Assembly (NCBI RefSeq): GCF_000186865.1
Contig: NW_008705573.1
Coordinates: 920,983 to 984,982 of the forward strand
Origin: Aureococcus anophagefferens
Lineage: Eukaryota > Sar > Pelagophyceae > Pelagomonadales > Pelagomonadaceae
Length of the DNA stretch: 64,000 nucleotides
Direction of reading: 5' to 3'
Part shown: piece after piece, positions 1-64,000 of the stretch
Numbering within the stretch: position 1 is the first letter of the stretch
Layout: each line of letters starts with the position of its first letter
The notes under the pieces: generated by a model
The model's input: only the letters and a program-made list of their open reading frames with translations
Told to the model about the DNA's origin: nothing
The model's database searches: none
Translations under genes and position numbers: made by a program

Positions 1-1
1 C

Positions 2-2542
2 GGCTACGGCTTCTCGCTCGGTCTGCCGCTGACGATCCCGGCGGACTGCTGGAACAACGGCCTCCTCGTGGAGCTCCACGCGGTCTGCGGCACGGCGACG
101 GCGTCGCTGGCCTTCGTCCACGCGGCCCACCCCTTCGAAAGCAACGACGGGTTCAACTGCGCCACGGACACGAATCCCTTCGAGACGCAGCCGCCGTCGC
201 TCGCGCCGACGGCCTCGCCCGCGCCGACGGTCGCGCCCACGGCCTCGTTCGCGCCCACGGACGCGCCGACGACGGCCGCGCCGTCGACCGCGCCGACGAC
301 GTCGCTGCCGCCGACGTCCGCGCGGCCGACGACCGCGGCTCCGAGCGCGAGCCCGTCGTCGTCTCCGAGCGCGGCGCCGTCGTCCTTGCCGTCCTCGGCG
401 CCATCCGGCGCGCCCACCGCGTCCCCGAGCGCGGCGCCGTCGTCCTCACCGTCCTCGGCGCCATCCGGCGCGCCCACCGCGCCCCCGAGCGCGAGCTCGT
501 CGTCGTCTCCGAGCGCGGCTCCCAGCGCGACGCCTTCGAACCTTCCGAGCCCCGGACCGACCCCCATCCCCGCGCCGGCGCCCTCGAGCGTTCCGACGAC
601 CGCGGCTCCGAGCGCGAGCCCGTCGTCGTCTCCGAGCTCGGCGCCGTCGTCCTCGCCGTCCTCGGCGCCGAGCGCGAGCCCGTCGTCGTGCCCGAGCGCG
701 GCGCCCTCCGGCGCGCCCACCGCGTCCCCGAGCGCGAGCCCGTCGTCGTCTCCGAGCGCGACGCCCTCGGCCGGGCCGACGACCGCGGCTCCGAGCGCGA
801 GCCCGTCGTCGTCTCCGAGCGCGACGCCTACGGGCTCCCCGAGTTCGCCGCCTTCCCCCAGTCCTTCTGCGAGCCCCACGTCCGCGCCGTCGCTCTCGGA
901 GAGCGACCCGCCCACCGCGGGCCCGACGTCGTGCCCGAGCGCCGCGCCGACCGTCGCGCCGACGATGACGTTCCCGCCCACGAGCCTGGAGACGATCTAC
1001 TTCTACGTCTACAACGTGAGCTGCGTCTTCAACGAGCACGACGGCTTCAACCCGGACGCGTTCAAGGGCGAGACCGCGGCGACGATCTGCGTCGAGGAGA
1101 CCGTCGTCGACGTCACGTCGTCCTACATCAACGCCACGGACCAGTTCGTCGACCACTACGCCTGGGAGACGAGCGACGGCAAGGTCCACACGGTGTGGAC
1201 CTTCGAGGTCGTCCTCGAGGTCGTCGTCGGCGCGGACCTCGGCGCGGCGGCGGACGCCGTGCTCGACGCCGTCGTCGCGACCCTGGACGCGGCCTATTCC
1301 GACGGGTCCTTCGAGGCCACCCTCGTCGACTGCGCCGAGGCGAGCGACGCGGCCTTTTACAACATCATGACCGAAGCCGGCCAGGACGCGGCCGCGAGCG
1401 TGGACGAGCTCCAGGCGGTGTCCAACCTCGGCGTGCCGCCGGACCACGTGCACGCGTGCTGCGGCGGCGGCCGCCGCCGCAGGCTCGAGGACGCGGCGAC
1501 CGTCGCCATCAGCTACAGCGTCACCTACGACGCGTCCTTCGACGGCGACGACGACGAGGTCCTGTCGCTCGTCGCCGCGGGCGACGCCGACGGGCTCGCG
1601 GCCAAGTTCGAGGCGGAGCTCTCGGCGCGGTACGACGGCGACTTCGACGCGGCGATGACGGCGCAGGCGGAGGCGCTCGCGGACAGCGGCGCCATCTCGC
1701 GCGGCTCCTTCTACGACGTGCGCAACGCGACGCTGACGCTGAGCTGCCAGCTCGTCGGCACGACGGACGTCGCGGCGTGCGACGCCGTCGCGCCGACGCC
1801 CGCGCCGCATCGCGGGTCCCGACGGCGCGCGGGGCGGCCCCTCTGGGGCGTCGTGATCCGCCGGGTGCGGCGCGGCGACTGGGCCTGGTTCCCCTTCCTG
1901 CTGTGCTTCGCGGTCGTCGCGCTGTGCTGCTTTTGCGCGGGCGTCGCCGCGGGGCTGCGCGCGGCGGCGGCGAACGCGGCGAAGCGGCGGGCGGAGGACG
2001 ACGAGGACCGGAGCTTCAAGGCGCTGGACGTCGCCGAGCCCGTGCTCCTCCCCGAGGAGGCGTCCGAGGACGCGTCGTCCTACGACGACGACGACGACGA
2101 CGCGTCGCCGCCGCCGGCGCTCGTCGACGTCCTCGAGGCGGGCGAGGACGCGAAAGAGGAGGCGCCGGAGCCCCCGGAGCCGTCACCGCCGAAGCCGCCG
2201 CCGCCGAAGCCGCCGCCGCCGAAGCCGCCGCCGGCGCCGCCGCGGAGCGCGCGGACGTCGTTCAAGCGGAGCAAGTTCGTCGAGCCCGAGCGGACGCCCG
2301 TGCTCTACCTCGGCGACGACGACGACGTCTCCTCGGACGACGGCGCGCCCGCGCCGGCGACGCCCGCGAGCCGGCGGCGGCCCGCGCCGCCGCCGGCGAG
2401 CGCGCCGCGGACCGAGTTCATCGACGTGCCGCCGCCGCCGCCCGTGCCGCGGGGCTTCGGTCCGCCGGCCCAGGCGTTCCCGACGCCGCCGGGGTCCGCG
2501 CCGGTGTACCAGAGGCGGAGCCCCCGGCGGCTCTTCATCTAA
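2..2542 (+). CDS. Ser/Pro/Thr-rich single-pass membrane protein, 5'-truncated
   Basis: The frame is open from the first bases, so the true start lies upstream. After about 60 residues comes a long Ser/Pro/Ala-rich stretch (roughly nt 185-960) built of short repeats such as SPSSSPSAAPS, which looks like a mucin-type stalk. A folded extracellular part follows (about nt 990-1800) with Cys residues and a basic RRRRLED motif that could be a processing site. One hydrophobic helix (WAWFPFLLCFAVVALCCF, near nt 1880-1960) precedes an acidic and Pro-rich cytoplasmic tail with KPPPP repeats. The stop is TAA at 2540-2542. The architecture matches a cell-surface protein and resembles the genes at 14855 and 19270 (modules, low-complexity linker, one helix, short tail). 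No enzymatic domain is recognised and the function is unknown. Confidence 0.75.
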   Translation, partial: GYGFSLGLPLTIPADCWNNGLLVELHAVCGTATASLAFVHAAHPFESNDGFNCATDTNPFETQPPSLAPTASPAPTVAPTASFAPTDAPTTAAPSTAPTTSLPPTSARPTTAAPSASPSSSPSAAPSSLPSSAPSGAPTASPSAAPSSSPSSAPSGAPTAPPSASSSSSPSAAPSATPSNLPSPGPTPIPAPAPSSVPTTAAPSASPSSSPSSAPSSSPSSAPSASPSSCPSAAPSGAPTASPSASPSSSPSATPSAGPTTAAPSASPSSSPSATPTGSPSSPPSPSPSASPTSAPSLSESDPPTAGPTSCPSAAPTVAPTMTFPPTSLETIYFYVYNVSCVFNEHDGFNPDAFKGETAATICVEETVVDVTSSYINATDQFVDHYAWETSDGKVHTVWTFEVVLEVVVGADLGAAADAVLDAVVATLDAAYSDGSFEATLVDCAEASDAAFYNIMTEAGQDAAASVDELQAVSNLGVPPDHVHACCGGGRRRRLEDAATVAISYSVTYDASFDGDDDEVLSLVAAGDADGLAAKFEAELSARYDGDFDAAMTAQAEALADSGAISRGSFYDVRNATLTLSCQLVGTTDVAACDAVAPTPAPHRGSRRRAGRPLWGVVIRRVRRGDWAWFPFLLCFAVVALCCFCAGVAAGLRAAAANAAKRRAEDDEDRSFKALDVAEPVLLPEEASEDASSYDDDDDDASPPPALVDVLEAGEDAKEEAPEPPEPSPPKPPPPKPPPPKPPPAPPRSARTSFKRSKFVEPERTPVLYLGDDDDVSSDDGAPAPATPASRRRPAPPPASAPRTEFIDVPPPPPVPRGFGPPAQAFPTPPGSAPVYQRRSPRRLFI

Positions 2543-2629
2543 GGTGCGCTATTATAGAGCGCGGGATGCGCGGGCCCCTTGAACAGGTCCCCGGCCTTCT
2601 TCCTGCGCGCGACCATCAACATAGGTCGC

Positions 2630-2667
2630 TTGAACTGACGTTGAACCATTTTTGAACCGAACTTGAA
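2630..2667 (+). promoter_or_regulatory. Phased TTGAA array
   Basis: TTGAA occurs four times at exactly 11-bp spacing, beginning at 2630, 2641, 2652 and 2663. It lies about 170-205 bp upstream of the ankyrin gene start. The same TTGAA-N6-TTGAA spacing occurs near one end of both introner families in this window. A binding site is inferred only from the phasing. Confidence 0.35.
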
Positions 2668-2670
2668 GAC

Positions 2671-2828
2671 CTCTCCTCGTCCAGCCAAGTCGGCATGGCA
2701 TTGTTCGTCGTGGAGAAGATGGACGACGCGTAGAACTGAGCCTCTCATCCCCTCTCCTCGTCCTCCCGGCCAGCCAAGTAGGCATCGCAATGTTCGTCGT
2801 GGAGAAGATCGACGACGCGTAGAACTGG
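2671..2828. repeat. Imperfect direct duplication of about 75 bp
   Basis: Two copies of a segment starting TCTCCTCG and running through TTCGTCGTGGAGAAGAT to GACGACGCGTAGAACTG lie at about 2672-2738 and 2754-2828. They differ by small substitutions and a few extra bases. The pair fills most of the space upstream of the ankyrin gene at 2836, so it may be part of its promoter. Confidence 0.7.
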
Positions 2829-2835
2829 TCACGCC

Positions 2836-3552
2836 ATGGATGGATGGTTGAATGTTGAGGAGCGTCTGCGAGAAGCTGACTTCTTAGAGGAGACAATGCG
2901 CTCCTACCACGAAGGCAAAGACCTCGACGCCCTCCAGCACAGCGTCTTCAACATCTTCGTGCTGCACGGCGAGACGCGCCTGTCCTACGCCGCGGAGCGG
3001 AACTGGTGCAAGGTCGTGCGCTGGCTCCTCCGCCACGGCGCGGACGTCCACGTCGGGCGGCCGCAGATCTTGGAGACGCCGTTGATCCGCGCGGCGAAGC
3101 GGCGGCGCCGCGAGGCGGCCCTGCTCCTGCTCGGGGCCGGCGCGCGCGTCGGCGACCGCACGGCCGTGGGGCTCACGGCGCTGCACCTCGCGGCGAGCCT
3201 GAACGACGCGAAGATGTGCGAGCTGCTCATGACGCACGGCGCGGCGCCCGAGACGCGAAGCTCCGAGGGCGAGACCGCGGAGGGCATCGCGCGGCGCTAC
3301 GCCAGCGCGGACGCCGCGGCGCTCCTCGCCGCCGTCGCCGCGGCCGGCGGCTGGCGGGCCTACGCCTTCGCGCCGCGCGCGGCGCTGCTCGCGCTCCGCC
3401 GCGACCTGCCGCGCCTCCGGGGCCGCGGCCGCGCGGCGCCGTCGACCGACCGCACCTACCAGCGCCTCTTCCTCGACCCGCGCGTGCCCGACGACGTCTT
3501 CGCCCACGTCCTCGCCTACTGGCGCAGCGCCCGCGACTACGGCGTCGACTAA
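2836..3552 (+). CDS. Ankyrin-repeat protein
   Basis: This is a 238-residue protein. Residues about 38-150 contain three to four ankyrin repeats with recognisable cores (ETRLSYAAERNWCKVVRWLLRHGADV, ETPLIRAAKRRRREAALLLLGAGA, LTALHLAASLNDAKMCELLMTHGA). The C-terminal part (RTYQRLFLDPRVPDDVFAHVLAYWRSARDYGVD) has no recognised domain but ends like other small algal ankyrin proteins. Ankyrin repeats mediate protein-protein contacts; the partner is unknown. The start was chosen because it is the first ATG after the non-coding repeats, and the frame then stays open to TAA. It converges with the gene ending at 3570, with only 17 bp between stop codons. Confidence 0.8.
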   Translation: MDGWLNVEERLREADFLEETMRSYHEGKDLDALQHSVFNIFVLHGETRLSYAAERNWCKVVRWLLRHGADVHVGRPQILETPLIRAAKRRRREAALLLLGAGARVGDRTAVGLTALHLAASLNDAKMCELLMTHGAAPETRSSEGETAEGIARRYASADAAALLAAVAAAGGWRAYAFAPRAALLALRRDLPRLRGRGRAAPSTDRTYQRLFLDPRVPDDVFAHVLAYWRSARDYGVD

Positions 3553-3569
3553 AAACAACGTGTGCATGA

Positions 3570-6500
3570 TCACAGCGACGCGGCGGCGTCGCGCGATTGC
3601 GGGCGCGCGGTTTCGTGCTCCGGCGCGGCGTGGATGGGCAGGAACTGGGCCGACGGCTTCGGGAGCTGGGCGACGAGGGGCGACCGCTCGTCGCCCGCGC
3701 CGCGGTGCCGGCGCCGCCTCGGTAGGCAGAAGTCGCGGACCCGGAGCAGGCGCCGGCGGAGCGCGTCGGGCCGGAGCTCGATGTCCTCGCGCACTGAGAA
3801 CCAGAGCAGGATCGCCGCGGCGAGGAGGTAGCCCACGGCGGCCTGGAGCGCCTTGGAGTTGCGCAGGAAGACGAGGCCGCCGACGTCCGCGACGACGGCC
3901 GCGTGGTCGATCCTGTACGCGTGGATGAACCCGAGACCCGCGAGCGCCGCGTTCAGTAAGCTCCAGAGCGCCGCGGCGCCGAAGTGGCGGTCCAGCACGG
4001 ACGCCAGCGTCGCCGCGAGCGACACGGACGAGAGCAGGGACCCCTGGGCCAGCGCGGCCAGCCCCGACGCGTCGACGCCCGCCCGTTGCAGATCGCCGAA
4101 GACCCGGCGCGCGTCCGCGCCCGCGGCGGCCGTCGTCGACGACACGAGCTGCGTGCCCCAGGCGGCGATGACGGGCACGAGGCCCATGGCCGTCGCCGCC
4201 GCGGACGCGAAGTGCGAGCTGTGGAGGCCCGACGACGCCGGGGAGAACGCGGAGGCCGTCACCGCGAGGCCGATCCAGAACAGAAACCCGGCGCCGGCGG
4301 CCAGCGGGAACGCCGCCGTGACCCAGACCATGAGCCGCGGCGAGCAGCCCACGACCAGCGCCACGAACCCCGACCCGAGCATGTAGCCGTGGCGCGCGCC
4401 CATCTGCTTGAACGCGGGCTGGCCCACGAAGACCTGGGTCGGGAACGGGCAGCCGCACGCGGCGCCGAGCACGGTCGCCAGCGCGTCGCAGCAGACGCTG
4501 AGCGTCGGCGAGTAGGCGTCGCCGACGTTCCTCGCGGCCTCGACCTGCGCGAGCGTGTTGAAGACGTTCGTCAGCGCCTGGGCGGGAAATGGGTGATTCG
4601 ACGCGAGCGTTCCGCGCGCGCGCGCTCCGGAAAAAAGCGTTCACGCTTCGGCACCGTTCCGAGAGACGATCGCTCGTCCAAAAATCAGCCGAAACGAGTG
4701 GACACCGGCCGAGAGAGGCGCCTTTGGGAATGTCGCGCTCTTTTCCCGCCCCGGTCGGCGCCAGCGGGATCGCGACGGGCACGTACTTGAGCGACTCCCT
4801 CGACGCGTAGGCCCGCGCCAGGTGGGGCAACCCGCCCAGCGACGGCGGCGACACGACGGCCAGCGTCGCCCAGGGCACGGGGCCCGCCGCGCGGCCGCCG
4901 CCGGCGTCGCCGCCGAAGACGGCGCCGAGCGGCGCCGCCAACCTGGGCAGGAAAAGGGTGATTCAAGTTCTCTTCAACATGAGTGTTCCGCGCGCGCGCG
5001 TTCCGGAAAAAAGCATCCATGCTTCGAGACCGTTCCGAGAGATGATCGCTCGTCCAAAAATCAGCCGAAACGAGTGGAAAACGGCCGAGATCGGAGCCTT
5101 TGAAGTTGGGAATTTCGCTCTCTTTTCCTGCCCTGCCGCCAGCAGCGCGCCGAGCGCGAGGGCGCCGGCGCCGCCCGGCGCGTTGTAGGGGAGGCGCACC
5201 TGGGCGCCGTAGCAGCAGAAGCACACGACCAGCGGCCCGAGCGCGTCCGCGGGCGCCGCGAAGACGTCGCCCGCGAAGCCCATCGTGAGCCCGACGAGCG
5301 CCTGGCCCGCGACGGACGCGTGGAGCGCCGCCGACGGCACGGAGGCCTTCAGTTGGGCCACGAAGGGCGCCATGAGCAGCTCGAGGAACCCGACGAGCGA
5401 CGCGACGAAGAGCGCGGCCTCGTAGGAAGAGACCGCGTCGCCGCGCGACGCTTTCTCGGGCGCGACGACCTGGGAGAGGATGACGGCGAGCAGCACGGCG
5501 GACACGCCCTGGGGCTGGGCCGTCGCGTTGGGCCCGACGGCCAGCGCCATGAGCGCGAAGAAGACGTTGCCGACAGCCGTCGCGACCGCGCAGCCCGGCA
5601 GCAGCGTGCCCGACACGAACGCGGGCGACAGGCCGCTCACGGCGACGGTCCGCTTCTGGATCACGACGAGGGACAGCACCGTGCCCAACAGCTGGCCGCA
5701 GACGCCGTCGACGTCGCCGCGGCTAAAGGCCACGCGCGCGAACGCCGCCGCGCGCGGCGCCCGGAGCCCGGGCGCCGGCGGCGTCCGCGGCAGCAGCGCG
5801 CGGGGGGGCGTCTCCAGCAGACTCGACGGCGGCGCGTCGACCACGAAGACCGTGTGCGCCCAGCCGCACGCCAGGCCCCGCAGCGGCCGCTGCCCCACGG
5901 AGTTGACGCGCGCGGCCGTCGCCGCGACGCGCGGGTTCGCGCGCCGGTCCCTCCGATCCCCGCTCCCGAGCTGGCCGTCGTCGCCGCGGCCCCAGGCGTA
6001 GGTCGCCGTGCCCCCGCCGGGGAGCCGCACGCAGCACACGGAGTGGCGGCCGCCCGCGGACCTGTGCCGAATTCAACCACTGGTTTGGGTGGTCCTGACC
6101 AAACTTGAGAATTCTCGAGCTCGGTCAAATCGAAGTCGATTCGGCTGATTTTTGGACGGATCGATTGCTCTCGTCGAGTTCTCGAAGCACAACCGAAGAT
6201 ATTTTGTCGAAACTGTCGCGTACGCTCACATTGAAGTCGAGTTGAAGATTTGAATTCGGCACAGCCGCGGACAGCGCCTCGACGACCGCGCCGTCGCCCC
6301 CCTCCTGCGATCCTAGAAATTTCCCGCCGACGCGGCGCGGCGCCGCCGCGGAGCACGTCGACCCGCCGCACTGGCCGTAGGCGTTCCACCCGAAGGCCCA
6401 GATCGCGTCGCCGGACGCGTGCCGCGTCGCGCAGAGCGTGTGGCGGTAGCCGCACGCCGCCAGGACGCACTCCGCGCCGCCGTCGCCGGGCAGCGGGACC

Positions 6501-7508
6501 TCCGCGGGCCGCAGGCCGTCGCCGCCGGCGGACGCGCCGCACTGGCCGTAGGCCGCCCAGCCCCAGGTCACGAGCGCGCCGTCGGCCGTCACGACGGCGT
6601 TGTGCCGCGACCCGCAGCTGACCGCCGCCGCGGGCCGCGTCTTGAAGAACTCGACGGCCCTGGGCGCGAGCTGGCGCCGGCGGTCGCCGTGGCCCAGCGC
6701 GCCGTCGTCGCCGCAGCCCCAGGAGTAGACCGCGCCGTCCGCGTCCAACGCGAGCGAATGCGTGCGGCCCGCGCCGACGGCGACGACGGACGTCGGCAAT
6801 CGGGCAATCCGCCGCGGGTGGGGCACGGCCTCGAAGGCGCCGTGGCCGAGCTGGCCCTCGTCGCCGCGGCCCCAGCTGTAGACGCGGCCCCGGTCGTCGA
6901 GCGCGAGCGTGTGCGCGCCGCGCGCGGCGACGGCGACGACCCGCACGCCCCGCAGGCCCTCGACGACCCGCGGCGCCGTCTCCTCGTCGCGCCCGCCGTG
7001 GCCGAGCTGGCCGTGGACGTTCTTGCCGCAGGACGCGACCTGGCCCGCGACGACGACGACGCTGTAGCTGCTGCCGCACCTGTGTGCAAATCAACCAGTG
7101 AGCTGGGACGTCGGGGCCAAACTTGAGAATTCTCTAGCTCGGTCAAATCGAAGTCGATTCGGCTGATTTTTGGACGAATCGATTGCTCTTAGCGAGTTCT
7201 CGAAGCACGGCGGAAGTGCTCGTGTCAAAACATTCGCATACGCGCACATTGAATTCGGGTTGAAGATTTGATTTCCACACAGTGCCGCACGCGACGCCGT
7301 CGACGCGGCCCTTGCCCAGTCGGCTCGTGCGCACGCGCCAGGGCACGACGCGCGACTCGCGGTCGCCGCAGCCGAGCTGGCCCGTGGCGTTGTAGCCGCA
7401 GGCGTAGACGAGGTGGTGGGCGTGGGCGGGGTCGTCCACCGTCGGCGGGCTCCGGTTGCGCAGCCGGTCCAGCAGCGTCTTCGGGCTGTGGAAGAGGGAG
7501 CGGTCCAT
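3570..7508 (-). CDS. RCC1-repeat protein joined in frame to an NCS2/AzgA-type permease
   Basis: Five exons are read on the minus strand: 7508-7291, 7079-6273, 6061-5144, 4942-4762 and 4577-3570. They total 3132 nt, exactly 1043 codons plus stop, and each junction restores sense. The N-terminal ~550 residues are RCC1/BLIP-II beta-propeller repeats (YACGYNATGQLGCGD, YSWGRGDEGQLGHG, YAWGRGDDGQLGSG). The C-terminal ~490 residues match the AzgA-like branch of nucleobase permeases: FSRGDVDGVCG start, GTLLPGCAVATAVGNVFFALMA, EAARNVGDAYSP, and CGCPFPTQVFVGQPAFKQMGARHGYML, with multiple hydrophobic helices. The parts are linked by about 30 Pro/Ala-rich residues without a Met (near 5810-5730). It may be a true fusion or two adjacent genes with an unseen start. 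All four introns are introners. The start MDRSLFHSPKTLL was chosen because upstream sequence lacks RCC1 features. Confidence 0.8.
4578..4753 (-). mobile_element. Introner, family B, copy 1 (diverged)
   Basis: A 176-bp element in sense orientation to its gene. Sense ends are CGGGGCGGG and CCCGCCCAG. TSDs on the sense strand are GCGCCGAC and GCGCTGAC (7/8). The intron is 4761-4578, a GC-AG intron; splicing yields VPVAIPLALTNVF, a continuous permease helix. It is the shortest and most diverged B copy here. Confidence 0.88.
4943..5135 (-). mobile_element. Introner, family B, copy 2
   Basis: A 193-bp element in sense orientation. Sense ends are CAGGGCAGG and CCTGCCCAG; TSDs are GCTGGCGG and GTTGGCGG (7/8). 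The intron is 5143-4943 with a GC donor. Splicing joins ALGALLAAPLGAVFGG in the permease part. The core TCGGCTGATTTTTGGACGA is present on the minus strand. Confidence 0.92.
6062..6264 (+). mobile_element. Introner, family A, copy 1
   Basis: A 203-bp element with 15-bp terminal inverted repeats (CTGTGCCGAATTCAA) and an exact TSD CCGCGGAC at 6054-6061 and 6265-6272. The host gene is on the minus strand, so the element is antisense to it. The intron is 6272-6062 with donor GT from the TSD (GTCCGCGG in sense). Splicing restores VEALSAGGRHSVCCV, a normal RCC1 repeat. Confidence 0.95.
7080..7282 (+). mobile_element. Introner, family A, copy 2
   Basis: A 203-bp element with ends CTGTGTGCAAATC and GATTTCCACACAG and exact TSD TGCCGCAC at 7072-7079 and 7283-7290. 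It is antisense to its minus-strand host. The intron is 7290-7080 with donor GT (GTGCGGCA). Splicing restores GVACGSSYSVVVVAG in an RCC1 repeat. Confidence 0.95.
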
Positions 7509-7749
7509 GTTGTTGGGCCTTTTGCTTTTTGTTGCTGCGGTCAGCGCGGTTCCTATCTGGTTCCTGCGGCTCCTGCGCTGCGGCTCCTGCGCTACAGCTT
7601 GCCGCGCGCCTAGCGCATCCTCGAGCGGCGTGGGATGTCGCTCCCGCGGGGTGAAATCAAGTTCTTGCCACAAGCGCTCAATCAGCTGACGGTGCAGCAG
7701 CGTTGGCGAACCTTGACGTCTCATCGGTGGTCGACAAGCCGTTCGGTGC

Positions 7750-9325
7750 GTGGTTCGCAACGTAGACTCCGCGCTTGTTCTAAGAAAGAAAATGCGGCCG
7801 TACGCGCTCGGCATGGCCTACCTGGCCTACGTGGCCACCCTCTTCGAAAGCTTCGTCGACGGCGCGCTCTTTTCGCGGCCGCGCCTGTCCCTAAGAACAC
7901 CGACGAAGAACACGTTCTTTTCTCGGCCGTCCGCGCCGGCCGTCGAGCCCGCGACGGAACCGGCGCCGCCGCGCTACGACCCCGCGCCCGACGCGCCGAA
8001 ACGCGGATACATGCGGCCGGTGCGGCGCGCCTACGTGACGCGGAAGCTCCGGGTCCGGCGCCGGCTCCGCCGCTTCTCCGCGCTGCGGAAGCAGCAGCGG
8101 GGCGCGCTCGCCGACGTCTGGCTCTACGCGCGCGGCGTGCGGTCCGCGGAGGAGCGGACGACGGAATTGGCCGACCAGCTCCTGGCTCCATCAGTTAAAC
8201 CCGCGCCGCGGTCGAGCCGGCCGCTGCGGATTTTGAGCCTCGACGGCGGGGGCATGAAGGGGCGGAACATCGCGACGATGATCGACGTGCTCGAGCGCGA
8301 GACGGGCGCGCCCATCGCCCGGAGCTTCGACCTCGTCGTCGGCACGTCCATCGGCGGCTGCGGCGCGCTCTTCGTGAACCGCTTCGGCGACGAGGCGCTC
8401 GCCGCTTCGAAACTGGCCTTCGCGCGGCTCCAGACGCGGTGCTTCGAGCCGCGCAGGAAGCACCACTTTTTCCTCAAGGGCCACACCTGCGTCGACGAGC
8501 GGTCCGAGCTCGTGCGCGAGCTCTGCGGCGACGAGCGCCTCGTCCCGGAGCCGCGGCGGTGGTCGCGGGTCCTCCGGGAGAACGTCGACGCGGCCGGGGC
8601 CGGCGCCCGGGCGGCGGCCGCGACGTTGCCCTTCGTGGACGCGCCGCCGAGGACGCCCGCCGGCCTCGCCGCGCGGCAGCCCGGCGCGCCGCGCGCGGCG
8701 GCCGTCGCCGCGACGCGCGACGCCGGCGACGGGCCGGCCCGCGCCCTTCCTCTTCCGCACCTACGCCCTCGACGGCGCGCCGCTCCAGGGCACGGACGAC
8801 GCGACCTTCTCCGAGGCCGTGGCGGCGACGTCCGCGGCGCCGACGTTCTTCCCCCGGTCCGAGCTCCGCCTCGCCGAACACGACGTGTCGCTGACGGACG
8901 GCGGCGTCGCCTTCAACAACCCGACGCTGCTCGCGCTCGTCGAGGCGAAGACGATCTGGCCCGACGCGGAGGTGGGGTGCGTCGTGTCCCTGGGCACGGG
9001 GCGGCTGGACGACGGGAAACAGACGCACGAGGAGCTCACGGACGCGCACGCCGCGGCCGTCCTGGCCGCGCGCGCGCCGGGCGCGGTCTACGCGCGCTTC
9101 GACCCGCCCCTGGACAGGGCGACGGGCTGCGCCGAGGCGCGCGAGGACGTGCTCGCGGCCATGGAGCGGGCGACGCGGACGTGGCTCCGCGAGGACCCGG
9201 CGGAGCGCGCGAAGCTCGGCCGCGTCGTCGCCGCGCTCGCGGACGACCGCTCCTGGGACGCGCTCATCAACGACGGCCTCCGCGCGGGGTTGCGCGCGGC
9301 CCAGGGCGGCGCGCTCGGCGGGTAA
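7750..9325 (+). CDS. Patatin-like phospholipase with a frame break
   Basis: A lipid acyl hydrolase of the patatin family. The oxyanion-hole motif DGGGMKG (about residue 165), the nucleophile elbow GTSIGG (about residue 198, Ser in GxSxG) and the catalytic Asp motif DGG (near nt 8900) are all present, so both halves of the Ser-Asp dyad are encoded. The N-terminus has a hydrophobic stretch (MAYLAYVATLFESFVDGALF) that could be a signal or anchor. The reading frame changes by one between about nt 8700 and 8750: up to there frame 1 is sensible, and from FLFRTYALDG on frame 2 is sensible to the TAA at 9323-9325. A one-base assembly error is likelier than an intron because no short GT/GC-AG segment fits. 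The start could also be the later ATG at 7792. Confidence 0.75.
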
Positions 9326-9453
9326 CTTGTGCATTCAACCTGATTGCTTGAAGCTTCATTGAGTCGGGAGCGCTCTTCGTCTGCGGTGCGTCGGGCAATA
9401 CGGACTGCGCCGCGACGACCGGCACTAAGAACTGCGCCGCGCCGCCGCCGGAG

Positions 9454-10533
9454 ATGAGCAAGGGCAGCAAGGACCGCGTGCAGGGCGCCCTCTGGGGTTT
9501 GCTCGCCGGCGACGCGCTGGCCAGCCCGACGCACTGGTACTACGGCGGCCTGCGCCAGGTGCAGGGCGACTACGGCCGCCAGGGCATCCGCGACTACACG
9601 AAGCCCGTCGCCGAGATGCAGGGCTCCATCATGCCGCGGAGCAACACCGACGGCGCGGGCCGGGGCTCCTACAACGAGGACAGGACGACGGTCATCGGCG
9701 ACGTCATCAACCACGGCAAGAAGCCCTACTGGAACCCGCGCACGTCCTTCCACTACCACGGGACCCTCGCCGCCGGCGAGAACACGCTCGAGGCGCAGCT
9801 GTCGCGGCTGCTCGTCCGCACGATCGCCGCGCGCGGCGGGGTCGACGACGCCGCGTTCCGCGACGCCTACGTGGCGTGGATGACGACGCCGGGGAGCCAC
9901 AACGACTCCTACGCGTCGACGTGCCACCGCATGTTCTTCGCGAACTACGCCCACGGCAAGCGCGACCCGGCGGACTGCCCGGACAACGACCGGCACAACG
10001 TCGACACCATCGACGGCCTCGTGCTCCCGTCCGTCGCCGCCGTCGCCGCGGCCTACGGCGGCGGGCCCGGGGCGCGCGCCGAGGCCGTCGACGCCGCCGT
10101 CCGCGTCGCGCGCGTCACGCGCGACTCGAAGCCCCTGGAACGGGCCGCGGCCGCGGTCGCGGGCGTCCTCTTCGACAGCGTCCACGGCGTCGGGACCATG
10201 GCGGACCGCGTCGACGCGGCGACGGACGCGCTGGGCATGTCGCGCGTCCACGCGGGCGCGCCCGACGAGATGATCAGCTGATACCTGCAGCAGTCGCTGC
10301 CGTCCGCGCTGGCCATGGCCAAGAAGTACGGCGGCGACGACGTCTTCGACGCGCTGCTCGTCAACGCGAACGTCGGCGGCGAGAACGTGCACCGCGGCGC
10401 CGTGCTCGGGGCGCTCCTCGGCGCGAACAAGGGCCGCTCGCGGCTCCCGCCGCGGCTCGTCGACGGGCTCGCGGCGACGTCCGAGATCGCGGCGGAGATC
10501 GACGCGCTCGTCGCCGCGCTCGCGCCCAAGTAG
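9454..10533 (+). CDS. ADP-ribosylglycohydrolase-family protein with in-frame UGA (candidate selenoprotein)
   Basis: The frame from ATG 9454 gives the DraG/ARH fold family start (GALWGLLAGDALASPTHWYYGG), then FHYHGTLAAGENTLEAQLSRLLVRT and YVAWMTTPGSHNDSY. It meets TGA at 10279-10281, but the same frame continues without a break for 83 more residues (YLQQSLPSALAMAKKYGGDD, then NVGGENVHRGAVLGALLG) to TAG 10531-10533. That extension is the conserved, metal-binding C-terminus of the family. In relatives known to me the residue before the Tyr of this segment is Cys (ACYIEDS pattern), so UGA sits exactly where Cys is expected. Pelagophytes such as Aureococcus are selenoprotein-rich. Alternatives are a sequencing error (TGC to TGA) or a recent nonsense mutation. 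Substrate is unknown. Confidence 0.8.
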
Positions 10534-10554
10534 ACCGCGCCGCCGCCGCCGCCG

Positions 10555-10630
10555 CGCCGTCCGACGTACATGACGGCCCCCGCGCGTCCGCGTTGTTTCG
10601 CGGCGCCGGGGGCCCGAAACCCCCGACGCG
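10555..10630 (+). promoter_or_regulatory. Candidate SECIS-like hairpin in the 3' UTR
   Basis: ATGA at 10570-10573 and GA at 10616-10617 flank a helix in which 10575-10582 (GGCCCCCG) pairs perfectly with 10607-10614 (CGGGGGCC). Above it 10588-10592 (CCGCG) pairs with 10599-10603 (CGCGG) around a TTGTTT loop. A lower helix can form between 10555-10561 (CGCCGTC, one bulge) and 10625-10630 (GACGCG). This is the layout of a selenocysteine insertion element, but the usual apical AA is missing. Support is by hand pairing only. Confidence 0.4.
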
Positions 10631-10659
10631 CGACATTGGCTGTACTACATGATGCTCGA

Positions 10660-12128
10660 TTATCCGGTCGCTCGCGGCTTCGCCTCCGCGGCGGCGTTCA
10701 GCGCGCGCGCTAGCTGGTCCTCGAAGCGGTCGAGCGCGGCGGCGAAGACGGCCTCGTCGAGGGGGTCCACGAAATGGTCGAGGGCGGCGTCGGCCGCGGA
10801 CTCGCCGTAGCCCACGGCCGCCGTCGTCGCGGCGACGTTCGACCGGTCGCGGTTGTGGCCGCGGGACCGGTCGTAGGCCGCGCCCGGCGCGTCGTGGCCG
10901 CCGCCGACGCGGTACTTGGCGAACTCGTCGTCGCGGGGCGCCCCGCCGAAGAGGCGGTGGAAGACGCAGACGCTCGCCGCGTGGAGCTCCGTGATGCCCG
11001 CGAAGCCCAGACGCCGCACGGCGGTCGTCGCGCGGTCGACGACCGCGCGCTCCTTGGCCACGTAGTGCCTGTTGTTCGGCCGCGCGTCGCACTTCCAGGT
11101 GCGATGGCCGTCGTCCAGCGGCGCGTCGCGCGCGCCGCACGCGCAGGAGTTCAGGAGTCGCGCGGCGCAGCCGGCGACGCCCGGGTAGCGCGCGAACGCC
11201 GCCTGGGCGGGACAAGCGTGATGCAACGTCGCTTCAACGTGAGTGTGCCGCGCGCGCGCGTCCCGGAGAAAGCATCCACGCTTCGAGACCGTTCCGAGAG
11301 ACGATCGCTCGTCCAAAAATCAGCCGAAACGAGCGGAACACGGCCGAGCTAGGAGCCTTTGAAGTTGGGCATGTCGCTCTCTTGTGCTGCCCTGAACGCC
11401 GCGGGCGAGTCCACCGCCGCCTCGAGCGCCTTGCGCTCGACGGACGACAGGCCCCAGGCGTGGAGGCCGAAGTGGTACGCGGACAGGAGCCGGTCGTTGG
11501 GCGCGCGGAAGAACGACGCGACGGTCGCCGGGTCCTCGTCGCGGGGGTTGAACTCCTGGTGGTGGATCTGGCGCTGCGCGCGGTACGTCGGGTCCGGCCG
11601 GCAGGTGACGACCTTGCTGGCCGGCATGTCGCGCGCGCGGCAGACGCTGCGGTTCCCGAGCGGCAGGCGCGCGTCTTTCGGGCACGACGCGTTGAAGAGC
11701 CGCAGGAGCGACATCGCGTCGTAGTCCGCGACGTTCCGCCGCCCGTCCAGCACCCAGCGCCGGTCCCGCGGGATCCTCGCGCCCATGGCCGCGTCGAGGG
11801 GCATGGCGGGGCACGCGTGGCGGAGGAACGTCGTCGTGAACGTGCTGCCCGTCTTCGGGATGTGGAGCAACCGGAGCGGCGCCGCTCCGGGCGGGCCGAA
11901 GGGCCCGCCGCAGAGCCGCGGCAGGCTCGCGTTCGTGCGCGCCGCGAGGCTCCGGAGCCGGGCGCGGTTCCGGAGCTGCAGCGCGGCGCTGGCGGCGCGG
12001 TCCGCGTCCGTCGTGCCGGGCAGCTCCCAGGGCGCAAAGTCCGCGGCGGTCGCGACGTCCAACGCGGCGAGCACGGCGACGGCGCTGATGGTGGCCGTCG
12101 CCGCGCGGAACGCCGAGGGGACGCGCAT
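10660..12128 (-). CDS. Secretory-pathway sulfotransferase
   Basis: Two exons, 12128-11403 (726 nt) and 11202-10660 (543 nt), give 422 residues. An N-terminal hydrophobic segment (ATATISAVAVLAALDVATA) suggests a signal peptide or anchor, so the enzyme would act in the Golgi lumen. The PAPS-binding 5'-phosphosulfate loop LLHIPKTGSTFTTTF (near residue 85) and the 3'-phosphate motif FFRAPNDRLLSAYHF are both clear. This is the pattern of carbohydrate O-sulfotransferases of the heparan 2-O/6-O type, which transfer sulfate from PAPS to a glycan. The C-terminal half is Cys-rich (LLNSCACGARDAP). The intron is an introner (11402-11203). A second sulfotransferase starts about 430 bp away in the opposite direction, so the two may share control. 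The acceptor is unknown. Confidence 0.82.
11203..11394 (-). mobile_element. Introner, family B, copy 3
   Basis: A 192-bp element in sense orientation. Sense ends are CAGGGCAGC and CCCGCCCAG. The TSD is exact: AACGCCGC at 11195-11202 and 11395-11402 (GCGGCGTT in sense). The intron is 11402-11203 with a GC donor; splicing restores DSPAAFARYPGV in phase 0. Confidence 0.94.
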
Positions 12129-12294
12129 CGCTGCTGGATGGGACGACTTGTCAGGGCAGCATCGTCGATGCGTAAAATCGTGCGCGCGGAAACGCTGGCC
12201 TCAGCGTCTTCGCTGAATCGCCTCAGCCGATAGCTCGCCTCGCAACACTCGACGCCACCGGCGCAAACGGCAGCGCCAACGCGCGCTGCACCCG

Positions 12295-12561
12295 ATGGTG
12301 GCCAGCGACCTGTGGCGATCGGCCTTCGGCGAGTCCATCCAGACCTGGGAGGACCTCTTCTTCACGTCCGAGGGCTGCGTCTACCTCACGGTCTACAGCA
12401 TCATCTTCCTGCTGCTCTACACCTTCTTCGGCCCGGCGCCCATCGACGACCGCCAGCTCGAGTTCGAGCGCGAGTGGGCGCACCACTCGCGGCGCGGCAA
12501 GCACTTCCAGCAGCGCAAGGCCCCGGCGGAGCCGGCCGCCGCGGCGAAGAAGGATGCCTAA
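12295..12561 (+). CDS. Small single-pass membrane protein
   Basis: An 88-residue ORF with one strong hydrophobic helix (residues about 27-47, GCVYLTVYSIIFLLLYTFFG), followed by a charged segment and an Ala/Lys-rich tail (QRKAPAEPAAAAKKDA). The TAA at 12559-12561 overlaps the ATG of the sulfotransferase frame at 12554 by 8 nt. Two readings are possible: an independent small membrane protein, or the signal anchor of a type II Golgi sulfotransferase separated from its catalytic part by a one-base frame break. No family was recognised. Confidence 0.6.
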   Translation: MVASDLWRSAFGESIQTWEDLFFTSEGCVYLTVYSIIFLLLYTFFGPAPIDDRQLEFEREWAHHSRRGKHFQQRKAPAEPAAAAKKDA

Positions 12562-13570
12562 CGCGAGCCTCGACGCGGCCGCGTGCCGCGCGGCCGTCGC
12601 GCCGGACGCGCGCGCCTTCGTCTGCGGCTTTACCTACCTCTTCGTCGCCGGGTTGCACCACAGCGGCACGTCGCTCGTGCACGAGCTCGTCGCGGCGCGG
12701 CCGGGCGTCTCGCGGCTGAATCTCGCGAAGCGCCAGGGCGAGGGCCAGCAGGCGCAGCGCGTCTGGCGCCCCGCCGGGAAGCGCGACGCCGACGCCTGCG
12801 CGACGTCCCTGGAGCTCGGCGGCGAGAAAGTTCGGCTGTCGAAGGCCGCGGCGGAGACGCACTGCCGCGACGGGCTGCGCAAGGTCGACGACGACGACGA
12901 CGCCCGGGCGTCGCTCGCGGCGACGTGGGGGCCGCTGTGGGGCGGCGCGGGCGGCCTCTACCGCGTCGAGAAGGACCCGGATTTCGGGAGCGCGTTCCTC
13001 AAGCTCCGCCTGTTTCCACACAGGAGCGCCGCGGTCTTCGTCATGCGCCACCCGTTCGCGACGGCGCTGTCCTACCGCAAGCACTGCGGCGTCGCGACCA
13101 AGTGCGTCGCCGTCTGGCTCGAGGTCTGGACGGCCTGCCTTCGCGCGCTCCGGCGCGACCCGGCGCCGCACGCCGTCGTTCGCTACGAAGACGTGATCCA
13201 CCACGCCGACGCGGTCGTCGACGCCGTCGTCGGGATGGCGACGGGGCGGCGCCTCGACTACCGCGCGGCGTCCGACGGCGCGCCGCCGGCCGTCGACGCG
13301 GAGCTCTGCTGGCCCCAGGTCGCCGCGCGCGCGGCCGGCGCCTGCGCGGCGTTCCCCGCCTGCGTCGCCGCGCTGCGCGACTTCGCCGCGCCCCTCGTCG
13401 CGCCCTGGTACGACGTCGACCCGTTCTTCCCGCGCGCCGCCGCGTGCGGCGCGGCGGCCGCGCGGCCGGCGCTCGCGTGCTCTTCCGCGGCGCCCTGCGA
13501 CCCGCCGAGGAGCGCGGCGCTCGGGCCCGCGCTCGCGGCCCTGCGCGGGCCGATCTCCGGCTACGGGTAA
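12554..13570 (+). CDS. Sulfotransferase
   Basis: A 338-residue protein. It carries a PAPS-binding loop (LHHSGTSLVHELV, about residues 34-46) and a 3'-phosphate-binding segment (VFVMRHPFATALSYRK, about residues 160-175), in the order and spacing of sulfotransferases. The rest is Cys- and Ala-rich. No signal sequence is visible after the chosen ATG, whereas the overlapping upstream ORF at 12295 offers a membrane helix in another frame, so the true N-terminus may include it. It is divergent from the sulfotransferase at 10660-12128. The sulfate acceptor is unknown; algal homologues often act on polysaccharides or small metabolites. Confidence 0.78.
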   Translation: MPNASLDAAACRAAVAPDARAFVCGFTYLFVAGLHHSGTSLVHELVAARPGVSRLNLAKRQGEGQQAQRVWRPAGKRDADACATSLELGGEKVRLSKAAAETHCRDGLRKVDDDDDARASLAATWGPLWGGAGGLYRVEKDPDFGSAFLKLRLFPHRSAAVFVMRHPFATALSYRKHCGVATKCVAVWLEVWTACLRALRRDPAPHAVVRYEDVIHHADAVVDAVVGMATGRRLDYRAASDGAPPAVDAELCWPQVAARAAGACAAFPACVAALRDFAAPLVAPWYDVDPFFPRAAACGAAAARPALACSSAAPCDPPRSAALGPALAALRGPISGYG

Positions 13571-13754
13571 GGGTCGGTGTTCCCCGGGAGGCGTGCGACG
13601 ATGCGGTGCGCGGTCGGCGGCCGCCGACGCGCGCTGCAGCTGCGGACCTCGACTAGGCCTGGCTCGAGCTCGACGGCCAGCATCGCTGCCACAAGAGCTT
13701 GTTGTGAGCGCTGCTCCTCGAGCTCGCGCTCAAACGCGAGCGCGCGCGCGCAGA

Positions 13755-14789
13755 ATGGCCGAGGACGAGCCGATCAAGCTCGTGCACGATCCGCCGATCA
13801 AGCTCGACCACGCGCCGTCGCTGTCGAAGAAGGCGAACCGGGCCCCGGCGCTCGCGCCCGCGGGCGGCGGCGGCGCGGGCAAGAAGCACCAGCCCGTGCC
13901 CGCGCCCGCCGTGGTCGTGCCCGACGCGGCCGCCGGCCTGGCGAAGGTCGCCGAGCAGGCCATGGCCGACGTCGGCGCCAAGGCCGGCGACGCGGCGAAG
14001 AAGTTCATGGGCTACGCGAAGAAGAAGCGGCGCGAGCTCGTCACCCCGAAGCAGCACGAGCGCTCGCCGCGCGCGCACAAGACCGGCGGCGGGCGGACCT
14101 CCGGCGACAAGTACGTGCACGCGAAGCGGCTGCGGAGCGCGCGGCACAAGCTCTTCGACGAGGGCCTCTGGGTGGGCCTCCTCGGCGTCGCCGTCGCCCT
14201 CACCCTGCTCCTGGGCCTCTTCTGCCGGCGGCGCTGCAAGCGCCGGTCGAAGAAGACCGTGCTCCCGCTCCGGGGCACCGCGAGCAGCCCGCTCTCGAAG
14301 GGGAAGAAGGCGACGGGCGGCTTCTTCGCGGCGAAGGCGCCCGCGGCCGAGGCGCTGCCCGCGGCCGTGAAGCAGGCCTGCCGCGCGAACCGCGTGGCCG
14401 TCGTCGACGACTGGCTCCGGAGCTGCGCGTCGCCGGACGCGCGCGACGCGGAGCCGCCGCGGCGCGCGGCGACGCACGTCGCGGCGACGCACGGCGCGGC
14501 GGCGGCGTGCCGCGCTTTGCTCCACGGCGGCGCGGACCCGAACCTCGTGGACGACGCGGGCGACGCGCCCCTGCACCTCGCGGCGGCCTTCGGCAGCGGC
14601 GCGGTCGTGAAGATCCTGCTGGACCACGGCGCGGACCCGTCCCTCCGGGACGCGCTCGGCCACGACGCCAAGGAGCGCGCCGTCGCCAACGCGAACACGG
14701 GCTGCGCGCTCCTCATCTCGAAGCGCCTCTCCGCGGGCGGCGAGGCCCGCGGCGCGGCCGCGCGGCGCAAGCTCAAGGCCGAGCCCTAG
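13755..14789 (+). CDS. Membrane protein with ankyrin repeats
   Basis: This is a protein of about 344 residues starting MAEDEPIKLVHDPPIKLDHAP; an upstream in-frame extension is possible but low-complexity. Residues about 1-130 are basic and Pro/Ala-rich. One hydrophobic helix (LWVGLLGVAVALTLLLGLF) is followed by a very basic stretch (CRRRCKRRSKK). The C-terminal part has two to three ankyrin repeats (RAATHVAATHGAAAACRALLHGGADPN, APLHLAAAFGSGAVVKILLDHGADPS). The ankyrin domain is presumably cytosolic. Partner and function are unknown. Confidence 0.75.
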   Translation: MAEDEPIKLVHDPPIKLDHAPSLSKKANRAPALAPAGGGGAGKKHQPVPAPAVVVPDAAAGLAKVAEQAMADVGAKAGDAAKKFMGYAKKKRRELVTPKQHERSPRAHKTGGGRTSGDKYVHAKRLRSARHKLFDEGLWVGLLGVAVALTLLLGLFCRRRCKRRSKKTVLPLRGTASSPLSKGKKATGGFFAAKAPAAEALPAAVKQACRANRVAVVDDWLRSCASPDARDAEPPRRAATHVAATHGAAAACRALLHGGADPNLVDDAGDAPLHLAAAFGSGAVVKILLDHGADPSLRDALGHDAKERAVANANTGCALLISKRLSAGGEARGAAARRKLKAEP

Positions 14790-14815
14790 CGCGCGCGTGC
14801 CTAATTCGGCTGGGG

Positions 14816-14844
14816 TTCAACGTCGTCTTCAAGGTCCGCTTGAG
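14816..14844 (-). promoter_or_regulatory. Phased TTCAA/TTGAG cluster upstream of the YHYH gene
   Basis: TTCAA at 14816 and 14828 and TTGAG at 14840 are spaced by 12 bp, 11-39 bp upstream of the ATG at 14855. On the minus strand the core reads TTGAAGACGACGTTGAA, close to the subterminal TTGAAGCGACGTTGAA of family B introners. Function is inferred only from phasing and recurrence. Confidence 0.3.
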
Positions 14845-14854
14845 AGAGGCCACA

Positions 14855-17304
14855 ATGGGCAGCCTTTCTTCTGAGCGCGCAGCCATGCGTCGCCTCGTCG
14901 TCGCCGTCGCGTGCGGCGTGGCCCGGGCGACGACGATCGTGCCGTCGACGCTGTCCTGCGACGACCTCGAGAGCTGCTCGCCCGAGGCCTGCGTCGTTTC
15001 CGACGACGAGGACTGCACCTTTAACAACAACGCGCCGGACTGGGCGTCGACGATCGCCTCCGTGGCGTGCCAGGACTGCGCCCAGGCGACGGGCGGCTTC
15101 GCCTGCGACGCGCCGGGGACGGCGCTGCGGACCGACGCGGGCATCCGGGCGGCCTACTGCACCGACGAGTTCCTCGTCGTGTGGGCCACGGGCAGGCCGC
15201 GCTACGAGCCCGGCGACGACGCCTACCTCGGGTCCATCCCGCTGCCGCCGGGCGGCAGCGCCACGTGCCGCGTGCGCACGTCCGCGGAGCTGCTGACGGT
15301 CTACAAGATCCCCCTCGAGCCGCCGCCGGACCAGGACGGCGTCCGCGGCCGCGTCCGCGACCGTTTTAATAAACCGGGAAACCGACATCGCGCGCGGGTA
15401 GGTGAACGACCTGCCCGAGCCGCTGCCGGGCGTCGCGGGCATGCCCGCCGCCGGCGCCGTCGCCATGGCCCTGGACGGCGTGCCCATGTTCCCCAACTAC
15501 AACAACCGGGGCCAGGCCGCGGCCGTCTCGTGCGAGATCGACCGGTGCAGCGCCCACGCCGGCAAGGGCGAGGACTACCACTAGCGCGCGGCGGCGTCCG
15601 ACGGCTTTCCTGCGACGACCCCATCTTTCCCGTAGCCACGGCGACCCCTTCGGCGAGCTCTGCCTCTACTCGCTCGCGGACTACGACGGGCTCGCGCACC
15701 CGCCGGTCATCGGCCTCTCGCTCGACGGCTACGCGATCCACGGGCGCCACGTCGCCGCGGGCCTCGACGGCGAGGACGACGACCTCGACGCCTGCGGGGG
15801 GCTGTGTGCAAATCAACCAGTGAGCTGGGACGTCGGGGCCAAACTTCAGAATTCTCTAGCTCGGTCAAGTCGAAGTCGATTCGGCTGATTTTTGGACGAA
15901 TCGATTGCTCTCAGCGAGTTCTCGAAGCACGGCGGAAGTGCTCGTGTCAAAACATTCGAATACGCGCACATTGAAGTCGGGTTGAAGATTTGATTTGCAC
16001 ACAGGCGGGGGGCACACGCACGACGCGCTCGCGTACCACTACCACGCGACGGTGACGACGGACCGGAGCACGACGTCGCTGGACGGCGTCGGCGGCAGCG
16101 GCCCTTCTCCTACACGACGTACGACATCGCGCCGACGACGTGCTGGAAGGGCGACGTGTCGCAGATCTATGAATTTTGGACCACGAAGCAGGCCAACTAC
16201 GACCGGAGCAAGCAGCCCAACCCGGACGACTGGACCGACCTCGAGGCGCTGCGGCCCTGCTGCGGGAGCGACCGCTACTACGTCGTCGACGGCGTCGCGC
16301 TCGACGGCGCCTCGGAGCCCGCGGCGGACGACGACCCGCCGACGCCCGATCCGACGCCCGATCCGACGCCCGATCCGACGCCCGATCCGACGCCCGATCC
16401 GACGCCCGATCCGACGCCCGCGCCCGCGCCGAGCCCGACGCCCGATCCGACGACCGATCCGACGCCCGCGCCCGCGCCGAGCCCGACGCCCGCGCCGACG
16501 GTCGGCCCCGGCAACCCGACGGCCGCGCCCGTGACGCCGTCGCCGACGCCGCGCCCGACGATGCTCGCGCCGACGCCGCGGCCGTCGCCGGCGCCGACGC
16601 CGAGCCCCGTGGCCCCGGACCCGACGCCGAGCCCCCGAGCCCCGGACCCGACGCCGGGCCCGTCGGCGGACCCGACGCCGGCCCCCGCGGCGCCGGCGCC
16701 GACCGCGGAGGCGAACGCGCTCCGCGGCGCGGTCGCCTTCTGGAACTTCGGCCCGCTGCCCGGCGACGGCTCGGCGAGCGACGTCGTCGCCTACGCGCTC
16801 CACGCGTTCTGGGGCGCCGCGGGCAAGTCGGACCTGGACGTCGAAGCGCCGACGATCGACGGCGCGGGCCTCCGCTTCGAGTTCGAGGTGGCGGCGCCGA
16901 CGGCGGCGGCGAAGGCCGACATCGAGGACCGCCTGGCCGAGCTCCTCGAGGACCCCGCGCTCTTCGACCCCTACGTCCGGGCCGCGTCCGCGGGCACGGC
17001 GAGCGAGCCGACGTTTTCCGCCGCGACGACGGACTCGTACGAGGCGCTCGCCGTCGAGGCGGCGGACGACGACGACGCGTCGACGCGCGGCCACCGCTTC
17101 TGGAAGTACGAAAAGTACGCGGCGCTCGGCGGCGTCGTGGTCCTCTTCTTCGCCCTGGGCTGCTGCGTCGTCTCCTGCGTCGGCCGCAAGGCCCGCGACC
17201 CGGGCCGCCACGGCTCCTCGAGCCCCCAGGTCGACGAGGTCTTCCCGGGCTTCCACAAGTCCGGCGAGGTCTCCCCGCGCTTCGAGCACCACAACGCGCT
17301 CTAA
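14855..17304 (+). CDS. YHYH-domain secreted/membrane protein with Pro-Thr stalk
   Basis: Exons are 14855-15340, 15402-15583, 15636-15793 and 16005-17304. The first ATG gives [27 protein letters not shown], a likely signal peptide from the second Met. The luminal domain is a YHYH-type domain: [16 protein letters not shown], the signature [15 protein letters not shown] (completed only by splicing 15584-15635), [12 protein letters not shown] and [19 protein letters not shown] (completed by removing an introner). A stalk of Pro-Asp/Pro-Thr repeats follows (12-bp units near 16340-16440), then a C-terminal domain, one helix ([18 protein letters not shown]) and a short tail. The frame shifts by one at about 16095-16105 (GVGG to RPFSYTTYD), probably a missing base. 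The function of YHYH proteins is not established. Confidence 0.78.
15341..15401 (+). other. Short spliceosomal intron (61 nt)
   Basis: The segment begins GTCCGCGG, contains the only AT-rich stretch nearby (TTTTAATAAACC) and ends GCGGGTAG. Removal joins PPPDQDG to [10 protein letters not shown] in phase 0. The exact donor is uncertain; a GC a few bases downstream is possible. Confidence 0.55.
15584..15635 (+). other. Short GC-AG intron (52 nt)
   Basis: The segment starts GCGCGCGG directly after a TA and ends CTTTCCCGTAG. Removal turns an apparent TAG stop into the YHYH signature (GAC TAC CAC TA|C CAC GGC GAC). The domain signature makes this call strong, and it shows that GC donors are used outside introners too. 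Confidence 0.85.
15802..16004 (+). mobile_element. Introner, family A, copy 3
   Basis: A 203-bp element with ends CTGTGTGCAAATC and GATTTGCACACAG, in sense orientation to its host. The TSD is exact: GCGGGGGG at 15794-15801 and 16005-16012. The intron is 15794-16004 with a GC donor. Splicing completes [18 protein letters not shown], the YHYH-domain signature. Confidence 0.95.
16335..16440 (+). repeat. 12-bp tandem repeat coding for Pro-Asp-Pro-Thr
   Basis: The unit CCGATCCGACGC repeats about seven times in register inside the YHYH gene, encoding (DPTP)n, and degenerates into APAPSPTP units. It forms the low-complexity stalk. Confidence 0.85.
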
Positions 17305-17475
17305 GGAGCCGTACGACCCAACTTTCGACCGGCCTCGTTGAAATCTTCAATTTTGAACTCAAGAGGGAAGCTGATGGCCTCCGCTCTCGAGTAGGACCGC
17401 GCCGAACCCGGGCGCCCCCGAGGACAGCACCCGCCCCCGAACGCCGCCCCCGACGCGCCCCGCGCGCACCGCAAC

Positions 17476-18294
17476 ATGAGCGGCCTCGCGGCCCCGCCGG
17501 CGGCCGAGGACGGCTCCATCTGGATCGAGGAGCTCGTCGAGCGCAACGCGGAATTATTGAGCGCCATCGCCGAGAACCAGGGCCTGGGCCGGCTCGCCGA
17601 CGCCGTCATGTACCAGGAGCTCTTCCAGGAGAACGTGCTGCGCCTGTGCCAGTTCTGCGACCTGTCCAACGAGGCGCTGTCCGCCGACGCGACGCTCGGC
17701 GGCCTCATCGACGGCGCCGCGTCGCGCGCGCGCGACCCGCCGCGGCCGTCGAGCGACGACGTGAAACTCCTCGTGGAGAACGTGGCCTGCGCCGAGTGCA
17801 AGGCCGTGAAGCACAGCGGCTGGAGGTGCCGCCGGGAGCTCGGGCACCTCGGGCCGAACTGGGACTACGCGCCTCCGGCCGTTTTCGCGGACGCGCCGGC
17901 GCCGACCGAGGGCACGGAGGCGGCGCAGTTCGCCGCCTTCCAGCGCCAGCGGCGCCAGAGCCGCGAGGAGAAGGCCGAGCAGCAGCGCGAGCGCCAGCGG
18001 CGCGAGCGGGAGGCGAACCGATTGGAAGTCGAGAAGCTCAAGGCCGCGCCGGCCGCGCCGGCCGCGCCCGCGGACAACAACGCGCGGCGGCGCTGGACCG
18101 ACGCCGAGACCGCCCTCTTCCTCGAGGGCTTGGAGGCCCTCGGGCGGAAGGAGCACAAGCGCATCGCCGCGGAGTACGTCAAGACGCGGTCCAAGGAGCA
18201 GGTCCGCTCGAAGATCCAGAAGCACTTCAAGAGCGAAGACAAGAAGAAGAAGGACGCCGAGGCGTCGGCGGCTTCGTCGCGTCCCGGTTCCTGA
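17476..18294 (+). CDS. Single-repeat SANT/Myb-domain protein
   Basis: A 272-residue protein. The C-terminal RRRWTDAETALFLEGLEALGRK (about residues 204-225), continuing to KTRSKEQVRSKIQKHF, is a SANT/Myb repeat of the plant-algal 1R-MYB type, with its Trp and the C-terminal helix ending QKHF as in SHAQKYF proteins. A glutamate/arginine-rich coiled coil (RQRRQSREEKAEQQRERQRRE) precedes it. The N-terminal part has a Cys-containing segment (VACAECKAVKHSGWRCRRELG). A nuclear DNA-binding or chromatin role is likely from the domain; targets are unknown. It converges with the next gene, with 8 bp between stop codons. Confidence 0.8.
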   Translation: MSGLAAPPAAEDGSIWIEELVERNAELLSAIAENQGLGRLADAVMYQELFQENVLRLCQFCDLSNEALSADATLGGLIDGAASRARDPPRPSSDDVKLLVENVACAECKAVKHSGWRCRRELGHLGPNWDYAPPAVFADAPAPTEGTEAAQFAAFQRQRRQSREEKAEQQRERQRREREANRLEVEKLKAAPAAPAAPADNNARRRWTDAETALFLEGLEALGRKEHKRIAAEYVKTRSKEQVRSKIQKHFKSEDKKKKDAEASAASSRPGS

Positions 18295-18302
18295 AGAGCT
18301 AA

Positions 18303-19058
18303 TTAGAGGAGCTTCGCGGACGGCGGCATGGGCAGGTCCGCCGCGAGGTCCGGCAGGCGCGCGGCGCCGAAGATCTGGTGGTAGTCCCCCGGCCGCACGT
18401 GCTTCCGGTACGTCTTCACGCGGACGGCGATGCCCGCCTTGAGCGCCTCGAAGCTGAACTCGACGTCGCCGACGTTGATGACCTCCCTCGGCGACCCCGG
18501 CTCCGCGGCCTTGTCCGCGATGGCCCGGACCTCGGCCTTGGTCAGGTTGTAGAAGAAGGACGTCACGGGCTCGCCGTCGAACTTGAGGTCGACCTCGGCG
18601 CCCTCGTTGATGTTCGGCCGCCCCGCGGACCGCGGCGTCATGCGCCGCTTCTTGTCCATGGCGACGAGCGTCGCGCGGCCCGGCGCGGCGCTGACGAGGT
18701 CGAGCTCCGCGACGGTCATCTTGAAGTACTGGGCGATCTCCGGCCGCGTGTTGCACTCGACGGCGTCGGCGACGATGTCCATGGGCGGGTCGACCTTCTT
18801 CAGCGCGTGCTTGTAGGACGCGGCGAGCGCCGCCGCGGTCTCGTCGAGGCCCGCGGACTCGAGGCGCCCGGCGGACCGGCGGTTCCGCGGCGTTAAACCG
18901 CTCTTCATCCGTGAGATGACGCCCTTGCGCCGGCCGGGCGGCGGCGGCGGCAGGAGCGTGTCGCCCTCGCCGCCGCGGCCCTCGTCGACCTTGATCGCGT
19001 CCAGGTCGAGGTCCAGGGGCTCGCGCACGTCCTGCGGCGGCTTCATCTCGAAGAGCAT
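18303..19058 (-). CDS. Hypothetical basic protein
   Basis: A protein of about 251 residues from MLFEMKPPQDVREPLDLDLD; a longer in-frame start at 19199 is possible but its extra residues look non-coding. It has a Pro-run (LLPPPPPGRRKG), basic segments (KKRRMTPRSAGRP) and a more conserved-looking C-terminus (PREVINVGDVEFSFEALKAGIAV). No family was recognised, and no signal peptide or membrane helix is visible. It is divergent from the Cys-rich repeat gene at 19270 and convergent with the SANT gene. Confidence 0.6.
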   Translation of the reverse strand: MLFEMKPPQDVREPLDLDLDAIKVDEGRGGEGDTLLPPPPPGRRKGVISRMKSGLTPRNRRSAGRLESAGLDETAAALAASYKHALKKVDPPMDIVADAVECNTRPEIAQYFKMTVAELDLVSAAPGRATLVAMDKKRRMTPRSAGRPNINEGAEVDLKFDGEPVTSFFYNLTKAEVRAIADKAAEPGSPREVINVGDVEFSFEALKAGIAVRVKTYRKHVRPGDYHQIFGAARLPDLAADLPMPPSAKLL

Positions 19059-19269
19059 GGTGGCAGGGTTTCGGCGGTCGCCGGCGAGGAACTCGCCGAG
19101 GCGGCGCTGGCCTATATGCGCGTGGAACCGCGCGACGCGGCCGACGACGACGAGGATGGCTGGGCTCGTGCTGGGCTGCCCGGGTGATTTTTGCTGCAAT
19201 TACACTGCACCAATATCAGAAATCCTTGACAAAAACCAACACTCACCTCCCAAAACCTTCGGCAGCCCA

Positions 19270-22200
19270 ATGGCTGCCGCTCGCGCCGCGCTGCTGCTGC
19301 TGGGGTGCGCCGCGGTGGCCCGGTGCGACGACGGCTGCTGGAGCTCCTTCCGCGAGGCGACGACCGACGAGTGCCCCGGCGAGTTCGACACGGTCTACGC
19401 CTGCGACTCCGACGGCCTGAGCGTGGGCGACCTCTGCGAGAGCGACGGCGAGTGCGGCCTGAGCACGTCGCTGGACAACTGCGAGGACGACGGCGTCGAC
19501 GGCGACTTCTACGTCGTCGCCGGGGCGCCGTCCTACGCGCCCACGACCTACGCCCCGACCGCGGCGCCGACGGCGCTCGAGTGCCCGTACCTCTTCGCGC
19601 TACCCGAGGACGACGGCGACTGCCCGGACCCCGTGGTCCTGACGGCGTCCTACCCGCACTGCGGCCAGGCCGGGCTCGGCGTCGGCGACCTCTGCGAGGG
19701 CGACGGCGAGTGCGCGACGTCGAACAACCTCGACAACTGCGAAGACGCGAACGGCGACTTCGAGGCGGACATCTACCGCGTCGTCGCCGCGGACCCGACG
19801 GCCGCGCCGACGGCCATGGTCTGCCCCGACTACCTCGAGGAGGTGGACCTCGACGACTGCCCGGACCCCGTCGTCTTGACGGCGTCGTACCCGCACTGCG
19901 GGTCGCCGCACCTGACGATCGGCGACATGTGCGAGGGCGACAACGAGTGCGGCACGTCCAACGGCCTGGACAACTGCCCCGACGCCGCCGGCGACATGGA
20001 GGCGGACATCTACCTCATCGTCGGCGGGAACCCGACGCGCGCGCCGACGACGCCGCTCCCGACCGACGTCCAGTGCCCGGACTACGTCGCGGCCCTCGCC
20101 TACGACTCCGACGACTGCCCGGATCCCATCGTGTTAACGGCGTCCTACCCGCACTGCGGCCAGGTCGGCCTGGACGTCGGCGATCTCTGCGAGGGCGACG
20201 GCGAGTGCGGCACGACGAACGGCGTCGACAACTGCGAGGACGCGGCCGGCGACATGAAGGCGGACATCTACCGCATCGTCGCGGACGCGCCGACGTCCGC
20301 GCCGACGGAGATCCAGTGCCCCGACTACCTCGAGGAGGTGGACCTCGACGACTGCCCGGACCCCGTCGTCCTGACGGCGTCGTACCCGCACTGCGGGTCG
20401 CCGCACCTGACGATCGGCGACATGTGCGAGGGCGACAACGAGTGCGGCACGTCCAACGGCCTCGACAACTGCCCCGACGCCGCCGGCGACATGGAGGCGG
20501 ACATCTACCTCATCGTCGGCGGGAACCCGACGAAGGTCCCGACGTCCGCCGCGCCGTCCGCGCTCGCGTGCCTCTCGTACCGCGAGGCGACGAGCGACGA
20601 GTGCCCCGAGGACGCGGACATCGAGAACTGCGGGTTCCCGGGCCTCGAGGTCGGCGACCTCTGCGAGACCGACGGCGAGTGCGGCCTGGACCACGATCTG
20701 GACAACTGCGAGTACGGGGGCACGCAGCAGGCCGACATCTACGTCGTCGTCGCGGCGCCGGACCCCACGGCGGCGCCGAGCACGCCCGCGCCGTCGCCCG
20801 TCGTCTGCGCCGAGGTGCGCGAGGCGACGAGCGACGAGTGCCCGGACGACGCGGACCTCGCGCCGTGCTCGACGATCGGCCTCGAGGTCGGCGACCTCTG
20901 CGAGAGCGACGGCGAGTGCGGCCTCGACCACGACCTCGACAACTGCGAGTACGGCGGCGAGCAGAACGCGGACATCTACGTCGTCGTCGGCGCGCCGAGC
21001 GCCGCGCCGAGCGCCGCGTGCGCGGCCGACGACGCCGCCTGGGCGAAGACGGACGCGCCCTGGAAGGACTGCGGCTGGGTGGGGAGCCTGCCGTCGGCGC
21101 GCTGCGCGGTCAAGGGGCCCGACGCCTCCGGCGCCACCGTCGAGGCCCAGAACGCATGCTTCGCGACGTGCTGCGGCTACCCGTTCCCGACGTCCGCGCC
21201 GACGGCCGCGCCGGCCGCGGGCGACGGCGCGGGCGACGACGGCGCGGGCGACGACGGCGCGGGCGACGACGGCGCGGGCGACGACGGCGCTGCGGACGAC
21301 GGCGCGGACGACGACGGCGCGGGCGCGGACGACGCTGCGGACGACGGCGCCGCGACCGCCGACGACGCCGCCGCGACCGCCGACGACGGCGCTGCGACGA
21401 CCACCGACGACGGCGCCGCGACCGCGGACGACGCCGCGACCGCGACCGACGATGCCGCCGCCGCCGCGGACGACGCCACGACGACCGCGGACGACGCGAC
21501 CGCGGACGACGCCGCCGCCGCGACCGCGGACGACGCCGCCGCCGCGACCGCGGACGACGCCGCCGCCGCGACGGACGACGCCGCGGCCGCGGACGACGCC
21601 ACGGCCGCGCCCTCGCCGACCCCCCCGACGGCGGCGCCGACGGCGTGCGCCGACAACGACGCGTGGCACAAGGTCGGCACGATGTGGAAGAACTGCTCCT
21701 GGGTCGCCGAGTACCCGAACCTGCGCTGCGACACCGTGGGCGTCGACTCGTCCGCCGCGGGCAGCAGCGACGACGAGAACCACGTCGTCGCCGCGGACGG
21801 CGACGGCTGCCCCTACTCCTGCGGCTGCACGCAGCTGCCGACGGCGCAGCACACGGCGGCGCCGAGCCCCGCGACGCACGCCAACGCCACGGTCTACGCG
21901 TCGGCGTCCGTCGTCGTCGGCGGCGTGGACTCGGACTTCGTCGCGGACTGGGACGACGTCGTGTTCAGGGCAGCAAAAGAGAGCGAAATTCCCAACTTCA
22001 AAGGCTCATATCTCGGCCGTTTTCCACTCGTTTCGGCTGATTTTTGGACGAGCGATCATCTCTCGGAACGGTCTCGAAGCGTGGATGCTTTTTCCGGAAC
22101 TCGCGCGCGCGGAACACTCACGTTGAAGCGACGTTGAATCACCCTTTTGCTGCCCAGGACACGACGGACGCGTTCGCGCACGGCCTCGCGGCGGCCCTGG

Positions 22201-22919
22201 ACACCGTGGACGACGCCGACGACGTCGCGGACGTCGAGGCGTCGTCCTACGCGTCGACGTCCCGGCGCCGCCTGCGCTTCCTGCGCCGGAGGCTCGACGA
22301 CGGCTCCGGCGCGCCGAGCCCGATCCCGAGCCCGATGCCGACGCCCCTCCCGACGTCCCTGGGCCTCTCGGCGTCCATCGCGTTCGTGGCCGAATTGCTC
22401 GGCAACGCGACCATGACGGCGGCGGAGGGCGAGCGGCTCTACGCGGCGTTCCTCGAGGACCTCGAGGCCGCGGTGACGGGCGGCACGCTCGCGGCGGCGC
22501 TCCTCGCGGACTGCAACGGCACGGAGCTCTGCGACGCCACGCTCGACGAGGCCGCGTCCCTCGCGGCGTTGGCGTCGTCGACGGTCGCGTTCTCCTGGGT
22601 CGGCGAGCCCGAGGTCGACGACGGCGCGGCGGCGTCGTCGTCGTCGTCGAAGAAGAAGGCCGACGACGACGACGGCGCCGCGACGGCCGCGGGCGGCCTC
22701 ATGATCATCCTGCTCTGCGTCGGCGGCCTGCTCCTCATCTGCGTCATCCTGCTCCTCGTCTTCGTCTGCCGCCGCCGGAGCGAGAAGGACGACAAGTGGC
22801 AGGACGCGGAGGCCGCGTCGCTGTCCAAGGAGCCCGACGACCTCGACGAGAAGTTCTTCGAGACGGAGCCGGAGGTCGAGGGCCTCGTCGACGACTTCCT
22901 CGGCGAGAGGAAGGCCTAG
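19270..22919 (+). CDS. Modular Cys-rich surface protein with Ala/Asp stalk and C-terminal helix
   Basis: Exons 19270-21957 and 22158-22919 encode 1149 residues. A signal peptide (MAAARAALLLLGCAAVARC) precedes seven Cys modules with the pattern GD(L/M)CE.D.ECG....(L/V)DNC and a C-terminal ADIY..V. Four of them carry the insert CPDPVVLTASYPHCG. Two further Cys modules with Trp (WKDCGWV, WKNCSWV) surround a long Ala-Asp-Gly repeat (about nt 21230-21600). After the introner come RRRLRFLRRRLDDG, a globular segment, one helix (GLMIILLCVGGLLLICVILLLVFVC) and an acidic tail. Modules 3 and 5 are almost identical at DNA level, indicating recent duplication. This looks like a cell-surface adhesion or wall-associated protein; ligand unknown. 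Confidence 0.8.
19820..20537 (+). repeat. Near-identical duplicated coding modules
   Basis: The module at about 19831-20037 recurs at about 20328-20534 with only a few base differences, while the module between them is more diverged. This suggests recent tandem duplication of a two-module block, or gene conversion. Confidence 0.75.
21228..21600 (+). repeat. Ala/Asp/Gly-coding tandem repeats
   Basis: Repeats of 15 bp (GGCGCGGGCGACGAC) grade into GCC/GCG/GAC/ACC mixtures encoding GAGDD, ADDAA and ATADDA runs within the surface-protein gene. Confidence 0.8.
21966..22157 (+). mobile_element. Introner, family B, copy 4, without a matching TSD
   Basis: A 192-bp full-length copy in sense orientation with ends CAGGGCAGC and GCTGCCCAG. 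The 8 bp on the left (GTCGTGTT) and right (GACACGAC) do not match as direct repeats, unlike all other copies. A GT donor at 21958 (GTCGTGTT) keeps both exons in phase 0, giving DWDD joined to DTTDAF. Confidence 0.85.
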
Positions 22920-22950
22920 GGAACGCCGGGGCGCGTTACGCGCCGCCTCC

Positions 22951-23960
22951 CTAGCGCGACTTCCGCGGCGACGCGGCCTTCCGCGGCGGGGCGGCCTTCC
23001 GCGGCGGGGCGTCGTCCTCGCCCTCGAGGCGCTCGCCGTTGAGGACCTTGGCCGCGTTGACCATGTGGCGGTTCGGCGGCAGGTCCTCGAGGGGCCCGAG
23101 GTTCGCGCGGACGCGCTCCATGACCTCGTTGTGGAGCGCGAAGAAGTCGAAGTCCTCGTCGGCGTGCTTCGACTGCTCGAGGCTCTTGGCGCCGTCGACG
23201 GCGCCCGGGCTCGCGGGGTGCTCGACGACGCGGCTCCCGCCGCCCTTCCACGCGCGCGGGTCGACAACCTGTGTGCAAATCAACCAGTGGAACGCCCTGT
23301 CCAGCAAAAACTTCAAACCTCTCTAGCTCGGTCAATTCGAAGTCGATTCGGCTGATTTTTGGACGAATCGATTGCTCTCGTCGAGTTGTCGAAGCACAGC
23401 TAAAGATCTCGTGTCGGAACCGTTCGACTACGCGCACATTGAAGTCGGGTTGCAGATTTGATTTCCACACAGTCGACGACGGGCGTCGCGTGCTTCGTCC
23501 AGAGGTCGCCGCGCGTCGTGCCGCCGTGGCCGCCGGGGTCCGCGACGGCCTCGGCCGCGCGCTTCTGCTGCACGGCCTTGGCGCGCCGCAGGAAGGACGC
23601 CATGCCCTTGGCGTCGCCGAGCGCCGGCGACACGTGGCCGAGCGCCTCGGCGGACGCGTGCGCGTCCGCGCCTACGGAGGGTCGGATCTCTTCTCGATTC
23701 CCGGCGAGCATCGCGCGAAAAAAACAACGGCCGTTCGCTCGACGCCGGTCCGCGCGGCGCTTCTCGCGGAGCATCTCGGGCGTCGCGTCGGGCAGCCGCT
23801 CGCTGCGCACGAGCTCCGCCTCCTCGCGGCGCAGGGCGATGTTCGCCTTGACCTGCCGCGCGAAGGCGCGGGCCTCGGACAGGGCGACGTCCGCGTCGTC
23901 GCTCGGCTCCGGCGGCGGGGCCGTCTTCGACGCGCGCTTCGAGCTCGAGAGAGATGCCAT
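22951..23960 (-). CDS. Hypothetical charged coiled-coil protein
   Basis: Two exons, 23960-23481 and 23268-22951, are in frame across an introner. An alternative start at 24002 adds 14 residues (MARAGSLKSVQLGS). The protein is about 265 residues, rich in Arg/Glu/Ala with likely helical segments (ALSEARAFARQVKANIALRR), a more conserved stretch (DFDFFALHNEVMERVRANLG) and a basic C-terminal repeat (PRKAAPPRKAASPRKSR). A second, 72-nt intron near 23699-23770 (minus sense GTCGAGCG ... CCGTAG) would keep the frame and remove the odd segment containing RCFFRAMLAG. No family was recognised. Confidence 0.65.
23269..23472 (+). mobile_element. Introner, family A, copy 4
   Basis: A 204-bp element with ends CTGTGTGCAAATC and GATTTCCACACAG, antisense to its minus-strand host. 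TSDs are TCGACAAC (23261-23268) and TCGACGAC (23473-23480), 7/8. The intron is 23480-23269 with donor GT (GTCGTCGA). Splicing gives TPVVDPRAWKGG. Confidence 0.93.
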
Positions 23961-24222
23961 GCTGCCCAGCTGAACAGATTTGAGGCTGCCCGCGCGCGCC
24001 ACAAAAAAGGGATATCGATTATCCTCTTTTTGTGGGAAATGTCAGCCTCACCATCTACCTGCGTGCTTGGCCGGGGGTCGCGACGTCGCGGCGCCGGCGT
24101 CGCGCGGCGACGTCGACGAGCCTGATCGAGAGGAGGCGGATTAGAGGAGACGTCAGGGACGTGCCACACGAGGCAGAAAGAGGGGGAAACGGAGGGCGGC
24201 TGCGAATTGGGGGGCGGGGCGC

Positions 24223-26904
24223 TCAGGAGATCGCGCAGGACCCTTCCCGGGACCGGTCGAGGGGCTTGGCGTGGTTTTCGGCGCCCTTGGGGGACGACGC
24301 GAGGGCCGGGGAGCCCGGCGGCGACGGGACGACCCGGGGCTCCTTCTCGGCCATGCCCATCTTCTGCTTGAGGAGCTGGAAGGACGGCGTCTTCGGCAGC
24401 GACCGCCGCGGCGACGACGAGCTCGACGAGAAGGAGCCGGACAGGGACCGCTTCGGCGTCGCCGCCGGCGGCGTCGGCGATGCGCCCCGCGCGAGGAGCA
24501 GCGCCGCGACGGCGCCGTGGCCGCCCTGCTCCGCGTCGCGCAGCGGCGTGCCCCGCCACCGGTCCGAGGCGTCGACGGCCGCGCCGCGGTCCAGCAACAG
24601 CGCCACGGCGTCCGCGTGCCCCTCGGCGGCGGCGAGGTGCAACGGCGTGCGGTCGTCGTAGCCCGCGGCGTTGGCGTCGTGGTCGCGCAGGAGCGCCTCG
24701 AGCCGCGGCACGTCGCCCGCGCGCGCCGCGTCGAGCAGCTCCAGCGGCGGCGTCGCGTCGCCCGTGCGCGCGCCCGCGCGCCGGAGCCGCGCGCAGACCT
24801 CGTCGCGCCGCTCCCGCGTGGCGTCGTCCAGGGGCATCTGGCCGAAGCGGTCCACGCGCGCGACGTCCGCGCCGAAGAGGAGGAGCACGTCGACGACGGC
24901 CGCGTGGCCCTCGGCCGCCGCGACGTGGAGCGGCGTGCGGCGGTCGTGGTCCGCGCAGTTCGGGTCGCAGCCCACGTCCAGCAACCCCTTGACGACGCCG
25001 CCGTCGCCCTCGCGCGCGGCCCGCAAGAGCACGCCCGGCACGCGGTCGTCGCGGGGGCCGACGCGGCCGCCGCGGCCCGCGAGCAGCCGCGCGACGGCGG
25101 CCCGCGCCCCGAGCACGGCGCGGGCCAGGGGCGTCGCGCCGTCGTCGGCCTCGCCGTTGACGTCGGCGCCGAAGTCGAGCAGCGTGCGGACGACGGCCTC
25201 GTGGCCCCGGGCCGCCGCCGCGTGGAGCGGCGGCTCCCGCGCGCCGCTCGACAGCCGCAGGTCGTCGCTCGACGCGCTCCGGAGGAGCTCCTCGACGCGG
25301 GCGACGTCGCCGTCGCGCGCCGCCGCGAAGAGGCGCGCCGCCGGGTCCTCGACGCCGCCCGACGTCGAGAGGAGCAGCCGCGCGACGGCGTCGTGGCCCT
25401 CGCGCCGCGCGTCGTCGAGGGGCGTGCCGCCCCAGCGGTCCCGGGCGCCCGGGGCCGCGCCCCGGTCCAATAAGAACGCCACGGCGTCCGCGTGGCCCGA
25501 CGACGCGGCGACGTGGAGCGGCGTCCGCCGGTCGTAGTCGCACAGGGTCACGGGCGCGCCCCCCAGCACGAGCCCCCGGAGCGCGTCGACGTCGCCGTCG
25601 CGCGCGGCGTCGTTGAGCTCGCTCACGCGCCGCTTCGCGACGGGGCTCCGGTCCTCGTCGCCCGGCGCCGGCCGCCGCGCGTCGACCGACAGCGCGTCGC
25701 GGTTGAAGGCCTTGAACCCGTCGGCGAAGACCGCCGCTTTCGCGGACCCGCCCGACGTCCGCCCGATCATCTCCGTCGCCGGGTCCGGGAGGAAGGGCGC
25801 CGCCAGCGTCTTCGCCTCGAGCGCGGCCCAGTCGACGGCTTCGAAGAACGCGTGGCGCGCGAGCTCGTCGAAGCCGCCCGGCCCGCAGCCCAGCCGGTCC
25901 GCCGGGTCCCGCGCCAGCAGGCCCGCGCACGCGTCCCGCGCCGCGTCGCCGAGGCAGTCCTTGAAGGCCGGCCGCGCCTCCTTGATGAGGTCCATGAGCT
26001 CCGGCAGGTCCGCGGCCACGAACGGCGGCTTGCCCGTGAGCATCTCGACGAGCAGGCACCCCAGCGCCCACCAGTCCACGCTGCGGCCGTAGGGGACGCG
26101 GCTCACGACCTCGGGGGCCAGGTAGAGCGGCGTGCCGCAGAAGGTCTCGGCCTTGTGGATCGACGTCCGCGGCCTCCGCGGCGGCTTCTCCGGGAACGAG
26201 TCCAGCGACTTCGTCGCCAGGGGCGCCTTATTCGCCTTCGGCGAATTCGCGTCGCCTAATACCAACGTCTTCGCGAGCCCGAAGTCCGCCAGCACGACGT
26301 AGCCGTCGAGCCCCAACAACACGTTCTCCGGCTTGAGGTCGCGGTAGACGACGCCGTGGTCGTGCAGGTACGCGAAGGCCGACGCGAGCTGCGCCGCGTA
26401 GAAGCGGCCCATGGCCTCGGACAGGATGCGCTCCCGCTCGATGAGCTCCTGGAGGTCGCCGCCGCCGACGTAGTTCGTGACCAGATACAAGCGGCCGTCG
26501 TCCTGGAACGCGTACTGCAACGTCAAAATGAAGGGGTGGCGCAGCGTCTGGAGGATGTTGTTCTCGTCGAGCATGTGCTGCACGGCGCCGGCCCCGGCCT
26601 TGAGCAGCTTCTCCTTGCGCACGGCCTTGATCGCGTGGAGCGTGCCGCCGCACTTTTTTCGCGCGAGCACGACCTTGCCGAAGCCGCCCTCGCCTAATTT
26701 GCTCAGCACGGCGAAGTCGTCGAGGCCCACGACTTGCACCTCGGGCGGCAGCGCCATGAGGTCCTCCATGAGCTGCGCCATGGGCGGCGGGCTCCCGGCG
26801 CTCCGCCGCCGCTCCTCCTCCTCGACGAAGGCGCGGAGGCTGTCCTCGCCGGAGCTGCCCCGCCGCACGCTCGACGTGCTCTCGCTATGGCTCGACACGT
26901 CCAT
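24223..26904 (-). CDS. AGC-type Ser/Thr protein kinase with C-terminal ankyrin repeats
   Basis: An 893-residue protein. The kinase domain (about residues 64-370) has the Gly loop GEGGFGKVV (71-79), Lys93 in AIKAV, the catalytic loop YRDLKPENVLL (around 187-197), DFG (207-209), and the activation segment ending CGTPLYLAPE after an insert of about 45 residues. The order and sequence match the AGC group. After a tail (MIGRTSGGSAKAAVF) come about ten ankyrin repeats, many of the form DYDRRTPLHVAASSGHADAV and DRWGGTPLDDARREGHDAV. All catalytic residues are present, so it should be active. The ankyrin block probably anchors or regulates it. Substrates are unknown. Confidence 0.87.
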   Translation of the reverse strand: MDVSSHSESTSSVRRGSSGEDSLRAFVEEEERRRSAGSPPPMAQLMEDLMALPPEVQVVGLDDFAVLSKLGEGGFGKVVLARKKCGGTLHAIKAVRKEKLLKAGAGAVQHMLDENNILQTLRHPFILTLQYAFQDDGRLYLVTNYVGGGDLQELIERERILSEAMGRFYAAQLASAFAYLHDHGVVYRDLKPENVLLGLDGYVVLADFGLAKTLVLGDANSPKANKAPLATKSLDSFPEKPPRRPRTSIHKAETFCGTPLYLAPEVVSRVPYGRSVDWWALGCLLVEMLTGKPPFVAADLPELMDLIKEARPAFKDCLGDAARDACAGLLARDPADRLGCGPGGFDELARHAFFEAVDWAALEAKTLAAPFLPDPATEMIGRTSGGSAKAAVFADGFKAFNRDALSVDARRPAPGDEDRSPVAKRRVSELNDAARDGDVDALRGLVLGGAPVTLCDYDRRTPLHVAASSGHADAVAFLLDRGAAPGARDRWGGTPLDDARREGHDAVARLLLSTSGGVEDPAARLFAAARDGDVARVEELLRSASSDDLRLSSGAREPPLHAAAARGHEAVVRTLLDFGADVNGEADDGATPLARAVLGARAAVARLLAGRGGRVGPRDDRVPGVLLRAAREGDGGVVKGLLDVGCDPNCADHDRRTPLHVAAAEGHAAVVDVLLLFGADVARVDRFGQMPLDDATRERRDEVCARLRRAGARTGDATPPLELLDAARAGDVPRLEALLRDHDANAAGYDDRTPLHLAAAEGHADAVALLLDRGAAVDASDRWRGTPLRDAEQGGHGAVAALLLARGASPTPPAATPKRSLSGSFSSSSSSPRRSLPKTPSFQLLKQKMGMAEKEPRVVPSPPGSPALASSPKGAENHAKPLDRSREGSCAIS

Positions 26905-27276
26905 GGCGCATGCTCAGGGCATCGCCCCCGGGTCCACTCGCCCCCGCAAGACCAGGGGACGCTGCCCCGACCGGCCCGGTGAAGTCGGGCAGCCTTGGCA
27001 GGCTCGGGAGTTTTGTAAAATGACCTCTCTCAGCGAGAGGCCAATGGCAACTTCCGAATTGCTGGCTGAAAAAGACCCGGGTCTGAGATTACAAGCACGG
27101 TCGGCTTGAACTAGCCGAACGGACGCCAATCTGAGCCATTTGGTAATTGCCCGAACCGTGACGTGCGGGGCTGAGGTGGCTGCAACGCAGGTGGGTGCAG
27201 CGGGTCGTGAAGCGACTGCGCAGACCGCCGCACGCAGCGTCTTCGAACGCCATCGCCGTCGCGCGCGACCGCAAAA
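26905..27276. promoter_or_regulatory. Divergent intergenic region (kinase / TPR gene)
   Basis: This 372-bp space separates two divergent starts and presumably holds both promoters. It is less GC-rich than the genes. A short inverted repeat CCTCTCTC-AGC-GAGAGG lies near 27023-27039. No tRNA-like or TATA-type element was recognised. Confidence 0.4.
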
Positions 27277-29167
27277 ATGGGCACCGCCTCGGACATCTCC
27301 TACGACATCTCCGGCGAGGACGTGGTCGAGGTCCGCGCGACGCCGGCGACGGAGGCCGCGGCGAACCTCGAGGCCTTCAAGGCCGCCGGCAGCGCCAAGG
27401 TCGCGGCCAAGGACTGGGCGGGCGCCATCGTCGAGTACGAGAAGTGCGTCACGGGCTACGAGGCCTGTAAGGAGACCGTGAGCTCCGACTTCGAGGCCGA
27501 GCGGTCCGCGGAGAAGTGCGCGCTCGCGAGCCTCAGCAACCAGGCCTTGTGCGCGCTCAAGCTCGAGGACTTCGAGGGCGCCAAGGCCTACTGCGGCGCG
27601 GCGTTGAAGCGCCTCAAGGAGGCGCGCGTCGTCGACGAGTCCGCCATGGCCAAGTGCCACTTCCGCAAGGGCCAGGCCTTTTACGGCCTGGGCGACGCGC
27701 GCGGCGCCGTCGACGCCTTTAACGACGCCATCGCGCTCGAGGAGAAGCAGCTCGACAAGTGCGCCAAGGACGACGCGAAGAAGAAGGCGGCGACCATCGT
27801 GTCCATGAAGCGCGAGCTCCTGAAGGCGCGCCGGGCCGCCAAGGAGCAGGCGAAGACGGCCGCGTCCAACATGTCCGGCGCGCGCGGCTTTCTCAAGGCC
27901 GGCGCGCGCGGCACGGGCGACCCCAAGGAGGAGCGCAAGCAGCTGATCATCGAAAAGATCGACTGCGCCCTCTCCTTCGTCTTCAGCGACAAGGACACCA
28001 AGGGCAAGGACGCGGAGACCGTGATCGCCGGGGCGGGAAAAGGGTGCGACATTCCCAACTTCAAAGTCTCCGATCTCGGCCGTGTTCCACTCGCTTCGGC
28101 TGATTTTTGGACGAGCGATCATCTCTCGGAACGGTCCCGAAGCGTGGATGATCATTCAGGAACGCGCGCGCGCGGCACACTCACGTTGAAGCAACGTTGA
28201 ATCACGCTTTTTCCTGCGCAGGTCATCGCGCCGAACTATGACGCGATGATCGACGCCCTGGTCGCCGCGCGCCACGCGGCCTGCGCGGCCAAGGACCTCT
28301 TCGGCGAGCTCGCCCTGACCTTCGCCGAGGGCTTCGTCGCCTTCCTCGCGTCGGCGCCCGAGGCCGAGGCGTCGCCGGGCCGCGCGAAATACTACGCGCG
28401 CTGCGTCGACGCGATGGCGTCGTTACTGGCAGCTCCGCGACGAGCTCGCCGAGGACACCTGCGACACGAGCCTGCTCGAGCCGCCCATGAACATCGGCGA
28501 CGTCGCCGCGCTGGAGTGCGCGGCCCACGCCCACATGCAGCTCGGCCGCCACGCGGAGGCGCGGCCGTTCTTCGAGAAGTTCGTCGAGTGCGCGGACGCC
28601 GCGGGGCCTCTGATGGCCTACCACAACCTGCCCGACTCCTTCCTCCTCTCGCGGGGCATGCAGAAGATGGACGACAAGGCGCGGCGCGTCTCCCGCTGGA
28701 AGCACCGCGCGCACTCGCCGAGGGCGCTCTTCGACGCGCGCACCGCGCTGGCCGCCATCTGCGCGGCGTCCCACCAGAAGTCGGCGGCCCTGGACCACAA
28801 CGCCGCGGCCTTCGGCCACGCCGCCGACGACGAGGAGAAGTACACGTGCCACAAGAACGCCGCGCACCTGCTCCGCCAGGCCGCGGAGAACCCGGACGAC
28901 CCGGAGAACCCGATCCCGGCGTCGTCCGACGACCTCCAGGTCGCGCAGCACCACGACGACGAGGCCGCGGCCCTCGAGGCGAAGATCAAGGCCAAGGGCG
29001 ACGAACCCGACACGAAGACGAACAAGATCGGCGTCGCGGGCGACGACGACGACGAATCGGACGTCCCGGGCGACGACGACGCGCCCGAGGAGTTCGTCGG
29101 CGACGACGAGGAGCTCCCGCCCATCGACGGCGTCGACGCGTTCGACGTGCCCATCGACGAGCAGTAG
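27277..29167 (+). CDS. TPR-containing protein
   Basis: Exon 1 is 27277-28020 (248 codons) and exon 2 runs from 28222. The N-terminal half has tetratricopeptide-like helices (NLEAFKAAGSAKVAAKDWAGA, YCGAALKRLKEARVVDESAM, KCHFRKGQAFYGLGDARGAV). The C-terminal half is also helical (ALECAAHAHMQLGRHAEARPF) and ends in a long acidic tail (GDDDDESDVPGDDD). After splicing, the frame changes by one near 28422 (DAMAS to YWQLRDELAED), best explained by one extra T in GTTAC. TPRs are scaffolds for protein complexes; no catalytic domain is visible. It converges with the GFA gene, 37 bp between stops. Confidence 0.75.
28029..28221 (+). mobile_element. Introner, family B, copy 5
   Basis: A 193-bp element in sense orientation with ends CGGGGCGGG and CCTGCGCAG. 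TSDs are GTGATCGC (28021-28028) and GTCATCGC (28222-28229), 7/8. The intron is 28021-28221 with a GT donor. Splicing restores DAETVIAPNYDAMIDAL. Confidence 0.93.
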
Positions 29168-29204
29168 GCCCCGCGCTTTCGTCGACTAAAAGCCCCCTGT
29201 AGCC

Positions 29205-30160
29205 TCAGCCCGCGTGCGCGAGCCGGTCGAGGCCGTCCTCGGGCAGGCGGTACCACGGCTGCTTGTGGAGGCAGCAGATGTGGATCGAGCGTCCGAGCGC
29301 GGCGCCGAGGTCCGCGGGCAGCGAGCCGTCGTCGAGGACGCCGGCCGCGGGCCAGAGGCAGTCGGGCTGCGCGTCGTAGACGATCGTGAGCACGGTCCCG
29401 CACGCGCGGCACGCGTGGCGCCTCCCGTGGCGCGTCGTCCGGACGAGCTCCAGCGCGCCCCGGGCCGTCCAGGTCCACCCCCGCGGCTTCACCGGGATCC
29501 ACGTCTGCGCGACGGAGCCGGAGAGCCGCCGGCACAGGTTGCAGTAGCAGTGCTGCGTCTGGAATTCGGCCCCGGACTCGGCGGCGAACGCGCAGCGGCC
29601 TACGACGCGTCATCCGGTCGAAACATCTCTCGAACGTCGCCGTAGGACGCCGGCGGCGGCCGCAGGCGCAGCGGCCGCTCAGGACTCGCGGCGGCGCCGT
29701 CCGATCGTCCGACGGCCGCGCGGTCCACCACGCCGGCGCCCGCTCCGCCGCGAGGACCCGCTCGGGCGTCCGCCAGGCGGCGGCGACGGCCTCGGGCAGC
29801 GACGCGTCGACGACGCAGCCCGCGGCCGCGTAGGCCGGGACCGAGCCGTCGAGCGGCAACGCTCCGACGTGGGCCCGGCAGTCGCCGCAAGAGGCGCCGC
29901 AGCCGCCCGAGGCCGCCGCCGCAGTCCGAGTCGTAGCTTCGCGCCGCGGCGAAGGCATCGGGGAGGAAGTCGAGCGGCAGCAGGCAGCCGTAGGCGGAAG
30001 CGCTCCACGTCCTGCAGGCTCGGCAGTAGCAATCGATCAATGCCGGCTCCGCGGGAAGCATGCCCAGCTCGCACGAAATTTTTCCGCACTGACATCGCAG
30101 CAGCACGGTCGTCGGTGGTGCTGGCGGCGGCGGAGGAGCTGCCATGGCGCTTCCCATCAT
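29205..30160 (-). CDS. Double GFA (CENP-V/formaldehyde-activating-like) domain protein
   Basis: Two zinc-binding GFA-type domains in tandem. The first has LLRCQCGKISCEL, DCYCRACRTW and GGCGASCGDCRAHVG. The second has SGRCACGRCAFAAES, HCYCNLCRRLSGSV and HACRACGTVL. The second is completed by removing a 61-nt GC-AG intron (29660-29600). Within the first domain the frame changes once near 29905-29935, probably a one-base error. GFA-fold proteins bind zinc through these Cys pairs and some act on S-conjugates, but most, including algal multidomain members, have no known substrate. The start is ambiguous because ATGATG occurs in each copy of a 44-bp tandem repeat; I chose the one in frame with the first domain. 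Confidence 0.68.
29600..29660 (-). other. Short GC-AG intron (61 nt)
   Basis: In the minus sense it begins GCCGCCGCC after TGCGCCTGCG and ends GCGTCGTAG. Removal gives the zinc-domain start SGRCACGRCAFAAES and moves the reading into the frame used by the second GFA domain. Confidence 0.75.
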
Positions 30161-30252
30161 GGTGCTGCCGGCGGCGGAGGAGCTGCCATGGCGCTTCCCA
30201 TCATGGTGCTGCCGGCGGCGGAGGAGCTGCCATGGCGCTTCCCATCATGGGC
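30122..30252. repeat. 44-bp tandem repeat, about three copies
   Basis: The segment beginning GCTGCCATGGCGCTTCCC recurs at 30138, 30182 and 30226, a period of 44 bp. The period is not a multiple of three, so on the minus strand each unit places ATGATG in a different frame at the start of the GFA gene. Confidence 0.9.
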
Positions 30253-30311
30253 AGCCGTCGGTCCGGAAGCTACCGAGTTGTTGACCTCACCTTCAGGGAA
30301 ACTTTGACAAA

Positions 30312-30393
30312 ACTGAGCGCTCGTGCAGTGCGAGCTCTCAAACTGCGTGCCCAAAACTGAGCGCTCGTGCAGGATGCGAGCTCTCAAACTGCG
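30312..30393. repeat. About 40-bp tandem duplication over a start codon
   Basis: Two adjacent copies contain CTGAGCGCTCGTGCAG and GCGAGCTCTCAAACTGCGTG. The second copy has two extra bases that create the ATG at 30374; the first lacks it. Confidence 0.8.
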
Positions 30394-30958
30394 TGCCCCC
30401 AGTGTATATATCGCGCTGCTCTCCGCCGTCGCCGTCGGCGCATTCCGCGCGCCGCTGCGGAGCCGAAGAAGCAGCAGCGCGCGCTTCGCCGGCGAGGACA
30501 AGCGGCGGCAGCGCTTGGACCCGCGGTTCGGCTTCTTTGGCCTCGAGCTTGCTTGGGTTTTAGCCGACGCCGCGAGGCAGGTCGCGCGCGGGTCGACGCG
30601 CATAGGCGACCTCGTCATCGCGGGCGCCGATACCGCCGACCTCGTGCAATATCAGAGCTACGTGCTCGAGCGCGTCTACTGGCAGGGCGACGACGACGGC
30701 GCCGTGAGAAGAGTCGACGTCGACGACCTCGACGCGGATCGGCCGCCGGGCTGCGAGCGCTACGAGAAGTACCTGGCGCTCTACTCGCCGCGCTATCACG
30801 CGAAGACGGGCGCCGCCGTCGTGAGACCCGACGAGGCCCAGCTCATCCCCCTGCGGCGCGAGGTCGCGGACGCGTCCGTCCTCGCGATCCCGGGCTTCTT
30901 CTGGGTCGCCGTCTGCTACAACTTCATCGAGTACGGCAAGGCGACGGGGCGGATGTAA
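30374..30958 (+). CDS. Putative plastid-targeted protein of unknown function
   Basis: A 194-residue protein. The N-terminus (MRALKLRAPSVYIALLSAVAVGAFRAPLRSRRSSSARFAG) looks like a bipartite heterokont plastid presequence: a signal peptide ending in an A-F junction with FRAP, then an Arg/Ser-rich transit part. The mature part includes RFGFFGLELAWVLADAARQ and an acidic middle, and near the C-terminus VLAIPGFFWVAVCYNFIEYG, which may be membrane-associated. No family was recognised. The ATG was chosen because it begins the signal peptide; the duplicated upstream copy lacks it. Confidence 0.65.
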   Translation: MRALKLRAPSVYIALLSAVAVGAFRAPLRSRRSSSARFAGEDKRRQRLDPRFGFFGLELAWVLADAARQVARGSTRIGDLVIAGADTADLVQYQSYVLERVYWQGDDDGAVRRVDVDDLDADRPPGCERYEKYLALYSPRYHAKTGAAVVRPDEAQLIPLRREVADASVLAIPGFFWVAVCYNFIEYGKATGRM

Positions 30959-31092
30959 CTTGCTTCGCGGCGCGGGGGCGACTTGAGGCGGGGGCGAAGC
31001 AGGGGGGCGCCGCAGCGGGCGGCGCGCGGGAGATGGACAGGCAGGAGCGCTCGGGGGAAGTTGCTCAGGAGCGCGCGGGGCACATAGAGCTC

Positions 31093-32560
31093 TCAAGCGA
31101 AGGACGCGGCGCTCGCCGCGATCGTGGCGACGCCGCAGACGGCGCAGTCCGGGGCCCCGCCGGCGGCCTCGCAAAACGGGCACTCGCGCACGGCCGGCAG
31201 GTCCGCGCGCTTCCGCTTCCGGGGCGCGACGGTCTCGCCGAGGCGGTCGAGGAGCTCGAGGGCGCGCTCGGCGTGGCGCGCGACCTCGCGCGCGACGTCG
31301 GCCGCGGCGTAGGTCTTGACGACGCGCTGGCCGCGGCCGCGCGGCTTCGTCGCGAATTTGAAGTCGAGCTCTTTGAAGAGGGCCTCCCGCTGGGGGCGGC
31401 CGAGCGCGGGGTAGCGCTCCCGGACCGCGGCCTGCGTGAGGCGCGCGCCCGCCTCGACCTCGACCCAGACGGGGTCCTCGGGCTCCTCGGCGGGCGCCGC
31501 CGCCGTGCGAGGCCGAGCCTCGCGGCGAGCGCGTCGACGTCCTCGCCCATGTAGACGCGGTCGAACGCGGCGCTCCGGGCGGGTTCGCCGTCGCGCGGCG
31601 CGCGAGCTCGTGGCGGAGGCCGTCGAGCGCGCGCGCGTCGAGGCCCGGGTATTTCGCGACGGCGGTCGCCGCCGTGTGCCGCGTGCCCTCCGAGAGGTCG
31701 CAGTCGAGGACGCTGCGCGTCTCGACGGCGAGGCCCCTGGCGCGCCAGGCCTCGCGCGCCGCGAGCTGCGCGACGTCTTGCGCCAGAAAGGTCTTGACCT
31801 TGACCCAGCCGCCGCGGACGGGCCGGAGCACGCGCGTGAACGGCAGGTCCCGCAGGAGCTCGGGACCGAGCCGCGGGTGCCGCTTGCGGGCCGCCGCCTC
31901 CGTGCAGCGCGTGCGCAGGAACGCGTGCCGGGCCGCGAAGTCGGCGAGCGCGCGCGCCACTTCCGGCTCGACGGCGCGCGCGTCGGCGCCGAGCTGCGCC
32001 GCGACGGCCGACGCGAGCACGCCGACCTCGAGGAACGCGCTGTCGCAGCCGGCCATGACCTCGGCGTGGCCCTCGAGCACCGCGCGCGCCGTCGTCGCGA
32101 CGACGGCCGCGGGCGGCGCGCGCGCGCGCGCGGGCAGCGCGACGCCCGCGCCCGTCAGCGCGGCCAGCGGCATCGCGCGCGCCGCGCCGTCGGTCTTGTC
32201 CGCGCCGACGTCGGCGTCGCGCATCGGCAGCGCGACGCCCGCGCCCGTCAGCGCGGCCAGCGGTATCCCGGTCGGCGCGGGCGCGGGCGGCGCCGGCGCC
32301 GCCGGACATTTTCTCGCGACCGGCGGCGCGGGCGGCGCGGGCGCCTCCGGCAGCGCGCGCGTGGGCATCGGCGGCGTCACCACCGCCGCGGCCGGCGCCG
32401 CGCCGACCGGCGCGAAGGGGCTGCCCGTGCACATGTCGGCGGCGGCGGCGGGCGACAGGTACACGGCCTTGGACGGGCAGCCCTCCAGCGGCAGGTCGAC
32501 GCCCGCGAGCACCGACAGCGGCGTCATGCCCGTCTCCCCGCACAAGTACGGCTCAGACAT
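31093..32560 (-). CDS. Protein with C-terminal CxxC pairs, two frame breaks
   Basis: Starts MSEPYLCGETGMTPLSVLAG. The first ~170 residues are Pro/Ala-rich with an internal duplication (PLAALTGAGVALP occurs twice). A conserved-looking middle follows (GPELLRDLPFTRVLRPVRGGW, VETRSVLDCDLSEGTRHTAA). The frame changes by one near 31575 (before FDRVYMGEDVDALAARLGL) and again near 31500 (before EEPEDPVWVEVEAG). The last part has YPALGRPQREALFKELDFKF and ends with Cys pairs ECPFC and CAVC, a probable zinc ribbon. Two independent one-base errors are the simplest explanation; a decayed gene is the alternative. Function unknown. Confidence 0.55.
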
Positions 32561-33367
32561 CTCGGGGGCCTTGGCACCTCCTCGATTACTTTAGTTTAGA
32601 GAACACACTACTAGCCGCACCCCAAAGACGCTTCTTTGGGCGGCCGCTGATTTCTCTCTCTCTCGCGCGCGTGGGCTGGCGCCGCCGGCACCGGCGAGGT
32701 CGAGCTGGAGCTCGACATCGGGCATCTTGTGGTCGGGTTCGGTCGCCGACGCGAGGACGAAGGGGCCGTCGTCGAACGGGGCTGCCCCATCGCTTCGGCG
32801 CCTCGGGCGGAACTCGGAAGCGCCGCCGGAGCGGCGGCATCGTGTGCGCCAGCGAGGGCTGCCTCACGACGACGCCGAGGCCCGGGGGCGCCGCCGGTCA
32901 CGACGTGAGCTCGGAGTGCTGCGTCTCGCAGTCGAGATTGCGCGCGCGCGAGTTGGTGACGGCCGCGGCGCGCGGCGCGCACCGCGCACCAAACGATCAT
33001 CGACGCTGCGATGGAACCGATATAGTGCAGCGGGAACAGGCGTTGGAGAGCATGTTCGCGCCTCGGTCATCCCAAACCCCCACGCGCGTAGCGAGAAAGG
33101 GGACAGCTCCATAAGCTAGCGGAACCAAATACATACAGCGAGCCATTAACAACACGTAAAAGCAGGAGCTCAGCCCTGCAGCTAAGGATCCACTAACTAG
33201 AAGTTTAAGCAAAGACGCGTCTTTGCTTTAGCAAGCAAACAACTATCTCATTAAATGTCGAGCTGCCGAGAGCTTGAGTTTGATGGCTTCCTGGATTACG
33301 AAGAGATCTTGAGAGAGTTGCATGCAATGTGCAGTGCACGATCCCCTCGCCAACTACGCGCACTGCG
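32561..33367. other. Long intergenic region (807 bp) with palindromes
   Basis: This is the divergent region between the Cys-pair protein and GPI. No gene is supported; the open frames here are GC-driven. The stretch at about 33100-33300 is unusually AT-rich for the window. It holds a hairpin CCCAAAGACGCTTCTTTGGG near 32621 and a perfect 22-bp palindrome at 33207-33228, whose centres share AAAGACGC. A CT repeat (TCTCTCTCTC) lies near 32656. Confidence 0.5.
33207..33228. repeat. Perfect 22-bp palindrome
   Basis: The sequence runs AAGCAAAGACG then CGTCTTTGCTT and equals its own reverse complement. It lies about 140 bp upstream of the GPI start in AT-rich DNA. It could be a dimeric factor site or a small hairpin. 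Confidence 0.8.
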
Positions 33368-35098
33368 ATGTCTCTCCGACTCTTGCTCGTCGCAGTCGCG
33401 CACGCGCGCCTCGCGCCAATTCGGCAACGCGCCGCATCGCTGCGCGGCGGCGCCGACGCGGCCTGGGACGCCTTGCGCGCGCACGTCGCCGCGGACATCG
33501 AGAGCACCCACCTGCGCGACCTCCTGCGAGACGACGCGCGCAACGCGGCGCTCACCTTCGCCTGCGGCGACATCACCCTCGACTGCTCGCGCCAGCGCGC
33601 GACGGTCGAGACCCTGCGGCTGCTCGCCGCGCTCGGCGAGGCGCGCGGCGTCGCGGCGAAGCGCGACGCGATGCTCCGCGGCGATTTGGTCAACGAGAGC
33701 GAGGGCCGCGCGGCGCTGCACACGGCGCTGCGCGCGCCCCGGGGCGCGGCGCCCGTCCTGGTCGACGGCGCCGACGTCCACGCCGCCATCCACGACACGC
33801 TGGACCGCGCCTACGCCTTCGCGGGCAAGGTCCGCGCGGGCGGCGTCGGTAGCACCGGCAAAATGCTCACGAACGTAGTGGCAATTGGAATAGGCGGCTC
33901 CTGCCTCGGGCCCGAGTGCGTCTACGAAGCCTTACGCTCGGAGCCGGCGGCGCAGGCCGCCGCCGCGGGCCGGTCGCTCCGGTTCATCAGCAACGTCGAC
34001 CCGGTGGACGCCGCGCGGGCGTTGGAGGCGTCGGACCCGGAGACGACGCTCTTCGTCGTCGTGTCCAAGTCCTTCACGACGGCAGAAACGCTCCTCAACG
34101 CGCAGGTCTGCCGCGACTGGCTCGTCGCCCGCCTGCCCGGCGTCAACCCGGCCATGGCCGTCGCGGGCCACTTTTGCGCCGTGTCTTCGGACGTCGAAAA
34201 AGCCGCGAACTTCGGCGTCGAGCCCGACAACGTCTTCGGCTTCGGCGACTACGTCGGCGGCCGCTTCAGCGTGCACTCGCCCGTCGGCGCGCTGCCCCTG
34301 GCCCTCCACTTCGGGCCGTCCATCTTCCGCAAGTTTTTGGAGGGCGCGCGCGCGTGCGACGACCACTTCGCGTCCGCGCCCCTCGAGGAGAACCTGCCCG
34401 TGCTCCTGGGCCTCTTCGGCGCCTACAACTCGGCCGTGCTCGGCTTCCCCTGCCGGGCCGTGCTGCCCTACGCCCAGGCGCTGTCGCGCTTCCCCGCGCA
34501 CGTCCAGCAGCTCGACATGGAGTCGAACGGCAAGTCCGTCGCGTCGGACGGGTCCGCACTCGCCGGCGACGCGGGCGAGATAATCTTCGGCGAGCCGGGC
34601 ACGAACGGCCAGCACAGCTTCTACCAGCTCATGCACCAGGGCCGCGCGGTGCCCGCGGAGTTTATCGGGTTCTGCGAGTCGCAGCGGCCCGCGCACGCCA
34701 AGGGCCGCCCGTTGAGCTGCCACGACGAGCTCATGGCCAACTTCTTCGCCCAGCCCGACGCCCTCGCGATGGGCGACGTCGACGAGGCCCACCCCGAGCG
34801 CGCCTGCCCGGGCAACCGGCCGTCGCTGTCGCTGCTCCTGCCGCGGCTCGACGCGTACCACGTCGGTTTCCTGGTCGCGCTCTACGAGCACCGCGTCGCC
34901 GTCCAGAGCTTCCTCTTCGGCAACAACGCCTTCGACCAGTGGGGCGTCCAGCTCGGCAAGGTCCTCGCGGGCCGCGTCGCCGACGCCCTCGGCGACGCCG
35001 CGGAGGCCGCGGCGCTCAACTCGTCGACGCGCGGCCTCGTCGCGGCGTACCGGCGCCACGCGCGGGCGTCGATCGAGGCCGTCGCGAGCGGGTCCTAG
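33368..35098 (+). CDS. GPI: Glucose-6-phosphate isomerase
   Basis: A 576-residue enzyme interconverting glucose-6-phosphate and fructose-6-phosphate. It has the phosphate-binding region (VVAIGIGGSCLGPECVYEAL), VVVSKSFTTAETL, the first family signature region (GRFSVHSPVGALPLALHFG, about residue 298), ESNGKSV, GEPGTNGQHSFYQL, and the second signature FDQWGVQLGKVLA (about residue 522). All are collinear and complete. The N-terminus MSLRLLLVAVAHARLAP is hydrophobic then basic and could be a targeting presequence, so a plastid form is possible. The ATG is the first consistent with this presequence; an in-frame ATG lies 13 codons upstream. The stop is 7 bp from that of the giant convergent gene. 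Confidence 0.93.
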   Translation: MSLRLLLVAVAHARLAPIRQRAASLRGGADAAWDALRAHVAADIESTHLRDLLRDDARNAALTFACGDITLDCSRQRATVETLRLLAALGEARGVAAKRDAMLRGDLVNESEGRAALHTALRAPRGAAPVLVDGADVHAAIHDTLDRAYAFAGKVRAGGVGSTGKMLTNVVAIGIGGSCLGPECVYEALRSEPAAQAAAAGRSLRFISNVDPVDAARALEASDPETTLFVVVSKSFTTAETLLNAQVCRDWLVARLPGVNPAMAVAGHFCAVSSDVEKAANFGVEPDNVFGFGDYVGGRFSVHSPVGALPLALHFGPSIFRKFLEGARACDDHFASAPLEENLPVLLGLFGAYNSAVLGFPCRAVLPYAQALSRFPAHVQQLDMESNGKSVASDGSALAGDAGEIIFGEPGTNGQHSFYQLMHQGRAVPAEFIGFCESQRPAHAKGRPLSCHDELMANFFAQPDALAMGDVDEAHPERACPGNRPSLSLLLPRLDAYHVGFLVALYEHRVAVQSFLFGNNAFDQWGVQLGKVLAGRVADALGDAAEAAALNSSTRGLVAAYRRHARASIEAVASGS

Positions 35099-35105
35099 AA
35101 ACACA

Positions 35106-38100
35106 TTACCCAGTCCTGCTCTGGAACCGCTTGATGGACGTCGACGGCAGGTTCCGGAGCGGGCGGAGCTTGTGGCGGTCCTCGAGGCCCGCCATGACGT
35201 TGTACTTGAGCTTCAGCGTCGCCTCGTTGAGGACCTGGGCCGCGTCCTCCTCCGGGTCGCGCCGGGGCTTCGTCGTCACCTTGGCGGCGAGGTTCGCGAG
35301 GCTCCGGTAGGACTCGACGCGGCCCGGCTGCGTCTTCTGGGTCGGCGGCGCGTCGCGCGGCCGCGCGACGCCCGGCGGCGGCGGCAGCAGGCCCGCGCCG
35401 CGGCCGAAGGCCGACTCGAGGGGGTCGCTGACGGACTTGGGCACGATGGGCAGCGGGTCGAGCAGCGACCGCACGGGCGCGGCCGCGGCGCGCGCCGCGG
35501 CCGCGAGCCGCGGCGACGGCGCCCGATTCAACCGCCGCTCCTCCTTGTCGCTGGCCCAGACGAGCATGCCCCGGTAGCTCGACCCGGAGAAGACGAACTG
35601 CGTCGCCGCCTCGACCTTCTCGTAGAGGCGCACCATGAGCTTCTCGACCTCCTGGACCTCCCGGAAGATGACCAAAAGCCGGTGCTCGAGTTCGTCCTTG
35701 CGGTCCTGGAGCTGGCCCGCCTTGGCCTCCAACGGGTCGCGCTCGCCGGCCTTGAACTTGCGCAGGCGCGACATGGTGCGCACGGCCTCGAGCTCCTCGT
35801 CGACGGCCGCGTACTGGGGCAGTAAAGCGCCGTGGATCTCCGCGACGTCGCGATATTTCGCCATCATGTACTCGAGGCGCTCGAGCTGGCCGTCGTCGGC
35901 GTTCGTCTCCGCGAGCGTCTCCTGGAGCGACGCGATGGTCGCCTCGGACCGCTCCGCGTCCTCGTGGCAGGACCGGATCTCGGCCCGCAAATTCGCGACG
36001 ACGTCGGACGCCGACTCGGATTCGTACGCGGCCTCCAAAGCGTCGACGCGGCGCTGGTTCTCGACCTGGGACCGCACGATGACGCGGACCTCCCGCTCGA
36101 GCAGATCGATCTGGGACCGCTGCTCCTTCTCCCGCCGGACGACGCGGTCCAGGATCTCCCGGAGCGTCGTCACGTCGCCTTTGTCCTTGTTTAAAGCCCC
36201 GACGACGGTGCGGTGCACGCGCTCGTTGTCCTTCTCGGAGCCGTCGTAGCCCTTCATGCCCCGCATGCCGCGGCGCACGGTCTCCAGCAGGGACTGGGCC
36301 TTCTCCATGTTCCTGGGGCCGTAGTGCACCGCGATCTCGTCCGCGTAAGTATTCGCCGGCGGCGCCTCGCCGGGCTTGGGGTCCGGCGGCGGCTCCACGG
36401 GCCCGGGCCCGACGTCGAGGGGGTCCTCGAGCAGCACGGGCGCCTTCGCGGGCGCGTTGCGCAGCCGCAGCGACGTCTCCGCTTTTTTTTCTTTTCGCGC
36501 GGCGTGGATGCCCAGCGTGTACTGGGAAGAGTCGACACTCTTCTCGGCGATGGCGTCCGCGTCGAAGAGGGACGCCTTGTTTCCGAGCTGCTTCTTGCCA
36601 AAGGCCGTGCGCTTCATGTCGTCCTTGAATTTGTTGATGGGGTCCAGGTCCACGTCCGGCATGGGCCGCTGGACCAAAAGCGCCATGGGAGACCCCAGCA
36701 CCAGACTCAGCACCTTGGCGACCTCGACGCGCAGCGACGCCGCGGCGACGCGCTCGTCCTGCCACTTGTTGAGGTGGTCCAGCGTCATGCGCCCGTCGGC
36801 CATGCCCTCCGGCCGCTTCAAAAACGCGTCGACGTCGAAGTCGTCCGCGCCGACCTGGTCCGCGTCGATCATCTTGCCCTCGTGCATGACGGCGTTGCTC
36901 GACGCCGCGGCCTCGAACATGGACTTGCGCGGCTTGCCGCCCTTGGCCAACTGCTTCATGGACGCCTGGGCCTTCGTGAGCTTCGCGCCCTTATCTTCGA
37001 GTTCCTGCGTTTGCTCTTTGACCTTCTTTCGGAGTTCCAGTAATTCGTCCTCCGCGTCGAATTTCGCGTTGGCCTGGGCGTTGACCTCCTCCTTGTAGTA
37101 GAGCATGAGCTGCTCCATGATCTTGAAGGCGTCGGCCGGCGGCCACACCGTCGGGTCGATGTCCTCGTTGAGCGACCCGTCGCTCAGCGTCAGCGCCGCG
37201 CGCCAGCCGCCGCGCGCGTCGATCTCGCGCGCCATGGCCCGCGACGTGCCCTCGTAGGTCTTGTAGGCGTCGTTGCCGCCGTCGTTGCCCACGGCCGCGA
37301 GCCAGCCCGCCATGGCTTTCGCCTTGCGCGCGAGCTTGTCGTTCTCGTGGCGCGCGACGACCAAAGCGTCGATGCCCCAGCCCTTGATGGACCCCGTGAT
37401 CTCGTCGCGGACCTCCTCGACGGTCGCGAGGCGCTCGTTGACGACCTCGAGCTTGACGAGCACCTCCTCGCGCACGTCGTCGTCGACGGCCGCGTCGGGC
37501 GTCTGCGCTTGTGCCCGCTCGTGCGCGCGCTGCAGGGTCAGCAGCTCCTCCTTGAGGGACACGAGCGACTCGTGCTCGACCTCGAGGCCGCCGAGGGCCT
37601 TGGACGACACCGCGAGCGTCGGCTCCTCCTCGTCGCCGACGGCCGCGAGCACCGCCGTCAGCGTCTCCTCGAACTCCTCGTCCTCCTGGACGGCCGGCGG
37701 CGCGGCCTCGTCGTCGCTGTCGGACGACGCCGCCGCCTCGTCGTCGTCGGCGGCGTCGGGCGCCGCGGGATCCTCGGGCTTCTTCGAGTGGTGGTGCTTC
37801 TTCGGGGACTTGGGCTTCTTCGCGTGCTTCCCGGGCGACGCGGCGGCGCCGTCGTCGTCCCTGATGGGCGCGAACTCGTGGGGCGCGGGCTCGCGCGGCG
37901 GCTCCGGCGACGCCGTCGGCGACCGGCCCGCGACGAGCACGCGCTCCTGGGGCCGCTGCTGGAGCATGAGCTCCGTGGCCCGGCGCTGCGTGTCGATGAT
38001 CGTGCGCAGCTGGTCGACGATGACGACGCCGACGCCGCCCTTGCCCTTGCGGCCGTTGTCCTTGACGTGCGACGAGATGATCTTGCCGACGTTCGCCGTC

Positions 38101-41100
38101 GTCTGCGCGTCCGCGCCCAGCTGCCGCGCGATGGACGTGCCGATCTGCTGCGCCATGGACGCGAGCTCGGACGCGACCAAGTTCCGGATCTGCGTCGACA
38201 TGTTGTCGGAGATGTCGCCGGAGATGTACTTGATGACCTGCTGCGCGGCGCTCTCCTGGTGCACCTCCCGGTGGACCATTTTGGCGGCGAGCGCCTCGTC
38301 GACGAGCGACACGATGCCCTCGATGTCCGCGTCCGTGAGGTCCGCGCCCGATCGCTGGTCCTTGGTGAAGGCGTTGATCTCCGACGCGACGGCCTCGCCG
38401 AGGCGGCTGACGACGATGGAGCCCGCGGACGCGTTCGCGCGGGACCGCCGCGCGTAGGCGACCATGTCCTCGACGGTCTTCGCGACGAGGTCCGCGCACT
38501 TGGACGCGTCGGCGACGCCCCAGCGCTCGGCGATGTCGCCGGCGATCTCCGCCATGGCCGCCGCGAGCTGCGCGTCGTAGGCCGTGCCGAGGCGCGCGTC
38601 CTTGCCGAGCCGCGACACGACGCGGCCCACGGGGCCGTCGCGGACGGACTCGCGGCTCCGGTCCTTGAAGCGCAGCGACATCTGCCGGTCGAAGTTGCGC
38701 TTGAAGTCGGAGTCCGGGTCGTCGTCGTCGTCGTCCTCCTCGTCCGCCGCCTCCGCGCGCCTCTGCTTCTTCTTGATGGAGAACGCGTTCTTGGACGACA
38801 CGCTGTTCATCTCGTCGAAGAGGAGCTTCTCCATCGCGTCCGCGTCGTGGGCGACGGCCGTGACGCGCCGCGCGACGTCGTCCGCGGCCTCGGAGCCGAG
38901 CTCGTCGAGGTGCGCCGCGAGGCCGTCCGCGACCTGGTCCGTCGACAGGCGCACCTTGTCGTGCTGCGCCTTGGCGATCTGCTGCTTGATCTCGTTGGCG
39001 ATGCGCTTCGCCTCGGCGCCGTTCTCGTGCATCTCGTTCTTGACGAAGGCCTCGACGCGCTCGTCGACGTGGTGCTGGTACTCCTCGCGGATCGACGAGC
39101 GCTGGCGCCGGAGCCGGTCGCTGAACTCGCGGATCTCCGCCGTCGCGCCCTCCTCGCGCTTGCGCCGCGCCTCGGCGCGCCGGCGCCGCTCCTGCGTGTT
39201 CGGCCGCGACGGCGCGCCGTCGCCGCCGCTGGCCCAGTTGTCCATGGCCGACGTGTGGAGCTCGTCGAGGAGGTGCTCGAGGCTCGCGAACTCGAGGTGG
39301 GGCCGCGCGGCCGTGTCCACGGCGACGACGGCGCCGACGGCGTTCGTGACGCGCGTCGTCCGCTTCCGGACCTGCAGTTGCGGCGCCGCGGCGGGGCTCC
39401 CCGGCCGGAGCTGCTCCGTGACCTGCTGCATGAGGTTGTTGCCGAAGGCGGGGCCCTCCTTCTTGCGGACGTGGGGGATGGGCTTCATCTCCGGCAGGGG
39501 CTCGGGCACGGGCGGCGACACCTTCTCCAGAAAGTCGACGGACTCGTCGAGCTGGCCCCGCTCGAGGAGCGTCTTCGCGGTCGTCACCTGGTCCGTGACG
39601 TAGCGGATCTTGGCGACCTCGTGGGCCTTCTTCGTCTCCACGTGGCCGTGGGCCTCCTCGCGGAGCCGCGTCGCCTCGTTCGCGCGCGCGAGGGCCTGCT
39701 CCACGGCGATCTCGCGCTTCTCGAGCTCCGCGGTCTGCGCGGAGACGACCGCGAGCATCTGCTCCGTCGCCTGCTCGACGAAGGCCGCCATGTCCTTGTC
39801 GAAGTCGGGCATCTGCTTCTTCAGCGTCGCCATGGCCATCTTGATGGCCTGCTCCTTGAGGGACCCGACGTCGCCGGGCGTCATGAACGCGCCGCCTTCG
39901 TCGGGCGCCGCGCCGGGCTCCGGCGGCGGCGCCGCGGTCGGCGGCGGCTCCTCGTGTGGCGCGTCGGCCTTCATGGACTGGCGGCCGTTGTCCTGGCCCG
40001 GGAGCATGGCGCCGGGCGGCACGAAGCCCTTGAACCCCTTGGCGGAGTTGCGGCCCTTCTTCTTCTTCGCGCCGACCTTGATGATCCGCGTCGGCATGGC
40101 CGGCGGCGCGCCCCGCATCACGGACGCCAGCACGTTCTGCCGCTCGGCCATGACCGCCGCGAGCTCGTTGAGCTGGCTCTCAATGTTCGCGCCGTACTTG
40201 GACATGCGGCTCGTCGTCGCGCGATTGGCCTGCGCGTCCGCGGCCGCGCGCTCGGACGCGTCGCTCTCCGCGTTGACGTTGCTCCGGATCTCGCTGAGCA
40301 TGGACTGGAGCACGCCGTCGTAGGTCTTGATGTCGTCGAGGCGCGGGTCCCGGTAGACCACCGTCGTCTCGCCCGACGCGTCCGCCGGCGGCCGGCCGAA
40401 CGAGAAGCCCGCGGTCTTCAGCGAGCCCTGCTTCCGCCCGCTCCGCCGGTAGCCCTGCATGGCCGCCGCGGCGCCGGCGGCCGCGCGCGTGCCGCGGGCG
40501 CGCTTGTCCTCGTTCAGCCGCTCGAGCTGCAGCCGCGCGTCCACGAGCTCCTTCTGCAGCTTCTTCATCTCCTGCTCCTGGCGGATCTCCTTCGGCGACT
40601 TCTTCTTCCCCTTGCGCATGAGCTCCCGGACGGACCGCGTCGACTCGCGCGGCAGCGGGCCGTCGTCGTCCTCCTCCTCGGGCTCGTCGTCCTCGTCCTC
40701 CTCCTCGATGACGTCGTCCCGGAGGCTCTCCTCGGCCTTCACCCGCGCGCGCTCGAGCGCCTCCTCGAGGCGCGAGACCTCGTTCTGCGCGGCCCGCTCG
40801 AAGAACTCCTCGGCGGCCTTCTCCGCGCCGTCGACGGACGGCGCGGAGAGCCGCGCGACGTGGCCGACGATGGACGACGACATCGCGTTGACGGAGATGG
40901 GCTGGCCGAAGCCCTCGTACGCAAAGTCCTCCTCCTCGTCCTCGCCGATGTCGTCGAGGCCGCCGTCGGCGATGTCGAAGAGCTGGTTCACCATCCGGTC
41001 CACGTTGACCGTCGTTTCTTCCGCTTCTTCGTACTCGTCGTCGGGCTCGATGACCTCGGGCGGCTCGTCCTTGCGCGCGGTCTGCGGCGCGTCCGTGTGC

Positions 41101-42275
41101 AGCGGCGTGAAGTTCAGCTTGAGCTTCTTCTTCTTGGGCGCGGGCGCGGCGGCGTAGGGGTTGAGCTGGGCGACGGCCTGCGGGTTCACGCCCGCCGCGA
41201 GCGCCAACGCGCTGAGCTGGTTGAGGTGGAGCTGCACGCTGTCCGCGTCCGTCGTATCGCCGCCGTCCTCCTTGGGGATGATGGACCGGAGCTGCTTCAG
41301 CTGGGCCTGGATGCGGGCGTTCTCGTGCTCGCGGAGGTGCTTCATGGTCTCCTCGTCGACGTCGACGTGGCCGTCGGGCGCCTCGACGACGCCGGTCTTG
41401 GCCGCGAGCTTCTTCGCCTTGGCGCGCACCTTCTTCGCCGTTAACGGGTTGAAGGCCTGGTACACCAACTCCCGCTCCTCGTCGTCGTCGAGCTCCTCGG
41501 GGTCGCCGGCCTCCAACGAGGTCACGCCCGTCATCATCTGCTCGACGGTGCCCGCGGCGATCTCCATGGCCTTGCCCTGCTTCTCCGCGGCGTCGTCGGC
41601 CAATATGGTCCGCTCCGCGTCCGTGAATTTGAGGGACCCGCGCGACTCGGGGTCCATGTCCTGGAACTTCTTCATCTTGCGGAGCCGGTTCGCCGTCGTG
41701 ATGGCCATGCGCGACCGGTTCAGCGCCTGCTTGAGCGTCAACTTGGACGCCGTGAGCTCCGCGCGCTGCTCGTCGACGACGTCCCAGGCCGCGTCCTCGG
41801 CGTCGACGGCCTCGGCGTGGTACTCCTCGATGGGCGCCTCGTGCTCCGCGTCGTCGGCCAAGTCCTTGTGGAGGTGCTCGAGCGCGTTCGCCTGCTTGTC
41901 GAAGAGCTTCGCGGTCCGCGCGGCCGTCGCGGGCATGCGGCCGAGCTGCTCGTGGAGGCCCTCGCGCATGTCGTTGATCAGCGCGTCGCGCACGGCCGCG
42001 AGCTCGCGGCCCGCGTCGGCGAGCGCCGCGTCCTGCTTCGACGTCTCCTTCTGGGGCCGCGTGAACTTGGACCGGCGGAGCTCCTCGAGGATGGAGTTGA
42101 GCGGGATGGGCTCGTCGTCGCCCTCCTCGTCGATGTGCTTCGACTTGTGGCCCGTGATCTCCAGGTCGCCGGCCGCGGCCTGCGTCGGCTCGGTCCGGTT
42201 CGCCATCTGGAAGCCCTCGATCTGGCTCGCGAAGCGCGCGACGGCCGACTGGTCCACGTCCTTGAGCTCGGCCCG

Positions 42276-42308
<33 letters not shown>

Positions 42309-45300
42309 CTGGACCTCGGCCATGAGCTTGTGCAGGTTCGCCCACTTGGACTTGGGCGGCCGGTCGAAGCGCGTCATCGCCGCGGCCAGCATGGCCGCCT
42401 GCTGCTTTTCCATGCACTCGCGGAGCAGCGCGACGTGGCTCTCGAGCTTCGCGATGGTCGCCTTGTCCGCGGCGGACATGCCCCGCGGCCCGCGGTTGCC
42501 GATGTCGACGGAGACGTTGATCATGTCCTGGCCCTGCGCGAGGTGGTGCAGCTCCTCGCCCGCCTTGTGGGACACGCGCGGCGCGAGGATCTGCGGCTCC
42601 GTCGGGTCCTCCTCCGGGTCGCGGCGCGCGACCTCGTGGGCCTCGATGACCTTCTCCTTCGGCGGCTCGGCCGCCGCGACGGCGTCCTCGACGGGCGGCG
42701 CCTCCGCCCCCGCGGTGTCGCGCGGCTCGGGCGCCGCGGGGACCTGTTTCATGGACCCCGGCCGGGCGGCCACGGACACGCGGCGGCCGTCCTTGGCGCG
42801 GGACACGCGCGTCGCCTTGGCCGCGTCGACGCCGGACTTGACGTTCTCGACGACGGCCTCGACGCCCTCGACGTAGTCGTGGAGCACGATGAGCTCCGCG
42901 ATCTCGTCGCGGTCCGCCGCTTCGATGCCCGCCCGGTCGGCGACGATCTCGACGACCTTGGCCGCGACGTCCTTCTTCGCCGCGTCGCCGCGGACCCTCT
43001 CCTCCTTGAAGACGTGCTTCGACGCCTCTAAAGCGGCCGCGACGTTGACGCCCGTCTTCCGCGATAAGGCGGCCATGGACTGGGCCGCGGCCTTGTGCAT
43101 CTGCTCGAGCTCCTTCTGGAGCCGCCGGATCTCGAGCTCCGCCGCGGGGTCCTTCATGAGGCGCACGGTCTGCTTCTCGACGACGCGGACCTCGGGCTCC
43201 GGCGGCGCGGCCGCCGCGGCCTCGCGCGGCGGCTCCGCGGCCTCCGTCGGCGCGTCGAGCGCCGCCTGCTCCGACGCCTCGGACGNNNNNNNNNNNNNNN
43301 NNNNNNNNNNNNNNNNNNNNNNNNNNNNNNNNNNNNNNNNNNNNNNNNNNNNNNNNNNNNNNNNNNNNNNNNNNNNNNNNNNNNNNNNNNNNNNNNNNNN
43401 NNNNNNNNNNNNNNNNNNNNNNNNNNNNNNNNNNNNNNNNNNNNNNNNNNNNNNNNNNNNNNNNNNNNNNNNNNNNNNNNNNNNNNNNNNNNNNNNNNNN
43501 NNNNNNNNNNNNNNNNNNNNNNNNNNNNNNNNNNNNNNNNNNNNNNNNNNNNNNNNNNNNNNNNNNNNNNNNNNNNNNNNNNNNNNNNNNNNNNNNNNNN
43601 NNNNNNNNNNNNNNNNNNNNNNNNNNNNNNNNNNNNNNNNNNNNNNNNNNNNNNNNNNNNNNNNNNNNNNNNNNNNNNNNNNNNNNNNNNNNNNNNNNNN
43701 NNNNNNNNNNNNNNNNNNNNNNNNNNNNNNNNNNNNNNNNNNNNNNNNNNNNNNNNNNNNNNNNNNNNNNNNNNNNNNNNNNNNNNNNNNNNNNNNNNNN
43801 NNNNNNNNNNNNNNNNNNNNNNNNNNNNNNNNNNNNNNNNNNNNNNNNNNNNNNNNNNNNNNNNNNNNNNNNNNNNNNNNNNNNNNNNNNNNNNNNNNNN
43901 NNNNNNNNNNNNNNNNNNNNNNNNNNNNNNNNNNNNNNNNNNNNNNNNNNNNNNNNNNNNNNNNNNNNNNNNNNNNNNNNNNNNNNNNNNNNNNNNNNNN
44001 NNNNNNNNNNNNNNNNNNNNNNNNNNNNNNNNNNNNNNNNNNNNNNNNNNNNNNNNNNNNNNNNNNNNNNNNNNNNNNNNNNNNNNNNNNNNNNNNNNNN
44101 NNNNNNNNNNNNNNNNNNNNNNNNNNNNNNNNNNNNNNNNNNNNNNNNNNNNNNNNNNNNNNGGATGAGCTCCTCCTTGTCCGCCGGCGCCGCGGCCCCC
44201 GACGCCGCGCCCCCGGCGCTCCGGTCCAGCGCGGGCTCCATGGGCGTCGCGGCGCGGACGTTCGGCGGCGTCGCGGCGCTCGGCGGCCGCCCCGCGCGCG
44301 CGGCCGACGACCGCTGCAACGCCTCCGCGTACTCGAAGGCGAAGAACGGCCGCCCGACGGACTTGGGCCGCTCGCCCTCGACCTGGGGCAGCGACGACAC
44401 GCGCACGTAGCGCACGTGCGTGTTGTCGGAGCCGTACTTGGGGCCCGTCGGGTCGCCCCAGCGCACGGGCGCGACGCCCGGGATCGCGTTGCCCTCGTCG
44501 TCGACGGGGATGAAGAACCCCTCCGGGTCGCCCGTCGCCGGGTCGATGGCCGCGTCCGGGTCGTCGTAGGGCGGCGGGTCGTCCGGCTGCACGGGCGACG
44601 CCGCGGCGCCGTCGGCCTTCGAGGGAGAGCCCGGGATGGGCTCGGGCACGTCGAGCGCCTTCGCGTTCTTCGCCTTCTTCCCCAGGAAGCGGTTCCGGTT
44701 GCCCAGCCGCGTGGGCCCGGCCTCGCCCGGCGCGTCGTCGTCGCCATCCTCCGGGGCCTCCTCCTCCGGGACGTCCTCGGCCTTCTTCTTCTTCTTGCCC
44801 GCGAACTTCTTCAGCAGGCTCCGCGAGTTCGTCATCTTCTTCCCGATGTCCTTGAAGGACTTGGACCGCTCCTTCTTGACGTCCTCCTCGCTGACCTGGC
44901 CGTCGATCTGCTCCGCCACCAAGTGCTCCGCCGCGGGGCCCTCCATGCGGATGAGCGACTTCACCGTCGCCGCGGCCTGGTGCACCTTCGACTTCTTCAT
45001 CGCGTTCGCCATGTTGATCGTCTCCTCCATGGCCCGCCGGTGCGCGTCCTCCTGCTGGTTCGCGCGGTGGGACCCGAACCCTTCCTTGGGCTGGCCCTTG
45101 GACGGGTCGGACGCGTCGCGCTTCCGGACCTCGACCAGTAATTTCTCCGCCTTTTTGAGGAACAGGTTCAGCTCCGCGATCTCGCGCGCCTGCTCCGCGG
45201 ACTTCGTCGCGAGCTCGAGCTTCTCCTGGCGCTCCGCGTCCAACTCGCCCTCCGTCTTCGCTAATTTCTCCTTGACGGCGTCCAAATCCGCCTTGACGCG

Positions 45301-48300
45301 CGCCGCGTAGATCTCTTCGATCTGCCCGTGGACGAAGGCGTGGTCGTCGTCGTTGACGATGGCGTGGTGCAGGTCCTCGTGGTCGTCCTCCTCCAGGTTC
45401 GCGCCGTCGTTCGCGTGGTAGTCCTCGTGGATCTTCGCGAGGTCTCGGCCGCAGAGCGACGACCGCCGCTGCTGCACGTGCGCGTGGCGCTGCTCCGCGG
45501 GCTTGAGGTAGGTGTTCAGGATCTTCTCGACCTCGTCCTCCTCGTCGATCTCGACGAAGGAGTCGTCGTCCTCGTCCTCGTACTCGTCGAAGGAGTTCGT
45601 GAGGCGGCCGCCGTAGTGCTCCGGCGTCTCCTCGCGGAACGCGCCGCGGTTCGAGAGCCGGTCCTCGCCGACGACGTCGTCCCAGGACGCGTTCGTCTGC
45701 AGCCGGGAGCTGCCGAAGACCTCCGACGGCCGCACGAAGGGCTCGTCGGGCTCGCTGCCCGCGTACGACTCCGGGTAGCTGTCGTCGAAGTCCTCCTCGT
45801 CGTCGTCGTCGTCGTCGTCGACGGACTCGATGGGCGGCAGGCCCTCGTCGGCGCGCTTCCGGTTCTTCCGCTCGCGGCGCTTCTCCCGCTCCTCGCGCTT
45901 CAGCTCCTGGACGCGCTCGCGGTCCTTGCGGCGCCGCTCCTTGAGCGCCTCGGCCTTGCGCTTCGCCTCCGCGGGGTCCAGGGGCGCACCGGGCCGCTCG
46001 TCGCCCGAGTCCGACGACGGCGCGCCCTCGTCGCCGGAGCCGCCGGAGCCGTCGCCGCGGCGCGGCGACCCGCGGCGCGCGTCCTTGCGCGCGGCGGCGC
46101 GCTCCTCCTTCTCCTTGGCGGCCTTGGCGTAGGGGTTCACCTTGGGCGTGCGGTCCTTCTTCTTGTAGCCGACCATCTCGCGCTTCTTCTTCTCGCGCGT
46201 CGTCGGCTCCGGGTCCTTGGGCGGCGGCGAGCCGCGGTCCGGGCTCCGGTCCTTGGGCGGCTGGCGCTCGCGCTGCTTCTTCTTGAACTCGGACGTCGGC
46301 GAGTAGCCGTACCCTAAATTCTGCTGCGTGCTCCGCGCGTTGACCGTGCCGCGGCCCATCTTCGCGGTCGCGCGGATGTTGCGCCAGTTCGCCGCGGACG
46401 CGCGCGCGTTGTTCTTGATCGCGCGCGACGCGCGCGGGTCGCCCCGGTTCGACTCGAGGCTCGAGAGCATCTCGGCCTTGGCGATGGCCTTGGCCTCGGC
46501 TTTCTCGGTCTTGATCTTCTCCTTGTAGCCCGCGAGCACGGCCTCGCGCACGGGCTCGGGCATGACCTGGGCAGCAAAAGAGAGATTCAACGTCGCTTCA
46601 ATGTGAGCGTTCCGCGCGCGCGCGTTCCAAAAAAACATCCACGCTTCGAGACCGTTCCGAGAGATGATCGCTCGTCCAAAAACCAGCCGAAACGAGTGGA
46701 AAACGGCCGAGATCGGAGCCTTTGAAGTTGGGAATTTCGCTCTCTTTTGCTGCCCTGGGCATGACGGACACGAGCGCGTCCATGGCCTGCGAGTAGGCCA
46801 AAGCCTCCGGGTTCTTCTTCTTGCCGGGGGACCCGTTGTCCAGGCTCACGCTCGACGCGACGGAGCCCTGGTCGTCGATCTGCAGCTCGAGCGGCGCCTC
46901 CGCTTTCACTTCTTCTTTGGGCGCCTCTTTCTTGCCGGCCTTCCGCGCGTCCTCGAGCTTCTTCTGCATGCGCGCCGTCGCGTCCTGCGTCTTCTCCTGC
47001 GTCGCCATGAGGTCCGCCTGCTCGCCGTTGAGTCTCTCGACGGCCGCCTCGGCCGTTTTCTTCCGGTCGTCCAACCGCTTGAGCTCCGCGACCTTGAACT
47101 CCGCCTTCTTGGCCAAATCGGCGAGCTTCGTCTGGGCCGCCTCGACCTGGGCCTGGAGCGCGTCCCGCTCGCCCTCGAGCGCCGCGACCTCCTCCTTGGT
47201 GACGGACGGCGCGGCGTCCTCCGCGGGCTTCTTCTTCGCGTATTCCGCGCGCTCCTTCGCGCGCTTGTCCTTGACGAACTCGAGCTCGCTCGTCTTCATG
47301 CCGAGCTGCTGCTCGAGGTCCGCGATGGTCTCGCGCGCGCGGTCCAGGTCCCAGCTCAGGTCCGGCGCGTCCGCCGCGGGCGCCGGCGCGGCGACGACGG
47401 CGGGCGCGGCGTTCTTCGCCTTCTCCGCGTCCGCCTCGGCCTTTTTCGCGCGCTTCTCCGTCGCGGCGGCCGCGCTGCCGATCTTCGTCGTCAGCTCCTT
47501 GAGCACGTCGGGCTCGCAGCCGCGGCCGATCTCCTTGAGCAGCGCCTTCTGGAGCTCCTGGAGGGGCGGGTCGTCGCCGTGGAGGAGATCGGTCGTCATC
47601 TTCTCGGGCTTCGCGTGCGCGCCCTTCTTCGGCTTCTTGTCCTTGACTTTCAAAGTCTCGAGCTCGTGCTGCACGGTCGAGAGCACGCCCTTGTTGGACC
47701 GCAGCTCCGACTCGACGTCGCCGAGCTGCTTGCGGTGGTCGTCGAGCTCCTTCTTCAGCTTCTCGTTTTGTTCGCCTGTGTGGAAATCAACCACTGGTTT
47801 GGGACGTCCCGACCAAACTTTGAAATTCTCTAGCTCGGTCAAATCGAAGTCGATTCGGCTGATTTTTGGACGAATCGATTGCTCTCGTCGGGTTCTCGAA
47901 GCACAGCCGAAGAGTCTGGTCCAAACCGTTCAATTACGCTCACATTGAAGTCGGGTTGAAGATTTGATTTGCGCACAGCTGCTCGCGGACGCGCTTGAGC
48001 TCCGCGGGCGAGTCCTTGCTGTTCGAGAGGTCCTGGATCTCGTCGAGGGCGGCCTTGGCCTGGGCGTCGCGCCAGCCGAGGTGGGCGATGCGGTCCGCCT
48101 GCTGGAAGTTGGCCACGAGCGCGTTCAGCTGGTCGAGCTCGTGGCCGTACTCCTCCTTGATCGTCTGCGCGGAGTCCTTCGCGTCGCGCGCCATCTTCGC
48201 CATGGACTCGCCGTGGGCGTCGGCGCGGGCGATGCCGTCGTGGGCGATGGCGAGTTGGTGCGTGAGCTTCTCGACCTCGGCCTGGAGCCCCTTGAGCTCG

Positions 48301-49082
48301 CGCGCGTGCCTCGCCGCGCCCGTCTTCCGCAGATCGCCCGAGTTCTTGGATTTTTCCATGGCGTCGGTCGCGGCCTTGGCGCCGTCCTCCTTGGCCTTCG
48401 TGACGGCCTTCTCGAGCATGCCCAGGGTCTTCTTGCTGTGCGTGTGGGCCTCGGTGAGCAGGTCCCAGCCGCTCCGCATGGACTTTTGCAGCTGCGCGAC
48501 CTCCGCTTCGGCCTCGACCGTCTCGACGAGCCGCGCGTCCGTCATCGTCCGCTGCCACTCGGAGACGTCGAGGAGCGCGTTCTTCAGGGACCGCTTCGTC
48601 GCCGCGGAGTCGCTGAGGATGCTCTCGACGTACTTGCGCTCCTCGGGGCCGACGAGCGGCGCGCCGCCGGCCAAAATCGCGTCGGACCGGTCGTAGTCGG
48701 CGACCAAAGCGTCGATGCGGCTCGTCGTCGACGCGAGGTCGTTCTTCAGCTCGTACTTGCGCTCGAGCGTCGTCGGCTCCGAGGCGACGTGGAGCGGCCG
48801 CTCCTCCTCCTTGTGGCGCTTGCCGCGGGCGCGCTTGCCCCCGGCGTCGTCGTCGAGGTCCGGGTGCTTGGGCAGCGGCATGAGGTGCCGCTTCGAGCTC
48901 TCGGCGACGTGGCGCCGCATGGCGCCCGCGGCGACTCCTCGCACCGAGGAGCCCGCTCCGGGCGCCGCCGCACCGGGGCCGCCTCCAGCGCCGAGCCCTG
49001 CAGCACCGCTGCAATGAGGAGATGCGTTGCCCGCAACTGCGGCTTTTTGCTCGAGCTGTTTTGGATACGTGCTGCGCTTCAA
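35106..49082 (-). CDS. Giant coiled-coil protein (about 4,500 residues), interrupted by an assembly gap
   Basis: Exons 49082-47987, 47775-46766 and 46566-35106 are joined across two introners. The first two total 2106 nt (702 codons). The last contains an 877-base N gap, which breaks the apparent frame but both sides read well. The protein is almost wholly heptad-rich and charged: NEKLKKELDDHRKQLGDVES, ERDALQAQVEAAQTKLADLA, ELEIRRLQKELEQMHKAA and many similar stretches, with acidic or Lys/Arg-rich linkers. No motor, kinase or membrane segment is seen. The size and composition suggest a cytoskeletal, centrosomal or flagellar scaffold; that is inference. The start may instead be MRRHVAESSKRH, about 54 codons in. 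The stop is TAG at 35106-35108. Confidence 0.75.
43286..44162. other. Assembly gap (877 N)
   Basis: A run of N lies inside the giant coiled-coil gene. The exon is not a multiple of three when 877 is counted, so the true gap length probably differs. Confidence 1.
46567..46757 (-). mobile_element. Introner, family B, copy 6
   Basis: A 191-bp element in sense orientation. Sense ends are CAGGGCAGC and GCTGCCCAG; the TSD GGCATGAC is exact (46559-46566 and 46758-46765). The intron is 46765-46567 with donor GT (GTCATGCC). Splicing gives ALVSVMPEPVREAVLAG. Confidence 0.95.
47776..47978 (+). mobile_element. Introner, family A, copy 5
   Basis: A 203-bp element, antisense to its host. Ends are CTGTGTGGAAATC and GATTTGCGCACAG. 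Flanks read GCGAGCAG and GCGAACAA in gene sense (6/8). The intron is 47986-47776 with a GC donor. Splicing gives ELKRVREQNEKLKKEL, an unbroken coiled coil. Confidence 0.92.
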
Positions 49083-49340
49083 ATCTAGGCGTTTCGTGGA
49101 GCAGCGCTAAAGAGCGCGACAATGGGCGTGGTCCGCGCCTAGGTCCGGTCCTCTTCTGCACGGGGGACCGGCGCGAGGGCCGCTCGTTCCCGGGCGCGGC
49201 GCGGGACCGCAGCGAACCGCACCGGTGCGCCTCGGACGCGCGACGCCGCCGCGCGCCGCGTCCGCCGCGCGCCGCGCCCGCCGCTCGGAAAGCGCGGTTT
49301 CACCGGCGAGCCTTGTACGCGGCGGCGCACCGCGGGAGCC

Positions 49341-50429
49341 ATGCCCCTCTACGTGGACTGCTGCCGCCTCTGGCACATCAACGGCGCCAAGAAGAACCGG
49401 AGCACGGTCTGCTCGAAAGATCAGACGCTGCTCGGCCTCGCCGGCGACTACAGCCGCTTCGACCTGTCCCACAACGTGAGCCGCGAGCACGCGCGTTCCC
49501 GCGGCGCCGCCTGTTTTTTTTCACGCATCGCCGCGACGTGTCACAAACCCGAACGTCTCCCTCCGTAGGCGCTGATCCTCACGCCGGACAAGTTCGCGTC
49601 GATCTGGATCGAGGACCAGAAGAGCCGCAAGGGCACGTACATGGCCATCGGCGGGTCGAAGAAGACCTGCGAGACCTTCCCGCTCTACCCCGACGTCTGC
49701 ATGCGCATGTCCAAGAGCAACTTCTACTTCTTCAAGCCGCCGGAGATCAAAAAGCACCACCACCACGGCGGCGGCGACGACGACGACAGCGACGACGACG
49801 AGGACGGCGACGACGACGAGGAGGAGAGCGACGAGGAGGAGGAGATGAGCGACCACGACGCCGAGCTCGACCAGGACGAGGAGCCCCACCACCGCATCCT
49901 CATCAAGTACCGCGGGCCGACCGTGAAGCAGCAGACGGAGATCGTCGTCGAGGGCAAGACGACCATCGGCACCGACGATGCCTGCGACATCGTGCTCGAG
50001 GACGACGAGATGGACGAGCACCACTGCACCATCGAGCTCGACGAGAAGTCCGGCGTCTTCTACGTCGTCGACCACGACTCGAAGAACGGGACCTACGTCA
50101 AGCTCACGGAGAAGTCGCCCTTCGAGCTCAACTACAGCGACGTCATCCGCCTCGGCGACAGCCGCCTCCACTTCAAGCACGCCACGCGCCTCACCATCCT
50201 TTCCACCATCGACAACCTCTTCATCCAGGCCGCCATGTTCATGTTCCAGATCAACGACGTCGAGATGGCGAACAAGAAGCTCGAGCCGCTGGGCACGACG
50301 ACGATCTGGAACCGCTTCAAGGCCTACCGCAAGAAGGCGGGCAAGCGCAACGACCCGCCCATCGACGAGAAGGGCTGGAAGTGCGTCACGGCCAAGGAGA
50401 ACAAGGACCTCTTCAAGATCAAGAAGTAG
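49341..50429 (+). CDS. Protein with two FHA domains
   Basis: Two exons: 49341-49490 and 49569-50429. The 78-nt GC-AG intron splits the first FHA domain exactly inside its signature, so splicing gives HNVSREHALILTP. First FHA: DYSRFDLSHNVSREHALI then SRKGTYM. An acidic/His linker follows (HHHHGGGDDDDSDDDEDGDD). Second FHA: VEGKTTIGTDDACDIVLED, MDEHHCTIEL, DSKNGTYVKL, IRLGDSRLHF. The C-terminal helical region (NRFKAYRKKAGKRNDPP) is unassigned. FHA domains bind phosphothreonine peptides, so this is a likely adaptor in phospho-signalling, perhaps nuclear. The start MPLYVDCCRLWHING directly precedes the first domain. Confidence 0.85.
49491..49568 (+). other. Short GC-AG intron (78 nt)
   Basis: It starts GCGCGTTCCCG, contains a T8 run and ends CTCCCTCCGTAG. 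Removal joins GAG CAC to GCG CTG ATC, completing the FHA signature SREHALI. Confidence 0.85.
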
Positions 50430-50840
50430 CGGTCCGGCTCCGTGTGTGTCCCGCGCCGCGCGGCCGACGCGCGCCTCCTCCCCCCCGTCCCCAGTGACGC
50501 GCGCCCGAGGCGCCCGGCCGACCGCGCCAACGCCGCGGGCGCCGGCTCCCCGGGACATCGCGACCGGAGGCGCGCGCGCGATCCGGAGCCGCGGCGCGGC
50601 GCGCCCTCCGAGGCGCGGACACGCCGCCGCTCGTACCGAAATCTCCCCCGCCCGGCCCGCCGCCGCGGGTAAGCAACGTTCTATCGACCCTTCTTTTTTT
50701 TCGGTGGGAGGGTGTGGGAGGAGGCCTGGGAGGGTTGTGGGCCGCTGCGACGACGCCGATTCAAGTTGTGGCTCGCTGCGGCGAGGCGCTTCTCGTCGCC
50801 TTTGCTTCTGTCTGTCCTCGATCTCGCTGTGGTTGCGTCG
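50430..50840. other. Intergenic / 5' UTR region with G-run cluster
   Basis: This 411-bp space lies between the FHA gene and the aminopeptidase on the same strand. No gene is supported. A T-run (about 50692-50701) is followed at about 50704-50742 by six or more G-triplets on the + strand (GGGAGGGTGTGGG and GGGAGGGTTGTGGG), a sequence able to form a quadruplex. It probably contains the aminopeptidase promoter. Confidence 0.45.
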
Positions 50841-52589
50841 ATGCCAGCGACAACTCCAGTGATGCTCGCCTGCATGCTGAAAGGCGTCTCGGCACTGGCG
50901 CGGCCGGCAAGCAAAACCGGCCTGCGCACAACCGCGCTGCGCGCGAGCTCGCCGCTGTCGACGTTCCCGCTGTCCGACTCGACGCCGACGGTGCCGTGCT
51001 CCTACGCCGGCAGCGCGTCGGACTACGAGGGCGACCTGCTCGTCATCCCCTTCTGGCAGACGGCCGACGACGCCGTCGTCGACGTCGGCGCGGCGACGAC
51101 GGCGAACGCGTGGAACGACGAGCTCGAGGGGCTGCTCGTCGACCTCGCCGCGGAGCGCGACTTCAAGGGCGCCAAGGGCAGCGGCTGCCTCGTGTCCGTG
51201 TCCAAGAAGCGCCACGGCGTCGGCAAGGTCGCGCTTTATGGGCTCGGCAAGAAGGACGAGGCCGAGGGCGACGCGTACCGCGGGCTCGGCGCGTACGCCG
51301 CCGAGACCGCGCGCGAGCAAAAGGCCGCGTTCGTCGGCGTCGCGGCGCCGTCGCGCACGCGCGACGCCTGGCGCGACGTGGCCAAGGTCGAGGCCCTCGT
51401 GCTGGGCTGCCACGAGGCGAACTACGTCGACAACCGCTTCCGGACGGGCAAGAACGTCAAGGAGGGCACGGCGCTCGAGAAGCTGCTCCTCGTCGACGAG
51501 CCGCCGGACGCGGACGACGCCGCGCCCGACGACGCCTACGCCGACTCGTTGCTGTCGGAGACGCCCTACGAGGACGTGGAGAAGGCCGGCGGCCGCGCGG
51601 CGGCGATCGCGGCGGGGTGCAAGCTCGCGCGCGATCTGGTGAACGCGCCGCCGAACGTGCTCACGCCGCGCGCGCTCGCCATCGCCGCCGTGGACCTGGC
51701 CAAGTCCCACGCGCACCTGGACTGCACGTGCATGGGCCGCGTCGAGTGCGAGCGCCGGGGCATGGGCGCGTTCCTGGGCGTGTCGCAGGGGTCGAGCGAC
51801 GAGCACGAGGCCCAGTTCATCCACCTGACCTACAGGAAGGGCGTGCCGAAGACGAAGCTCTGCATCGTCGGCAAGGGCCTGACCTACGATTCCGGCGGCT
51901 ACAACCTGAAGCCGTCCGCGGGCGGGTCCATCGAGCTGATGAAGTTCGACATGGGCGGGAGCGCCGCGACGCTCGGCTGCGCGGCGGCCGTCGCCGGCCT
52001 GGGCGTCGACGACGTCGAGGTCCACTTCATCGTCGCCGCCTGCGAGAACATGATCTCGCAGGACGCGATGCGGCCGGGCGACGTGCTCACCGCGTCGAAC
52101 GGCAAGACCATCGAGGTCATCAACACGGACGCGGAGGGCCGGCTGACGCTCGCCGACGCCCTGGTCTACGCCGAGGCGTTGAAGCCCGACGCCATCGTCG
52201 ACCTCGCGACGCTCACGGGCGCGTGCGTCGTCGCGTTGGGCGACGACGTCGCGGGCTTGTTCTCGAAGGACGACGCGCTGGCATCGGAGCTCGAGGCCGC
52301 GGCGTCGAGCGCCATGGAGCAGGTCTGGCGCATGCCCATGCCGCCGGCCTACGAGAAGGACATCGAGTCGACCATCGCGGACCTCAAGAACGTCGGCTCC
52401 CGCGCGGGCGGCGCGATCACCGCGGCCCTGTTCCTCGGCCACTTCGTCGAGGACACGCCCCACGCCCACGTCGACATCGCCGGGCCTGTCTGGAACGGCA
52501 AGGCCGGCGAGGCGACGGGCTTCGGCGTCAAGACCATGGCCCAGTGGGTCGAGGCGCGCGCCGCCGTGCCCGCGGACGCCGTCTTCTGA
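50841..52589 (+). CDS. M17 leucyl aminopeptidase
   Basis: A cytosol-aminopeptidase-family metallopeptidase of about 582 residues that removes N-terminal residues from peptides. The catalytic domain is complete: CKLARDLVNAPPNVLTP, the metal/active-site segment GKGLTYDSGGYNLKP, MKFDMGGSAATLG, the family signature NTDAEGRLTLADAL (about residue 428), VDLATLTGACVVALG and the C-terminal HVDIAGPVWNGKAGEATGFG. The N-terminal 40-50 residues (LKGVSALARPASKTGLRTTAL) are basic and Ala/Ser-rich and look like an organellar targeting sequence, probably plastid. In-frame ATGs upstream at 50712 and downstream at 50862 make the exact start uncertain. Confidence 0.92.
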   Translation: MPATTPVMLACMLKGVSALARPASKTGLRTTALRASSPLSTFPLSDSTPTVPCSYAGSASDYEGDLLVIPFWQTADDAVVDVGAATTANAWNDELEGLLVDLAAERDFKGAKGSGCLVSVSKKRHGVGKVALYGLGKKDEAEGDAYRGLGAYAAETAREQKAAFVGVAAPSRTRDAWRDVAKVEALVLGCHEANYVDNRFRTGKNVKEGTALEKLLLVDEPPDADDAAPDDAYADSLLSETPYEDVEKAGGRAAAIAAGCKLARDLVNAPPNVLTPRALAIAAVDLAKSHAHLDCTCMGRVECERRGMGAFLGVSQGSSDEHEAQFIHLTYRKGVPKTKLCIVGKGLTYDSGGYNLKPSAGGSIELMKFDMGGSAATLGCAAAVAGLGVDDVEVHFIVAACENMISQDAMRPGDVLTASNGKTIEVINTDAEGRLTLADALVYAEALKPDAIVDLATLTGACVVALGDDVAGLFSKDDALASELEAAASSAMEQVWRMPMPPAYEKDIESTIADLKNVGSRAGGAITAALFLGHFVEDTPHAHVDIAGPVWNGKAGEATGFGVKTMAQWVEARAAVPADAVF

Positions 52590-52860
52590 GAAGGTTGCTC
52601 CTGTAAATGCGCCGTGGTGGAAAAGGGGCGGTCCTCGGCGCGGCGTTCGACGAAGACGAACGTGGAGGCGTGGGCTTGTTTGACAGGTCGGACGGCGTTC
52701 GTACGCGTCGGACAAGTCGTCGGACTCGGCGGCGCGGTAGGTCGTCGTTGCCGGCAATATCCTCGCAGATTGCGGCGTGATCCGCATCGCCTCGTCGTCG
52801 TCCGGCGTCGCAGCTTTTTCCGCCGTGATCGACCGGCGTCGAAGCTTTTCTGGCTCCACC

Positions 52861-54015
52861 ATGGCCCCCATCATCGCCGAGGCTGTGATGTACGAGGAGG
52901 TGGACCAGACGGACGCCCCGCCGGCGGACGTTGCGGGCGTCGAGCTCGCGCCCGTCGGCGCCGTCTTCGAGGTGCGCGTCCTCGACGTGAAAGACCAGGG
53001 CGCGGTCCACGTCGTGCGCGTCCCCGAGGGGGGCTCCGTCGACGACCTCATGGGCGCCGTCGCCGCCGCCGTGGCCGGTGCGCCCGTATCGCGCCAGCGC
53101 CTCATCGCCGGCGGGCGCCAGCTCCGCGCCGGGGAAGCTTTAGCGGACCACGGCATCTCGCGGTCCGCGCGCGCGCCGACGGTGCACCTCATGGTGCGGC
53201 CCGAGGACGCCGGCGCGCTGCCCGAGGCGCGGCCCGTGGACGCGGAGGTCGCCAACCCCCTCCACGAGAATTTGGCGGCCGTCGTCGCCGCGGCGGCGCG
53301 CGAGCACCGCGACGGCGGCGCCGCGCGGTCCGTCGGCCAGCGGCCGTTGGAGACGGTGGCGCGGTCCGCGGCGCGCGTGCGGCTGCTCAGTTCGCTCTTA
53401 GCGCTCTACTGCGCGCTCAACGGCCTGGGCGCGCTGCTCGACGCGACGGCGGACCCGAATCTGGTCGACGACGACGCCGCGGGCCGTTCCGACGTCGCGC
53501 TGTCGACGACGGAGCTCGCGCTGAACGTCGCCGGCGTCTGGGTCGGCGCCGCGGGGCTGCGGGCGTCCCAGCGCCTCGACCCGACGTCCGTCGACGCCTA
53601 CGACCGGTCGCTGCGGCTCTTAGCGATGGCGACGCTAAGCTACGAGGCCTACCACTCGCTCGTCGTGCTGCCGAACACGCTGCCCGAGCGCTTCCAGCGG
53701 GCCCGGGACGCCGCCGACGCCGAGGCGGCGGAGACCCTCGAGCCGCCCGACGCCAACGCGACGGCCGTCGAACGCCGCGACGACGACGACGACGACGACC
53801 CGGCCGCGGGCGACGGCGGCGCCGCCGAGGCGTCGCTGTCGCGCGAGAGCCTCATCCTGTCGGGCTTCGTCACCGTCATGCTCTGGGCGTCCATCTGGCT
53901 CGTCTGCGTCAACAACGCCGCGCGCCTCCGCCTCGCGGTCCGCGAGCACGGCGTCGCCGCGCTCACGGTCGCCGACCTCCACGCGGCCGCGAACCGGGAC
54001 GCGTTCTTCCCCTAG
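52861..54015 (+). CDS. Ubiquitin-like-domain membrane protein
   Basis: A 384-residue protein from MAPIIAEAVMYEEV; the ATG has CCACC before it and G after, and an in-frame ATG lies 28 codons upstream. Residues about 35-120 form a ubiquitin-like fold (VFEVRVLDVKDQGAVHVVRV, QRLIAGGRQLRAGEALADHG). Several hydrophobic helices follow (LLSSLLALYCALNGLGALL, LALNVAGVWVGAAGL, LSGFVTVMLWASIWLVCV). The arrangement recalls HERPUD/TMUB-type ER proteins in ubiquitin-linked quality control, but homology was not tested. It converges with the next gene, 11 bp between stops. Confidence 0.75.
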   Translation: MAPIIAEAVMYEEVDQTDAPPADVAGVELAPVGAVFEVRVLDVKDQGAVHVVRVPEGGSVDDLMGAVAAAVAGAPVSRQRLIAGGRQLRAGEALADHGISRSARAPTVHLMVRPEDAGALPEARPVDAEVANPLHENLAAVVAAAAREHRDGGAARSVGQRPLETVARSAARVRLLSSLLALYCALNGLGALLDATADPNLVDDDAAGRSDVALSTTELALNVAGVWVGAAGLRASQRLDPTSVDAYDRSLRLLAMATLSYEAYHSLVVLPNTLPERFQRARDAADAEAAETLEPPDANATAVERRDDDDDDDPAAGDGGAAEASLSRESLILSGFVTVMLWASIWLVCVNNAARLRLAVREHGVAALTVADLHAAANRDAFFP

Positions 54016-54026
54016 GCGTATTCTTT

Positions 54027-54560
54027 TTACTCGTCGACGGCGACGTCGCCCGTCGAGCACGCGAGGACGAAGCCGAGGACGGCGACGGGCGCGGCGACGA
54101 ACGGCTGGTGGAGCGTGACGACCGCGGCGGCGGCGAGCGAGCAGTAGAGGACGCCGCCCAGGCCCGCGGGCCGCGGCGCGGCCTCGACGTGGTCGTGGTC
54201 GTGGTCGTGGTCCTCGCCGAAGGTCCGCTCGATGTGGCGCCACGCCTCGTCGCGCGACTCCTCGAGCGGCGCGCCGGGTCGCAGCGCCGGCCCGCCCGTG
54301 TCCTCCATGAGCGCCACGAGCTCGTCGAAGCCCATGGCCTCGATGTCCTCGCCGTCGTCGGCGTCGTCGGCGTCGTCGGCGCGCTCCGTTGGGATGGGCG
54401 TCGACGAAGAGGGGTGAATCGGGAGCGTTTCTGCGAGTGGCTTGTTGTATCGCGGCGGTATCAAATGTGCAGGCGTAAAGCGCTGGGAAAGTGTATAAGG
54501 AGCCGCCGAGTACATGCTGGAGCACAGCGCTAGAACGCGCAGCCGCTTTTGAGGCATCAT
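54027..54560 (-). CDS. Small membrane protein, unknown function
   Basis: A 177-residue protein starting MMPQKRLRVLALCSSMYSAAP. It has an acidic middle (DDADDADDGEDIEAMGFDEL), a His-Asp repeat (EDHDHDHDHVEAAP) that could bind metal, and two C-terminal hydrophobic segments (GGVLYCSLAAAAVVTLHQPF, APVAVLGFVLACSTGDVAV). No family was recognised. A phased TTGAA cluster lies just upstream, 24-52 bp from the ATG. Confidence 0.6.
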   Translation of the reverse strand: MMPQKRLRVLALCSSMYSAAPYTLSQRFTPAHLIPPRYNKPLAETLPIHPSSSTPIPTERADDADDADDGEDIEAMGFDELVALMEDTGGPALRPGAPLEESRDEAWRHIERTFGEDHDHDHDHVEAAPRPAGLGGVLYCSLAAAAVVTLHQPFVAAPVAVLGFVLACSTGDVAVDE

Positions 54561-54583
54561 CGCGCCTTCCTCAGAACTCCGAC

Positions 54584-54612
54584 TTGAAGGACAACTTGAA
54601 CTTTTGCTTGAA
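54584..54612 (+). promoter_or_regulatory. Phased TTGAA cluster
   Basis: TTGAA begins at 54584, 54596 and 54608, a 12-bp spacing, in the short space between the SEC63-like gene end and the start of the gene at 54560. Confidence 0.3.
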
Positions 54613-54696
54613 GCTTCATGAAGTCCAGGGCTTCCACGTGAGCGCGAACGGCTGAGCGACCGTGCATCGATCGTGGCACACGTGCGCGCAGCTTGC

Positions 54697-56020
54697 TTAG
54701 TCCTCCTGCCGCTCGACCTTGTAGGGCACCGTCCGGGACGCCTCGACGTGGCGGTCGACGGCGTGGACGGACGCGGCGAGGATGTACTTGCCGACCCTGT
54801 CGGGGCACTTCACCTGGAACTGGAAGTCGCAGGGATTTTTCGGCACGGTCACGGGCTTGTAGGCGACGACGGCGTTCTGGTTCGAGTTGCCGAGCAGCAC
54901 GACGTAGTCGCCCGGCGGGACCTTCAGCTCGATCGACGCGACGGCGACGTCGCCCGCGCGGACGTCCGGCAGGGGCTCGTCGTCGTCGAAGACAGCGAGC
55001 GACAGGCTCGAGATCGCGGCCGGCTCCGCCGCGTCCGGCGGCGCGCCGGCGACGACGTGCTGGAGCGCCGCCGCCGCGAGCTTTTGCCGCGTCGAGGCCG
55101 ACCCCGAGCGACAGCTCGAGCGCGGCCCGCGCGAGGTTCCCCGCGAGCGCGAGCTCCACTCCGGCCTCGTCCTCGCCGCCGCCGTCCGGCCGCCGCCCCG
55201 CGGCCGCGGTGCTCGCGCGCCGCACGAGCGCGGCGCCCGTCGCCGTCCGCGGCGCGACGGCCTTCGCGCCGCCCGTGTCCAGCGCCTTGACCGCGCGCAG
55301 CGTGCCCGCCGGGTCCGCGTCGTCCGGCGCGTCGAGGCCCTCGTGGTCGTCCAGCAGCGCGCCCAGCAGCGACAGCCACTGCGCCGTCGTCCGCGGCCGC
55401 CGCGCCTTGTCCGCGAGCGCGTCGCGGAGCGCGAGCACCGTGGCCTTCTTCGGCATGCGCGTCGCCGGCTTCGACGTCGCTTTGACCATCATGACCACGG
55501 GCACGATGGCCAGGGCGAGCAGGAGGACGTAGAGCGTCAGCACGACGCCCTCGTTGCCCCGCGGCAGCGCGATTCCGGCGAACTGCGGCCGGGGGCCGTC
55601 TGGGTGGCCGTGGTCGCGGTAGTTGCGCTTCGCCGTCGCGTCGCCGGCTAGGGCGGCGTAGGCGCTCGCGAGCTCTCTGAACTTGTTCGGGTCGCCGCCC
55701 TTGTCCGGGTGGTGCGCCTTCGACAAAGCGCGGTAGGCCTTGCGGACGACGCTCGAGTTCGAATTCGACGCAACGTCGAGGATCTCGTAGGGGTCGAAGT
55801 AGGACGTCGCGTTCGCCCACGCGACGGCGTCCGGGTGGAGCGCCGACCACTGGGCGCCCGCGGCGACGGCGACGGCGCACATGGCGACCCAGCCCTTGCT
55901 GAAGCGCTTCTGCATCGCGCGGGTGACGATGACGGGCACGAGCGATGCGAGGAACGCGCTCACGAGCACGAGGCCGTAGAAGCTCGCGGCGCCACCCTCG
56001 GCGAGGTCGTCGGGTCGCAT
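54697..56020 (-). CDS. SEC63: SEC63-like ER translocation J protein
   Basis: Starts MRPDDLAEGGAASFYGLVLV with two N-terminal hydrophobic segments. The J domain lies about residues 70-130 (FDPYEILDVASNSNSSVVRK, KAHHPDKGGDPNKF, with the HPD triad intact), followed by another membrane segment (GVVLTLYVLLLALAIVPVVM). The C-terminal part resembles the Sec63 Brl region and ends with an Ig-like portion (VPPGDYVVLLGNSNQNAVVA, KCPDRVGKYILAASVHAVDR). SEC63 recruits BiP to the Sec61 channel. The frame changes by one at about 55095 (LGVGLDAA to RQKLAAAALQHVV), likely one missing base. It is divergent from the WW/LRR gene. Confidence 0.78.
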
Positions 56021-56353
56021 CGCGCTGGCGTTGCACCACGAGAGTGCCTCGCTGGTGCTGCTCGAGACGCTGCTCTGTGCGAGGCGGTGGGTCGAGGAGC
56101 CGGCGAGGCGTTGCAACACGAGCGCCTCACCGGTGCTCGAGACGGAGGCGCCGGCGACGACGATGTTGATAGCCGAGCATGTTGAGCTAGCGGTTGACCT
56201 GCACCTTGCCGCGGCCGCGCTAGAGCTCGAGGTGGGCTGCCCCACGACGACCGCCCCGGGCGGGGGCGCCGTCCTTCGCGGCGCCGGAAACGAGGCGAGG
56301 ACCGAAACGCGAGCGGTAAACGCACCAACAAACAAACCTAAAAAACCGAAACG
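56021..56353. promoter_or_regulatory. Divergent intergenic region (SEC63 / WW-LRR gene)
   Basis: This 333-bp space has no supported gene. It contains an imperfect direct repeat (GTTGCACCACGAGAGTGCCT near 56030 and GTTGCAACACGAGCGCCT near 56110, both followed by GGTGCT...CGAGACG). The last 40 bp before the ATG at 56354 are A-rich (AACAAACAAACC). Confidence 0.4.
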
Positions 56354-59300
56354 ATGGACGACGCGTCGGCCGGCGGCCTCGTGTCCATGGACAGCGGCGA
56401 CGCCGACGTGGACCGCGACTTCGCCCGCGAGGAGGAGGTCACGGAGTACGTCGCCCCCGTCGCCCGCTACAGCGAGGAGTTCGCGGCGATGCAGCTCGAG
56501 CTGGAGCGCGCGGCCGCGCGGGCGAAGACGACGGTCACCCAAATCGTCGAGCAGCTGCACGCGTCCGCGCCGCCGGAGGCCGAGTGGATCGAGTACTTCA
56601 CGGAGGGCGGGCGGCCGTATTATTACAACGAGGCCTCGGGCGAGAGCCGGTGGCAGTGCCCCGTGCCCGAGCAGATGGGCCTCGAGCTCGACCTGGCGAC
56701 GCAGCTCGGCGGCGGCGGCGGCGATTTGGTGGACCTGGAGGCGCTCGCGGCGGGCGTCGAGGGCTCGCTGCGGCGGGGCCGGGACGACGACGACGAGTCG
56801 GAGATGGACGACGACGAGGGGTCCCAGGCGTCCTTCGCTAGGCGCGCGGCGACGGCGCGGAGCGTCGGTTCCGTCGGGAGCTACGGGTCGGGCGTGCCTC
56901 TGACGCCGTCCGTCCTCGCGAAGCGGGACGAGCTCGCGTCGCGCGACAACGAGACGCGGCAGGCGCGGGAGCAGATCCTATTGGACGAAGAGCAGGAACA
57001 GGCCCTCGCCCGGGGCGAGGCGTCCGAGGCGCGCATCGCGCTGACCGCGCGGAACTTCTGGACCTCAGTCCGCGACGCGGCCATCGAGGTCCGCATCGGC
57101 AACTGGATCCTGGAGCGGCGCGAGATGCACGAGCGCGAGATGCGCGAGATGCACCGCAACATGAAGGCGGACTACCGCTTCAACAAGACGGAGCGCAAGG
57201 ACGAGACCTTCGCGACCATGCTCGCGCTCGCGGCCGAGGAGGACGCGACCGTCGACGACGAGCTCGCGCTCGCGGACGACGGCACCGTCGACGAGGAGGC
57301 GGAGCGGGAGAAGCGCCTCCAGCGCATCCACGAGGACATGGCGCGCAAGATGGAGGAGAAGGCGCGGGCCGAGTCGCGCGAGGGCCTCCAGGCGCTCGCG
57401 AAGCGCGACCTCGACATGAACTTCGACGGCGACGCGGACGAGCTCGCGCGCGTGAAGCTCGCGGAGACGCTCCAGAACGTCGCGAAGCCGTCGGACAGCG
57501 GCATGCCCCTCCGGGAGATCGTGCTCGTGCAGTGCAACGTCGGCGACGACGAGGTGTCGCTCATCGCGGACGCGCTCACGCTCGGCGCCGTCACGCGCCT
57601 CGAGCTCGGCGGGAACCGCGTGACGTCCGAGGGCGCGGAGCACATCGCCACCAAGGCCGGCCGGCTCTGCTCCCTGCGGGAGCTGCACCTCAACGGCAAC
57701 GACATCGGCGACTGGGGCATCGAGGCGCTCTGCAAGGGCTTCTGGGGCTGGAAGCCGCGCCAGGAGCGCGACCGCCTCGAGCGGAAGAAGCACACGAAGG
57801 CGGAGGTCCTCGCGCGGAAGCGCGGCACGCACGCGCGCGACGGCGTCGGCGACAAGCAGAAGAACGCGAAGAAGAAGAAGGAGACGCACCCCGCCGAGGC
57901 CTTTTATCGGCTGGACTTTGTGAGCCGCCTCGCGGTCTTTGACGTCGTCGCGAACCCCGTGAGCTCCCTCGGCGCCGTCGCCGTCGCGGAGTCGCTCGTG
58001 CTGGCGACGTGCAAGCTCAAGGTGCTGCGCCTCGGCGGCGTGCCCCAGGTCAAGGCGGCCTTCAAGCCCGGCGCGCGGCCGCGTGCGAATCGATCGGGGA
58101 ATGTCGGGGCCGAACTCCGAAATGCTCTCGCTCGGTCGCGTCGACGTCGATTCGGGTGATTTTTGGACACGTCGAGAACTCGCGTCGAACGTGTCGCGTG
58201 CACGACCTTTTCACTCGGGTTGAAGATGTGATGTGGCACGCAGGCGCGCAGGGCTTCCAGGCGTCGCGCGACGCGGAGATCGTCGTCGGCGACGTCGGCG
58301 CGGCGCTCATCGCGTCGGCGCTGCTCGTGCACCCGTCCGTGCTGGACCGGCGCCGCGTGACGGGGCTCACGTCCCTGTCGCTGACGCACTGCGGCATCGG
58401 CGCGCGCGGCGCGAAGGCGCTCGCGGCCGTCGTCTATTGCGAGCCGCGGCTGACGCACCTCGACGTCTCGGGCAACGCCCTCGAGGGCGACGGCGTCGGC
58501 GAGCAGCTCGGCGAGGTCCACTCCGCGTCGACGATCCTGCAGCGGGGCTTCGACGAGCCGCCGGGCTGCTGGGGCGCCGCGGGCGGCGAGGACCGGCGCG
58601 ACAAGTACGGCGGCGTCGCGGCCCTGGGCCGGGCCCTCGAGGCGACGACGACGTTGGCGGCCGTGGCGCACGACGACGCGGCGACCTTCGCCTACCTGGA
58701 GCGCGTGCGGACCATGGAGCCGCCCTTCGACTGGCCCCGGCGCCGCGCTGTGTGGAATTCAACCACTGGTTTGGGTGGTCCTGACCAAACTTCAGAATTC
58801 TCTAGCTCGGTCAAATCGAAGTCGATTTGGTTGATTTTTGGATGAATCGATTGCTCTCGTCGAGTTCTCGAAGCACAGCCGAAGAACTCGCGTCGAAACT
58901 GTCGCATATGCGCACATTGAAGTCGGGTTGAAGATTTGAATTCCACACAGGCGCCGCGCGCTCGGCATCGACGCCGCGGCGCACCGCGAGTGGCTCCTGC
59001 TGCAGATGCGGCGGAAGAAGCTCGAGCTGCCGTCGCCGGGCGAGGCCATGGAGAACGCCGTCGCCGTGGAGCGGAACCCGCTCGACGACCTCGCGTACAC
59101 GACGGAGGAGCTGCTTTTAGAACACGGCTTCGAGGCCGAGGACCGCGACGACGCGTACGTGAGCCGCTTCCAGAACGAGATGCAGCGCGACGACGGCAGC
59201 GGCCAGCGCGTGTTGGGCTTCGAGGCCGAGTCGGAGTCGGAGTCGGACTCGAGCGTCGAGGACCACAGCTCGTTCACGCCCGACGAACGGCTCGCGTACA

Positions 59301-62007
59301 AGAAGACGAAGGAGCGCGCGAGGGAGAAGCGGCGCATCCAGAAGGCGGAGAAGGAGTTCCTGGAGAAGGAGGCCGAGGAGGCGCGGCGCGCGGCGAACCT
59401 CGACGAGGAGTCGTCGGTGAACGAGTCGCTGGGGGGCACGTCGATGACGTCGAACAAGTACGTCGACGACGACGACGACCTGACGCTCGAGTACTGGGAC
59501 GCGCTCGACGCGTCCTGCGCCCGCTACTGGCCCATGGCGACGCTCGAGCGGGCCGCCGACGACACGCGGGCGCGCGTGTGCCGGGGCCGCGAGCGGCCCG
59601 CGGGCGTGCCCTTCCAGGGCCTCTTCCCCCACGTCGACGAGCTCAGCCGGCGGGGCATCCCCGTGCGCACGACCTGGGACGCCCTCTGGCGCGTCGCCAC
59701 GTGCCTGCGGGTTTTGGTCGACGCGCGGCAGGCGTCGGCCGTCGCCGCGGACGCGGCCACGAAGGCCGCCAAGGCCCAGGTCCGCGCGTCGCTCGAGGAG
59801 CACGACGCGCGGAAGGTCGCGCGCTGGCCCGACGACGAGCGCGCGGTCTACGAGGCCGAGCTCGCCGAGGTCACCGCGGCCCTGCGCCACGCGCAGTTCC
59901 TCGTGTCCGAGGCCGAGCAGGACCTCGAGGAGACGCAGGACCACATCGCGGGCGAGACGAGCCGCCAGGCCAAGGAGCTCCGGAGCGCCCACGAGCTCCA
60001 CAACAACGTCGCCAAGTACTCCGACGGCGCCCTCGGCGAGGCCGCGGCGCTCAAGGAGAAGGTCGACGACGCCCAGGCCCACGCGGACGCGAACCGCGAC
60101 ACCCAGGGCAGCAAAAGAGAGCGAAATTCCCAACTTCAAAGGCTCCTATCTCGGCCGTTTTCCACTCGTTTCGGCTGATTTTGGGACGAGCGATCATCTC
60201 TTGGAACGGCCTCGAAGCGTCGATGCTTTTTCCGGAATACGCGCGCGCGGAACACTCACGTTGAAGCGAACTTGAATCTCTCTTTTCCTGCCCAGGCGAC
60301 ACCGCGACGCGCGACTGGGTCACGGGCGTCGCGGAGACGGACGCGCACGTGCTCGAGTGGACGAAGCACTACGACACGGCGAAGACCTACGCGGACCTGA
60401 CGGAGAGCCTGCGCACGAACGCGTCGACGCGCGTCGCCATCTTGAAGGGCGCGCGGACGCTCACGGCGCGTTTGGGCGCGCGGCTCCGCGACCGCCTCGT
60501 CGAGGCCTTCACGCACGAGCGCCAGGCCAAGGAGGCCTACGACGCCGTCGTCGACGCCGCGGCGCGGCGCGACGACGCCTTCCTGCGCGAGGACGCCGTC
60601 TACGAGCGGCGGACGAACGCGCTCAAGGACCAGCACCAGCGATGCGCGGACGCGCAGCGCGACATGGGCATCGCGGCCATGCAGGTCGCCGAGTACGCGC
60701 GCCTCCTCCTGCTCGCGTCCGCGCGGCGCAACCCGGCGGAGGTGCGCGCCGCCTTCGTGCCCGCGCCCTGCGGCGCGACGGCCATCGACGACGCGCTCTT
60801 CGCGTCGCGCGTCGAGGAGGAGCGCGCGCGCGCGCAGCTCGCGTTCGCGGAGGCGCAGATCCAGCTGCTCCACCTCGTGCCCTGGGCCAGCGGCCCGCTG
60901 CGGGCGCGCTACCTCGCGCAGCGCGTCGCCGCCAAGGCCCAGTGCGAGGCCGCGTACACGCGAGCGCAGGACGCGGCCTACGACGCGACGGCGTTCTCCA
61001 TGGCCGCGGACGACGACCTCACGGAGCGGCGCAAGTCCCAGTTCGCGAGCGCCGTGCTCGCGAAGCAGCCCGACGGCGAGCCCCTCGTCGTGGCCTACAA
61101 CACGGCCGTCGTCCGCGCGGTGCGGGCCATCGACCGCGAGCGGAAGGAGGAGAAGACGAAGCGCGAGCACGAAGCCGCGGTCAAGGCCCAGAAGTACGCC
61201 CAGGAGGCGGCGGACCTGCGCGAGATCCAGACGTCGCTGAGCCCCCGCGCGGCGCTCGAGGCCATCGCGCGGCGCATCGCGGCCATCCGCGACGAGGGCT
61301 TTCCCAACACGCTCGAGGGCATCGAGAACCTGCGCAAGCTCCGGCTCTACAAGGCCGTCGCCAAGGCGCGCCTCAAGCGCCGGGCCAACGAGGCCCTCTT
61401 CCAGGAGGGCGTCGAGAAGCGGCGCCTCGAGGAGCTCGAGGAGGAGCGGCGCGAGCGGGAGAGGTTGGCGCGCCAGGCCGCGGTCCGCGCGGAAAAGCGG
61501 CGCCGCGAGGCCGCGGAGCTCGCGGCCGCGCGCGCCGAGGCCGTCCGCAGGGCGGGCATGGCGGGCAAGCTCAAGACCTTCGGCAAGGGCGTGCTCACGA
61601 AGATGCTCACGCGCGGCAAGCTGCTCCGGCCCATCGACGAGGCGCGCGCGCCCGCGGCCAAGGACGACGACGACACGGCGTCGACGGGCACCTTCGAGAT
61701 CTCCGGCCTCCACGGCGAGGACCACGACCGCGTCGTCCGCAAGGGCGCCGTCGCGCACCGCGGCAGCAACCGCTTCGGCACGCACTTCTCGAAGAAGCTC
61801 CACGTCGACGCGATCCAGATCCGGCGCACGGCGTCGAACAACGACCGCGAGCAGGACTACTGGCGCCGGAGCCTCGGCGGCCACACGCTCCCGAAGCACG
61901 CCATGGCCCACAAGAAGGCGAACTTCAAGATGGTCAACGCGTTCCACCAGAACCGCGCGGAGCGGTACCGGCCCTCCATGGCCCTCGCGCCCTTCCAGTC
62001 GTCCTAG
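56354..62007 (+). CDS. Large WW / leucine-rich-repeat / coiled-coil protein
   Basis: Four exons (56354-58070, 58244-58739, 58951-60095, 60296-62007) total 5070 nt, exactly 1689 codons plus stop; all three introns are introners. A WW domain lies at about residues 77-108 (EWIEYFTEGGRPYYYNEASG, second Trp 22 residues after the first, then Pro). A charged helical region follows, then ribonuclease-inhibitor-type LRRs (VTRLELGGNRVTSEGAEHIA, LRELHLNGNDIGDWGIEAL, LTSLSLTHCGIGARGAKALA, LTHLDVSGNALEGDG). The C-terminal half is coiled coil (RLEELEEERRERERLARQAA) and ends MALAPFQSS. It is probably a cytoskeletal or ciliary scaffold by architecture; this is not proven. Confidence 0.85.
58079..58243 (+). 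mobile_element. Introner, family A, degenerate fossil copy (A7)
   Basis: A 165-bp segment still alignable to family A: TCGGGGCCGAACT, CTCGGTCGCGTCGACGTCGATTCGG, TGATTTTTGGACA, CTCGGGTTGAAGATGTGAT. The right end GGCACGCAG keeps AG, while the left end CCGCGTGCG has lost the inverted-repeat CTGTG. TSDs are GCGCGCGG and GCGCGCAG (7/8). The intron is 58071-58243 with a GC donor; splicing gives AFKPGAQGFQASRD. Confidence 0.88.
58748..58950 (+). mobile_element. Introner, family A, copy 6
   Basis: A 203-bp element in sense orientation with ends CTGTGTGGAATTCAA and TTGAATTCCACACAG. The TSD GCGCCGCG is exact (58740-58747 and 58951-58958). The intron is 58740-58950 with a GC donor. Splicing gives FDWPRRRALGIDAA. 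Confidence 0.95.
60104..60295 (+). mobile_element. Introner, family B, copy 7
   Basis: A 192-bp element in sense orientation with ends CAGGGCAGC and CCTGCCCAG. The TSD GCGACACC is exact (60096-60103 and 60296-60303). The intron is 60096-60295 with a GC donor. Splicing gives ANRDTATRDWVTGVAE. Confidence 0.95.
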
Positions 62008-62127
62008 GCTCTGTTGTGTTGTGCTTTGTTTCTTTTCACGGGGCTGGTGGGTTCGTGGCCCGAGAAACGCCCACCGCGCGGGGAGTCGGGGGCGCGAGGC
62101 GGCTCCTGTTGGATCCGGGCGGTTGGG

Positions 62128-62418
62128 TCATCTCCTCGGCAGAGCCGCGACGCACGCGCGCAAGGCGCCGAGCTCCTCGCCGCAGTCCCTGCGGCCTTCG
62201 AAGACGCCGACGGACATCACGTTGCCGTGGCAGACGCCGTGCCTCGCGACCGCGTCGCGGCAAAGCGTCTTCCCGCACTCGCACAGCAGCAGCTTGACGA
62301 GTTCGTTGTTCGCGCGCGTGCCCGTGGCATGGAGATCGATCTCAGCGACGCCGAGCGCCTTCGCGTACTTTTCGCACCTCTTCAGCGGCGTCGCGACGGG
62401 ATGCCGCAGTTTCGCCAT
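62128..62418 (-). CDS. Small Cys-rich protein
   Basis: A 96-residue protein, MAKLRHPVATPLKRCEKYAK at the start, with a Cys pattern LLLCECGKTLCRDAVARHGVC and two more Cys residues (RRDCGEELGALRACVAALP). The spacing recalls small CX(n)C helix-hairpin proteins or a minimal zinc fold, but no family was assigned. No signal peptide is visible. The alternative plus-strand frames over this region are less plausible. Confidence 0.6.
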   Translation of the reverse strand: MAKLRHPVATPLKRCEKYAKALGVAEIDLHATGTRANNELVKLLLCECGKTLCRDAVARHGVCHGNVMSVGVFEGRRDCGEELGALRACVAALPRR

Positions 62419-62461
62419 ATGCTGCGGATCGAATCGCTGGCGTCACCGAGCCAGCCGCTAC

Positions 62462-62600
62462 CGCACACGGCGTCAAGCGTCAAGGACGCACGCGAGATGC
62501 ACCAGCGTGGTTGCACACGGCGTCAAGCGTCGCACGAGATGCACCAGCGTGGTTGCACACGGCGTCAAGCGTCAAGGACGCGCGCGAGATGCATTGGCGC
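62462..62600. repeat. Tandem repeat, about 45-55 bp, three copies
   Basis: Units containing GCACACGGCGTCAAGCGTC and GAGATGCACCAGCGTGGTT repeat three times; one copy lacks the AAGGACGC insert. The array lies between two divergent genes. Confidence 0.85.
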
Positions 62601-62703
62601 GCCGCGCGCGATGGAGACGATGGCCATGCCTGGAGGCAATGTTGACATCAGCTTCATCGACTTCAAGAATAAGGGCTGCGTCTGAATCGCAAAGCAGGCC
62701 ATT

Positions 62704-63826
62704 ATGCGGCTGCCCTGCGCCTGGCTGCTTGCATTGGTGTCGTCGGCGTCGGCGCGGTCCGCGTCGCCGTCGCCGCCGTCGCCGCCTTCGACGCCGCCGT
62801 CGTCCTGGCGCCGCGTCGAGCTCCACATCCACCTCGACGGCTCTTTGGATCCGGAGACGCTGCTGGTCATCGCCCGGCGGCGGAACCTGAGCCTGCCCCT
62901 CGCCGGTGGTGGACCCCGCGTGCCGCGGAGCGCGGCGGAGATCGCGGACCTGCTGGCGGCGACGACGCCCGCGTGGCGCCGCTTCGACGTCGTCAACGAC
63001 ATCGTCGGCGGCGACGCGGCCGCCGTCCGTTTCGCCGCGGAGGCCTTCGCGGACCGGCAGCGCGCGAGCGAGGTGCGCTACACGGAGGTGCGCTACGACC
63101 CCGTGCGGCTCCGATCGTCGGCGTACGCGCCCGGCGACGCGCTGACGGGCGACGCGGCCGTCGCGGCCGTCGCCGCGGGGGTCCGCGCGCGGCCGGACGT
63201 CGTCGCGCACCAGATTTTGTGCGCGATGCGGGGCTCGACGGCGGCGGCGTGCGCGGACGTCGCGGCTCTCGCCGCGCGGTCCGCGGGCACGCGCGCGCGG
63301 CGGCGTCGTCGGCCTCGACCTCGCCGGCGACGAGCTCCGCTACGACAACGCGGCCTACGTGTCCTGCTTCGTCGACGCGGGCGCCCTCGGCCTCCGGCGC
63401 ACGGCCCACGTCGGCGAGGGCTTCGGCAACCTCAGCAGCGAATCGTCGGACGTGTACTCGGCGCTGGCGACGATGGGCGTCGACCGCGTCGGCCACGGCT
63501 ACGCCGCGGGCCAGAACGGGACGCTGAACGCGACGCTCGTCGGCCTGCTGCGGTCGCGCGGGGTCCACCTCGAGACGTGCCCGAACGCGGCCCTCAGGGA
63601 GGAGGCGCTCCAGCCGGGCGTGTTCCGGTCCATCGCCGCGTTCCGCGAGGCCGGCCTGGACGTCGGGCTCAACACCGACGACCCGGCGACGTACTTCGGG
63701 AACTGCTCCCTCGCGTCCGTCGAGGACATCGCCCGGGAGCAGCTCGGCTTCACCGACGCGGACATCACCGCGGCCTACGACCGCGCGTGCGCCGCGGCGT
63801 TCGGGGAGTGCCCGCCGCGCTCATAA
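62704..63826 (+). CDS. Adenosine deaminase-like protein with signal peptide and a frame break
   Basis: The N-terminus MRLPCAWLLALVSSASARS is a likely signal peptide. The metal-binding motif VELHIHLDGSLDPETL is near residue 40. Further family motifs are RYTEVRYDPVRL, VGLDLAGDE, HVGEGFGN, VDRVGHGYAAG, LETCPNAALR and VGLNTDDPATYF, where the Asp-Asp pair binds zinc and substrate. The family hydrolyses adenosine or N6-modified adenine nucleotides; an exported form would act on extracellular nucleosides. The frame changes by one in a GCGCGCGC run at about 63290-63300, so a one-base sequencing error is the simplest reading. The stop is TAA at 63824-63826. Confidence 0.82.
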
Positions 63827-63867
63827 CAACCTGTCCGAATCGTCGCTTCGCTTGCGCAGTTTGGGGT

Positions 63868-64000
63868 TTAGGGACGGCGGGGCTCGTCCGGCGCGTCCAG
63901 CGTGCCGTCGGCGGCCGCGGCCGGCGCCTCGGCCGAGGTCGACCCCCGGCACGCAGCGCGAGCCCGAGGCTGTGGAGCTTTGTTTCCCAGGACGACGTCG
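63868..64000 (-). CDS. Possible C-terminal end of a gene running off the window
   Basis: In the minus strand an open frame enters from the window edge and ends SAEAPAAAADGTLDAPDEPR then RP and TAA at 63870-63868. Composition fits a coding C-terminus, and the position fits the convergent packing seen elsewhere. A CAG near 63980 could also be a splice acceptor. Too short to assign. Confidence 0.3.
   Translation of the reverse strand, partial: DVVLGNKAPQPRARAACRGSTSAEAPAAAADGTLDAPDEPRRP

Follow-up and report, generated by a model that had tools for sequence, protein, structure and literature searches.

A likely new selenoprotein with an ADP-ribosylglycohydrolase fold in the pelagophyte Aureococcus anophagefferens

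Results

A frame interrupted by one TGA very probably encodes a selenoprotein

A single-exon frame of Aureococcus anophagefferens, at positions 9454-10533 on the plus strand of the 64,000-nucleotide stretch of DNA analysed here (the window), very probably encodes a selenoprotein with selenocysteine (Sec) at the UGA of 10279-10281, an ARH/DraG fold of 359 residues and a SECIS element at 10570-10617. The computed basis for this reading is the conservation of the frame on both sides of the TGA, the exchange of Sec and Cys among relatives, a downstream SECIS candidate of the type local to this genome, and the presence of tRNA-Sec and SepSecS. A sequence-only reading of the same DNA had put the gene forward as a candidate new selenoprotein, a proposal that gains support from the Cys column, the SECIS candidate and the relatives that stop at the same place. 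In the mechanism that we propose, the alga's own Sec machinery would decode the UGA at 10279-10281 as selenocysteine; the hairpin at 10570-10617, lying in the 3' UTR, would direct this decoding, and the outcome would be a 359-residue ARH/DraG-fold protein whose residue 276 is Sec.

The reading frame is conserved beyond the TGA

The frame opens with an ATG at 9454 and its product reads MSKGSKDRVQGALWG...LAPK, the sole interruption being the TGA at codon 276 (10279-10281). As first noticed from the letters of the DNA, it stays open past this TGA for 83 residues; the coordinates were confirmed, with codons 10282-10530 followed by a TAG at 10531-10533. Relatives P0001-P0004 carry an N-terminal extension when aligned to the window protein, and a start upstream of 9454, hence a longer N-terminus, is possible. 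The conserved C-terminus of the family that had been claimed downstream of the TGA, NVGGENVHRGAVLGALLG, is present and is matched there by Pfam PF03747. The residues before the TGA alone match this model with an E value of 6.8e-19 (69 bits), those after it alone with 2.9e-9 (37.5 bits), and the read-through protein with 9.7e-30 (104.6 bits over residues 11-334, against a cut-off of 26.2). GC content at codon positions 1, 2 and 3 is 0.684, 0.524 and 0.993 before the TGA and 0.771, 0.458 and 1.0 after it, vs 0.74, 0.78 and 0.66 in the 150 bases past the TAG, read in the same frame. In the AlphaFold model the last 83 residues, which include the motif GGENVHRGA, have helices at 278-292, 297-307, 311-326, 333-337 and 342-356. 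Finally, these 83 residues matched 11 short proteins, including P0121 (93% identical) and P0123 (72%), both of which start with a Met within the domain. Such separate C-terminal pieces are what a gene caller would be expected to leave over from a gene split by a UGA.

The TGA falls at a conserved cysteine column

A search with the read-through protein returned 593 matches, and the best 120 of these were aligned with the query. At column 276, 109 of these proteins have Cys and the remaining 11 have no residue. Ten of these best 120 of 593, all predicted proteins, stop exactly one residue ahead of the column (P0002, P0003, P0004, P0005, P0034, P0037, P0047, P0048, P0052 and P0110). In the best match, P0001, the NCBI model for Aureococcus anophagefferens, 59 residues around the column are missing: ...VAR is joined directly to QSLPS and the TGA is left out. 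The expectation of a Cys just before a Tyr was thus borne out, the motif being not the CYIEDS that had been suggested; relatives show CYLxxS or something close to it.

Further relatives were added by a second search with P0110 as query, giving an alignment of 162 rows (161 proteins and the query) from which the 11 short C-terminal pieces were excluded. Column 276 here holds Cys in 116 rows (including the query, whose TGA was written as C), a gap in 33, Val in 11, Ile in 1 and Gly in 1; Cys-Tyr is found at this place in 114 rows, query included. Each of the 46 rows without Cys was inspected. Twelve end at residue 275, and 29 end at or continue past a D[QE]M(R/T)-like segment as if they ran on into intron sequence; P0001 skips the column by its splice, P0143 has VVS as its last residues, and P0132, P0136 and P0171 end or diverge earlier, so that none of the 46 offers a convincing third residue at this column. 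P0168, although counted as Cys, likewise terminates in VVS; P0143 and P0168 both align wrongly near their ends and were excluded from the truncated set. Cys175 is the sole other Cys of the window protein that every one of the 162 rows retains.

The 29 intron-like rows were considered as additional UGA cases and rejected: they either end at residue 274 (DQMT-stop) or continue into DQMRYV or similar, and their presumed GTA-type donors point to intron read-through. Judging by where these predicted proteins, numbered within P0137-P0172, stop or turn to nonsense, just past DQM(R/T), their lineages would seem to have an intron one or two codons before the conserved Cys; one of them bears the name Thalassiosira. 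Since these rows look intron-bearing so close to the Cys, the MVS endings of distant truncated relatives could likewise derive from a GTGAGT splice donor, as ATG followed by GTGAGT also reads MVS in these predicted sequences. P0002, P0004 and P0005 end in MIS, which rules out the splice-donor explanation for these three.

The full-length Cys-containing homologues listed, such as P0006 of Chrysophaeum taylorii and the diatom protein P0046 of Cyclotella cryptica, are 44-60% identical to the window protein, belong to the same subfamily and share the Tyr after the column and the CPDND and GGENVH motifs; they differ in carrying Cys in place of the proposed Sec. In the Cys form P0007 the segment MVSCYL is uninterrupted.

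A SECIS candidate lies 36 nucleotides past the stop codon

The SECIS search that had been proposed along with the sequence-only reading yielded a plus-strand candidate at 10570-10617, separated from the TAG by 36 nt. It consists of ATGAC (10570-10574), a GC-rich helix (10575-10614; 16 bp, 2 bulged bases and the loop TTGTTT) and CGA (10615-10617), and by its position we infer that it belongs to the 3' UTR. We described elements of this kind with a strict descriptor: [AG]TGAC, a helix of at least 10 bp with at most 3 bulged bases, a loop of 3-14, CGA, and a stability of -15 kcal/mol or lower. A scripted descriptor was used instead of a covariance model, the MAFFT alignments of 17 SECIS-like elements being structurally unsound. 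Over both strands of the window (128,000 bases) the candidate is the sole strict match and lies on the strand of this gene, a count that is not blind because the thresholds were set after the candidate had been seen. No strict match arose when the bases of the window were shuffled within blocks of 200 (20 shuffled versions), and none was present in 8 stretches from elsewhere in the genome, which total 40,000 bases with 7,397 N. A looser descriptor gave 4 matches in the window, among which the candidate exceeds the rest in stability by a wide margin, and matched twice in the stretches from elsewhere; the weaker SECIS-like hairpins found in the window by this descriptor alone are at 17476-17510 (plus strand), 34077-34031 (minus) and 32901-32864 (minus).

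The centroid fold consists of a lower helix, an internal loop containing AUGA and CGA, and an upper helix, which is the layout of a SECIS element. The stability of the 91-nt region is ordinary for its composition (z -1.38; 17 of 200 shuffles equally or more stable). Animal SECIS elements often have AA in the loop, and the loop TTGTTT of the candidate is without it. A search of 10200-12000 against Rfam gave 7 matches up to an E value of 10, none to SECIS and none near its gathering score, and the model SECIS_1 (RF00031) had no match across the whole genome. We set this null result aside as uninformative because RF00031 also misses the other selenoprotein-type genes of this genome; the model is blind to their RTGAC-stem-CGA type.

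The same element accompanies other selenoprotein-type genes of this genome

The genome to which the window belongs (contig C13) comprises 49 Mb in 86 contigs. It was searched for GPX, MsrA, Rdx, Sep15/SelM and AhpC-TSA_2/SelU, families with known selenoproteins, and 12 matches contained an in-frame TGA. Downstream of most of them the DNA shows RTGAC, then a GC-rich hairpin of 10-17 bp, then CGA, and all 12 have a strict match on the sense strand. The element lies past the first in-frame stop in 11 of the 12 and just before it in L024; the gene of L011 continues in L008, where the element is 40 nt past the stop. In five more genes (L034, L035, L036, L037 and L038) the TGA falls beyond the stretch that matches the family; three of these carry a strict element, L037 a variant (ATGAT and GGA) and L034 none. 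In all, 15 of 17 selenoprotein-type genes with a visible in-frame TGA have RTGAC-stem-CGA near the 3' end. Among 20 comparison loci (the tRNA locus L003 counted; L001, which is the window gene, and L008, which belongs to the gene of L011, set apart), a strict element was found in two, L030 (Rdx) and L039 (AhpC-TSA_2), in which no in-frame TGA was seen. Strict matches at odd places, on the minus strand of L027 and at 1192 of L028, mean that the descriptor has some false positives.

The machinery for Sec decoding is represented by one tRNA-Sec match (73.9 bits, cut-off 47) and by a SepSecS gene found in two pieces. Like the GPX, MsrA, SelU, SelM and Rdx types of the same genome, the window gene has a TGA at a Cys column, a frame conserved beyond it and RTGAC-stem-CGA near its 3' end, with tRNA-Sec and SepSecS in the genome; it differs from them in its ARH/DraG hydrolase fold, the comparison families being redox proteins. 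As side observations, L035-L038 are SelU-type genes with a TGA-x-x-Cys motif, and the genome has at least 17 selenoprotein-type genes, whose local RTGAC-stem-CGA form could seed a better SECIS model than RF00031.

Distribution of truncated and Cys forms

A tree was built from 73 rows (of 126 remaining after a length filter): the window gene, all 12 relatives that end at 275, and 60 Cys rows, taken in order from the first. The 29 intron-like rows were kept out. The 12 truncated rows, predicted proteins that end exactly before column 276, fall with the window gene into one group of 17 rows with support 99/98, which also contains the Cys rows P0006 (Chrysophaeum taylorii), P0007, P0008 and P0013. 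The truncated rows do not form one clean clade, and the tree requires the label to change at least twice. Sec may have been gained once and then lost, or gained on two occasions, or some truncated rows may not be Sec forms. Of the truncated forms, those that lie beyond the Aureococcus group, such as P0034, are likely Sec forms as judged from the predicted proteins. P0132, whose name starts 'Dictyoc', is 99% identical to the truncated P0110 across 73% of its length and terminates at residue 204, upstream of the UGA place; because of this near-identity, the truncated form probably reaches the dictyochophytes. No relatives were detected in the viral contigs scanned, nor in the genome contigs, where two peptide patterns only were used.

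Alternative explanations for the TGA

The TGA might be intronic, as P0001 implies by skipping it, in which case the mature protein would lack Sec, and the 29 other relatives that appear to have an intron near this place speak for such an arrangement. We enumerated GT..AG pairs with donors from 10151 and acceptors to 10400. Thirty pairs keep the frame, and with each of them conserved residues are lost, the Cys column and Tyr277 among them; every one of the six donors starts GTC and none is GTRAGT. P0001 itself would use a donor GTCACG at 10114, outside the enumerated stretch. Moreover, MIS-TGA-YLQQS is continuous in frame, which leaves no space for an intron between aligned residues. For the pairs examined, the price of removing the TGA is the loss of conserved residues, and we regard an intron here as very unlikely.

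A sequencing error, or a recent nonsense mutation in a pseudogene, could also leave a single TGA in a frame that is open elsewhere. This is extremely unlikely given that proteins from other sequence sets (P0002, with 57 members, and P0003-P0005) end at the same residue, that GC3 is 1.0 past the TGA and that a SECIS candidate of the local type follows. The truncated predictions P0002-P0005 could also be taken at face value, the TGA being a true stop that leaves a functional 275-residue product, or one that is read through at a low level without Sec. A 275-residue form would lose the GGENVH motif and every helix that starts at 278 or later; the C-terminal part retains its own PF03747 match; all ten truncated proteins among the best 120 of 593 end just before the Cys column, and the SECIS candidate is present. 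We therefore give a true stop very little credence and retain the selenoprotein reading.

Fold and ligand pocket of the predicted protein

AlphaFold predicts a confident ARH fold for the read-through protein (pLDDT 96; mean of 96.1 listed for the C-terminal part). DraG (2woc/2woe; ADP-ribosyl-[dinitrogen reductase] hydrolase) is 21% identical to it, and the DraG equivalog model TIGR02662 scores 36.7 bits, far below its cut-off of 337.05. Residues D60, D61, D243, D245 and T246 of DraG, which together with T59 we take to have metal-site roles, align with L112, E113, E310, V312 and H313, and T59 aligns with T111. D61 and D243 are thus replaced by Glu, and the canonical di-metal ligands of DraG are mostly not conserved. 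The label ADP-ribosylglycohydrolase given in the sequence-only reading accordingly holds for the fold and for PF03747 and does not extend to the metal ligands of DraG; since these are mostly unconserved, a hydrolase activity would be putative.

In the model, residue 276 lies in a loop next to Tyr277, which matches DraG Tyr212, a residue that stacks on adenine (PMC7050489). DraG has Ala before this tyrosine, where the window protein has the proposed Sec and relatives have Cys. The modelled position would place Sec276 at the rim of the ADP-ribose/adenine pocket, directly before the equivalent of Tyr212. We suggest, quite tentatively, that Sec276 acts as a redox- or electrophile-sensitive gate of ligand binding, perhaps through a selenenylsulfide with Cys175. 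A 35%-identical paralogue without internal stop, L002 (G000:C4:51993-53063, minus strand), has by eye Ala-Asp in place of Sec-Tyr.

Genomic surroundings

On the plus strand, the gene is preceded by a frame with a patatin-like start (7750-9351; Pfam Patatin just under the cut-off, and a CBASS phospholipase model with an E value of 4e-12, far under that model's cut-off) and followed by one for a Sulfotransfer_3 protein (12554-13570). A dispersed repeat of about 170 bp at 11210-11380 has copies in the window that are 85-92% alike (4950-5121, 21980-22146, 28046-28209, 46578-46743, 60118-60288 and 4597-4726). It also occurs at L003, L008/L011, L010, L012, L015, L016 and L046 and between the exons of a GPX gene, and resembles the introner elements reported for Aureococcus. 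GC content dips to 0.465 at 42001-44000, vs 0.65-0.77 in the other 2-kb bins of the window.

Discussion

We found no report of a selenoprotein of the ADP-ribosylglycohydrolase family; one may stand as an unnamed 'hypothetical' entry in the algal selenoprotein database or in Gobler 2013 (ISME J), reportedly the main paper on the Aureococcus selenoproteome. In the main text of Jiang 2020 (PMC7539508) the words 'ribosyl', 'glycohydrolase' and 'hydrolase' do not occur, and the portion of PMC13188914 available to us does not mention 'ribosyl'. The selenoprotein types named in the available part of PMC5917014 include 'hypothetical proteins' and no ADP-ribosylglycohydrolase type, and PMC4109616, which combines Aureococcus with ADP-ribosyl, mentions an ADP-ribosylation factor as far as its accessible text goes. 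Judged by title, what our searches returned on selenoproteins together with ADP-ribosyl terms, and on selenoproteins in Pelagomonas, lay outside this topic. The decoding mechanism is standard, and as far as we have seen it is the ARH/DraG protein family that is new to it.

Two practical points follow for annotation. The public gene model P0001 hides residue 276 behind an unsupported intron, and SECIS-like elements such as those of this genome escape the Rfam model.

Among the eukaryotic selenoproteins described so far, redox enzymes predominate. We give rather less than an even chance to a wider reading, in which the gene stands for a selenoprotein family that is new to eukaryotes and lacks a redox fold; its members, ARH-fold proteins with changed metal ligands and with Sec in the ADP-ribose pocket, would occur in pelagophytes and probably also in dictyochophytes. 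If true, this would mean either selenium-dependent chemistry on a ligand of the ADP-ribosyl type or an ADP-ribose turnover that responds to redox state and to selenium supply in brown-tide algae. Selenium supply matters in brown-tide blooms, and Sec at the conserved Cys of an ARH-fold protein would tie that supply to ADP-ribose biology. It would also suggest that the Cys of this stramenopile family has a function.
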